This document shows positions 1-64,000 of a stretch of 64,000 bases of DNA, piece after piece. Every line of letters begins with the position of its first letter. Positions within the stretch are counted from its first letter, which is position 1. The translations under genes and the position numbers were made by a program. This DNA comes from Selaginella tamariscina (lineage: Eukaryota > Streptophyta > Lycopodiopsida > Selaginellales > Selaginellaceae): positions 402,356 to 466,355 of the forward strand of contig PUQB01000095.1 of NCBI GenBank assembly GCA_003024785.1, written 5' to 3'. Under the pieces are notes generated by a model that did not search any database, was not told where the DNA came from, and worked only from the letters and a program-made list of their open reading frames with translations.

Positions 1-1356
1 TAAAATAAAATGATATTGAAAATCAATATCAACTTCTAAATTCTCATCGAACACCGACTCTCTGAGGAGGTACATGCACTTAAACCTCCAAAATGTATCC
101 GACTACTTAGCTCATTGACATCACCAAACATAACTTATTAAACTTAGCAAGTTTCCTTACTTAGTCAATAAGCAGAGTGGAGAATCCCAAATCATGCTCT
201 TCTTAACCAAGGAATCACCCTTGTTCAAGAGCTTATCCACATTGCAAACAACGTTACAATTTCAAGATTAAAGAGTTAACAATGAAAATGCACAAGTGTG
301 CGCCGAACGCCTTCACTATGCAAGTCCTTCATTACTCAGTAAACTGAAAATGTAAACGTATGTTTCCAACATTACTCTTTCTGATAGATCATGCCATCTA
401 TCCCAAAACTATATTGATAAGAAACGAAATCTCAGCTATTATCCGAAGTCTCTCTCATGATCCCATATGAGATAACTTCATAATCAAGTTAGTCGAGCTA
501 GCTAACTTGAATACAGAGTGCGCGCTTACAACTAACTAAGGTTTCAAGTTATACTTGTTCAAATTAGGTGACTTGAACTTAGTAAACTATTCCACCTAAT
601 GTTACTTGCAGCTAGCATCATCAAAATATTGCGAACATCGACAATACTTTGATTACATTGGATCTTCGAATCTTAACATATTTTAATATGTATTATAAGT
701 TCATCACCATAGTCTGCTTCTGGAGTTACACTCTGGAAAACATGCACTATAATAAGAGCTTATTTACACTTTATGTCAAAATGTAGTGTTCATCCTTTAT
801 GTTTGAATATGCCCCTTCTCCCGAAGTCAAAGATGCACTTCTGAACATAAGTCTTTCCCCGTTTGAACACTACAGTTGGATCCGATATTGAATCTTGACA
901 TAAGCCAAAACTCAAAGGACACTATCTGTTTCCAAATCATGTGTTATCCCAAATTCAAACACCTTAAAGAAAAAGAAAAATTTTCAATAATGGGTAAGCT
1001 TAGGATATCACATGATCCACTTCACAAGACTTAGTTTGTAAGCCAGAACAAACTAACACGCCAGTCTTGTGGAAACATATGGTAAAGTAACCTGGACAAC
1101 CTTAAGGTAAAATAACCTGGCATACAACTTGGAAGCTGACTTCCAAGTGCTACCTTCTAAGTCCATAACCCACACCCACTTATGAAGTAGGTGTACTCTG
1201 AAGAGTTATAGATCTCAGGACCAACTCTCCACGCAGAATTCAGACATTAGCCGAAAGTGATAGAGTACTTCAAAAATTTAGAACTAACTAAACCCTAAAA
1301 TACACTACACTTTAGGTAGTCCTACTGACCGTAGAGAATAGGCTCCGATACCAATT
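1..1356 (-). mobile_element. Internal leader of an LTR retrotransposon (fossil, cut by window edge)
   Basis: This stretch continues the element whose LTR lies at 1357-3181. The LTR end is followed on the minus strand by a primer-binding site, so this is the 5' untranslated leader, read right to left. I see no recognisable gag, protease or polymerase motif on either strand, which fits a long leader. The element continues beyond position 1. Superfamily cannot be assigned from this part. Confidence 0.6.
1342..1354 (-). other. Primer-binding site, initiator Met tRNA type
   Basis: On the minus strand the sequence TGGTATCGGAGCC begins 2 bp inside the LTR end. It resembles the common plant retrotransposon primer-binding site TGGTATCAGAGC, which is complementary to the 3' end of initiator methionine tRNA. 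It fixes the orientation of the element: the LTR at 1357-3181 is the 5' LTR and the body runs leftwards. Confidence 0.7.
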
Positions 1357-3181
1357 GTCAGAGTTTTAACCCAAAGGGCCAACACGTGGCAACACGTGGC
1401 TGCCAGGTGGCCATTCGGCGTCATCACCCTGTGTGAGCAACGCTAAGTTTCCCAGAACAACCCCAACGACCCCTAGGGTTAGACTCTAATGCCCAAGTGG
1501 ACAGAGACTTAGGGTTTAGCCTAAGTCTCCCTAGAATGTCTGCCCCAGAACCCTTGAGGGATAACCCTAGTTGACTTAGGGTTTAGCCTAAGTCTCCCTA
1601 GAGTGTCTACCCCAAAACCCTTGAGGGATAACCCTAGTTGACTTAGGGTCTTGCCCTAGAAGACCTAGACAGGCTCATGCCCTAACCCCCATCAAGGAGA
1701 CGTGTGTTCCACACATACCCCTGACAGCTAAGGCATTGTCACTTACCCCTTGAGGAATCACCCTCATCCGGGAGTACAACCCCTTTAGGGCGACAAGGGG
1801 TACCCTGAACCACGACTAACCCCTAAGGGTTTGAGTGGCCAAGTTATACCCTAGACCTAGGGCTAGTACTTAGTGAGGACACGAGTGTGCGCCGTAGGCG
1901 GACACGAGTGTTCTGCTAAGCAAACTCCCTAAGGCTAGGTTTGGGATAACCCTAAGCACATGACCTTGCGAGTGCCTTACGAAAGGGCTTCTGCTAATGA
2001 GCTTAGGTTGTTCAACCCCTGGATTCCAAGGAGAACACTCCCCTAGCCAAGTGTGCCAAAGCACACCTAGTTACGAGACCTAACCTCCCGAGCGGATGCC
2101 CAAGGCTTAGCACCCTAGTGCAAGCACAAGCATGCCTGTTTGCTAGAGTATCCAACCCCTTAGCGACAAGCCCATGACATAACCCCAAAGGGCGTGCCTC
2201 GGGCGTTGTACCATGTGACGTTTAGCCCAGTGTCACATCCCATGTGACACTGCCTTCCAAGATGTGGCTATCATGCCATAGCCCTTAGATTCAAGAGTTG
2301 CACCAAGTACCACAAACGTGGTTCCTAAATGCCAACTCTAGAACCCCTCAATGAACCCTCAGGAACCAGGTAACGTGAACCTGTCAAACAAGATCCCACG
2401 CCCACAGTTGGACAAGGACACGGATGTGGCCTTGCTTGGCCGTGAGTGCTACACCTAGCTTGACGTGGAGGAGGAGGCTGGAGACAAGCCTCAACCTCTG
2501 CCTCTTGGAACGTGCATCCGACAAGACCTCCCAGGCATGGATTCGCCAACGTTAAGGGTAAGCTACCCCGAAGGTGGGACGTACCCCTGGCATCTGGAAG
2601 TTAGGGCGGCACAACAGAGGGTTGTACCTTAACGACACAAGCTGAAGCTTGCACCGGCAGAAGAGCAACGAACTCATTCATGAACCCAGGAGCTCTCCTA
2701 CATATACTCTACCTTATTTATGTGACGGAGCCCCCCCCCCCTCTTTTCCTGTTTGTGTTAGTGGGCTGGCACTGAATTCTAGCCCCTTAGATAAATTAGC
2801 AATATGAGCCTATAACTCACCCTTACTCCTCCCTAAACCCTACCCAAGGGGGTGGGGGTTTTAGGGCGTGGGTTAGGGCAACCCTAGGGTTAGGTCAACC
2901 CTAGGGGTGTTCCTAACCCTACTTAACATGCCGAACTCATCTGCAAAGACCAATCAGCCTATTCGGGACGTCAAAATTGGGGGTGGGTTTCTAAAGGTAA
3001 GTTCTAGCTTCGCTTAGAGTTTCCTGCAAATACCTAATGACACCCGGCCGGACCATCACCAGATACCCAAGTGCACTAAGCGGGCTTGTTTCTTACATCT
3101 AGGGTCCATCAACATAGTACAGTAGGTAACAACAGTCAACGTCCAAAGTAAAGGGTCGAGTCATAGTAAAAAACTATGACA
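1357..3181 (-). mobile_element. 5' LTR of a minus-strand LTR retrotransposon
   Basis: This 1825 bp LTR is bounded by TGTCA/TGACA inverted ends. It is GC-richer than its surroundings and full of CCCTA/CCTAGG-type words. A second copy at 26906-28639 (1734 bp) matches almost base for base over most of its length, which defines both ends. Much of the length difference is a 67 bp tandem duplication here (1507-1573 and 1574-1640) that is single in the other copy. The high similarity suggests a fairly young family. No gene lies inside; the small ORFs are chance products of non-coding LTR sequence. Confidence 0.85.
1507..1640. repeat. 67 bp tandem duplication inside the LTR
   Basis: Two direct copies, 1507-1573 and 1574-1640, each start with ACTTAGGGTTTAGCC and differ at a few bases. 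The solo LTR at 26906-28639 carries only one unit here. Confidence 0.85.
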
Positions 3182-3700
3182 GGTACGTCCAAGTACAGGT
3201 TGAGATATAACAATGAGCAAGTAGCCTCTCAAAGATAGTGGGAGTAGTCACAGGATGTAGCTTACTCTCATTGGAAATATAGACTCAGATTGGGCAGGTG
3301 ATAACAAATCTAGAAAATTAATATCATGCTACTTATTCTTTTTGGATGGAGCACTGGTCAACTAGACCAACAAGAGGCAAGCTACTATAGTTATGTCAAG
3401 TACAAAAGCTAAGTACATTGGAGTTACCTTAGTAGCACAAGAGGCATTGTGGCTACAAGAGTTTATGGAGCAAACCAAGATTTAAGTTCCATGTCCAATG
3501 AAGATCTTCTGCGACAATTGAAGTACCATCTAGTTGTCAAGGAACCCGAAGTACCATTCAAGAATGAAACACTTTAATGTAAAGTTACACTTATTAGTGA
3601 GCATGTTGAGCAAAAGAAGATTTCCTTAGAGTACATCTTCATCAAAGAAATGATCATTCATACTTTGACCATGCTCGAGACAAATTTGAGCTACATAGAG
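3182..3700 (+). mobile_element. Ty1/Copia RNase H fossil
   Basis: Across the three plus-strand frames this stretch shows, in the right order, the signatures of the C-terminal RNase H region of Copia polyproteins: a region like SDWAGD, one like SSTEAEY, one like CDN, and one like KHIDV. It is broken, with many breaks, and old. Reverse transcriptase and LTRs are not attached. It directly abuts the unrelated LTR at 3181. Its tail recurs at about 38085-38270 next to the third F-box unit, so the fossil was carried along in a duplication. Confidence 0.7.
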
Positions 3701-3884
3701 ATCGAATGCAGATAATGGATCCTCCCTGAGTGAGAATGTAGAAATATTTAGATCAAATCCACAAGCTAACGTGGAAACCATATAAATATTTATATAGAAA
3801 AAATATGAAGTGGTAATTAAAGAAAAAGAATGCGTAACCACCTCAAAGTTTAAGACATATTTCATGTGTGTGAATTAAAATCAC

Positions 3885-5455
3885 ATTCAAAAAATTACAA
3901 CTCAGTATACTTAATAATTTAAAATATAAATTAAATTTTAACATTATCACTTCAAATTTTTAATTATCATAAATTTAAAGTTAGAAAAAGTAATTAAAAG
4001 AAATTTATTTGAAGAACTTCATATGATATTTTTAATAATGTTTAATCGCTTTCCTTATTTTGAACTTAACGACATATTCTTTATTTTATTTGTGTTGGAA
4101 ATTTCATGAAATAGAATGAATACACACAGACACACACACACACATATAAAATAATAAATGCAACATAAAATTTAATTAAAAATGTATATTTATTTTATAA
4201 AACACTGAAATGACAAATGAATAAGCAATATTAGTAAATGCCATACATTTTTAACTATATTATAATATAATATGCAAGTTAAATTAATTTTATTTTGAAG
4301 TTCAATCACATGAATTTTAAATTTTATCTTTTTCTTAAAGTAGTATATATACATAATTGAAGCTCAAATTTGACTGAGCCATCCTTACCTAGAGGATATT
4401 CCCTCAGTTAGTGGACTAATCCACTCGGACACATATATACACAGATGAGCCAATAAAGGATTTGTACCATTTTAGATGATTAAGAAGATTTTTGGAATGT
4501 ATGGAAATTAAAGTGTACTAAAATACATATTTATATATTGTATCCTTATGTACTTTATATCTTAGTTACCATTTGTAATATCTATATGTTTTATCTAAAT
4601 AAATACAATTGTTATATAAAACAGCAAAAGCTCAATATATAGTTTTAATAAATAATAAACTTGATTATGCCTCATGTTTCACACTCGTATTATAAGCACA
4701 CTCATATTATAAGTATAATTATGTATTGTTGTATATATACTCATGAATTAAAGTATTAAGGTATTATTTGAGAAATGAAATATGCAATATAAGAGGGAGA
4801 TGTGTGTATATATTTTGATGTATTTACATGCACACACATGCATGTATATATTTTTATATAGGATTGTGGAAGCATGGTGTGTTAGATACAAGCTGTATGT
4901 ATGCTCCTGGAAGAAATACATCTGCTATACATCAGAAAAGCATACTATTAATCGAGGGAATATTCTAGAGAAAGAATGTGAATTTATGTCAGTGTGACAA
5001 AATATTTTAACCCCATGAACTTAAAATATATAAAAAATTAAAATTCATGTGACTTAACTTCAAAATAAATTTATTTAAACATATATATTATAATGTAATA
5101 TAGTTATTTAAACATTTATGGCATTTACTAGTATTGCTTCTTTCATTTCAGTTTTTATAAATTAAATAGATGTTTTTAATTAATTTCATTTTGATTTGTT
5201 TTCATGAAATTTATATATCTAATTAATTTTATTCTATTTCATTCTAATTTTCAGCAAAAATAAAATAATAACAAGAATATTTCATTAATTTTTAATAAAG
5301 TGGGTGATTAAACATTATTACAACTATCATATCAAGTTTTTAAAATAAATTTTTTCTTGATTTAATTTAAAAAAAATCTAGTGGTTATAATAAAATTTAA
5401 TTTATATTTTAAATTATTAAGTATATTTTGCAACCTTACCTCTCATGTTGTAAAG
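3885..5455. repeat. Long inverted repeat (arms about 450 bp) around an AT-rich core
   Basis: The left arm (about 3885-4345) is the diverged reverse complement of the right arm (about 5010-5455). Matching landmarks are TACTTAATAATTTAAAAT near 3908 against its complement near 5412, and GCAATATTAGTAAATGCCAT near 4227 against its complement near 5115. The 660 bp core holds no recognisable gene. The right arm recurs in the duplicates at 25975-26400 and 57250-57660, and inverted versions recur at about 11350-11990, 34080-34450 and 41530-41950. This looks like a foldback or long-TIR element family, but I see no transposase. Confidence 0.55.
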
Positions 5456-5682
5456 ATTTTTTAAGGTTATGTAAATTTTAAATTTCAATAATTAAACTAT
5501 CATCCATATATGTATATTCTGTTTCAAAATAAAATGAATATGATTTCTAATTAACTTGTAATCATTAATATTATCTTATATTATATATATATATATATAT
5601 ATATGTTTACTTGTGCTTCATTAAAAATGTCATTTGTGTTGAGTTTAAATGTGTTAATAAATAGGCAAACTGAGAAAATGGT

Positions 5683-5749
5683 GACAGCTGTGGGATTAGA
5701 GCATATTGGAGTTTAAATCAAACGTCTTAAACCACTCAGCCAAGCTGTC
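5683..5749 (-). pseudogene. tRNA-Leu-like pseudogene
   Basis: On the minus strand it begins GACAGCTTGGCTGAGTGG and ends CACAGCTGTC, giving a perfect 7 bp acceptor stem and a leucine-type D arm. The anticodon loop reads TTTAAAC, suggesting UAA. The 5' half of the T arm with box B is missing and no variable arm can fold. It is therefore non-functional. The same deletion recurs in the other minus-strand copies, so it predates the duplications. Confidence 0.65.
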
Positions 5750-6601
5750 ATTTACAACACTATTATATATCTTTGTACGTACACATGCATTTTATGTATA
5801 GTTATGTGTGTGTACATAGAATATATGTGTGTCTAGATGTATTAAGTTTTATGGTTGATATATTGGTATCATTCTTATATATAATATATGATTACTTGAT
5901 AAGTTTGTAAATAAATGACTATATATATCCTATAAAGCCATGTAGTTTTGTTAAAATCCCTAAGAATACATTTAAAATTAATGTGGGAAAACTTAAGAAA
6001 TGTTTTATCCTCAATTTTCCCTGATATATATATATGTATATTTATAGATATGTATATGCATGTACATATATTTAGTAGACCTACTAAATATATGTACATG
6101 CATATACATATTTATAAATAAGTGTAAAACATGTTTACCCACACCATATGCTAGTATTTTTAGTATATATGTTATAATATATTAAATTTATTCTACATGA
6201 GAACAAAAGTAATATTTTTAAAAAATCAAAATCAATAGTTAAGAATGAATCTTTAATTTAATTTAAATTAATTAAATTGATATATTAATAGATTAGGGCG
6301 AAGAAAATATAACCACAAACATACACATGTAACTAGTTAAAAACATATATAAGTATTAATGTGTATATATATAGAAATTATAGATAATGCTTTCCTAATA
6401 ACCTTCCACAAACACACATATATACTAGCACCTTGTCACCTCATCCCTATAAACTAAATAAATAGTCAGTGGGTCCAGAAGTAAATTAAAATTTTCTTTC
6501 TATATTTAATACACCTCTCTCTCTTGTAGATATAAATGCATCTATGGTTTGTATGCGTCGTACAATGGTATATGTAAAAGTTTTGTGATTGCAAACAACA
6601 T

Positions 6602-6661
6602 CCTTGACCGACTGGTACAAGGCGTTCAATCAAGATCGTGGGTTCAACTCCCATGGCTGTC
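6602..6661 (+). pseudogene. tRNA-Leu-like pseudogene, opposite orientation
   Basis: Plus strand. A degenerate D arm (TTGACCGACTGGTACAAGG) is followed by an intact T arm with box B (GGGTTCAACTCC) and a 3' acceptor half ending GGCTGTC. The 5' acceptor strand and most of the anticodon arm are missing. It is the counterpart of the copies at 29631-29700 and 58884-58908. Confidence 0.55.
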
Positions 6662-8230
6662 TCTCTTGATATATTATATTCATAAATTTAAGATGATACT
6701 TATTTAGAACAATCGTTTGGACGTTATTAATGAGCATATACTAAAATATGTTGGCATTTGCATTCACTTATAAGTAATATTTATAAGTGTAATTACTATT
6801 GTTTACAATATAAAGTATTTATTTATATTATTTAACTTAAACATAGAGTTGTTAATTACCATCATTTAACATACACATCCATGATATACATACATGTAAT
6901 AAGTGGTCCAAGCATTAATAAAGAAGATAACACAGAGACAAGTTCAATAAATAACAATAATAAAATATAATTAGTAATAGTACATTTGAGTATATATATA
7001 TTTGATTCTACTTTATGTTTCATATTTATATTAGAAATATAAATTTGAATATGTATTTTATTATATGATTAATTGCATTTAACACAAATATTTTTATACA
7101 AATTGTTTCATTTGAAAACGTGATACTTCGTGTTATTATTGATATACTATTCATCTGAAAAATATAAAAAACATTTATTGCAGTGTTGTTATGTATAGTT
7201 TGAAACATAAAAAACTTTATTGTTTTATAATTGAAAACATGATGCATATCATATATGATGTAATGTGTACATGTATAGACACACATAAGCAATGAAACTA
7301 ACCATATTGAAAAAAGGTTACGGATTAATAATTAAATTAGATTAATAATAAAGTAAATTAATAATTAAACATTTCTACTAGTTTGGCTATACATAAAGTA
7401 CTTCCGACTCTGTGGACAACATTCACACACACAAAGAGATGCACACACGTGTGTGTGAGGGTACCTGCAGTTCTTATTGTATATATGCGTCCACTGTCAA
7501 CATGAGGCAAGAGAGATAAGAGTCTCTCTCTCTTTCTGTATGTTCTCTATCTCTGAGGATACGTCCCATCGGTAATCACACACAAACACAGACCTTGTGT
7601 GTGTGGTTGTGTGAATGTGTGTGTGTGTGTGTGCGCGTGCGTGTGAGAGAGGGAGGGAGTATGAGTGAGTGAACATAATATATAATGATTAGACTCGATA
7701 AATTTTCCACCCTCGAATAGCTTAGAGGTAACCTATTAAACATAAAACTATGTCAATTAAGCTATTGAATAAGACATTTTCATGTTCACAAAAGTCTAAA
7801 AATTGATTTCTTTTAAACATTAAGTCCAATTTTTATTTAAATATACATATGTACGGTCATTGTATTGTATGTGTGCAAGTTCATGTATGGTAATTAGCTT
7901 TGACTATTTTGGTAAACGTGTAATATATGACATAATGATTTGTATATGTATATATACACATGGAGCCATTGTATATGTCTATTTTGACTCATTTATACAT
8001 ATTTCTCACAAACAGAATAATAATAAGGTTTTTTTTTATTATATATCTATCCTTTCATCTAGAAGTGTTAACTAGAAACCGTGTTTTATGCGCCCGATAT
8101 TTTCCGTACAAATACATTAATGAAATATTAAAATCATACAAGAATCACAACGAGAGTGTATTCATTTATATTCAATGATGTGTAATATATGGTTTTCTAT
8201 AATATACAGATAATATTTATACACACTACA

Positions 8231-8262
8231 TACCAAACCGGTAGGCGTATAGAGGCGGGTCC
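8231..8262. other. Conserved GC-rich island upstream of F-box copy 1
   Basis: About 32 bp containing AACCGGTAGGCGTATAGAGG are almost unchanged at 31011-31042 and 38694-38726, while flanking AT-rich sequence has drifted more. Function unknown. In copy 2 the end reads GGCGGGTTCGAG, which looks like a tRNA T loop, but I cannot fold a tRNA around it. Confidence 0.45.
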
Positions 8263-8703
8263 TAAAACTCATATATAAAGAATACTTATTAATTTTTATA
8301 AGTAATAGGTATTATTTAATATGTTATGCATCAAGTGTTTTACACACACGTATAAACTGATTCTAACCTAGGTTACAGATCGTTCAGCTATTAGTCTTGC
8401 ACAATTGTAAAATTTCATTTTTCCATATGTTTAAATAAATGTGAGATACTATATATATATATATATATATAATCTGCTAAAAACATGCGAGGGCTAGTTG
8501 GGATGATCTATAACCAAATTCATCAATATAATAGTTTTAAAAATGTTAGAAACAATCAAATGTTTCAATCATGTGTAAGAAACATACTTACTATTTATGT
8601 TTGTAAGCTTGAAAATATATAACGTTAATATATATTTACTTTAACCATTAATTATTACAAAGAATATCCATAGCATATTAACTGCATGGATCAGCCATCG
8701 GTT

Positions 8704-8751
8704 CACGTGCACTCTTGCGTGAGCGTGCGCGTGAGTTGTTCCGTATATAAA
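8704..8751 (+). promoter_or_regulatory. Promoter of F-box copy 1 (G-box and TATA box)
   Basis: A G-box (CACGTG, 8704-8709) and a purine/GCG-rich stretch precede a TATA box (TATATAA, 8744-8750). The start codon follows about 170 bp downstream. The arrangement is shared with copies 2 and 3, which supports a real core promoter. CACGTG is the class of site bound by bZIP and bHLH factors; that binding is inference. Confidence 0.55.
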
Positions 8752-8920
8752 CATGGCAAACCACTTAGGTCAATTCCATATTCCAAGGTTCTCTTATTCA
8801 TTCAGTGTTAGAAATTTAGCGCGTTTCTGTGTTCTATATATATACACAAACAAGGGAAATTAGGCTATACAGTGTTGCAATTGAGGTTATAGGACATCTC
8901 CATCTTCATAGTCACCTGAA

Positions 8921-10023
8921 ATGTCTGTCTGTAAGGAAGAGTCGAGGAAGAGTGTCAGCATTGCACAGTTCGCTCTTTCGAAGAAGCGTGTCAAGATTGA
9001 ACACGAGGATAACTGGGGGGAGTTTAATAGATTTTATAGCCTTGGAGAGGCACTGGACAGTCTTCCAAAGATGTGCTTGGTGATATTCTAGGATTCGCAG
9101 CTGAATTTGAATACAGAAAACTACTTATCTTGGGTTCTGTGTGCAAAGCTTGAAAGTTAAGTCAAGAACTCATTATAAGTCAAGTGAAAGTAGTCACTGT
9201 AAATATGTGGCACCATGAGTACGCATGCACATCAGTGTGTCAGTTTCTTGAGAGTTACAGTGGCTCGATCCAGACGGTTAAGATTGAGGGCAGTCGTCGT
9301 CGTCAACGTACTCTGGATTGGAAACCTCTACTGCAAACGTTACTCAAGTGCAGATACTTACAGAATCTTACTGTACGGAACAGTGCCTGGCAGGTAGAGG
9401 ACGACCCATTTGCTGCCGCTGTATTTGAAAAACTTGTTACTTTAAGGCTGCAATACTCGTGGCCTCGTGGGCCAAGTGAACTCAGCATTGCATCTCCACA
9501 CTTGCGGACTCTTGAGATTGAACACTTTTTCAGTGAAGATGGAGTGCTCAATCTGGTGGGCATACAATCTTTGGACTCCCTTCACATTAATGATAGGAAA
9601 TTAATAATGGTTAATGCTGTGAATCTTTTTCAAGTAGGGATGTTTTCAATTGGCTATTACTCGTCAATAGAGTTAAGGTTTGCTGCTCCAAAGCTAAAGA
9701 GCATCTTCACCTTTCAACCAAAGCTAAGCCTAAGAGAGATTATTAAGGATGTTCAAGTGAATACACTGCGTGTAGATCACCCCGATGACCTTATTCGGGA
9801 AATTTGGCCATGTCTGCATGTGCCAAAGCTTGTATTTAATGTGGGAACAAGTGGATATACAGGCCAAATAATAAGATGGATAAAGTGGTTTGAAAGGAAT
9901 AATAAGTCCCTGGTAGAAGTAGTAATGAATATTAGATTTAACACCAAAGCTAACAGGACCTTATCAAGGGTACTAGCCAAATCCTTAAAAAGGGCTCGTG
10001 TTACAGTTACGGGACTTGAATAG
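8921..10023 (+). pseudogene. F-box/LRR-like gene, copy 1 (broken N-terminus)
   Basis: F-box proteins are substrate receptors of SCF ubiquitin ligases. Translation from 8921 gives a basic, NLS-like motif (SKKRVKIEHED), then NWGEFNRFYSLGEA and the start of the F-box (DSLP). Compared with copy 3, the frame is then lost near 9080 by a one-base deletion shared with copy 2. A further insertion lies near 9155-9165, where the tryptophan codon of CKAW has become a stop. The C-terminal 279 codons (9184-10023) remain open and show LRR-like repeats such as LVTLRLQYSW, LRTLEIEHFF and LDSLHI, ending VTVTGLE. A short product from 9184 would lack the F-box. A poly(A) signal follows at 10063. Single exon. Family assignment is from the motifs; the target is unknown. 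Confidence 0.75.
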
Positions 10024-10062
10024 TAAAAGTAGCAATCACATTGTTATATGTGTTTTGGTTTG

Positions 10063-10068
10063 AATAAA
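10063..10068 (+). terminator. Poly(A) signal of F-box copy 1
   Basis: AATAAA lies 40 bp after the stop codon, in a stretch (TTGAATAAATAAGAA) conserved after copies 2 and 3. Confidence 0.6.
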
Positions 10069-10079
10069 TAAGAAATCAT

Positions 10080-12000
10080 TTTGCATTACTTTTATATCAC
10101 AATGCATTGGTGGGTTAGGTAGGACGCACATATGCTCCACACTGTGAGGCAGTTACTTGACATAAATAAATTATAATAATATCTTGTACATATAGACAAT
10201 TACATATGTACAGTGGTAGAAGCTGCAATATTCCATTTTAATGAATTTAACTGGATATAAAACTTACCACAGTTATTTTTATATACATTTACCAATCTTA
10301 GTAAAGAAAATTAAACTTACTACATCGTTATTTTAATATACATTTTACTAGTTTTCAAATTGCACTTTTGCTCGTAAATGTGTTGTTGCTGGTGAGTGCT
10401 ATCGTTTTTAACTTAAAAGAATGAGTTATAGTTTTAAGAAAGAAGCCGTTGAACTTAGATATTTATAGTTTAATTCAAATTTAGGAAACTAAAATCATTA
10501 TTCATAACAATATTCATCTCGATAACAAAAAGTTTTAAAATGAAGCCACTCGTACTCACATGTGTATAAAATAAGTACGAGTGGTCACTCTTGGGATTAT
10601 GTATAGAATATTCTTGGAATACTAGCCATTTTTGGGAGGAGAAAATGTGTATAATGAACATATAATGAGAAAATAATTTATATGATTACCCTCACACACA
10701 CACACGTGTGCATCTCTTTGTGTGTGTGAAATCTTCTCATATAGTCTCTCACTAGTGAAGGCCTAGACCCTTGCCATGTACTCTACACTTAATGAACAAC
10801 TATATATACAAACGATCTTCATACACTTGTTCAGTAACATATGCTTAACGACGATGCTTTAAGCGTTTTCAGAAGTAATCTTGATTTTATCGCAAGCTTA
10901 ACGAGTTCAATGGAGACTTTGAACCAGACAAGTCAGATTTAACAATTAACTGGATTAGGAACTTAAAGTAATTAAGGTTTTTAAATCATTAAGAATTCTC
11001 TGTTTTTAGGGCTTAGGTTTATGGTACGTGTGTGTGTGTGTGTGTGTATTATGTAGATGCACACATACGTTTATATCCACACACACAACTAAAATCTCAT
11101 CTTCACACATGCGATATGTGCGTATTCTAAATACTCACTTGTCAGTTGCTGGTGTAGCATATTTATTCCACATTCATTCGTTTAACTTCTAGAGTTTAGG
11201 TTATAAAGTATGGTGTCCATACTACATAACGAGTCTGTCCGTTTTAATGTGTGAGTTAGCATTGATCATATTCCTCAAAGCATATGGTTGATAATTAGGG
11301 TGTACCACGTTAGGCCCGTTTATTATAATGATTATATATTGATTTATGATGTCATTTTTTTGAAATAGATTATATACGTGCGTGAATTAACAGTTTAATT
11401 ACTGAAATTTAAAAATCATATATTTACCCTTTAGAACAGAATACACTTAATAATTTCAAATATAAATTAAATTTTAGCATTACCACTTAAAAATTTAATT
11501 ATAAATATTAAATTTTAAAAATTAAATTAATGAAACTGTTATTATTTTATTTTTGTTGGAAATTACAATGAAATAGAATGAAATTAATTAAATATAAAAT
11601 TTTCTTTTTAAAATAAATCAAAATGAAATTGATTAAAAAGTATATATTGGCCATAAATTTTAATTAACTATATTATATTATATATATATGTTTAATTATA
11701 TTTATTTTGAAGTTAAATTGAATTTTTAATTTTCAGATATATGTTTTAAGAATATACGTCAAAATAATTTCTTCTGAACTATGTCGCCTATGTATATATA
11801 AATACATCAAATATCACATACTTTTTGGAAGAACTGATTTATTTATTTACATATTTCATTTCTCATGAATATACTTTAATATTCTAACTCATAAATATAT
11901 ACAACAATACATAAATAGATTTATAAGTGTGAAACACGAGGCATAATTATGTTTGTTATTTCTCAAAATTATATATTGTATATTATGTTTGAGAGACCTG
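10080..12000. repeat. Segmental duplication, section C, copy 1 (first part)
   Basis: AT-rich sequence related to parts of 33070-37310 and 40450-45450, but rearranged. It contains CA/TG microsatellites (10690-10730, 11030-11046). Between 11350 and 11990 it is the reverse complement of section A sequence near 4650-5550. I find no gene. It is interrupted at 12001 by a PIF/Harbinger element and resumes at 18272. Confidence 0.6.
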
Positions 12001-12529
12001 CCCTTAACTTAAGAAGTCACTTACTTAAGATTTTTTAAGAGTTTGACCATTAAGGGTAGTGCTTTCGCAATTTTCCATTTAACTTAACTTAATTTAAGGG
12101 AACAGTGAAAATTTGCAAAGAAAATTTAAGGGAGATGGGGTCCCTTAGCCACCCTTAACGACCCACAAGCTCGCCACCTTTTTCGCCACCTTCTTTAAAA
12201 TAAAATAAAAAAATAAAATTTTACATGCGTAATGTGTATTTTTATATGTAAAAATATATATTTATATTTAACATATAATTAAAATTAAAAAAAATAATAC
12301 ATATGAATTTCTCATTATTCTTAGTATATTCTAAGTATATTCTCCTTCTGCCCTAATTTTTGTAGGTTTTTGCGCCATCGGAGAGAAGAATTCAAGAGAA
12401 ATTGAGAGAGAATGGCAGAAGAGAAGCAAGCAGATCAGTTTTCTTTCCTTTCTTCTTCTTTTCTTGCATTCATTTGCATCAGGAGGCGACCCAAAGCCCA
12501 TAGAGACTACTAGGTTCACCAGCTCTATT

Positions 12530-13390
12530 CAAGCTCAAGGGGCGGCCCAAAGCCCAACTGCAACTGCTGCCGGGCTTTCAACTGCCCTTGGCTGGGATGG
12601 CATGAGCTTGGCCAGCATTGGCTGAGCTCATGGGCCGGCCGAAAGCCCGGCAGGAACTGTTGTCGGGCTTTCTGCCCACCCTAGCTATGCTGGCTTGAGC
12701 TCGGCCATGCTGGCCGAGCTCATGGGCCGGCTGAAAGCCCGGCAGCAACTGCTACCGCGCTTTTTGCCAATTCTAGTTGGGCTGGCTTGAGCTCGGCCAA
12801 CATGCCGAGCTCATGGGGCAGCCCAAAGCCTGGCAGCAACTGCTGCTGGGCTTTCTGCCCACCCTGGCTATGCTGGCTTGAGCTCGGCCAATGCTGGCCG
12901 AGCTCATGGGCTAGCTGAAAGCTCGGCAACAACTATTGCTGCCGATTCTAGCTAGGTTGGCTTGAGCTCGGCCAGCATTGGTCGAGCTCATGGGGCAGCA
13001 GAAAGCCCGGCAGCAACTACTGTCGGGCTTTCTACCCACCTTGGCTGTGTTGGCTTGAGCTTGGCCAATGCTGGCCGGGCTCATGGGTCGGCCGAAAGCA
13101 TGGCAGCAACTGCTGCCGGGCTTTCTGCAGATTCTAGTTGGGCTGGCTTGAGCTCAACCAGCATTGGTCGAGCTCATGGGGCAGTAGAAAGCTCGGCAGC
13201 AACTACTGCCGAGCTTTCTCCAACCCCTGGTTGGGTTGGCTTGAGCTTGGCTAGCATTGGCCAAGCTCATGGGGCGGCCCAAAGCTCGGCAGCAATTGTT
13301 GTCGGGCTTTCTGCTGCCCCTAGCCACCCACGAAGCCCAGCAGCAAGTGTTGTTGGGCTTTGTGCAACCCCTAGCCAAGTTGGTTTTGAA
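12530..13390. repeat. About 92 bp tandem array with an internal hairpin in each unit
   Basis: The phrase GAGCTCATGGG or a variant recurs at 12624, 12716, 12807, 12900, 12984, 13078, 13170 and 13264, a spacing of 85-94 bp. Each unit contains a near-perfect palindrome of the type AAAGCCCGGCAGC / GCTGCCGGGCTTT around a 3-4 base loop. The array is GC-rich inside an AT-rich element. Element B has only one unit (about 16740-16830), so the array expanded in A. Parts are open as a 31-residue protein repeat of the GRAHGAAES type (12962-13411), but other frames are open too. Coding status is unclear. Confidence 0.8.
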
Positions 13391-13407
13391 TTCAGGTCAA
13401 GAGGCAG

Positions 13408-14237
13408 TTGAAAGAACTCGAGCTAGGTCAGCTAGGTATGTCCGATCAAGGAAACAACAATAATCTTCAAGGGTGGGCGAAACAATTGACATTGGTGCTA
13501 GGGTTTTGGAGAGAAACTTCACATGAGATTGAGGGGCAAGCAAGGAGCAAACGACCTCGGTCTCGGAATTGGACAATAGACAAGACAAAGATGCTTGTGG
13601 AGTTGAAATGACAAGAGTTCATGGCTAGGTTACAGATGTCAATTAGGCAACTTGTCAGTGTAACAGCAAATGCACGTTGGAGACAAATTGCAAAAGAAAT
13701 GTAAGCACAAGGTTTCGACGATCATGATGGAGAACAATGTCGTAAGAAGTGGGAGAATTTGATCAACGATTATAAAGTTATTCACGACCAAACAGGAAGT
13801 CGGGAGCTGCTGCATATTCGAGCTTGTCGAATCTAAAGAAATGACGCCTTGGATTGCCAAACATGGACTTGGACCTTTTTGATTTATTGGATTCATTTCA
13901 AGGTGACCGAAGCTGCATGACGCCCCATCATATAAACGACTTTGAAAATGATCCACCGATGACTCCAATTTCACAAACAACTTCAACAAGTGCACTTTTG
14001 ATTGCTGATCACTCAGATGATGATGGAGATGGTGTCACTGCGACGAGAAGGCAAGCGAAGAAGGGAAAGTCTAGTTTGGTTGAAGCGGTTAATGAAGGTA
14101 CAAATGTACTTCGAGCTCAAGTTGAGATGAGGAGCCACCAATTTGAGAGGACAATAGAGTTGAGAAGGGAAAAGAATGCTTCTATTGAGAAGTTCGCATT
14201 GGTTATGACACGAATTGCTGATCACATTTGTGGATAG
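13408..14237 (+). pseudogene. Harbinger ORF1, Myb/SANT-like DNA-binding protein (broken)
   Basis: In PIF/Harbinger elements ORF1 helps the transposase bind DNA and reach the nucleus. Here the first piece (13408-13611) ends in SRNWTIDKTKMLVELK. The same frame continues past a TGA with ARWRQIAKEM and QCRKKWENLINDYK, the spaced tryptophans of a trihelix/SANT domain. A second in-frame stop and a frame change follow. The C-terminal piece (13854-14237, 127 codons) is acidic in its middle part and ends in a charged helix (FERTIELRREKNASIEKFAL) that could form a coiled coil. At least three lesions make it a pseudogene. Confidence 0.7.
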
Positions 14238-14394
14238 GGCAACAAAGACTAGATTAGCATGGGTGCATGTAGGTTGCATATATTTATCATTTGCAAGCTT
14301 TTATTTGGATTATGTTAATGCATTTTCGTTTGTTATTTATAATTATCGATTATATTAACTTTTCAGGACCGTTTAATAAGATTAGCCTTGACCA

Positions 14395-15264
14395 TGGTTG
14401 GAGATTTTTTGTTCAATTCATCATGAACAACTCGGATTCTGATTCGGATGCTAAAGATGAAGAACGTGACAATTCAGATGATGATAATGCAGTAGTTCAG
14501 TACATGCGGAGGTCAACACAAGCTACAATTGATAGGTCTTCTCCTTCACAGTGGGTTCGACTACGGAGTGAGGCATGGTGGGACACTTTTATGATGTCAC
14601 ACTACGATGATGAGAGGTGAATAAAACTTCTTCGAATGTCACGGAGAACCTTTATTATGATTTGTAATGTATTAGAGGATGCATCTCAAGGCGGGATACC
14701 CACTACAAAGAAGCTGTACGAGTGGATATTAGAGTTGGAGCTACACTTTGGAATATGGTGAGAAATAGTGACTATATGGACATTGGTGAGAGGTTTGCTA
14801 TTGGAACTTTGACTGTTATGGCTGTGTTTGTAGAGACGATAGCAGCTATTTGTCGACGTTTCTGGTATAAGGTGGCATTTCCATTGACAAAAAATGAGGT
14901 TCGTGAGATGGCACATGAGTTCCAAGATGTGACACACACTCATTTACCAAATGTTGTGGGGGCCATAGATTGCACACATGTGGAGATACTTCAGCCTTTT
15001 ATAAATGATTGGACGGACTACTTTGACAGGAAGCAACGGAATAGCATCATTGTGTAAGGGGTTATTGATGCACGTAAGAGGTTTATAAATGTGAATGTTG
15101 GATGGCCAGGTGAGTAAGTTACATTCATTTTGATTATGTTTGTATGATGATCCTTCACAAGATCCTCAAGAACTTGGTGAGGTAACTACACATGCTCGCA
15201 CTATTAAATCAGCTCTTGAAGCTCATCTTATTTTTGGGACGCCATTTGTTAAGCATTAATTTGA
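14395..15264 (+). pseudogene. Harbinger ORF2, DDE transposase (broken, C-terminal half deleted)
   Basis: The DDE_Tnp_4 family of nucleases cuts and rejoins transposon ends. An acidic N-terminus (MNNSDSDSDAKDEERD) is followed past a TGA by LLRMSRRTFIMICNVLED. A frame change leads to the 111-codon block 14722-15057, matching the helix-turn-helix part (DIGERFAIGTLTV) and the first catalytic aspartate in VVGAIDCTHVEI (codon at 14968). After IDARKRFINVNVGWPG the sequence jumps almost directly to the C-terminal tail, so the second aspartate block (usually SVHD) and the third acidic residue are missing. It cannot encode an active transposase. Confidence 0.75.
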
Positions 15265-16143
15265 AATTGTTAATTTATGTTTTCTTTATTATTATTTTTT
15301 TTTTTACCACAATAAATATCATGTGTTAAAGATAAACATGAAATATGAAAAAGGATGTATACTAGAAATAGAATATATTTAACATTTTTTTATTAAATAA
15401 ATAAAAATATGAAATGCAAATACATTAACACACATGCATATGTATATATAATATTTTTCATGAAGTTTTTACTTGTTTAAGCATATTCAAAATATATAAA
15501 ATTTAATTATCTATAGAATGTACCCATATACAATATTATATATAAGTATATAATTTCATCTCACCATATTTTTTACTTTTTATAATAAGTAAAATTACTT
15601 TCAATGTTAATAAAGATTAAGGATGCACATATTATTTAAATTATAAATATTATAAATATATTTTAAAGTGGTTAAAAATATTTATTACAAATTAAAAATA
15701 AATTTTTATTACAAATTAAAAATTATTTAAAAATATTTAATATAACTTGACATAATAATATTAAATTAAATGTAGATATGTTAAGTTCATTAAAAATAAT
15801 TAAGTTAATAATCTTAACTTAAATGTAAATATAAAAGTATATTATATTAAGGGCAATATTCGAATTCATGGCCCTTAATATTTTTATTGTAAGTATCTAT
15901 GCGAATCCATTTGCCCTTAACACAATCCTTTAATTTAAATAAAAAAGTTAAGGGTTGATGAGTGCGAATCAATTGCCCTTAACACAATCCCTTAATTTAA
16001 GTTAAGGGTTGGTACGAATCCAAAACCCTTAACTTCTCTTTTTAAGGGAGAGTTGATGCGAATCAAATGCATCCTTAACCTTTACTTAACTTATGTATGC
16101 TAACAACCCTGAATGTTTTAACTTTTGCTGTTGTACGTACTTA

Positions 16144-18268
16144 GGGTTGTTTCACACCACACTTGACTTAACTTAAGTTGGCTTAAGTAAGGGAAAATAG
16201 ATTCATACTCGCCCTTAAGTTGAGTAACCATTTAACCTTTTTGAATTCGCACCAACTCTTAGCTTAAGACATAAGGTTTTTTTAAAGTTTTGACCACTAA
16301 GGGTAGTAATTTCACAATATTCCCTTAACTTAATTTATTTTAAACAAAATTACAAAGAAAATTTAAGGGAGGTGGGGGTCCTTTAGCCACCCTTAACAAC
16401 CCACAAGCTCACCATAACCTTTTTAAAATAAAATAAAAAATAAATTTTTTCATGAGTAATGTGTATTTTTATATGTAAAAAATATATAATTATATTTTTA
16501 TTTTAACATATATAATTAAACTTAAAAAAATAATATAGATAAAAATTTTAAAGTATTCTTAATATATTCTCATTTTGCCCTAATTTATGTAGGTTTCTGT
16601 TGCCACTAGAAGAGAAGAAATCCATTCGAAATGATAGAAGAGCAAGCAGATCATGTAGTCTTCTATCCTTTTTCTTTCTTTTTTTGTATGGGTTCACCAG
16701 CTCTATCCAAGCTCAAGGGGCCCAAAGCCCAAAGCCCAACAACTTTCTGCCGGCCTTGGCTGGGCTGGCCGAGCTCATGGGCCGGTTGAAAGCTCGGCAA
16801 CAATTGCTGCTAGGCTTTCTGCCGACCATGGTTGCGTCCATGCATTGTGCAAGTGAGATTTACTTATAAATATAAATAATAAAAATTGTATTATCCAATA
16901 TATGTAATATTTGTTTTGATTAGAAATTCTCATATGGATGCCACTTTACACACACAGTCTACAATGTACGTGTTATATGTACATGTGCACTCTTTTTAAT
17001 TCTTAATGTATAAAGAGCTAGCATTTACATATCGATATATACATGTATAATTCATTGCATATATATTTTACGTGCTTATAACTTTCACTAATAGACACCG
17101 TGAGGTGACACCTCAAGATGAAGAAATTGAACTCCAAGTATTAATGTAAATTTGATTCAAGTTAATATATAATGCCAAATCATATATAACACTATTTCAT
17201 ATCAACAGACACGTACACAATGCATTAGTATATTATATGGGGACTTAGAAGGAGATTCAGCAAACTTTCATTTTAAAAACAAGTTTTACCTTAGTTCCAA
17301 TGCTATTGGAGACTTTGACTTAGTTCCAATGCTATTGGAGACTCTGGCAAAGCAATAAGAAGGCCAAGATGAAGATGAAGGTCTATAAGTTATCATTAAC
17401 ACCTAGCTTTTTCGTGGCTGGATCTCGTTAACTATGTATATATATATTATTATTTTTTGTTTTACCACAATAGATATTATGTGTTAAAAATAAACGTGAA
17501 ATATGAAAAAGGATGTATACTAAAAATAGAATATATTCTGCATTTTTTTATTAAATAAATAAAAATATGAAATGCAAATACATGTATACACACGTTAACA
17601 CACATGCATATGTATATATAATATTTTATAAAGTTTTTACTTATTTAAACATATCAAAATATATAAAATTTAATTATCTATAGAATGTACCCATATACAA
17701 TATTATATATAAGTATATAATTTCATCTCACCATATTTTATATTTTTTATAATAATTAAAATCACTTTAAATGTTAAAATAAAAATTAAGGATGCACATA
17801 TTATTTAGATCATGAATACTATAAATATAGTTTAAAGTGGTTAAAAATATTTATTACAAATTGAAAATAAATATTTATTACAAATTGAAAATTATTTAAA
17901 AATATTTATTATAACTTATAATAATAATGTATAAAAATAATTAAGTTAATAATCTTAACTTAAATATAAATATAAAATATATTATATTAAGGGCAATATT
18001 CAAATTCATTCCCTTAATATTTATTGTAAGTATCTATGTGCATCCATTGCCCTTAACACAATCCCTTAATTTAAATTAAAAAGTTAAAGGTTGATGAGTG
18101 CGAATCAATTGCCCTTAACACAATTCCTTAATTTAAGTTAAGGGTTAGTACGAATTTAAAACCCTTAACTTTTTTTCTTAAAGGAGAGTTGGTGCAAATC
18201 AAATGCACCTTTAACCCTTACTTAACTTATGCATGCTAAGTTAAGTTAAGTGTGGTGCAAAATGACCC
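16144..18268 (+). mobile_element. Non-autonomous PIF/Harbinger element B (2125 bp, TTA target duplication)
   Basis: Terminal inverted repeats are clear. The left end is GGGTTGTTTCACACCACACT and the right end, reverse-complemented, is GGGTCATTTTGCACCACACT, both continuing into TTAACTTAA words. They are flanked by TTA at 16141-16143 and 18269-18271, the classic 3 bp target duplication of this superfamily. The related empty site at about 34540-34575 (GTTGTATGTACTTATTTAAATAAA) shows one TTA and no element. Both end regions match element A. The middle (about 16840-17445) is unrelated sequence and carries no transposase. B therefore looks like an internally replaced derivative that inserted 34 bp from the end of A, in the same orientation. 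Confidence 0.85.
17291..17348. repeat. 29 bp tandem duplication in element B
   Basis: Two adjacent copies of TTAGTTCCAATGCTATTGG plus about ten further bases lie in the part of element B that has no match in element A. Confidence 0.7.
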
Positions 18269-18271
18269 TTA

Positions 18272-20474
18272 TTTAAATAAAACATATTCATAATACAAAT
18301 TGTACCTAAGCTATAAAGTACACAAAGATATACAATATATAAATATATTTTTTAGTAACCTTTAATTTTTATACATTCCAAAACCTTTTCAATCGTTTTA
18401 AATGGTACAAATCCTCTCTTTGTTTATTTGTGTATATATGTGTATATATGTGTATGTATATAATAACTTATATATTTACAAAATATATCATCTACATACT
18501 CTCATGTTTAGAAACAAAGGTTTAATATATAGTATGTTTCTCCTTGTTTAAAATTGTTTTTACTTATTGATTGATGACTAATTATATCTAACACAATTGT
18601 TAAGAACTTTATTACTTATATAATGTGATAATTTAATAACATGATACTTAAGAATTTCATTATTTGATTATATAAAACATGATATTTCATGTTTATACTA
18701 GTGTTTTATATTGATTTTCCTTACTTAATAAGCCCTTTGTAAATAATATTTAATTTTGATCTTTTATTGCAATGTAAATTATCTTTAATATTTAAAGTTG
18801 ATATTGAGTATTTAAAATGCTTTTTATATACATATGAGTTTAAAAGACACTTAAATATAATAGTACAGCACACCTGCAATCATGTGTATCCTCAATATTC
18901 TTTTCATCACATGTTAGTTTTTGATGCAACACATTTATCCCATGCTTTTTAATTTGAGAAAATTATATTTATATCCTAGAATTTATCATATTTACATATA
19001 TATCCTTAGAAGTTTTATATTTATATATATACCTCTTAAATTTCAATTTAAAACTTCATAAATTTTAAAATTAAAAATTAAAAAATATTTTTAAAAAATC
19101 AATAAAAATTTATAATTAATTTGTATTTTATTATAATTAGGTCCAAAATACAACCTATTAAACACATATATATCCCAATATAATATAATTATTTTAAAAA
19201 ATATTTATTTTTTTATGATAATTTTTAACATTTAACACTTAATAAACTTCAATTATTTCATTTGTAATATATTATGAATTAAAATATATTTTTAGTTAAT
19301 ATTGTGTTTTTAAAAGTCAAGGTTTTTTAATAAATTTAAAATTTTTTAAAGAAATATATATGTAAATATAAAACTTTTAAGCATATATATATAAATATGA
19401 TAAATTTCAAAGACATAAATGTAATTTTTCCTTTAGTGTCCACGTTATAAGGTCCAAATGTCTAAGCTACTTAACGAGTCTGTCCGTTTTCGTTTCAAGA
19501 CTTGAGCGCTGATGTGGACATGGTTGATAATGTAAATATATATTATAATATGATATAATTATTTAAACATTGATTTCCTTCATTTGAGTTTTTTATAAAT
19601 TAAATTATACACATATTTTCATTAATTTTATTCTATTTCATTTTAATTTTCAACACAAATAAAAATACTAACAAGAATATTTTCATTAAGTTTTTAAATA
19701 AAGTGAGAAATTAAACATTATTAAAACTACTATTTGAAGTTTTAAAAATAAATTTTGTTTCTTTTAATTAATTTTTCAACTTTCGTATTTAAAATAATTA
19801 AAAATTACATGGTAATGCTAAAATTTAATTTATATTTTAAATTTATTGAGTATTCCAACAGCCAGTTTGAGTGTATAAACACCAAGCTATAACCAATTAA
19901 ACACACACACAGACAAACACATATGTGTGTGAGATTTATATTGCGATTGTATATAAAACAATTGGATGCCCAACAAAGATATATACATAACAATCTAACT
20001 GTACCAAAGGAATGTTATAAAGCTATTGTGATGATTATGGTTTAGACAAAAGAAAATGTTTTAATATTTATTTTAATATCTCATTATTTATCCTGGCAAA
20101 ACTAGAATAGTCTCAATATTATATTAGTACATGTGAAAACATAATGTATAATCTGTTAAAACTTCCTCCAAGGTGGGATTTATATAAATTTGTATATGAT
20201 ACCATAAATCAATATATAATCATTTGAATATTTATTATAAATACTTAATAACCTGATTTACTAAGTCCCTTAAACTGTGGTTAGTTAAGCTTAATATGAG
20301 AAACCTCGGCATCTTAATTATGTAAATTTGCATGGCTCACTTTAAATGGACGTGGGTGGAATATACTATATAAAGACAGCATATACTTATATATAGTTAG
20401 TATAATCAATGGTAAACCAATTCATAATGTATATTAAGTAATCATATATGTATATGGTAGGTTATCACCCATAA
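18272..20474. repeat. Segmental duplication, section C, copy 1 (second part)
   Basis: This AT-rich, gene-free stretch matches 34560-36000 and 42010-43680. The block near 18805-18955 recurs near 35120-35330 and 42621-42832. The phrase TAACGAGTCTGTCCG near 19474 recurs near 35370. CA microsatellites lie near 19900. Its right end, at a sequence related to 36905-36945, is interrupted by the gypsy fossil. No gene is supported; the open frames here are short and without recognisable domains. Confidence 0.7.
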
Positions 20475-23400
20475 AACTCTGATATTTGTTGGCATTCTTC
20501 TTGCCTAATCCTCTTGGCATGCCCGCAGCTTTGTCTCTACAATCTCTTGCATAATCCACCTCACCCACATGACATAGAATATGGGCATATGTATCCAACC
20601 TAATTTCCTTTAAAAGCTTACCCAAGCTTGGGACTTATCTCCTACTTTGTTACCACAATTGTAAAGTGCCCACATGATAATTCTTTGCCGCCTTATGCAA
20701 AGGTTAACTATTTTTCACAAGCAAGGTCTTTCTCCCCCTATGCCCGTGCCCTGCCATATCCACTGCAAAGGGAGCCTTGCATAGATATATCCAAATGTAA
20801 GGGAATATTCCTATCATACTTCAACTTTTATAAATGGCACTTCATACTTAACCATTTCCTATATAATGTATCTTGGTTTTTACATGCACAACCCCTCTTT
20901 CACTTACCTCTTTAACTTTAAATGGGACTAGCCATTTCATCTTTAATTTATCATATGGTATTTCCACACGTCACTAGCCACCTTCTTCTAAGACTTCCAT
21001 TTCCTTTTCATTTCTCCTTCTTTTTTTTGGATCGCTTATATAGTCCATAAGGCATATAACCTTATCTCATCAAATTTTCTAGTTCATATAGCCTACTCTG
21101 TAAGGATTTTTTTCTCACCCAAATTGTGCTGTACATTAATCTTAGAAATGGCACAATGTACTCAACATGAGTTATTTCCTCAAGTTCATAAGTTAACTTT
21201 AAAAGCATCATTCATGTTACAACTTTATAAACTGTCTTATGCCCATAAGACTTCAAAAAAGTCTTTCATCTCAGTCTTTTTTTATTTTCTTGAATTACTT
21301 TCTTTAAGACATTTTTAAAAATTTTATTTGTGGATTTACTTATCCATTTCCTTGAGGATAATAAGATGTAAATTCTTATGTTTTTGATAAACTCCTCCAT
21401 ATAGTGTTTGAATTGTTCATTAATAAAGTTCTTTCCTATGTCACTTATTATCTCTTTAGGAATTCCATAACATACTATAATATATTATATATAGCACAAG
21501 CTATTTCATACGCATCAGTTGTCCTCACAGGTTCTAATAATTGATTCCTTCTTGTATTCATAAGATTTATGGGTCCTATAAATCCATTTTCCACATTTGA
21601 AAAGGTTCAAATTGTAAGACCGAATTTAAAAAAATATGTTTGTTTTTTAAGTGGTAATTGTGCTCTTTGGCACTTATCACATTTTCGATATATATCTTTC
21701 CATAATGTTGCCACTTTAATCCAGCATGTAATATTTTCATGATAATTATTTCTTTATAAATGTCCTCCTACCAGACTCGAATGGGCCTCTTTTAAGATAT
21801 CTAAAAACTTCAAAAGGTTTTCACACAACATCTTAATAGTTCATCCTGACCAAACTTATATACTTTTCTTCCACTAAAGAAAAACATCGTGTCCTCATGA
21901 CAAATAACTTTTCTAGTCATTTGTCTCATAGGATGGTGGAATTAGTCTTGTTGACAATAAATTTTTATGTTATTCATTTATGTAGGAAGAATTCACATAA
22001 AATATTGCATCAAGAAAGTCATTCATATGCTGGATTGAAGTTTTCTTGTGTTAAATAGCTTGGTTAGCATGTTCATGCTGCTTCATGGCTTATGTATTAT
22101 TTGTCATTTTATTTTCTATAATATGAAAAACCATTTAGCCAACCTTTATGTTAGGATTGGCTTATTTAAAATGTATAATAAAGCCTTATGATTTACAAAG
22201 ATTTTAATTTTATTAATTAATAAATAATGTTTGAATTTATGAATTACATATACCATTCTTAAAGCTTCTTTTTCTATGGTAGTATAATTTACCCTTATTG
22301 GTATTAATATGCAGCTTACATAATAGACATGACGATTTTTTCCATCTTCATGTGCTTGTATAAGGATAGTTCCTATCCCAATATCTAAAGCATCTACGTT
22401 CACATGGAATTTTCTATCTCATTTAGGATTTACTAGTATAGGTGCTGTAATTAAAGATGTTCTTAATTTATCAAAGGCTTCCTAATGTTTAAGAGTCCAA
22501 CCGTAGGATATCCCTGTTTTTAAAAAGTCTACCTATCCAAACATATAGATTACATGTCCTAAGAAAACTATGGATTTTACAAAAATAAATACATTTATTA
22601 AAATTTAAAGCAACATGATTTTGCTTACATTTCTTAAAACATTTTTCTAAACAATAAAGATGATTTTCTTTATCATTATACATACTAAAATCATTCATAA
22701 AACTTTCATAAAATATAATAAATGTTCTTGGAAAGTATCGATTATAATCCTTTTAAAAATAAAAAGTGCATTACAAAGGCCAAATGACATAATTTTGTAT
22801 GCATATGCACCTTATGGACTTATAAGAGTTGTTTTATGTTGATCCTTAGGAGCCACTAAAATTTGGTTATAACATGAGAATTCATTTATAAAACAATACA
22901 TTTCATGTCTAGTCACACTATCCAACATTTCCTTTATAAACATAATAAGAAAAACATTTTTTTCATAGCATCATTTAGTTTTTTATAATTTACACATACT
23001 TTCAATTTCTCATTCTTTTTAGGAACAATCACAAGTGATGATAACCATTATGCACTTTGTATACAATAAATAAAACCAATACTTAACGGCTTATTTATCT
23101 CCTCCTTAACAAATTGTGCATAATTAGGATTCATTCTATATGCTCTTTGTTCCACAAGTTAATTTCTTAGTAATAATTGTATAGTGTATGTACATAATTT
23201 AGGAGGTATACATTTAAGATCTTTATAGGACTATGCAAAAACATTTTGATACTTTTGAAGAAGTTCAATCCTTTTCTTTGGAATTTCTTATTTAATTCAT
23301 GAGCAATAAATAAGACATTAGGCTTTTTTTCTATGCCTGGATTACTTACTCTAAAGAATTTATGGTATGCAGATATGTATACTTACATGCTGTTCTTACA

Positions 23401-24965
23401 AATTAATTTCATCTGGGATTGCTTTATAAAACTTTTCCTGTAATCTAAACCTATCTTCGTCCTCATGTTGAACAATTTTCTTTCCTTTAATATTATATAA
23501 AAGTCTGTCTATCAAGACCTTCAAATCAGATATGCTTTCAAAATTTATACCTCTTCTTAATTATATAACCTATTAAACCAATCATGTCCTTCTAAAATAA
23601 GAGGTTAATTTTCCTTTTTAAACATTACCTTCTTAATATAATTATATATCACCGGTTTACCTTCTCCTTCTCCCAAGTTCCCAGCGTCATCTTTATGTTC
23701 CCTAATCTTGTAAAACTTTGATAAATTTCAACCAAGGTCTGCCCAATAACATAGTATAGTGATAAGAGTGACTATATATATAAAAGGTCTTTAAGTATAA
23801 GGTGTCACTCATTATCCTCCAAATGTAAGAAAAGATTTTATATATACCTACATGCTTAACATTTCTTTAATTTGCCATTTTTAGATTAAAAAGAGCAAGT
23901 TTGATAGGGCCTAAACCCATTTTTTTTTTATAAACATGTTTTTCATTAAAGTTAACTCATGAACCTCCATTTATAAGAACTCTTTTTATCTTATTTTACC
24001 AATATATACTATGATGTTAAGTACATATTCATCATAATTACCTTTTATTTCATAATGCTTCTCTACTCGCTGAATTTCTTGCTCTGTATAAGTAGGTAAA
24101 GATTTTGGGATAATATTCAACATTTGCAAATTTTGATTTTTAATATATGGGGCAATATGTATTAATTATCCCAACATGATTGTGATTTCTTGATTCAATG
24201 CACTCTAAGCCATTGATTTTGCCACATCATTTTAAATTTGCTTCACCAAAATACTCTGTTTTACAAAGATATTCTATTTAACATAATATTCATTTTTTTT
24301 AGAATATTCCTCCCTAAAATAAAATTCTATTTTTAGATTTTTTGGTTTATGCTTGGTTTCTTGACCATGATTCAGAATAGATTTAGGGAGATCTAGTTTC
24401 TGGAGATGAATGTTCATCTCTTTCATTGTTTACAATTACTCTCACAATAGGCTAATTCTCTATTTCTCTCTCTTCCACATTAATTAATCAAGCTTCAGGT
24501 TGTAGTTTGGGAGCATTATTTGAAGTAGAACATGTATAATAAGTAAGATTAATAGAATTTCTTTATTGCTCTTTATTTATAATTATTTTGATCTTCATAA
24601 ATTTCGTTTCTTGGATATGACCTTTTTGGTCCTTTGTAAGACGTTTCATTTCTTCCCATATTAAACTTGTTTGGTGAAGCATAATTAATTTGATTCTCTT
24701 CATATAACTTATCATTTCTTCATGTGTAAGGAGCATCCCTTTTATTATTAAAAAGATTTCTGGTTTTTCATTCTTCCCTAATTTGACCTTGTAATAGAGC
24801 TTCCTATTACGAGATGGAAATGTGGTGACATGAGGTTGTCTCCTAGGAAGCAGCATGTCTTATCGGTCTTCCTTTTTTCCTTCATTTCTGCACAAGCTCA
24901 AATTTGATTGAGCCATCTTTACCTAGAGGATATTCCCTCGGTTAACGATCCACTTGGCCATGACA
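20475..24965 (-). mobile_element. Ty3/gypsy retrotransposon fossil
   Basis: On the minus strand, from right to left, the stretch shows a possible gag-like region (24856-24563), reverse transcriptase blocks (about 23050-22490, with signatures like KVCVNYK, FSCYNQI and NDFSMY), an RNase H block (22403-22146, starting NVDALDIGIGTILIQ) and integrase core similarity (about 21600-21300). The order is that of Ty3/gypsy pol. It is broken, with many breaks, and clearly old. No matching LTR pair is visible at its ends. The left margin (20475-20600) is a sequence that recurs at 46660-46740 and 49840-49890. It sits exactly between duplication copies 1 and 2. Confidence 0.8.
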
Positions 24966-26900
24966 CCATATAATTTGGACTCACTAAGCTAAATTAATGA
25001 ACGTACAATTGATAAGTGTATGAAAAAGAATATTTAAGATACACACGAATGATACTTTGTGCATGTATTATTAATTTAAGTCATATATATATTATTGAAA
25101 TACTCAATATCAACTTCACATATTAAAAATAGTTCATACTACAACAAAAGTTAGAAATGACTTTAAGTAACACTTCGTATAAACATGAAGTATCATGTTT
25201 TAAATAATTAAATAATGAAGTTTTTAAATATCATGAAGTATCATGTTTTGAATTATCACATTCAATAAAAAATAAAGTTCTTATGTGCATAACAACATTT
25301 GTGTTAAATGTAATAAGTCATTGATCACACAGAAGATATGTTATAAATATATAATTATTATATATTTGATACTTAAACATCCAATATATCTAGTTAAGTA
25401 TGTAGAGATATATGTTATAAATATATACATTATTAACACACACACACATATATACACAAATGAACAAAGAAAGGATTTGTACCTAGACGATTGAGAAGGT
25501 TTTAAAATGTATGAAAATTCAAATGTATAAAATACATATTTATATATTGTATCCTTATGTACTTTATAGCTTAGTTACCATTTATAAATCTATATGTTTC
25601 ATTTAAATAAATACAATTGTTATATAAAATAGCAAAAGCTTTAATTAATGACAAATTTGATTATCTCATGTTTCACACTCATATTATAAGCACAATCATA
25701 TTATAAGTATAATTATGTATTGTTGTATATACTCATGAATTAAAGTATTAAGGTATTATTTGAGAAATGAAAACATGTGTATATATTTTGATGTGTTTAA
25801 ATGCACACATGCATGTATATATTTTTATATAGGATTATGGAAGCATGGTGGGTTAGATACATGCTCCAGGAAGAAATACATTTGCTACACGTCAAAAAGC
25901 ATACTCTTAACCAAGGGAATATTGTAGAGAAAGAATGTGAATTTATGTCCGCGTGACAAAATATTTTAACCCCATGAACTTAAAATATATATAAAAAATT
26001 AAATTCATGTGACTTAACTTCAAAATAAATTTTATTTAAACATATACATTATAATGTAATATAGTTATTTAAACTTATGGCATTTACTAGTATTGCTTCT
26101 TTCATTTCAGTTTTTATAAATTAAATAGATGTTTTTAATCAATTTCATTTTGATTTGTAATGAAATTAATATATTTAATTAATTTTATTCTATTTCATTC
26201 TAATTTCCAGCAAAAATTAAATAATAACAAGAATAGTTCATTAATTTTTAATAAACTGAATGATTAAACATTATTGTAAATATCATATCAAGTCTTTAAA
26301 ATAAAATTTTTCTTGATTTAATTTAAAAAAATTTAGTGGTTATGATAAAATTTAATTTATATTTTAAATTATTAAGTATATTCTGCAACCTTACCTCTCA
26401 TGTTGTAAAGATTTTTTAGGGTATGCAAATTTTAAATTTTGGTAATTAAACTATTCATTCATATATGTATAATCTGTTTCAAAATAAAATAAATATGATT
26501 TCTTGTAATTATTAATTATCTTGTATTTTATATATTACTTGTGCTTCATCAAAAATGTCATTTGTGTTGAGTTAAATGTGTTAATAAATGGGCAAACTGA
26601 GAAAGTGGTGGCAGCTGTGGGATTAGAGCGGATTGAAGCTTAAATCAAACGTCTTAAACCACTTGGCCAAGCTGTCATTTACAAACACTATTATATATCT
26701 TTGTATGTACACATGCATTTTATATATAGGTATGTGTGTACATAGAATATATATGTGTCTAGATGTATTAAGTTTTATGGTTGATATATTGGTATTATAT
26801 AATATATAATTACTTCATAAGTTTGTAAATAAATGACTATATATATCCTATAAAGCCATGTATTTTAGTTAAAATCCCTAAGAATATATTTAAAACTAAT
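24966..26900. repeat. Segmental duplication, section A, copy 2 (first part)
   Basis: Matches copy 1 (4430-5965) and copy 4 (56245-58210). Its opening, CTCACTAAGCTAAATTAA near 24970, is shared with copy 4 (56253). It is AT-rich with no gene, and the solo LTR interrupts it at 26905. Confidence 0.75.
26610..26676 (-). pseudogene. tRNA-Leu-like pseudogene
   Basis: Minus-strand copy of the fossil at 5683-5749. It has a leucine-type D arm and an anticodon loop TTTAAGC (UAA). The T arm 5' half is missing and one acceptor-stem pair is mismatched. Confidence 0.6.
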
Positions 26901-26905
26901 GTGGG

Positions 26906-28639
26906 TGTCAGAGTTTTAACCCAGAGGGCCAACATGTGACAACACGTGGCTGCTAAGTGACTATTCGGCGTCATCACCCTATGTGAACAACGCTAAGTTT
27001 CCAAAACAACCCCAACGACCCCCAAGGTTAGACTCTAATGCCCAAGTGGACAGAAGACTTAGGGTTTAGCCTAAGTCTCCCACCCCTAAAACCCTTGAGG
27101 GATAACCCTAGTTGACTTAGGGTCTTGCCCTAGAAGACCTAGACAGGCTCATGCCCTAACCCCCATCAAGGAGACGTGTGTTCCACACATACCCCTAGAC
27201 AAGCTAAGGCATCGTCACTTACCCCTTGAGGAATCACCCTCATCCGGGAGTACAACCCCTTTAGGGCGACAAGGGGTACCCTGAACCACGACTAACCCCT
27301 AAGGGTTTGAGTGGCCAAGTTATACCCTAGACCTAGGGCTAGTACTTAGTGAGGACACGAGTGTGCGCCGTAGGCGGACACGAGTGTTCTGCTAAGCAAA
27401 CTCCCTAAGGCTAGGTTTGGGATAACCCTAAGCACATGACCTTGCGAGTGCCTTACGAAAGGGCTTCTGCTAATGAGCTTAGGTTGTTCAACCCCTGGAT
27501 TCCAAGGAGAACACTCCCCTAGCCAAGTGTGCCAAAGCACACCTAGTTACGAGACCTAACCTCCCTTGAGCGGATGCCCAAGGCTTAGCACCCTAGTGCA
27601 AGCACAAGCATGCCTGTTTGCTAGAGTATCCAACCCCTTAGCGACAAGCCCATGACATAACCCCAAAGGGCGTGCCTCGGGCGTTGTACCATGTGACGTT
27701 TAGCCCAGTGTCACATCTCCATGTGACACTGCCTTCCATGATGTGGGCTATCATGCCATAGCCCTTAGATTCAAGAGTTGCACCAAGTACCACAAACGTG
27801 GTTCCTAAATGCCAACTCTAGAACCCCTCAATGAACCCTCAGGAACCAGTAACGTGAACCTGTCAAACAAGATCCCACGCCCACAGTTGGACAAGGACAC
27901 GGATGTGCCTTGCTTGGCCGTGAGTGCTACACCTAGCTTGACGTGGAGGAGGCTGGAGACAAGCCTCAACCTCTGCCTCTTGGAACGTGCATTCCGACAA
28001 GACCTCCCAGGCATGGATTCGCCAACGTTAAGGGTAAGCTACCCCGAAGGTGGGACGTACCCCTGGCATCTGGAAGTTAGGGCGGCACAACAGAGGGTTG
28101 TACCTTAACGACACAAGCTGAAGCTTGCACCGCAGAAGAGCAACGAACTCATTCATGAACCCAGGAGCTCTCCTACGTATACTCTACCTTATTTATGTGA
28201 CGGAGCCCCCCCCCCCTCTTTTCCTATATTGTTAGTGGGCTGGCACTGAATTTTAGCCCCTTAGACAAATTAGCAATATGAGCTATAACTCACCCTTACT
28301 CCTACCCCTAAACCCTACCCAAGGGGGTGGGGTTTTAGGGCGTGGGTTAGGGCAACCCTAGGGTGTTCCTAACCCTACTTAACACGCCGAACTCATCTGC
28401 AAAGACCAATCAACCTATTCGGGACGTCAAAATTGGGGGTGGTTTCTAGAAGGTAAGTTCTAGCTTCGCTTAGAGTTTCCTGCAAATACCTAATGACACC
28501 CGGCCGGACCATCACCAGATACCCAAGTGCACTAAGCGGGCCTGTTTCCTACTACATCTAGGGTCCATCAACATAGTACAGTAGGTAACAACAGTCAACG
28601 TCCAAAGTAAAGGGTCGAGTCATAGTAAAAATTATGATA
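26906..28639 (-). mobile_element. Solo LTR with 5 bp target-site duplication
   Basis: A 1734 bp LTR of the same family and orientation as 1357-3181. It is flanked by GTGGG at 26901-26905 and 28640-28644. The empty site survives in section A copy 1 near 5970 (AATGTGGGAAAAC), which proves the insertion. No internal region or second LTR is present, so this is a solo LTR left by recombination. It inserted after the section A duplication that separates copies 1 and 2, or into one copy only. The left terminal inverted repeat is intact (TGTCAG) and the right end reads ATGATA. Confidence 0.9.
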
Positions 28640-28644
28640 GTGGG

Positions 28645-30150
28645 AAAACCTAAGGAATGTTTTATCTTCAGTTTTCCATGATTGATATGTATATGTATAT
28701 TTATGGATATGTATATGCATATACATATATTTAGTAGATCTATTAAATACCACTACATAAGAAGTAGAGACCCTCACAAAACCACCTAACCTCTCGAGCT
28801 GTTTTTAGTTTCATGTGCCCTTAATTCTCTATTAGATCTAGGTATAGCTTCTTAAGAATATTTTAACTTATACCTTTTTAGGGAATATTCTTTGATTTGT
28901 TATATGAGTCATAACAATGCATATACATATTTATAAATAAGTGTAAAACATGTTTACCCACACCATATGCTAGTATTTTTAGTATATATGTTATAAATAT
29001 ACTGAGTTTATTCTACATGAAAACAAAAGTAATATTTTTAAAAGAATCAAAATCAATAGTTAAGAATGGATCTTTAATTTAATTTAAATAAATTAAATTG
29101 ATATATTAATAAATTAGGGTGAAGAAATATAACCACAAACATACACATGTAGTAAATAGTTAAAAACATATATAAGTATTAATGTTTGTATATATAGAAG
29201 TTACAGATAATGCTTTCTTAAGAACTTTCCACAAACACACATATATAACTGGCACTTTGTCACCTCATTCCTGTGAGCTAAATAAATATGTGAGTGGGTC
29301 CAAGAGCAAATTAAAATTTTCTTTCCATATTTAATACACCCTTCTCTCTCTCTCACACGAGGAGCATTCTTGTATGCACATGTATACATATCTATGTATG
29401 CGAATCTTTTATAGATATAAATGTTTTGTATGTGTCATACAATGGTAAAAAATTATATGTAACAGTTTTGTGATTGCAAACAACATATTGATCGAGATTT
29501 ATAGAAAATCCCTTTAAATGTTTTTAAGTACATTTGTATTTAGCCCCATGAATAAATTTTTAAACTTTATTTAGATGTTTTTAGGTACATTTGTATTTAG
29601 CCTCACGAATAAATTTCTAAACTTTATTTAGATTGACCGAGTGGTATAAGGCGTTCTAGGCTTCTATCTCAAGATTGGGGTTTCAATTCCCACGGCTGTC
29701 ACTTTATTGTATTCATAAATTTAAGATGGTACTTGTATAGAACAAGCCGTTTGGACGTTATTAACGAGCATATTTTAGGTTTAAGATGGTACTTGTATAA
29801 CAATAATAATAAATATAAGTAGTAATAATACATTTGAGTGTATATATATATATTGTTTCATATTTATATTATAAATATAAATTTGAATATGTATATTATT
29901 ATATAATTAATTGCATTTAACACAAATATTTTTATGCAGATTGTTTAATATGATCATTTGAAAACGTGATACTTCATGTTTATTATTGATATATACTATT
30001 CATTTGAAGAATATAAAAACCATTTATTGCAGTGTTGCTATGTATTCATTGTTTGATAATTTAAAACCTGATGCGTATAATATACGACATAATGTGTACA
30101 AAGTACTTACGACACTAACCGTAGTGAAAGAATGCTACGGATGAATAATT
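28645..30150. repeat. Segmental duplication, section A, copy 2 (second part)
   Basis: Continues section A after the solo LTR and matches 5970-7330 and 58205-59529. It contains about 170 bp near 28745-28915 that are absent from the other copies, and a direct duplication of about 65 bp near 29505-29630 (two copies of TTAGCC..CGAATAAATTT-type sequence). No gene is seen. Confidence 0.65.
29631..29700 (+). pseudogene. tRNA-Leu-like pseudogene, plus orientation
   Basis: Counterpart of 6602-6661 but longer. It has D arm TTGACCGAGTGGTATAAGG, an anticodon region containing CTAGG, a T-arm remnant (GGGGTTTCAATTCCC) and a 3' end GGCTGTC. The 5' acceptor strand is replaced by AT-rich sequence, so it cannot form a tRNA. 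Confidence 0.55.
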
Positions 30151-31217
30151 AAAATAGATTAATAATTAAACATTTCTATAGCATTTTTTTACTACACTAG
30201 TCTGGCTATACACACAAACTGCAAGCAGCTAGGCTTGTCATTGGGTGTGCTCCACTAACTCTATAATAGTGGTTCGGGATGGGTCCTGGTTTCTCTCTCT
30301 CTTTCTGTATGTTCTCTATCTATGAAGATGCGTCCCATCGGTATATCACACACAAACACAGACCCTGTGTGTGTGTGCGCATGGGGAGGGAGGGAGGGAG
30401 TACGAGTGAGTGAACATAATCTATAATGATTCGACAAATTTTCTACTCTCCAGTGAGAAAACGGGCTTAGAGGTAACTTATTAAACATTAAATTATATCG
30501 ATTAAACTATTGAATAACGCATTTCATGTTCACAAAAGTCTAAAAGTTGAATTTTTTTAAACATTAAGTCTAATTTCTATTTAAATATACATATGTACAG
30601 GTCATTATATTGTATCTGTGCAAGTTCACGTATGATAATTAGTTTTGAATATTTTGGAAAATGTGTAATACATGTCATTATGTTTTGTATATGTATATAC
30701 ACATGGAGCCGTTGTATATGTCTATTTTGACTTGTTTATGCACATACAATAATATTGTAAGGTTATACATATCTCTCACAAGCAGAATAATAATAAACTT
30801 CTTTTTTTTAATATATATATATATATATTCTTTCATTTAGCAGTGTTAACTAGAAACCGTGTTTTATTGTGTACCAATATTCTCCGTACAAATACACCAA
30901 TGAAATATTAAAATCATACAAGAATCACAACGAGAGTGTATTCATTTATATTCAATGATGTGTAATATATAATTTTCTATAATATACAGGTAATATTTAT
31001 ACACGCTACATACCAAACCGGTAGGCGTATAGAGGCGGGTTCGAGAAAACTCAAATATAAAGAATACTTATTAATGTTTATAAGTAATAGGTATTATTTA
31101 ATATGTTATGCATCACGTATATAATCTGATTCTAACCTAGGTTACACATCATTCACCTATTAGTCTTGCACAATTGTAAACTTCCATTTCTCCAGATGTT
31201 GAAATGAATGTGAGTTA

Positions 31218-31282
<65 letters not shown>
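31218..31282. repeat. (CT)n microsatellite
   Basis: About 65 bp of almost pure CT followed by (AT)n, in a position where the other copies have only AT repeats. It is a recent expansion specific to copy 2. Confidence 0.9.
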
Positions 31283-31308
<26 letters not shown>

Positions 31309-31743
31309 AAATCTGCTAAAAACATGCGAGGGCTAGTTGGATGATCTATAACCAAATTCATCAATATACTAGTTTTAAAAATGTTAGAAACAATAAAATG
31401 TTTCAATCATGTAAGCTTGAAAATATATAACGATAATATATATTTACTTTAACCAGCATTTCAGTTATTAGTCTTGCACAATTGTAAACTTTCATTTCTT
31501 TAAATGTTTAAATAAATGTGAATACACTATATATATATATATAAATCTACTAAAAACATGTGAGGGCTAGTTGGGATGATCTATAACCAAATTCATCAAT
31601 ATACTAGTTTTAAAAATGTTTTAATCCTGTGTAAGAACCATTTATGTTTGTAAGCTTGAAAATATATAATGTTAATATATATTTACTTTAACCATTAATT
31701 AGTACATGCACAGCATATTAACTGCGTGGACCAGCCATCGGTT

Positions 31744-31791
31744 CACGTGCACTCTTGCGTGAGCGTGCGCGTGAGCTGTTCCGTATATAAA
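31744..31791 (+). promoter_or_regulatory. Promoter of F-box copy 2 (G-box and TATA box)
   Basis: CACGTG at 31744-31749 and TATATAA at 31784-31790, with the same spacing as copy 1. The start codon at 31957 follows. Confidence 0.55.
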
Positions 31792-31956
31792 CATGGCAAC
31801 CACTTAGGTCAATTCCATATTCCAGGGTTCTCATTCAGTCGTGAGAAATTTAGGCATTTTTATGTTCTGTATATATACACACAAACAAGGGAAATTAGGC
31901 TATACAGTGTTGCAATTGAGGTTTAGAGGACATCTCCATCTTCATAATCACTTGAA

Positions 31957-33047
31957 ATGTCTGTATGTGAGAAAGAGTCGAGGAAGCGTGTCAGAATTGA
32001 ACAGTTCGCTCCTTCGAAGAAGCGTGTCAGGATTGAACACGAGGATAACTGGGGGGAGTTTAATAGATTTTATAGCCTTGGAGAGGCACTGGACAGTCTT
32101 CCAAGCGATGTTTTGGTGATATTCTAGGATTTGCAGCTGAGTTTGAATATAGAAAACTACTTATCTTGGGTTCTGTGTGCAAAGCTTGGAAAGAACTCAT
32201 CATAAGTCAGGTGAAAGTAGTCACTGTAAATATGTGGCACAGTGAGTACGCATGCACATCAGTGTGTCAGTTTCTTGAGAGTTACAGTGGCTCGATCCAG
32301 ACGGTTAAGATTGTGGGCAGTCGTCAACATGCTCTGGATTGGAAACCTCTACTGCAAACGTTACTCAAGTGCAGATACTTACAGAATCTTACTGTACGGA
32401 ATAGTCTGGCAGGTAGAGGACGACCCAGTTGCTGCCGCTGTATTTAAAAAACTTGTTACTTTAAGGCTGCACTACTTGTGGCCTCGTGGCGAAGTGAACT
32501 CAGCATTGCATCTCCACACTTGCGGACTCTTGAGATTGAAGACTTTTTCAGTGAAGATGGAGTGCTCAATCTGGTGGGCATACAATCTTTGGACTGCCTT
32601 CACATTAATGATGGAAATTAATAATGGTTAATGCTGTGAATCTTTTACACGTAGGGATGTTTTCAATTGGCTATACTCGTCAAAAGAGTTAAGATTTGCT
32701 GCTCCAAAGCTAAAGGGCATCTTCACCTTTCAACCAAAGCTAAGCCTAAGAGAGATTATTAAGGATGTGCAGAATGTTCAAGTGAATACACTGCGTGTAG
32801 ATTACCCAGCCGATGACCTTATTCAGGAAATTTGGCCATGTCTGCATGTGCCAAAGCTGTATTTAATGTGAGAACAAGTGGATTACAGGTAAAATAGTAA
32901 GATGGATAAAGTGGTTTGAAACGAATAATAAGTCTGGTAGAAGTGGTAATGAATATTAGAGATAACACCATAGCTAACAGGACCTTATCAAGGATACTAG
33001 CCAAATTTTTAGAAAGGGCTCGTCTTACAGTTACAGGACTTGAATAG
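31957..33047 (+). pseudogene. F-box/LRR-like gene, copy 2 (heavily broken)
   Basis: Same start, promoter and 3' end as copies 1 and 3. The first frame reads MSVCEKESRKRVRIEQFAPS, then KKRVRIEHED and DSLPSDV, but runs into a stop after VLVIF because of the one-base deletion it shares with copy 1. Further frame changes lie in the LRR-like half, near 32400, 32490, 32615, 32680 and 32860-32880 when compared base by base with copy 1. The surviving open pieces are 93 codons (32166-32447) and 129 codons (32242-32631, partly out of frame). It is the most degraded of the three. A poly(A) signal follows in GAATAAATAAG near 33092. Confidence 0.8.
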
Positions 33048-35396
33048 TAAAAGTTGCAATCACCATTGTTATATTATATGTGTTTGATTTGAATAAATAA
33101 GAATTTTTTTGCTTTACTTTTATATCATATTAATTTAATGCCTTTCCAATTAACACGCACATATTATAAAACATATTTTCAAAAACATTTATCATATATT
33201 AAACTATAGACACGTACTTGCATATACATAATAGCTTTAGAATATTCTTGGTACAGCTAGAACGCAATTTTTCTCGTTACAAATGCCTTATATATATATA
33301 TATATAAACTGTGATGCATACATAACTTTGTTATTATATGTTTGACAGTATGACCTCGTGTGTGAGTGAGAGAAATCCATAAGGTTTCATTTGTATACAG
33401 AGGATAATATGTGCCTGTGCACATGTACACTACATGCTATATGAACTCGTGTGCATACACCCTAATTATATATTTTATAACCATTGATTTTATTAACTAT
33501 TAGATCTAATAATTTTGGTTTAGAAAGTGATTTATAAGCTTGATATATGAACTTTTAATGCAGTACATAATTATAGACATTTATTATAAAGTTAAAAGAG
33601 GAAATCAACTATAGGATAGTGGTTTTGATAATCTTTTTCCATGTATAACCCAAGTTTATAAACTAAAGTTTCTAATTTAAATTCAATGTTATATTTAATT
33701 TAATTGGAAATGATTTTTTTTTTAACTAGCATTTACATTTTGGTATTACTTGAAAATCTATATAATTAAGACATAAGCTACCAGACGAGGTTTCTATATT
33801 TAGGGTGGAAAATTTCATATAGCTAATATACTTATGTGGTTAGGATATATACTGTAGCTAGTTTACAAACTTATTAAATAATTATATATTATAACAAAGA
33901 ATGATACTGTTATATGTTAGGTTATCAACCGTAAAACTTAACACGTGCATATTATATGTACACAGACATAACTATAGATAAAATGCATGTATACATACAA
34001 AGACACATTATACGCGCGCACACACACGTATAGGAATACAAGATAATATTAATAATAACAAGTTAATTAAAAATTATATTTATTTTATTTTGAAACAGAT
34101 TATATACGTGTGTGAATTAACAGTTTAATTACTGAAATTTAAAAATCATACATCTACCCTTTAGAACATAATACACTTAATAATTTAAAATATAGATTAA
34201 ATTTTAGCATTACCACTTAAACTTTTAATTATAATATTAAATAAAAAAATAAATTAATGAAATAGTCTTGTTTTTGTTGTAAATTATAATGAAATAGAAT
34301 GAAATTAATTAAATATATAATTTCTTTTTTAAAACAAATCGAAATGAAATTGATTAAAAATATATATTGGCCATAATTTTTAATTAACTATATTATATTA
34401 AAATATATGTTTAATTATAATTTTCAATTTTTACATATATGTTTTAAAAATATACATCAAAATAATATATGCGGACATAAATTCAAGTTATCTTTCCCTA
34501 AAGCATATTTCCTCTTAAAGTATATTGAGTTTGAATGTTCTAGCTTTTGTTGTTGTATGTACTTATTTAAATAAAATAGATTGATGATAGAAACTATACC
34601 TAATTTATAAAGTACACAAACAATATACAATATATAAATATATATTTTAGTAACTTCTGATTTTCATACATTCCAAAACCTTCTCAATTATTTAAAATGG
34701 TATAAATCCTCTCTTTATTCATTTGTGTATATGTGTGTGTTGATAATGTATAATAACTTATATATTTACAAAATATATCATTACATACTCTCATGTTTAA
34801 GAACAAAGGTTTAGTTTATATAGTATGTTTTTCTTATTTAAAATTGTTTTTACTTATTAATTAATGACTAATTACATTTAATACAAATATTGTTATGCAG
34901 ATAATAACTTTATTATTTATATAATGTGATAATTTAATAACATTATACTTAAGAACTTCATTATTTAATTATATAAAACATGATACTTCATGTTTATACT
35001 AAGTGTTTTATATTGATTTTCCTTATTTATAAACCCTTTCTAAATAATATTTAATTTTGACCTATGGTTACAATGTAAATTATTTTTTAATACTTAAAAT
35101 TGATATTGAGTATTTAAAATGCTTTTTATATACATACGGGTTTTAAAAACACTTAAATATAATAATACAAATATACTTTTATATTCATACACACGCACAA
35201 ACTATCTACATACATGGAGAATGTCTTCAAGCATACAACACACCTACAATCGTGTGTATCTTGGATATATTCTTTTCATCAGTGTTAGTTTCTGGTGCAA
35301 CATATTTATCCCACGCTTATTAATTTAGCTTCTAGTCTCCAGGTTATAAGGTCCAATGTCTAAGCTATTTAACGAGTCTGTCCGTTTCGTTTTAAG

Positions 35397-35781
35397 GCTT
35401 GAGCGCTGATGTGGACATCGTTGATAATGTAAAATATATTATAATATGATATAGTTATTTAAACATTGATTTCTTTCATTTGAGTTTTTTATAAATTAAA
35501 TTGTACACATATTTTAATTATTTTTATTCTATTTCATCTTAATTATTAACACAAATAAAATACTAACAAGAATATTTTCATTAAGTTCCTAAATAAAGTG
35601 AGAAATTAAACATTATTAAAAAAACTATTTTTTTAAAATTTTTTTTTTTTCATTAATTTTTCAACTTTCGTATTTAAAACAATTTAAAAATTATGTGGTA
35701 AGTTGGGGCTCACGCTGGTTCGGTCATCCGCCTGACGTGGTGCACCCCAATTATCAACCGTGTCCACATCAGCCCTCAAGC
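35397..35781. repeat. 385 bp segment with 32 bp inverted ends (MITE-like)
   Basis: The left end 35397-35428 (GCTTGAGCGCTGATGTGGAC onwards) is the near-perfect inverted repeat of 35750-35781. A related left end occurs at about 19499 and a related right end at about 43775, and GGTGTACCACGTTAGGC near 11302 matches the inner right side in inverse orientation. Short size and inverted ends suggest a MITE. I see no clear target duplication, so this stays tentative. Confidence 0.4.
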
Positions 35782-36036
35782 AATATGGATAATGCTGACT
35801 CACTCCTTGAAGCGGACAAGCTCATCAAATGAATGTGGAATAAATATGCTGCACACACGCACTAAAATCTCATCTACATACATCTGCACACATATATGTC
35901 AGTATTCTGAATATTCCCTTGTATACGCGTGTCAATTGCCTGTTAAATGTGGGTAAATAAATACTTTATATTATAAACAATAGTATATTCTTATTATAAA
36001 TATTACGAAAGAATACAAAAGAGTTCAATTGTAATA

Positions 36037-36050
36037 GGCCAAGCTGTTAG
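36037..36050 (-). pseudogene. tRNA-Leu 5' fragment
   Basis: Only the 5' end is recognisable (CTAACAGCTTGGCC on the minus strand). By position it is the inverted counterpart of the plus-strand fossil at 6602-6661. A twin lies at about 44168-44182. Confidence 0.35.
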
Positions 36051-36750
36051 TTACAATATTAAAACTTTTACATATAATCTGTTTACCATTGTACGACGCA
36101 TACATGCATTTATACTATAAAAGCTGCATGAACTTGTGCATACATAGTTATGTATACATGAATGTTCCTCTTGTGTGCGAGAGAAAGAGAGATGTATTAA
36201 ATATAAAAAGACATTTTTATATATAGGTGCTTGTCAAAGGTTTTTAGGAAAACATTATCTATGACTTGTATATACATAATATTTATATATGTTTTTAATA
36301 AGTTATTACATGTATATATTTGTGGTTATATTTTCTTTGTCCCGATCTATTAATATATCAATTTAATCTTATTAACTTATTTAAATTAAATTAAAGATTC
36401 AATATTAACTATTGATTTTGATTCTTTTCTTAAGTATATTACTTATGTTCCACGTTGTAAACCATATACTCGTCAGGGAAAACTGAAAATAAAACATTCT
36501 TTCAGTTTTCCCCTGACAAATCCAAGAATAACATTAGTTTTAAATGTATTTTAGGGACAATACATAGAATATTATTTACTAATACATGGAATATACATAT
36601 GTATAATTTGTTTCAAAATAAATCGAATACAATTTTTGATTAACTTATACCTATTAATATTATTTTATAATAATATTATTAATTAAGTTACATTGTATAA
36701 TATTCTAGTGTGTTGAGTTTAAATGTGTTAATAAAGTATGAAAAAGTCGC

Positions 36751-36814
36751 GACAGCTGTGGGATGCCCTTGGGGATTGGAGCCTAAACGCCTTAGACCAC
36801 TCGGCCAAGCTGTC
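36751..36814 (-). pseudogene. tRNA-Leu(UAG)-like pseudogene
   Basis: Best preserved of the family. It has a 7 bp acceptor stem (GACAGCT/AGCTGTC), a standard D arm (TGGCCGAGTGGTCTAAGGCG), an anticodon loop TTTAGGC (UAG), and a variable-arm sequence AATCCCCAAGGGC. About five bases of the anticodon 5' stem and the 5' half of the T arm, including box B, are deleted. Without box B it should not be transcribed or fold. Confidence 0.7.
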
Positions 36815-37310
36815 ATGTACAGCATGCCTTTTTGCTATATGCATTTTGTCTATTGTTATTAGATGTGTGTGCGATATAATGTGTGTGTGTGTGTGATATA
36901 CAAGTTTTATGGGTGATAACCTACCATATACATATATGATTACTTGATACATTTATGAATTGGTTTATGATCGATTATACTATATATAAGTGTATGCTGT
37001 CGCTATATAGTATATTCCACCCTCTCGCACACACGTCCATCTAAAGTGAGCCAACCATGGGAATGCAAATATGAGAAACCTCAGCATTAATTATGTAAAA
37101 TTTAAGGTAATACCAAAATGCAAATGTTAATTAAAAATAAATACAAAATCTAAATCAAATATAAAATTTGAATTTAAAATAAAAGCTTAACAAACCACAG
37201 TTTAAGGGACCTAGTAAAACAACACCTTAGCAACCACACGTTCTGAAACAACAGTTTCACTTGTGATAACGTATTAATATTACATTAATAAAATTAATGT
37301 GTGTGTTGAA

Positions 37311-38084
37311 TGGGTTAAATTATCGACACACCTAAAATAATTATAAAAAATAATATAGTTAAAGTTGTATGGTTTAAACCACAAAAAAGGTGACATGACA
37401 AATAAAACGAAAGATATAATGAATGTTTAGAGAAAACATGGTTTTTCAGTTAAAAAGACCTAGCATGTTTTATAAATGTTAAATCCATTCGATATGGATG
37501 GATGTTAAGAAGCATTAATAAAGTCACAATCAAAAAAATTATAAGAGAATATATGTTTTCTAAAGGTTAAAGTAATTATAAAATTATAAAATATCGTATA
37601 TTTAAAATTCATAATTTTAATAATAGTACCAAATTGTTTCCTTAACTATATAAATTTATAAAAAAATATGGAAGATTAACTATATTATTATAGGATTTTT
37701 GTATATTATATATATAGTATTACTAGTACAAATTTTTAATTAATGTTATACTTAAATATTAATATTTTAGTAACAACATTAATATTTATATAATGTAACT
37801 CTTATGTCCTTTCTTAATTTTTATATTAAGCCCATACAATATTAAATATAATATATTATATAACTTAATACCTTTACTTTTATAATGTTATTAATTTTGG
37901 TTCATGAATGCTATAATTTATTAAAGAGTCGACTACAAAATAGAATATTCTAAAGAATATTTTGTCTTTAAATATATATTTTAAAAATTATTATTTTAAT
38001 ATTAAAAAATATTAATTAAATAACTAAAATTGCTAATTATTAAGAAATGAGACTATATACATACCCATTTTAGTTACAACATGC
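37311..38084. other. AT-rich spacer with no recognisable feature
   Basis: Sequence not shared with the other duplication copies. It is very AT-rich, with long A/T runs and no open frame, hairpin or repeat that I would trust. It separates copy 2 from copy 3. Confidence 0.5.
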
Positions 38085-38272
38085 AAAAAAGTACATTTGA
38101 TTAAAGAGCATGTTGAGCGAAAAAAGATTTTATTAAATTACATCTTCATCAAGAAAATGATCATTTATACTTTAACCAAGGCACTAGTTCGAGACAAATT
38201 TGAGCTACATAGAGATCAAATAAAGATCGTGGATCCTCTTGAGTGGAAGTGTAGAAATCTTTAGATCAGATC
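38085..38272 (+). mobile_element. Ty1/Copia RNase H tail fossil (second copy)
   Basis: Matches 3590-3765 over about 180 bp, including GAGCATGTTGAGC and GAGACAAATTTGAGCTACAT. It is the last part of the Copia RNase H region plus flanking sequence, broken and old. It marks the left edge of duplication copy 3. Confidence 0.65.
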
Positions 38273-38274
38273 AT

Positions 38275-39340
38275 GAGATTGAATTTTTTTAAACTTAAGT
38301 CTAATTTCTATTTAAATATACAGATGTACAGGTCATTATATTGTATCTGTGCAAGTTCATGTATGGTAATTAATTTTGAATATTTTGGAAAATGTGTAAT
38401 ATATGACATAATATTTTGTATATGTATATACACATGGAGCCATTGTATATGTCTATTTTGACTTGTTTATGCACATACAATGATATTGTAAAGTTATACA
38501 TATCTCTCACAAGCAAAATAATAAAAAACTTCTTTTTTTTATTATATATATCCTTTCATTTAGAAGTGTTAACTAGAAACCGTGTTTTATGTGTGGTACA
38601 AATACACAAATGAAATATTAAAATCATACAAGAATCACAACGAGAGTGTATTAATTTATATTCAATATACAGGTAATATTTATACACACTACATACCAAA
38701 CCGGTAGGCGTATAGAGGCGGGTTCTAAAAAACTCATATATAAAGAATAATTATTAATGTTTATAAGTAATAGGTATTATTTAATATGTTATGCATCAAG
38801 CGTTCTACACACACGTATATAAGCTGATTCTAACCTAGGTTACACATCATTCAGCTATTAGTCTTGCACGATTGTAACCTTTCATTTCTCCATATCTTTA
38901 AATAAATGTGAGATACACTATATATATATATATATATAATATATAAAATCTGTTCAAAACATGCGAATGATCTATAATATACTAGTTTTAAAAATGTTAG
39001 AAACAATAAAATATTTCAATCCTGTGTAAGAAACATACTTAAGCATGAAAATATATAAATATTTACTTTAACCATTAATTATTACAAAGAATATCCACAG
39101 CATATTAACTGCATGGACTAGCCATCGGTTCACTTGCACTCTTGCGTGAGCGTGAGCGTGAGTTGTTCCGTATATAAATATGGCAACCACTTAGGTCATA
39201 TTCCAGGGTTCTCTAATTCATTTACTGTGAGAAATTCAGTGCGTTTTTACGTTCTGTAATATACACAAACAAGGGAAATTAGGCTATATAGTGTTGCAAT
39301 TGAGGTTTAGAGGACATCTCCATCTTCATAGTCACCTGAA
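38275..39340. repeat. Segmental duplication, section B, copy 3 (upstream of F-box copy 3)
   Basis: Matches 7800-8920 and 30540-31956. Its left part (7330-7800 in copy 1) is missing because the Copia fossil joins here. The GC-rich island is at 38694-38726. No gene is seen upstream of the promoter. Confidence 0.75.
39131..39177 (+). promoter_or_regulatory. Promoter of F-box copy 3 (TATA box, G-box lost)
   Basis: TATATAA at 39171-39177 with the same surroundings as copies 1 and 2, but the hexamer at the G-box position reads CACTTG (39131-39136) instead of CACGTG. The start codon is at 39341. Confidence 0.55.
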
Positions 39341-40431
39341 ATGTCTGTTTGTGAGGAAGAGTGGAGGAAGCGTGTCAGCATTGAACAGTTCCCTCTTTCG
39401 AAAAAGCGTATCAGGATTGAACATGAGGATAACTGGGGGGAGTTTCATAGATTTTATAGCCTTCGAAAGGCACCGGACAGTCTTCCAAGTGATGTATTTG
39501 GTTCTATTCTAGGATTCGCAGCTGAGTTTGAATACAGAAAATTACTTATCTTGGGTTCTGTGTGCAAAGCTTGGAAAGAACTCATCATCAGTCAGGTGAA
39601 AGTAGTCACTGTAGATATGTGTCACGATAAGTACGCATGCACATCAGTTGTGTCAGTTTCTTGAGAGTTGCAGTGGCTCGATCCAGACAGTTAACATTAT
39701 GCGCAGTTTTAAACATACTCTGGATTGGAAACCTCTACTGCAAACGTTACTCAAGTGCAGATACTTACAGAATCTTACTGTACGGCGAGGTAACTGGCAG
39801 GTAGAGGACGACCCAGCTGCTGCCGCTGTATTTAAAAAACTTGTTACTTTAAGGCTGTGTGGCTTGCAGCTTCGGCAAAGTGAACTCAGCATTGCATCTC
39901 CACACTTGCGGACTCTTGAGATTGAAGAGTTTTTCAGTGAAGATGGAGTGCTCAATCTGGTGGGCATACAATCTTTGGACTCCCTTCACATTCATGATAA
40001 GAAATTAATAATGGTTAATGCTGTGAATCTTTTACACGTAGGGATGTTTTCAATTTACTCGTCAGAAGAGTTAAGATTTACTGCTCCAAAGCTAAAGAAC
40101 ATCTTCACTTTTCAAACAAAGCTAAGAGAGATTATTAAGGATGTGCAGAATGTTCAAGTGAATACATTGCAACTCGATGTATATTTCTCACATAATGACC
40201 TTATTAGGAAAATTTGGCCATGTCTGCGTGTGCCAAAGCTTGTATTTAATGTGAGAATAAGTGGATGTACAGGCAAAATGTTAAGATGGATAAAGTGGTT
40301 TGAAAGGAATAATGAGTCTCTGGTAGAAGTGGTAATAGATATTGGAGTTAACACCAAAGCTAACAGGACCTTATCAAGAACTAGCCAAATCCTTAAAAAG
40401 GGCTCGTCTTACAGTTACCGGACTTGAATAG
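39341..40431 (+). pseudogene. F-box/LRR-like gene, copy 3 (two frame changes)
   Basis: Most complete copy. The first 107 codons (39341-39664) contain an NLS-like KKRIRIEHED and a full F-box: SLPSDVFGSILGFAAEFEYR, then KLLILGSVCKAWKELI. One extra T near 39655, absent from copies 1 and 2, shifts the frame. The rest is open for 259 codons (39648-40427) with LRR-like repeats (LVTLRLCGLQL, LRTLEIEEFF, LDSLHIHDKK). Near 40379 two bases are missing compared with copy 1, so the last about 17 residues are altered and the stop comes four bases early. The product class is an SCF substrate receptor. As it stands it would make only a 107-residue F-box fragment. A poly(A) signal AATAAA follows near 40472. 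Confidence 0.8.
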
Positions 40432-40686
40432 TAAAAGTAGCAATCACCATTGTTATATGTGTTTGGTTTGAATAAATAAGAAATCGTTTTACTTTACTTT
40501 TATATCATATTTGTTTAATGCCTTTCCAATGCATTGGTGGATTACGTAGCACGCACATATCATAAAACATATTTTCGAAAACATTTATCATATATTAAAC
40601 TGTAGACACATACTTGCATATACACAATAGCTTTAGAATATTTTCTTGGTACAGTTAGAACGCAATTTTTCTCGTTACAAATGCCT

Positions 40687-40688
<2 letters not shown>

Positions 40689-40735
<47 letters not shown>
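40689..40735. repeat. (AT)n microsatellite
   Basis: 47 bp of uninterrupted AT. The same place in copy 2 (33291-33305) has a much shorter run. Confidence 0.9.
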
Positions 40736-40737
<2 letters not shown>

Positions 40738-43700
40738 GTGATGCTACATAACTGTATATTACACGTTTGACCTTGTGTACATAACTTTATTACTATACGT
40801 TTGACATACGACCTCGTTTGTGAGTGAGAGAAATCCTTAAGGTGTCATTTATATATAGGGGATATGTGCATGTGCACATGTACACTACGTGTTATATGAA
40901 CTCGTGTGAATACACCCTAATGATATATTTTATAACCATTGATTTTATTAACTATTAGATCTAATAATTTTGGTTTAGAAAGTGATTTATAAACTTGATA
41001 TATGAACTTTTAATGTAGTACATCATTATAGACATTTATTATAAAGTTAAAAGAGGAAATCAACTATAGGATAGTGGTTTTGATAATTCTTTTTCATGTA
41101 TAACCCAAGTTTATAAACTAAAGTTTCTAATTTAAATTCAGTTTTATATTTAATTTAATTGGATATGATTTTTTTTTCAACTAGCATTTGCATTTTGGTA
41201 TTACTTTAAAATCATATAATTAAGACATAAGCTACCAGGTTTTCTCATAGTTGGATGTGCGTGCGTGTGCGTGAGGGTGGAATATTTCATATAGCTAGTA
41301 TACTTATGTGGTTAAGATATATACTGTAGTTAATTTACAAACTTATTAAGTAATTATTATTATAATGAAGAATGATACTGTTATATGTTAGGTTATCAAC
41401 CATAAAACTTAACACGTGCATATTGTATGTACACAGACATAACTATAGATAAAATGCATGTGTACATACAAAGACACATTATACGCACGCGCACACACAT
41501 ATAAGAATACAAGATAATATTAATAATTACAAGCTAATTATAAATTATATTCATTTTATTTTGAAACAGATAATATACGTGCATGAATTAACAGTTTAAT
41601 TACTGAAATTTAAAAATCATATATCTACCCTTTAGAACAGGATACACTTAATAATTTAAAATATAGATTAAATTTTAGCATTACCACTTAAACTTTTAAT
41701 TATAATATTAAATAGAAAAATAAAATAATGAAATAGTCTTGTTTTTGTTGTAAATTATAATGAAATAGAATGAAATTAATTAAATATATAAATTTTTTTT
41801 TTTTTAAACAAATCGAAATGAAATTGATTAAAAATATATTGGCCATAAATTTTTAATTAACTATATATATTATAATATATATTTAATTATATTTATTTTG
41901 AAGTTAAACCATGAATTTTCAATTTTTATATATATGTTTTAAAAATATACATTAAAATAATATAGATGCGGACGTAAAATCAAATTATCTTTTCCTAAAG
42001 CATATTTCCTCCTAAAGTATATTGTGTTGTATGTACTTATTTAAATAAAATAGATTTTGATAATAGAAACTATACCTAATTTATAAAGTACATAAGGATA
42101 TACAATAATTAAAGAGAAGTTATAAGACATTTAAGTTATATAAATATATATTTTAGTAACTTCTAATTTTCATACATTCTAAAACCTTCTCAATTATTTA
42201 AAATGATATAAATCCTCTCTTTGTTCATTTGTGTATATATGTGTGTGTTGATAATGTATATAATAACTTATATATTTACAAAATATATCATCTACATACT
42301 CTCATGTTTTAGAACAAAGGTTTAGTTTATATAGTATGTTTTTTCTCATTTAAAATTGTTTTTACTTATTAATTAATGATTAATTACATTTAATATAAAT
42401 ATTGTTATGCAGATAATAACTTTATTATCTATATAATGTGATAATTTAATAACATTATACTTAAGAACTTCATTATTTAATTATATAAAACATGATACTT
42501 CATAAGTGTTTTATATTGATTTTCCTTATTTATAAACCCTTTTTAAATAATATTTAATTTTGACTTTTTGTTATAATGTAAATTATTTTTTAATATTCAA
42601 GTTGATATTGAGTATTTAAAATGCTTTTTATACACATATGGGTTTTAAAGCACTTAAATATAATAATAACAAATATACTTTTATATTCATACACACGCAC
42701 AAAACTATCTACATACATGGAGAATGTCTTCAAACATACAACACACCTACAATCGTGTGTATCTTGGATATATTCTTTTCATTACGTGTCAAGTTCTGGT
42801 GCAACATATTTATCCCACGCTTATTAATTTAGCTTCTAGTCTCCAGTCGTTGATAATGTAAATATATGATATAGTTATTTAAACATTGATTCCTTTCATT
42901 TAGTTTTTTATAAATTAAATTGTACACATTTTTTAATTAATTTTATTCTATTTCATTTTAATTTTTAACAGAAATAAAATACTAACAAGAATATTTTCAT
43001 TAAGTTCTTAAATAAAGTGAGAGATTAAACATTATTAAAACTATCATTTGAAGTTTTTAAAAAAAAATTTGTTTCTTTTAATTAATTTTTCAACTTTCAT
43101 ATTTAAATAATTTAAAAATTATGTGATAATGCTAAAATTTATTTTATATATAAATTTATTGAGTATATTCTGTTTGGCCCTTGAGTTAAGCAGTCACCCC
43201 AATTTATAAACTGGTGTTCCAATAGCCAGTTTGAGTAACCAATAAAACACACACACACCATATATGTGTGTGATTTATATTGCGATTGTATATAAAACAA
43301 TTGGATGCACAACAAAGATATATACATAACAATCTAAGGAATATTATAAAGCTATCGTGTATATGCCACGTGTGTCGTATATGATTATGATTTTCTTCAA
43401 AAGAAATGTTTAATATTTATTTTCATATCTCATATTTTATCCTGGCAAAACTAGAATATTCTCAATATTATATTAGTATAATTTTAGAGCAATTAAGAAC
43501 ATTTTATATGAATTATGAAAGCATAATGTAATAATTCAATATATAATCATTTAAATATTTATTATAAATACTTAGTGTGGTTTATATAAATTTTTATATG
43601 ATACTAAATAATATATAATCATTCTAATTATTTATTTTATTACATATTTAAATGTATTAACCTGTTCTTCATTAGTGCTGAGTTATCACAAAAGAGTTCC

Positions 43701-44930
43701 CTTCACCGGTGGAAGTAAGGGCTCACGCTGGCTCGGTCATCCGCCTGATGTGGTGCACCCAATTATCAATCGTGTCCACATCAATTAATGATTAAATATG
43801 TAGTCGAAAATTGTTACATAAATGTTTAATTATAATTTAATTATTAGTTTATTAATTATTAATTTAATTTAATTATTAATCTGTAACATTTTTTACTATG
43901 GCATATATCACTGACATCAAAAGCAATATGGATCATGCTGACTCACTCCAAGCTCATCAAATGAATGTGGGATAAATATGTGTAGACACGCACTAAAATC
44001 TCATCTACATACATCTGCACACATATATGTACTCAACAGTATTCTGAATATTCCCTTGTATTCGTGTGTCAGTTGCCTGTTAAATATGGGTAAATACTTT
44101 ATATTATAAACAACAGTATATTCTTATTATAAATATTACGAAAGAATAAGAAGAGTCCAATTGTAATAGGCCAAGCTGTTAGTTACACTATTAAAACTTT
44201 TACATATAATCTGTTTACCATTGTACGATGCATACATGCATTTATACTATAAAAGCTGCATGAACTTGTGCATACATAGTTATGTATACATGAATGTTCC
44301 TCTTGTGTGTGTGAGAGAGATGTATTAAATATGAAAAGACATTCTTATATATATGGGTGCTGGTCAAAGGTTCTTAGGAAAACATTATCTATGACTTGTA
44401 TATACATAATACTTATATATGTTTTAGTTAGTTACTACATGTATATGTTTGTGGTTATATTTTCTTTGTCCCGATCTATTAATATATGAATTAAATCATT
44501 TATATTAAATTAAAGATTCAATATTAACTATTAATTTTGATTCTTTTCTTAAGTATATTACTTATGTTCCACGTAGTGTAAACTCGGTATATTATAACTT
44601 TAGCGTGGGTAAACTTATTCATAAATATGTATATGCATATAAATATACATATACACGTCAGGGAAAGCTGAAAAAAAAATTCCTTCAGTTTTCCCCTGAC
44701 AAATCCAAGAACAATAGTTTTAAATGTATTTTTAGGGACAATACATAGAATATTATTTACTAATATATGGATATACATATGTATAATTTGTTTCAAAATA
44801 AATCGAATACGATTTCTGATTAACTTATACCTATTAATATTATTTTATAATAATATTATTAATTAAGTTACATTGTATAATATTCTAGTGTGTTGAGTTT
44901 AAATGTGTTAATAAAGTATGAAAAAGTCGC

Positions 44931-44993
44931 GACAGCTGTGGATGCCCTTGGGGATTGGAGCCTAAACGCCTTAGACCACTCGGCCAAGCTGTC
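44931..44993 (-). pseudogene. tRNA-Leu(UAG)-like pseudogene
   Basis: Twin of 36751-36814, with one further base deleted in the T-arm remnant. Same acceptor stem, D arm, UAG loop and missing box B. Confidence 0.7.
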
Positions 44994-45459
44994 ATGTACA
45001 GCATGCCTTTTTGGTATATGCATTTTGTCTATTGTTATTAGATGTGTGTGCGATATAACGTGTGTGTGTGTGTGTGTGATATACAAGTTTTATGGGTGAT
45101 AACCTACCATATACATATATGATTACTTGATACATTTATGAATTGGTTTATGATCGATTATACTATATATAAGTATATGCTGTCGCTATATAGTATATTC
45201 CACCCTCTCGCACACGTCCATCTAAAGTGAGCCAACCATGGGATGCAACTATGAGAAACCTCAGCATCTTAATTATGTAAAATTTAAGGTAATACCAAAA
45301 TGCAAATGCTAATTAAAAATAATAAAAAATAAATCAAATATAAAATTTGAATTTAAAAAAAAGCTTAGCAAACCACAGTTTAAGGGACCTAGTAAAACAA
45401 CACCTTAATAACCACACGGGATAACGTAATATAATTACATTATAAAACTAATGTGTGTG

Positions 45460-46617
45460 TGTGAACTTAAAAATTTGTAACTTAAAGATCTAAAACCTGA
45501 ATCTTCTCCCAAGTGGGATCTGCCAGTCTTTATAGTCAACCACTCGATGCCTGAGAAAATGCAAATAAACTATATGTTCAATATAAAATAATCAGTTAAC
45601 AAATAAAATTATATTAAATAGCTTAAATAAATTTACGAACCTTGTTGCGTAGATATTCAGGCGTCGCAGAAAGTGCAGAAACCAAGTAGCTTGAATCTTA
45701 CACGGTACAAAAATTAGTATTATACTAAATTAACACACTAATAATTGTTGATAGTGTAATAATAATATTAAAATTGGATTGTAAATTAAAATCAATAATA
45801 TAAATTAATATATTCATATACTAAATAGAAGTAAGACAATAACTATAGACTTATAATAATACAAACCTTGATCCACAAAGCCGAGCAGTCAAGTTGGTCA
45901 AAAGCCACTTATGTGCATTCATAAAGGAGTCGGCCTTTTCAAAACCATTTAAGTAATGTCGAAACTCTGGACATATGCACGCACTTCTAGCATCTACGTG
46001 GAACCACATTCCATATTCCTACATTATTTAAGTTAAATTTGCTAATTAATCTTCAAAATTTAAGTTAATATTCAAAAGTTTAATAGTTAAATTTAAATTA
46101 AAAACCTTTGCAATATCTCCTAAAACAAGCAACGGATCAACACTCCTAAAGCAGACAACGGATTGACACCAGAAGATGACGTTGTGCCAACCTGCAAACA
46201 CAGAGTACATATCCACATACATATATATGATATTTACTTGTATGCATGAGTATGTATATATACAAGCACACACTTACAGTGCACCAAGAAAAATGGCAAA
46301 TGATGTTTGTGAAGGCCTTTTTCAAAGGCCTTTCTTCAAAACATCAGGAGATAATGTAAGTATTATGGGTTTGGAGCACCACAGGATTAGTTAATGGAAT
46401 TCCTGAAATCTAAAAAATAGTAATAAATATATGTACATACACACACATATATTTACCCACATGCTTTATGTAAACACGAGTGAGTTTGGTCCAAGTATAT
46501 ACTGTGAGCCTTGAAGTACTTCCTTATCATACTTTTTCTGTTTGGAGAGGGTATATGTTTGAAACCACTAGCAAGACCGCTATTACTACCTCCCTTTGTA
46601 TCACACCACCACCACCA
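45460..46617 (-). pseudogene. Aromatic L-amino acid decarboxylase / tyrosine decarboxylase, truncated pseudogene
   Basis: PLP-dependent group II decarboxylases turn tyrosine, tryptophan or dopa into amines. Six exon remnants in order on the minus strand: 46617-46457 (GGGVIQ), 46402-46278 (LSPDVLKKGL), 46191-46106 (GTTSS), 46018-45867 ([29 protein letters not shown] with the PLP lysine), 45696-45641 (ATPEYLRNK) and 45550 to about 45460 (VDYKDWQIPLGRRFR). Most have consensus GT/AG edges, so this is a genomic copy, not a processed one. The N-terminal about 140 residues and the C-terminal about 130 are missing. Lesions include stops in the first two remnants, loss of three codons after HVDA and one missing base after LLTN. 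The left end abuts duplication copy 3 and the right end abuts retroelement debris. Substrate class cannot be told. Confidence 0.8.
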
Positions 46618-46659
46618 GTTAATTATAAATTAATTTAATTTCTATGTAATAAGTTCTAA

Positions 46660-49600
46660 TTCTGATATTTGTTGGCATTCTTCTTGCCTAATCTTTTGGC
46701 CTGCCCACAGCTTTGTGTCTAAATCTCTTGCATAATCCACCTAACCAAGTGAGGGCACTAGTTGATTGAGCTTCACATGACCATAAGGATGATCATGTAA
46801 TCTTGCTCAATTTTGGGGTCAACATGACCCACATCTACTGAGAAACTTTTATAACATATAAGCCCATTCCATAACGGCTTGTTTGCAAGGATCTCATTTC
46901 TAAAGTTAAAAATAAGATTTTGTTTTGGCCACTATTGTGTTATAACATTTACAAGATATCTTACTCATAAAAAAAAATATATTCAATAAACAATATATCA
47001 TAATTATGCACTTGTATTACTAAAATAATTATAAAGAAATAACAAGTGTGAAGACTTACTTCTCTATTAACGATTCATGCATTACTCTCCTCTATACCTC
47101 TTCATAGCTCCTTTGTAGCTCTCTATAGCCCCCTATAGCTTTTTATATCCCTAAATGAATCATGTCCTTCCTTACCTCCTTGTACCAACCGTCATAATTG
47201 TCCACTTCCTGCCTCTATAAGATTCTTTTTATCATCGTAGGGTTTTTCCTATACACACCATTTTCTTACTGCTTTCTTAGGAGTTATTCCTCCAATGTAG
47301 GGAAGTTTTATGTATGCAGTGTCCTACATGTTATATTTTGGCCTCTAATGCTATTCCCACCTTGAATCTTGTATGTCCTCACTACAATTTCCATGTTCCT
47401 TCATTCTCCAACTAATCTTTCAGATAATTCATTTCATACTCTTCCTTATACATGGCAAACTCAGCCTTCAACTTCTCTATTTCTTGCACCACGGAAGCCA
47501 TCTACAGTCGGAGACTCTGGTTCTCCATCTATAGTCGCTGAAGTTCCTCTCCTAAACCGTTAGGAGTGCTCCTCCTTAACAAAGTTCCTTATGCGTCTTG
47601 GTAATCTTTTGGTTCAACAACAGTTACAAGCTTGCCTCCTAGAATTGATGGACTAGGAGTCCTCACCTTCATCATTCAAACTTTGATCTTGCTAATCGTT
47701 GCTTGCATTGTGTTCATCTTAGACATTATCATCGTGTCCACCACTTCTACGATAAGCCTCTTGATTTCTACCCTATCCTTCACTATGTATCCCATGTTCA
47801 CAAGTTGGTTGTACAATGATGAAGCTAGTTTTGACACATCTTGCGTCGCAAAGCTCACCTTAGCTGACTTGTTGAGTATTTCTTACTGCATACAAGACAA
47901 GGCCTGCACCAGCTGAACTTCAACTCCCATTGACACTTCATCCTGTTAGAAAGGCTTCCAACGCTTGCCACTCTTTGTGGACATCACTGGCTCCATGTAC
48001 TTTGTTGCAATTGCTTTTGCCCCTAACTCGTAGCATTGACTTGCCACTACACCTACTTGATGCATAGGGTAACCTCCATGCCCATATGTACCTCTTCCTT
48101 GTGATGTGTATCTTGTTGCTCCATGATTGAACCAAGGTTGCCATCCTTCCCATCCCTTCTCTTGGTGAAAGAGCTTCCCTAGTGAGAGGTAATTGTAACA
48201 AAGTTACAATCGCCTCAAAACCGTTTTTGGGAGAATATCCTTGGGAATCCTATTATTAAATTCCCTAACTCTTGGGAAACCTTTTCTTGTGACTATGCAG
48301 TAGACTTCTCCAAGCGTATTTCTGGTAACTTCTCTTGTAATAATGTCACAACCTTTCCCTTTCCCTTAAGCCAACTAAGCAAAGGGCCAATTGGTGTTTA
48401 TGAGAAGGCCCCATGTTTGCTTGGATCTTTTGCCCACATATCTCACAATCTTTACCTAAGTAATCAACCACTAGGTTAGAATTATGAAAATCTCCTGCGG
48501 TTCCTACACCTCTTTTGACATCTCCTGCATCTTCTCATCATACTGCTCTACCTACTTCTTTTGTGGTTCCTACTACAACTCTTTCTGCAATTTACCATTG
48601 GATTGCTCCACCTGGCTTACTAGTGTTTGCTCTTGTAGCTTCTCACTACCTTATGTACTAGTTCCTCCAGAGTCTTCTACATAGGGTTTCTCATTTCCTT
48701 ATGTGATCCCATAGTCATGAGCAACTTCATAATCAAGGCCCTCTTCGCATGCCATTCCTTTTCAAGCCTCTTCATTTACTTGAATGATGTCCACCACATG
48801 CTTCTTCTTCGCTTTACACACCGACCTTCTCATGGGCATCACTCAAGAAATCTTCTACTTCTTCGATGGTGGTGTCTTCGTAGTCCTACTGCATTTATGA
48901 TTGCTCTTGCATGGATACAACCATTAGTGAACCATATCATGGATTTTGGGAAGAATAGATGAGGCAGATCTGCCATTAAGCTGTAGAAAGCACTTATGCT
49001 ATAGGAAAAGTCGGAAGGGAAACAAGCTCAAGAAGGATCCAATGGTAAGCAGTAGGAGAGTGCAAGTAGGACTACAAAGACACCACCATCGAAGAAGTAG
49101 AAGATTTCTTGAGTGATGCCCATGATAAGGTTGGTGTGTAAAGAGAAGAAGAAGCATGTGGTGGAGAGCATTCAAGTAGATGAAGAGGCTTCAAAAGGTA
49201 TGACATGCAGAGAGGGCCTTGATCATGAAGCCGCTCATGACTATGGGATCATAGAAAGAAATGAGAAACCCTATGCATAAAACTCTGGAGGAACTAGTAT
49301 ATAAGGTAGTGGAGAAGCTACAAGAGCAAACACCAATAAGCCAGGTGGAGCAATCCAATGGTAAACTGCAGAAAGAGTTGCAGTAGGAACCACAAAAGAA
49401 GTAGGTAGAGCAGTTTGATGAGGAGATGCAGGAGATGTCAAAAGAGGTGTAGGAACCGTAGGAGATACTGCAGGAGAAGCTGCCAAAAATACGCTTGGAG
49501 AAGTCCGCTGAGCAATCACAAGAAAAGGTATCTCGTTGGTTGCTCCCACTGAGAGAAGAGTGGTGTTTAGTCCTAGTGCATAGTGCATGTTGATGAGCTT

Positions 49601-51110
49601 TTGCTTAGGCTGTCTTGATTTCTAGACCTCGACTATGTCAACTCCAATCACGGGAAGAAGTTTGTCACATCCCCTACGAACAAGCCATTGTGGAATGGGC
49701 TTATACATTGTAAAAGCTTCTCAGATGTGGGTCATGTGCATCGTGGCCCCAAAATCGAGCCAGATTACATGATCATCCTCATGGTCATGTGGAGCTCAAA
49801 CAACTAGTGCCCTCACTTGGTTAGGTGGATTTTGTTAACATTCTTCTTGCTTAATCCTCTTGGCCTGCTCGCAGCTTTGTCTCTACAATATGTCCTATCC
49901 ACTTGCAATAGTTACACACGCCCTTCTCACTTGGTAAATCACTTGTGACCTTTGAACTACCACCAATGTTGTCACTACCATGAGCCTTTTAGAAACTGCT
50001 TGTGGATGGACTGCTATCTTCTTGACCTGAGCAACTCCTCCTTAACCTTGAATTTGAGCCAGCTACAAAGAGTGTAGCTCCTAGATTTTCTTGTTCGACA
50101 GATTCTTTTGGGCCTTAGCAGCGATGCTTACATCTCAACAAATGTCTTTCAAAACTTTTCTCAGTGTTTCATGTTTTGGTCATGTGGCCAAAGTGTTTAG
50201 TAGAATTGCTTTGTTGTCTGCTTCCTTTATGACCTCACATAAATTGGTGAGTTGGGACAAAATAAACTTCATTCGGCCTAGAAATGTTGTTGGAGACCCG
50301 TCAGATCCCATTCTAAGCCCGAAAAACTTCCACTTTCTTAGTTTTCCTCACTTACTTGATTGCCAAATGTGGTCTTCAAGGTCGTTTAGTTTTTAGCAAC
50401 TATCTTTGTGAAGTTAAGATGGTGGTGATGAAGCTTTCCAAGTCCAATGCCCATAGAAAATAATGCCTTGTCATTCCTCACTTGCCAAGTCTTCTTCATC
50501 AGTGGCCGTTGATTTGAGCTATGTCCCCTAAACAATTCAAAGACAATTGTCTCATAGAAAAATGAGAAGTAAAAGTTCGTTGGACAAACTTTGGCTCAAC
50601 CAAAGCATGTCCTACTGCAGCAAAATATTTATGTCCATGTTGGGGATTGGACTCGCGAGACTCTAAGGCATGTTGTGACAAGTAACTAACTTTGCCAATG
50701 CATGTCACAATCTGGAAGGGACAAGAGGATGATGGCATAGTTGCTAGCAATTGAGGAGCTACTAGCACTACAATTGCTACACCAACATCACTAGGCTTAG
50801 AAATAAGTATATCAAACCTGAAACCATTGTCAAAGGGCATGAGGACTTTGTCTTCCTCATTAGATGAGACTGCTGGCAAGATCTTGGTCTTCTTTTGAGA
50901 CTGCTCCTCTTTTTTATGTGATGGTTGTTGTGCCTATTGAGTGCCTTGCTGCTGGCACTGTCCAGCTTTTGAGTGCCATAATTCCTCTTCAAGTAAAATT
51001 GGCAACATGTTTGCGTCAAAGTGAACGTTGTGACTAATGATAATTTTTTGTGCTTGAAATTATACAATTTGTATTCCTTGCTCTCCATAGACTATCCCAA
51101 CATGATGTAA
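46660..51110. mobile_element. LTR-retroelement debris, partly Copia, rearranged
   Basis: On the minus strand, 51088-50500 shows similarity to the Copia integrase-to-polymerase junction and to the region before integrase. About 49930-49880 shows a gag-type zinc knuckle pattern (CNYC, then H and C spacing). 47858-47400 includes stretches that look coiled-coil-like. The margin sequence at 46660-46740 also occurs at 20475-20600 (edge of the gypsy fossil) and 49840-49890. The order of parts is not that of an intact element and a long inverted repeat lies inside. It is broken many times and old; more than one insertion is probably mixed here. Confidence 0.55.
48240..49600. repeat. Long inverted repeat within retroelement debris
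   Basis: About 48290-48890 is the reverse complement of about 49065-49560, separated by about 175 bp. A landmark is GAAGAAGTAGAAGATTTCTT near 49095, which is exactly complementary to AAGAAATCTTCTACTTCTTC near 48847. A second, outer pair lies at 46735-46900 and 49665-49832 (CCAAGTGAGGGCACTAG against its complement), so the inverted relation spans about 3.1 kb with the intervening left part unpaired. Confidence 0.75.
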
Positions 51111-52440
51111 GGTAGACTCTTCACTTTAATTATTATTTAAATTTATTCTTAAATTATTTTTTAACCCAATTAATTTGATGAATTTATCCTTAAACTCTTA
51201 TGTGATACATAATCGTATATAATCCATATCACTATGTGAGTTTAAGATTTATGTGTTTAACTATTTAGTAATAACTATAATGAGTAATAAAGTTGTTATT
51301 TTGAATACGATGAGTCAGCTCTTAATTTTATTTATGCTTATTTAGTTATCCTTAATAATTTTAGTCTTAAGTTGTTTCTTTAATGGAGTTATTATCCTTA
51401 ATTAAATGAATTTATCCTTAAATTCAATCCTTAATTTAATTGTTATTTTTATTAAGCTGGTTTAATCCTATAAAATTTAATGACAATGAATTTATCTTTA
51501 AATTTTTAAATTTACTCATGTTTGAGGTTAATTATTTAATGATTCTTAATTTAACGATTATTTTTAACATAATGAATTTACTTTTAAGTTGAATTTTAAT
51601 TTAGTTATTATTCTTAACATATTATTAACCTAATTATTATTTTTAACATAATGTTTATTCCTAACTTAAATTCTTAACCTGCATTAACTTCCTAAATTTA
51701 AAATAATCTTTAGATTGAATTTAAAATAACCATCGTACAACTCATAAATAAGATTTTGTTTTAGTACGGCGTTAATTAGTGTTGACGATACATATTTCGG
51801 ATTTAACATAACCATTGGATATGATGTAGAATAATTATTGATTGAAATGTTAATAAGCTAAAATATCTGTTAATATGGTGTTCATGACAAACACACTAAA
51901 TAAATTTATTATATAAAATATATATTCTTTTATACAATGTAATAAAGTTAATTTAATTGAGCTTAATAGTATTCATTTAAATCATTTAATTCATTATTAT
52001 TAAATTATAACATATTTCTTTTTTAAAGAAAAAGAATTTGAGACTGAATAAAAATATTAATATAAATTATTAAGTATTAGAAGTTATAAATTACAAAGTA
52101 TTAATAGTAATACTATATTAAAATAGTTTAAAAAGTGGATAGAAAATAATAAAATATTAAAAATTATAAAACTATGAAATAGTGTACTTAAAAAATTTAT
52201 GTTGAGAAACTGTCTAATATAATACTGTAATTTAATGTTAAGCTTAACTAAATTAACTTTCTCTCTCTATATATATGGCTATAAGAGAACCTCCTTACTA
52301 ATGTGTGTGTGCGTTTATACATTCCAAAAACTTCAAGACAGCACATTGTTATACATCGCATAGTAGTCCCAGAATCTATCTCTCAGAGTGAGCCCAGTTA
52401 ACTCAGATAAACCCAAGTGTACATCCAGCCCCCGCATCAA
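51111..52440. other. AT-rich spacer with degenerate short repeats
   Basis: From 51120 to 51720 the words TTATCCTTAA, TAATTATT and AACATAATGAATTTA recur irregularly, suggesting a decayed tandem repeat. The rest is low-complexity A/T. Around 52260-52330 there is a CT run, TATATATGGCTATAAGAG and TG repeats. I see no gene. Confidence 0.45.
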
Positions 52441-52469
52441 TTGTTGAGAAATGAGGAAAAGAAAGCTTC

Positions 52470-53370
52470 TTCACCTTGAATTTACGGGTCCGTCTTTTAT
52501 GGCTTCCCACAACCGAGGGCGCACCTCCGGTGCCAATATCATATCAAAGTTGCCCCCCATGCACCGTCGTGGTACTTACCACCACTGCATGAAACAGTTA
52601 AGGAGTAGAACCCTCGGTTATTGCCCAGCAAACTTTTGACATCGTCCGTAAACTCGTAGCACACTTCCAAATCCGGTGACAGCTGTGAGACAGCAGACAG
52701 TCGGTACCTTGACACCGTCCGGCTGGTGTCGTCTTCAGTTTCTCCCCAATCGGCACCTACTGCCGCGTATGCATACTCTCCTGTCCCTCCTATTATGCTT
52801 ATGGGAGCGTGATATTGTAGCAGCTGCATGTCGGTACATGTCTCACCTCGCCCGTGTCGGTGGGGACATGCGAGAGTGCTCCGGTCCAAAGAAATCCCAG
52901 TCCATCGCCAATGTTAAGGAAACCCGACGAATATACTTTTGGACTCTCAAAGTGTCTTTCGTGACTAGGGGAACTGGTGTAGCACTTCTCCCCTCTGTAC
53001 GTACACAAGATCATCGTATATCTTCCGTATGCCCATCAACGTGTCTTTAACCATTACGACTTTGTCCATGTACATGGAGGGTAACTCCATTTCTACCTCC
53101 CAACTATTCATCTCTTGGGTCACAGAGTCACACGCACGCACGCACGCACACGCACTCGTAAATAATTTCACATAAGGATCGAAAATAAACAAGACGGTCC
53201 GGATAAATCAGATGGGGCATGTAAGAGCCTGGAAATGATAACGTTTTCCAGACATTATTGATTCTTACCATCACTCCTGAGTCGTTGTTTTCTGTATCTT
53301 CGCTAATTAAAACCCGAGAAGGACGGAGTGACCAGTCTGTACGTCGGCTAATTACAAGTCTGAACAAATA
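52470..53370 (-). pseudogene. Unidentified broken gene, possibly kelch/F-box-associated type
   Basis: This region is GC-richer than its surroundings, and long overlapping minus-strand open stretches look like protein: 53367-53128 (VISRRTDWSLRPSRVLI), 53192-52965 (DSVTQEMNSWEVEMELPSMY), 52889-52539 (VSRYRLSAVSQLSPDLEVCY), then RPRLWEAIKDGPVNSR near 52475. They lie in different frames, so at least three frame changes are needed. A CACG/CA microsatellite at 53131-53157 sits at one of them. The 'T..W......LP.M' pattern is reminiscent of kelch repeats in F-box/kelch proteins, but I do not recognise the family with confidence. No promoter or introns could be assigned. Confidence 0.4.
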
Positions 53371-54149
53371 TAAAACCCTAATATTTTAATTAGATTATTA
53401 AGATTAATATTTTAAATTTTTAAATTTTAATTTTTTACATTATTTTTATAAATACATGTAAAAAATTATATAATTTAAAATGCAACAATATATTATATAT
53501 ATATATATTATACACATATAAGAAATATATTATATAGTAATTATATAAGATAAAACCTTCAAGGTCACAGGGTATGTTTAAGAAAGACGTACACAACGTA
53601 ATATACGTAATCAAATACTTTACATATATACGGTAGAGCATGCCTTAAAATTTAAAATTAATAGATTTTCCAGTCCCTTAAGAAATATTAATAATTAATA
53701 ATTAATATTTTTGTTGGGCCTAATTTTGTTTGATTTTGAATACTATCCATATTAATGAATATTTATATAAAGTGTACTTACATAAGTATATGATCTATAT
53801 ATTATTTTAAGTAGCTTTCAAAGTGACTCAAAGTTAGAGTGGTACTTAAGTTTTCAGTATACTTAATCGTATCTTTATTTATTTAAATTTAACTGGAATG
53901 CACTTTAATTAGAATTTAAATTTTTATGTTAATATAAATACACTTGTTAGTGTCAAAACACCCGTTCAACTTTTTAAAATTTTAAAGTGTGATGTGAAAA
54001 TACATATGTAATTAATGTGAAAACACTTAGTTAAGTATATAAAAAAAAAATGTCTATTTTATAGTCTTAATATTCAAAAAGTAAGGATTATATTAGAATA
54101 TCTTATGGCTTAGCAATATTCTATTCCCTAAAACAGAGGGGAGAGGAGG
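53371..54149. other. AT-rich spacer, no recognisable feature
   Basis: Low-complexity A/T sequence between the unidentified minus-strand gene and the LCB1 pseudogene. I see no gene or repeat unit. An upstream promoter for LCB1 is not evident, beyond the short purine-rich GAGGGGAGAGGAGG just before 54150. Confidence 0.4.
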
Positions 54150-56225
54150 ATGCTAGGAGACCTGCAGATTGGAGAAGCAGTCTTGTTCGGTGTTCGCATT
54201 GGTGGTAAACTCGTAGATCTATATAGGTTTGCACTATTTTCATATATTTATGTACAATTTCTCTGTTTTTATGTGTATTTAAGACTTGTGGTGTATTTTC
54301 TGTGCTTTCGGAATGTCCATCTAGGGGTTGAAGCGGTTCTTGCTGTTGTAATCATATATTTGCTGCTCCAGAAGAGTTATAAGCCAGAAGGGAGGCCACA
54401 ATTTGAAAGGTTAGCAGCACTTAAGTGAACTTATTACGATCAGTGGGTAGTACGCACACAGGTGTGTGTGTATAACGTGTTTGTGCGTGTCAATACTCTG
54501 TTTGCAGGAAATAGATCAGCTTGTACAGGAATGGGTTCCAGATCCTCCAATGACCCTGCAACATCACGTCTTAGAGAGGTATATATACACATAATGTATG
54601 CACGTGTATACGTGCGTATCTGTAATGATATCTGGGATATATATAAAGAGAGAGACATACACACACACATACACATACACACACTATATCTGTGTATGTG
54701 TATGTGTGTGTCTTGGATACATTATTCTATGCATTCTCTTACATATGAGATGGGTAAATTATAATTATGCGTATCTATCTATAGCTGATGTAATGTCGTC
54801 CGAGAACGATGTGAATGGGAAGGAGGGTAAGTAAACAGTTTAAACAATCTAATGTCTGGTAGACCCGCTATGGTGGTTTCAGGACAGTTTTCCAATTGCA
54901 TCGCACCCGTACCACACTTGTGTTAATCTTCCCTTAATGGTTGTTTCTTATCCGGCTTTCAAGTACATGCAAGAAGGGAAGGGTAACGAGCTTGTGAAAC
55001 CAGGAAGTGATTGATCTAAGTTCTGCAAATTATTGGTCACGAGGAGATTAAGGTTTGGTTAACGATTTTCTTTAATCAGTTTTAACACAATATACATAAC
55101 CATTAAAGCCCCATAATATTATATGTGTGTGTGTGTGTGTGTGTATGAATACACTGAAAAAGTATGGTGTGGGATCGTGTGGCCCTCTAGGATTTTATGG
55201 GACTTGCAACTGCTTCAAGTGCAATACCTGACTTTTTTAAAAGAGGTGATTTGATAATAGCGTAAGTACTCCATTAAATTTTTACTTATCACTAATAATA
55301 TAGTATTAGTATAATCATATATATTTCTCTCTCTCTCTCTCCCTTTCTTACACACATATATACATGCATTCATTCATATATACTGTTATGTTCACACACA
55401 TGCCAAATAATCATTTTGATATATTATATGATATGCAGGATGAGGGTGTTAGCTGGGGAATTCAAAATGGCCTTATTATATGATATGCAGGATGAGGGTG
55501 TTAGCTGGGGAATTCAAAATGGCCTTCAACTCTCTCGAAGTACGGTTAAGTTCTTTAAGCACAATGATATGTCCTGATTAGAAGCTTGCTTGAGAGACGT
55601 CAAAGAGGGATATCAACATAGGAAAAGGCTATTAAATCGTCGTTTCATTGTTATTAAAGCCATTTATTAGGTATATATGTGCGTATACGCGTTTAGACGA
55701 GCATAGACACAAGCATACGTATGTATACATGTAAATACGTGTATTTATTTACAGACATGGCTCCTTTGAATGAGATCATACGGTGAAAGGAATAATATTT
55801 GTTCAGAGTACTCGTATATGAAAGTAACTCCTTTGGTGTCCTTGGACAATCCGGACGTGGGATTTCTGAACACTTCAACATTCCGGTAGAGAGAGAGGAT
55901 CTAATATAATCTGAACAGATTGAGAAAGTCGATATAATAACTGCGGCAATGGGCTTCTCACTGGCTTCAGCAGGCGGGTTTTGCGCAGGCAGTGCACAAG
56001 TTGTGGATCATCAGGTTACACACACAATCTTATTACTTTATTATATTATTTATTGATTTGCTACTTGTACTTATCAGCGTCTTAGTGGGGCTGATTATTG
56101 CTTCTCGGCCTCCTTACCTCCATTTCTGGCTACTGCGTCAATCTCAGCCATTGAACCGCTAGAGAAAAATTCAAGTCTGTTAACTAAACTTCCTGAAAAC
56201 TGACAAATTTAAGTCTGCGGTGTGT
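54150..56225 (+). pseudogene. LCB1: Serine palmitoyltransferase subunit LCB1, 3'-truncated pseudogene
   Basis: LCB1 is the ER-membrane partner of LCB2 in the first step of sphingolipid synthesis. Remnants of about nine exons lie in order: 54150-54212 (AVLFGVRIGGKL), 54325-54409 (membrane segment VEAVLAVVIIYLLL, then QKSYKPEGRP), 54508-54578 (EIDQLVQEWVPDPPM), 54785-54826, about 55004-55055 (VIDLSSANYW), about 55155-55261 (KYGVGSCGPLGFYGT, FFKRGDLIIA), 55491-55670 ([20 protein letters not shown]), 55755-56014 ([24 protein letters not shown]) and 56078-56225 (RLSGADYCFSASLPPFLATA). Most introns have GT/AG ends. Lesions include a deletion between FYGT and the next block, stops at 55577 and 55668 (the latter where CAG is expected), and missing bases in exon 8. 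It stops after LPEN, so about the last 150 residues are absent; duplicated sequence begins at about 56230. Confidence 0.85.
55423..55526 (+). repeat. 52 bp tandem duplication spanning an LCB1 intron-exon border
   Basis: 55423-55474 and 55475-55526 are identical. Each holds the intron end ATATGCAG and the first codons [12 protein letters not shown], so two equivalent splice acceptors stand 52 bp apart (exon starts 55439 and 55491). Use of the second restores the ancestral exon, because the first copy would then be removed with the intron. Confidence 0.9.
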
Positions 56226-57911
56226 GTGTGATTATGCATATATATAGGAGGACTCACTAAGCTAAATTAAAGAACGTACAATTGATAGGTGTATGAAAAA
56301 GAATATTTAAGATACACACGATCGATAGTTTGTGTATGTATTATTAATTTAAGTGTCTTTAAAACCCATATGTATATATATATATATATTAAAAAGCATT
56401 TGAAATACTCAATATGAACCTCACGTATTAAAAAATAGTTCGTATTGCAATAAAAGTTAGAAATGACTTTAAGTAACACTTTGTATAAACATGAAGTATA
56501 GTGCTTTAAATAATCAAATAATGAAGTTTTTAAATATCATGAAGTATCCTGTTTTTAAATTATCACATCAAAAAAAAATAAAGTTCTTATGTGCATAATA
56601 ACATTTGTGTTAAATGTAATAAGTCAGTGATCACACCATAGATATGTTTATAAATCTATAAGTTATTTATATGTGATACTTGAACATATGTAGAAGAACT
56701 ATAAATATATACATTATTAACAGATACACATATATACACAAATGAGTAAAGAAAGGATTTGTACCATTTTAGATGATTGAAAATCAAAGTGTACTAAAAT
56801 ACATATTTATATATTGTATCTTAGCTTAGTTGCCATTTGTAATATCTATATCTTTTATTTAAATAAATACAATTATTATATAAAATAATAAAAACCAATA
56901 TATAGTTTTAATAAATGACAAACTTAATTATGCCTCATGTTTCACACTCATATAATAAGCATAATCATATTATAAGTATAATTATGTATTGTTGTATATA
57001 CTCATGAATTAAAGTATTAAGGTATTATTTAAGAAATGAAATATGTAAATAATCACATATAAGAGGGAGATGTGTATATATTTTGATGTATTTAAACGCA
57101 CACATGCATGTATATATTTTTATATAAAATGGAAGCATGGTGTGTTAGATACATGCTCCAGGAAGATATACATCTGCTATACGTTAGAAAAGCATATTGT
57201 TAACCGAGGGAATATTTAGAAAAAGAATGTTAGCGTGAAAATATTTTAACCCATGAACTTAAAATATATATAAAAAATTAAAATTCAAACTTCAAAATAA
57301 ATTTATTTAAACATATATATTATAATGTAATATAGTTATTTAAACTTATGGCATTATTAGTACTGCTTCTTTCATTTCAGTTTTTATAAATTAAATAAAT
57401 GTTTTTAATCATTTCATTTTGATTTGTTTTAATGAAATTTATATATTTAATTCATTTTATTCTATTTCATTCTAATTTCCAGCAAAAATAAAATAATAAC
57501 AAAAATACTTTATTAAATTTTAATAAAGTGAGTGATTAAACATTATTGCAAATATCATATCAAGTTTTTAAAATAAATTTTTTCTTGATTTAATTTAAAA
57601 AGTTTAGTGGTTGTAATAAAATTTAATTTATATTTTAAATTATTAAGTATATTTTGCAACCTTACTTCTCATATTATAAAGATTTTATAGGGTATGTAAA
57701 TTTTAATTTTAGTAATTAAACTATTCATTTCATATATGTATAATCTATTTTCAAATAAAAATGAATATGATTTTTTTATAATTTATTAATTATTATATAT
57801 ATATATATATTATATATATATATATATATAGACACACACTTGTGCTTCATCAGAAATGTCATTTGTGCTGAATTTAAATGTGTTAATAAATGGCCAAACT
57901 TAAAAAATGGT

Positions 57912-57968
57912 GACAGATGTGGGATTAGAACCTAAATCCAATGTCTTAAACCACTCGGCCAAGCTGTC
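57912..57968 (-). pseudogene. tRNA-Leu-like pseudogene
   Basis: Minus-strand copy of the family at 5683-5749, further shortened. It keeps the D arm (TTGGCCGAGTGGTTTAAGAC) and one mismatch in the acceptor stem; the anticodon arm is largely gone. Confidence 0.6.
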
Positions 57969-58883
57969 ATTTACAACACTATTATATATCTTTGTATGTA
58001 CACATGCATTTATGTATAATTATGTGTGTGTACATAGAATATATATGTGTCTAGATGTATTAAGTTTTATGGTTGATATATCCGTATCATTCTTATATAT
58101 AATATATGATTACTTAATAAGTTTGTAAATAAATGACTGTATATATATCTTATAAAGCCATGTATTTTTGTTAAAATCCCTAAGAATATATTTAAAACTA
58201 ATGTGAAAAAACTTAAGGAATGTTTTATCCTCAATTTTCCCTGATATGTATATGTATATTTATAGATATGTATATGCATGTACGTATATTTAGTAAACCT
58301 ACTAAATATATGTACATGCATATACATATTTATAAATAAGTGTAAAACATGTTTACCCACACCATATGCCAATATTTTTAGTATATATGTTATAATATAC
58401 TGAGTTTATTTTACATGAGAACAAAAATAATATTTTTAAAAGAATCAAAATCAATAGTTAAGAATGAATCTTTAATTTAATTTAAATAAATTAAAATATA
58501 TTAATAGATCAGGACGAAGAAAATATAACCACAAACATACACTTGTAGTAACTAGTTAAAAACATATATAAGTATTAATGTGTATATATATAAAAGTTAC
58601 AGATAATGCTTTCTAATAACCTTCCACAAACACACATATATAATTGGCACCTTGTCACCTCATCCATATAAACTAAATAAATATGTAAGTGGGTCCAGGA
58701 GTAAATTAAAATTTTCTTTTCGTATTTAATACACCTCTCTCTATATATCTCTCTATGTCTCTCTCACATTCTCATATGCACAAGTTCATGAATCTTTTAT
58801 AGATATAAATGCATCTATGGTTTGTATGCGTGGTACAATGGTAAATAGATTATATATAACAGTTTTGTGATTGCACACAACAA

Positions 58884-58908
58884 CTAGTGGTTCAATCCCA
58901 CGGCTGTC
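58884..58908 (+). pseudogene. tRNA-Leu 3' fragment
   Basis: Only the T arm (TAGTGGTTCAATCCCACGG) and the 3' acceptor half survive. It is the position-equivalent of 6602-6661. Confidence 0.5.
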
Positions 58909-60054
58909 ATTCTAATATATTGTATTCATAAATTTAAGATGGTACTTCTATAAACAACTATTAACGAGCATATACTAAAATATGCTGGCATTTGCATTCA
59001 CTTATAAGTGTAATTACTATTGTTTAAAATATAAAGTATTTATTTATAGAATTTAACTTGAACATGGAGTTGTTAATTACCCTCATTTAACATACATATC
59101 CATGATATACATACATGTATAAGTGGTCCAAGCACTAATAAAGAAGATAACACATAAACAAGTTCAATAAATAATAATAATAATAAATATAAGTAGTAAT
59201 AGTATATTTGAGTATGTATATATTTGATTCTGCTTCATGATGTTTTATACTTATATTATAAATATAAATTTGAATATGTATATTATTATATAATTAATTA
59301 ATTGCATTTAACACAAATATTTTTATGCAGATTATTTAATATGATCGTTTAAAAACGTGGTACTTCATGTTTATTATTGGTATACTATTCATATGAAGAA
59401 TATAAAAACCATTTATTGCAGTGTTGTTATGTATAGTTTAAAACATAAAAAACTTCATTGTTTGATAATTTAAAACACAATGCATATCATATGCGACATA
59501 ATGTGTACACGCATAGACACACATAAGTAAGAATTCACCCCAGTTCTAGCTCCAGAGAAAAGAGGCTTTGTCTTGAGAGCTTTCTGTGTGGATGAGTTGA
59601 GCTGGGAAAGGCCTCCATGGGGGTGCCACCATGGCGCCACACTGGTGCCATGTGTTTAGTGAAGTTTTTTAGTAGATTTGTTGTTTGGTTGGGTTGTCTT
59701 GACTATGTGGTAGTAGAAGCATTTGTTGGTGATAAGGTGGTGTAGCATACAGTAGGTAGTTTCTTAGGAGTAGTAGTAGCGAGAGGTGGGATCTGGCACG
59801 GTCGGATCTATGAACAGGAAATAGGGCGACTGCAAGGAGTGAAATGGATATGGCTGTAAAATGTCGAGGGCTAAATCTGTGCGCAAGGGCAGGAATTGCA
59901 AATGGGCATGACGAATTTCAGGCTATTCGGCGGGGATTGTGCAAAATCGGAGAGATCAGCCAAGCAGGCAATTAGGGTTCTGGTCGAAATCAGGGTTTAG
60001 GGTTTAGCGTAGCAGAGTAAGAGCAGGGTGGACAGAGCAGGATAGGAGCAGGAA

Positions 60055-60969
60055 ATGGTAGAGACGAGGAGGATACGCATGTTGAGGGAAGGGTTGTCGA
60101 GCCAAGCAGAGGAGACAGGGGGTGCTGCAAAGTCGGGGGAGGATGGGCGGCTGTGTGTGAGAGCTCCGGAGGCAGGGATGGAAGGCGATCGAACAGGGGC
60201 AAGAGTGGAATCGGATGGTGCGGATAGCGCGGGTAAGAGTATTGATGGCTCGGGCAGTGAGCTAGGAGCAAGTGAGCAGGGGGACGACGGCTGGATGGAC
60301 TTGCATTCAGATGGAGCAGCAAAAGACAATCCGAAGGGCGTAGCGGGTGCGAGTGCAGTGCTGTTAGGGATGAGTGGAGACATCGTACAGGAAGTTCTCC
60401 AACCACTCTTAAGAGCGACAAACAATGAAGCAGTATTGGGGGCTCATAGTTGGACTTTGTGTGGCGCTTGACGCAGGAGCACGGTTAGTGCGGGCGTTTT
60501 GCGACTCGGAATTGATGGCTAAGCAGGTTCGAGGTCAACCAGGCGTGAAGAAGGCGTCGCTCGGGTAATGCATGAATGTGTGATGATCTTGATCACGCAA
60601 TTTGAGCACTTCGAAATGGTGCATGTCCCACGGGAGGAGAATGTGCGGGCAGATGCTCTATCAAATCAGGCGGCAGCTCTGGCAGCGGTTACCAAGGGTG
60701 GTACTGAGGAGCTGCCTGAGATAGAGAGGAGCGTGAAGGTGCTTGACACGCTCACCAAAGTCCCAGAAGAACTGGAAGAGTGGATTCGTGTGCTGCGGCT
60801 AGAGAACTCTTCAAGTACTTTTTTGAGGACAGTACAAGCAGAAGCTGGGAGCTGGTGTCAAGCAGGATTGAGTTGGTTACTGATGGATTCGGTACTTTCT
60901 CATGGAGAAGCTTGGAGATGGACAGTGGGAGTTGGCTTCGCGTGGCCCTTCATCCAGGGGAAGGGCTAG
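60055..60969 (+). pseudogene. LINE first ORF: RNase HI-type domain after a low-complexity N-terminus (broken)
   Basis: The start at 60055 opens a frame rich in G, S, D, E and A for about 80 residues. An RNase HI fold follows: DLHSDGAAKDNPKGVAGASA (catalytic Asp about residue 86), ATNNEA (catalytic Glu about 125), then in a shifted frame YWGLIVGLCVALDAGARLVR and CDSELMAKQVRGQ (catalytic Asp codon at 60503), and in a third frame FEMVHVPREENVRADALSNQ (catalytic Asp codon at 60652). All four acidic positions survive, despite frame changes near 60430 and 60570. RNase H degrades RNA in RNA:DNA hybrids. HVPREEN followed by ADAL resembles the archaeal-like RNase H known in plant L1 elements and Tat-type gypsy elements. 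Position ahead of ORF1 is unusual. Confidence 0.75.
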
Positions 60970-61387
60970 AGGCAGCTTTGAGGAGCATGGCTGAAGATCG
61001 GTTCGGTTGGCCAAAAGGCACTTCACAATACAAAGATGGAGCCGAAGGCATGTGAAGTTTGTTGGAGTGGGAAGCTACCAACTGCTTATGTGTGGAGCCT
61101 ATCGGAGAATGAGGAAGATGCGCAGAGAGCGCACAGAATTGCAGACTTTTTGCGCAGACAGGAGGCTGAAGATCGTGCTTGGAAGAAGCAGGAAAAAGTG
61201 CCTTCTCCACAAGGTGGGCATCACAATGCACTGGTCCCTTGGAAGCCTCCTTCGTCATGCACAGAAACGTTGAGCTCGTTGCTTCATACATTTGCGAATG
61301 CTGAACATGTCCGCTTGCTGGAAAGAATGTGGTAGATCCACCTCGGGCAGAGGTTGCAATGGAAGAGCCAACTAAAGTTGTGAATGC

Positions 61388-62345
61388 GTGGGCAAACAGG
61401 GGAGGAGAGAAATTAAGAGCAGCAGGTGGAGTGGCAGTCCCTGTAGAGAAAGTGGTTCAGTTTCACCTGGTGTCCGCTCCAAACGTTCTAGTGAGGTACT
61501 CAATGAGCATGGAGAAATGGAGATGGTCTTTGACCTATCGGAGGATGAAGAAGAAGAGTTTATGCACCCAACACCGACTGGAAGCGGAAGGAAACCGGTT
61601 TATGATCTTGTTCATGGGGCGATATCCACCGACTGGGGAAACAGGGACTGGGTAAATGCTGCGATGGGGGATCCAGGGCAACAGTGTTTAGTTACGCGTA
61701 TTCGGAACCTCGGCCGGGGATGTTTTGAAGCAATGTTGAAAGACGCCAATGGTTTGAAGGAGCTACTGAACCGAAAGACATTGCGAATGGGACCCTACCG
61801 TGCTGTTCTAGCAAGTGGATGCCTTTCTTCTCAGTGGAAGACAAGGATGGCATCTTGGCTGCAAGTGAAGGCAAGGAGTTGGAGGTATGGGGATTACCCC
61901 ACTCTTCTGCGAGACAGAAGAGCTGATGTATCGGTTGGCGGTAGACCTGGGTGCAACGGAGTACACCATCTCAGAGCCGGTACATGGGATTCAAGGTCCG
62001 GTTAAGATGCGGGTCCCTGGAAATCGAACGTATCCAACAACCATGTGGGTTGAGCGAGCTCGGGTGGGCTTGGTACTCAAAGGTGGTGAGGGGGCTTGTC
62101 GGTTTTGCAAGCTACAAGGCCACAAGGTTGATTAGTGTAGGAAACTGGCAGCAAAGAAGCAGAAGCAAAGGGAGGATGTGACCAAAGCGGGACGAGAGGA
62201 CAAACAGGATGGATGGCAGACCCCCAAGAAGACTCGAGCCTCACCCCTAGCTAGTCCAAGGCCAATGACGATGACGGGGAACCGTTTTGCGAGTCTGGAA
62301 CAGGAAGGAGAACTAGACACGCCTGCACCGAACCCAAAGAAGTGG
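61388..62345 (+). pseudogene. LINE ORF1-like region with CCHC zinc knuckle (broken)
   Basis: ORF1 proteins of L1-like elements bind the element's RNA. An acidic stretch (EMEMVFDLSEDEEEEF) is followed by DLVHGAISTDWGNRDWVNAA and AMLKDANGLKELLNRKTLRM. In a shifted frame (61887-62135) comes VKMRVPGNRTYPTTMWVERA and a CX2CX4HX4C knuckle: CRFC, GH, then C at 62136. A TAG (62133-62135) lies just before the last cysteine, where TGG would be expected. A lysine-rich tail follows (LAAKKQKQREDVTK). Typical plant L1 ORF1 has the same order of a DUF4283-like block and a CCHC knuckle. The DUF4283 assignment is inference. Confidence 0.65.
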
Positions 62346-62882
62346 TAAAGGCGCAAACAATCCAATGAGTAGCAAACAGTGGTCAAAGAAAAAGAAGGCC
62401 AAGATTTCCACCCTTGGCAAAACAGAGTTGGCAAGAACGTTGCACCAAAACGGTCTGAGCTGGTGGTTGGAAAAGGCAAAAAGGTTGTGACAGACGTACG
62501 TTCGGAGAAGGTGGCTGAAACTCGAGAGCAATCGCTTCCGAAGGAGAAGGAGGTAGAGAGAGAGAGCGATCAGGATCAAAGCGACTGTACCCATGGAGGA
62601 AGAGACAGGATGGCTCGCAGGAGTTGCTTGTAACGCGGAAATAGGTATTGGAGACATCCCCTTGATTGCACCAGGATTCGAGAAGGAGCAGGAGCTGGTG
62701 CAGTTTTTGAAGATGATGTTGGGTAAAAGAATCCAGTGCACGTCGTAGTGCAAGACTTCGCACCAACGATGGACTATGTGGTAGCGGAGCTGCAGTTTGC
62801 AGAGGAGTTGACATTGCCAATGGACTTGGTGTGGGTAGTGGACACCGGGCAGATCCCGGATCCGGGTTCAACTTCCTCTTAA

Positions 62883-64000
62883 TGACGAGCTTTAATGTGG
62901 TTACATGGAATGTCAATGGGCTGGCAAACGATGGCATAGTGGGAGTGAAGCGACGAGCAAGGATAAGTCAACATTGCATGGGGGTTCGTAATATGGTGGA
63001 CGTGCTGTTAGTACAGGAGCACCATGTTGCAGCAGTTTATGTGGGGGAGGGGAGAGTGTTTTTCTTGACAGGGAAAACCTTCTGGAATCCAGCCACATGC
63101 CACACAGGGGGTACGTTGATTGGACTGGCACACCGTTGGTTTGGATTGATTGTCCGCGAAGTCGGGCACAATGTCTGGTGTTGGAGGTATGGGGTCGGCG
63201 AGTTGGGATCCTCAACATATATGCATGCAGTCAGAAGCGTATAGAACTATGGCAGAGACTCATACAGTGGATGCCGAATGATGTGGACGAGTGGATTATT
63301 GGAGGTGACTTCAATATGTTGGAAATGGAAGACGACTCATCAAACCCAATGGTGGCTCGGCACATATTGGATGCCAAGAGGACAGGATGAGCTGCAAGTA
63401 TGGAGGTTGTTGCGATTGCACTTTGGTATCACGGATGCTTATGGAATGGATGGGTACGTACCTCATAATCCCCGATTTACTTGGTCAGGTGGCTTGCCGG
63501 GAGGCAGGACAATCAGTAAACGGTTGGATCGAGTGTACCTTTCGGGATGGTTTCTAGAACGGAGTGGATGCCAAACCCGCTGGCAGGGGTTTGGAGTGTC
63601 AGATCATGCCCCAGTCTCAGTATGCGTGAAGGTCTCAGATCAGCCAGCAGCACAACGTAGGCCAGCAGCTATCACTCGGAGCTTATACGAGATCGGATAT
63701 CATGAGCCATCTGGAACAAGAATGGAATGGGAGACAAGATGCAGGTGAAGAGCTTAGCAGCATACCTGGAATATGTGTCGCAATATTGTAGAGAGGTTCA
63801 GAAGCAGCGGCACCAACGGGTGTTTACCAGGATACGAGCGGTTCGCGAGAGCTTAGTTGCAAGTGAACGATTGTTGGAGCACTATCCCGGACACCCATGG
63901 TTGACTGCTCGTCAAGCAGCATTGACACACCATCTAGAACAGTTGGAGGGGAAAAGGCAATGGACTGTCATCGTCTTAGGGATCTGCGTTGGTACATGAA
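62883..64000 (+). pseudogene. LINE ORF2, apurinic/apyrimidinic-type endonuclease domain (partial, broken)
   Basis: The endonuclease of L1-type ORF2 nicks the target DNA to prime reverse transcription. From the ATG at 62883 the classic motifs follow in order: VVTWNVNGLAND, VDVLLVQEHHV (metal-binding Glu), GILNIYACSQ, WIIGGDFNMLE (Asp and Asn), PRFTWSGGLPGGR, KRLDRVYLSG and GVSDHAPVSV (Asp and His). They lie in two alternating frames with switches near 63130 and 63390, so the copy is defective although every catalytic motif is present. The last 250 bases read as the charged linker before reverse transcriptase, which lies outside the window. Confidence 0.85.

Follow-up and report, generated by a model that had tools for sequence, protein, structure and literature searches.

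RNases H remove RNA from RNA/DNA hybrids. Plant and oomycete retroelements have acquired an RNase H on repeated occasions (PMC5348765; PMC10508981), and in some LINE clades the enzyme likely removes the template RNA during first-strand synthesis (review, PMC2881922). In Ta11-type plant L1s and in oomycete L1s, the domain closes ORF2 at its C-terminus, following a CCHC motif (PMC5348765), which agrees with the position that the first-pass annotation of the present locus had given for plant L1s. The oomycete Utopia LINEs carry an archaea-like RNase H upstream of the reverse transcriptase (RT), a position called unique, and Utopia families generally encode one protein with a restriction-like endonuclease (PMC4640811). 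The same source names an arginine that replaces a histidine as the mark of the archaea-like RNase H type (PMC4640811). Among Tat LTR elements the position of the RNase H varies, with five structures distinguished, and in some of them it lies upstream of gag (PMC10508981).

The window analysed here is a stretch of 64,000 nucleotides from Selaginella tamariscina. A retroelement copy in its last part shows, on the plus strand and in this order, a leader, an RNase H domain, a zinc knuckle, an overlapping ORF1 stop and ORF2 start, and an endonuclease. In this one copy, the RNase H lies before ORF1. It is probable that the locus represents a decayed LINE copy with an Exo_endo_phos endonuclease, two or three ORFs and an archaea-like RNase H ahead of a zinc-knuckle ORF1, and that this order was inherited by its family. 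The first-pass annotation had proposed the same succession of a 520 bp leader, RNase H, zinc-knuckle ORF1 and ORF2 endonuclease, and this succession is borne out, with a measured leader of 524 bases. Because a single copy was found, and the RT and the 3' end of the element lie outside the window, the RNase H-first order is established for one copy, and its inheritance by the family is what we infer to be most likely. Being seen in one decayed copy, the order could also be private to it.

The archaea-like RNase H domain (RVT_3) is predicted at about 60307-60675 on the plus strand from Pfam, relatives in the PDB and a coding score, and is broken by two frame changes. The RNase H motifs SDGA, NNEA (60421-60432), CDSEL (within 60497-60514) and HVPREENVRADAL (60622-60660) are all found on the plus strand, distributed over three stretches in two reading frames. 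Without joining of the frames, the last stretch (60523-60966), which holds the last third of the domain, matches RVT_3 with E=4.8e-5; its 23.7 bits exceed the cut-off of this family (21.6 bits). The first stretch (60046-60468) matches no Pfam family. When the frames were joined, with an X placed at each of the two frame changes, the match covers positions 2-123 of the 123 positions of RVT_3 (E=3e-13, 50.2 bits). The other family matched by the joined reading, SdrD_B (E=0.23), is under its cut-off. The complete RNase HI signatures reported at 60055-60680 by the first-pass annotation are confirmed by these matches, and the last stretch exceeds the RVT_3 cut-off even in its unjoined form.

The best solved relatives of the domain are RNases HI, namely 4e19 (E=3.5e-13), Rv2228c (3hst; E=8.5e-11) and 3u3g (E=3.8e-9), and ST0753 (3aly) is matched with E=0.005. 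Among solved sequences, six distinct ones reach E<=0.01 (4e19, 3hst, 3u3g, 4h8k, 3aly and 2ehg), with 3aly and 2ehg both representing ST0753. At the level of sequence, the matches of the predicted domain to RVT_3 and to solved structures are well beyond chance. Like 3aly, the structures 4e19, 3hst, 3u3g and 4h8k are presumably of the archaea-like type. The 3aly structure serves as the archaea-like RNase H reference in PMC5348765. All residues of the catalytic set, D (SDGA), E (NNEA), D (CDSEL), R (VPRE) and D (ADAL), are present in the Selaginella domain. The five motifs align with 4e19, 3hst and 3u3g, and with 3aly from the NNEA region onward; 4e19 has Q at the E position. From the alignment, we take the arginine of VPRE to be the putative residue that stands in place of the histidine. 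The full-length RVT_3 match and the D, E, D, R, D set, by which an archaea-like RNase HI is recognized, are both found here.

The RNase H is preceded by an N-terminal extension (60055-60306, plus strand), whose ATG at 60055 follows an in-frame stop and opens the RNase H frame. The 5' leader (59531-60054, plus strand) contains several short upstream ORFs and has stops in each of the six frames. An upstream ORF of 13 codons starts in the leader with the ATG at 59631, whose context is GCCACCATGG. The start of the leader (59531-59700) folds as RNA better than 198 of 200 shuffles (z -2.76). Coding potential was scored with a codon-position model trained only on frame-assigned pieces of 61469-63960, and scores were compared with those of 500 dinucleotide shuffles. 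The leader score is matched by 144 of 500 shuffles on the plus strand and by 304 on the minus strand, and the leader thus has no coding signal. The score of the N-terminal extension (60055-60280) is matched by 2 of 500 shuffles on the plus strand (70 on the minus strand), and that of the RNase H (60281-60690) by none (95 on the minus strand). The following linker (60691-61468) is likewise matched by none of 500 on the plus strand and by 15 on the minus strand. Since the leader lacks a coding signal and the ATG follows an in-frame stop, the RNase H appears to be the front of an ORF and not the end of one.

In two host-flank stretches scored on both strands as controls, 12 to 359 of 500 shuffles matched the score. 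Two of four control islands of higher G+C content also beat the shuffles (47500-48277, minus strand, 0 of 500; 49000-49777, 2 of 500 on the plus strand and 4 of 500 on the minus strand), as does an open frame of the F-box-like family at 9154-10017 on the plus strand (0 of 500). As stretches outside the element score too, the coding test indicates protein-like composition and not membership in the element. The two islands that score as coding adjoin or overlap an inverted pair (48490-48890/49466-49065) with 92.5% identity over 402 aligned bases.

The 5' edge of the insertion was located by alignments within the window. The host segment carrying the element (56726-59530) is a paralogue of 4429-7292 and shares 84.3% identity with it over 2969 aligned bases (blastn). 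The last part of this segment (59171-59509) also shares 82% identity with 29797-30100. The similarity of the two window paralogues to the element-bearing copy stops at 59530, and both continue without the element. The first continues at empty site A (7163-7352), which shares 89.2% identity with 59401-59530, and the second at empty site B (30012-30169), which shares 75.2% identity with the flank over 109 aligned bases, gaps included. Past the break, 7294-7352 and 30111-30169 are collinear, with 84.7% identity over 59 bases. Because both paralogues run on together past the break, they are read as empty sites, which place the start of the insertion at 59531, within a base or two. The predicted 5' edge obtained in this way does not depend on any assumption about the element.

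This edge bears on whether the RNase H could be the ORF2 C-terminal end of an upstream Ta11-type L1 lying head-to-tail with the element. Such an origin would agree with the ORF2-end position of the domain in Ta11-type plant L1s and oomycete L1s. With an edge at about 59531, the leader directly adjoins the host DNA and no further copy fits in between; the first 524 bases of the insertion carry no coding signal. In its three forward frames, the leader matched no ORF2-like Pfam family; its lone Pfam match, Ribosomal_L15e (E=0.036), scores 14.1 bits, below the cut-off of 27 for that family. A stop precedes the opening of the RNase H ORF, and coding continues past the domain into ORF1. No poly(A) lies behind the domain, and across 59531-64000 no fifteen-base stretch with at least 11 A's was found. 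The 5' edge, the non-coding leader and the downstream coding sequence make the tail of an upstream Ta11-type L1 very unlikely, close to refuted. The first-pass annotation had argued against an upstream tail and had seen no poly(A) between the RNase H and ORF1, and both points are supported here.

The window itself is a cluster of diverged segmental copies with 84-90% identity, which surround an F-box-like gene, matched at 39332-39658 by Pfam F-box-like (E=6.5e-4, under the cut-off). The segmental pairs are 31460-35342/38850-42846, 8383-10099/31460-33127 and 4429-7292/56726-59530. A G+C-rich pair, 1573-3182/27056-28640, shares 95.9% identity over 1624 aligned bases and is the most alike among the listed pairs longer than 100 bases. 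No coding signal was detected in the two parts of this pair that were tested (1573-2350 and 27400-28177). A tandem array at 12532-13314 consists of about 8.5 copies of a 93-base unit and is partly open as a repetitive protein. An RT_RNaseH fragment of the LTR-element type was identified at 22149-22418 on the minus strand (8.1e-21), and it was not matched by tblastn with the LINE studied here. Scans of the window for tRNAs and Rfam families found nothing.

Behind the RNase H, a coding linker (60676-61468, plus strand) leads to the ORF1 core; it is predicted from the coding score, and the frame-joined reading of a part of it gave no Pfam match at E<=1. An ATG at 61036 and a stop at 61053-61055 in another frame could mark an ORF boundary between the RNase H and ORF1. 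Owing to the frame changes in this region, the RNase H may be either fused to ORF1 or encoded by a separate ORF. The ORF1 core (61469-62882, plus strand) was delimited from the sequence and its frames and contains a zinc knuckle at 62097-62138. The knuckle has, by eye, CX2CX4HX4C spacing of the CCHC type from 62097 on, with a stop codon inside. Plant L1 ORF1 proteins are characterized by a DUF4283/RRM domain plus a CCHC motif. Neither the core nor the knuckle gave the Pfam match by which a plant L1 ORF1 would be recognized, with no family found at E limits of 1 for the longer reading and 10 for the shorter ones. Part of the core (61650-62130) may resemble the plant ORF1 domain DUF4283, a likeness that received no support in Pfam searches at loose limits.

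The TAA stop of ORF1 (62880-62882) overlaps the start of ORF2 by one base, its last base being the A of the ORF2 ATG (62880-62884). ORF2 (62882-64000, plus strand) opens with an endonuclease of the Exo_endo_phos family (PF03372), by which a LINE is recognized, with E=1.1e-10 in the frame-joined reading; the two unjoined pieces give 0.0062 and 0.005, both under the cut-off. An Exo_endo_phos-type endonuclease is present in Ta11-type L1s too, and an RT is expected after it in ORF2 of a LINE. Here ORF2 runs past the end of the window at 64000 ahead of any RT, and the 3' end of the element also lies beyond 64000. Between 60055 and 64000, counting by eye gave about 14 frame changes and three stops in frame, which indicates a copy long dead, barring assembly errors among them.

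The gene that follows ORF1 also bears on whether the RNase H-first order could belong to a Tat LTR element. An RNase H before gag has been published for Tat elements of four mosses and one clubmoss (PMC10508981). At the present locus, the next gene is coupled to ORF1 by overlapping stop and start codons and encodes an Exo_endo_phos endonuclease, and not a protease-RT. The LTRs and the protease-RT after gag that characterize Tat structure #4 were not found, and an endonuclease of the LINE type follows the knuckle ORF instead. The leader is not repeated elsewhere in the window, beyond which a far LTR could lie. With a LINE-type endonuclease downstream, the element does not resemble a Tat LTR element, and a Tat origin of the order is highly improbable.

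Further copies of the element were searched for. In blastn, 59401-64000 matched only itself within the window, apart from host-flank matches, so no second copy of the element body was found there, and a three-frame tblastn of the element across the window also returned only itself. When viral contigs were scanned with the RNase H and the endonuclease, the two scans yielded 6 and 2 pattern matches, among which no relative was confirmed. A scan of genome contigs gave 114 pattern matches that were reduced to 5 loci, all prokaryotic. A plasmid protein search retrieved 4 records, from archaea and bacteria by organism name.

A single copy in the window and in the viral and genome contig scans is also what a one-off chimera would leave, in which the RT jumped from the LINE RNA to a host or Tat RNA encoding an archaea-like RNase H and the domain is private to this copy. 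Donors exist, as plants have both cellular and Tat archaea-like RNases H (PMC5348765; PMC10508981). A jump onto the 3' end of an mRNA should leave a stop, a 3' end and a poly(A) between the RNase H and ORF1, and none of these was seen. Instead, A-rich tracts are missing, the frame that ends the RNase H is open as far as 60966, and 60691-61468 scores as coding. We therefore regard the chimera as unlikely.

Under the preferred reading, a LINE family with an inherited RNase H ahead of ORF1, the RNase H would be made from the 5' end of the element RNA, as a fusion with the RNA-binding ORF1 protein or as the product of a small ORF that precedes ORF1. It may thereby be packed together with the element RNA. 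During or after target-primed reverse transcription, the enzyme would remove the RNA from the RNA/DNA hybrid, as expected from the function of RNases H, and thereby clear the way for second-strand synthesis. ORF1 is probably made in larger amounts than ORF2, which would supply many nuclease copies per particle, acting in trans to the RT. The chances are about even that a LINE lineage, perhaps of a non-flowering plant, fixed an archaea-like RNase H that precedes ORF1 or is fused to it; this would have happened independently of the RNase H at the ORF2 tail of Ta11 L1s, and in parallel to Tat elements with RNase H upstream of gag. If so, the RNase H would be delivered with the RNA-binding protein and not with the polymerase. 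That would raise the question of whether target-primed reverse transcription ends differently when the RNase H comes with the RNA-binding protein than when it comes with the RT.

No LINE with an RNase H upstream of ORF1 was found among the matches listed for the literature on RNase H, LINE domain order and ORF1, a body of sources that mostly excludes subscription papers and was accessible in part. Utopia, with RNase H upstream of the RT, and Tat, with RNase H upstream of gag, make the novelty smaller than the first-pass annotation had supposed, and the interpretation of an RNase H at the front of a LINE is partly supported. An RNase H-first order is described for other retroelement kinds, and none was found for a LINE ahead of ORF1 in the literature searched.

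Like the Ta11-type plant L1s, the Selaginella element is of the non-LTR kind and has an archaea-like RNase H, in which R putatively replaces H. Unlike in the Ta11-type and oomycete L1s, where the domain is at the end of ORF2, the Selaginella RNase H is in the first coding region, before ORF1, and the end of its own ORF2, where a second RNase H may lie, is outside the window. With Utopia it shares an archaea-like RNase H in an upstream position, which in Utopia is upstream of the RT; it differs from Utopia in its Exo_endo_phos endonuclease, its separate ORF2 and the placement of the RNase H before ORF1. The one-base overlap of the ORF1 stop with the ORF2 ATG resembles that of the SART1 LINE (UAAUG, according to the title of the paper). 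Unlike Tat Ty3/gypsy structure #4, an LTR element, the Selaginella element continues with a LINE-type endonuclease and shows no terminal repeat in the window. If a LINE too carries an RNase H ahead of ORF1, no tie between nuclease and polymerase is needed, and two unrelated kinds of element would have arrived at the same unusual order.
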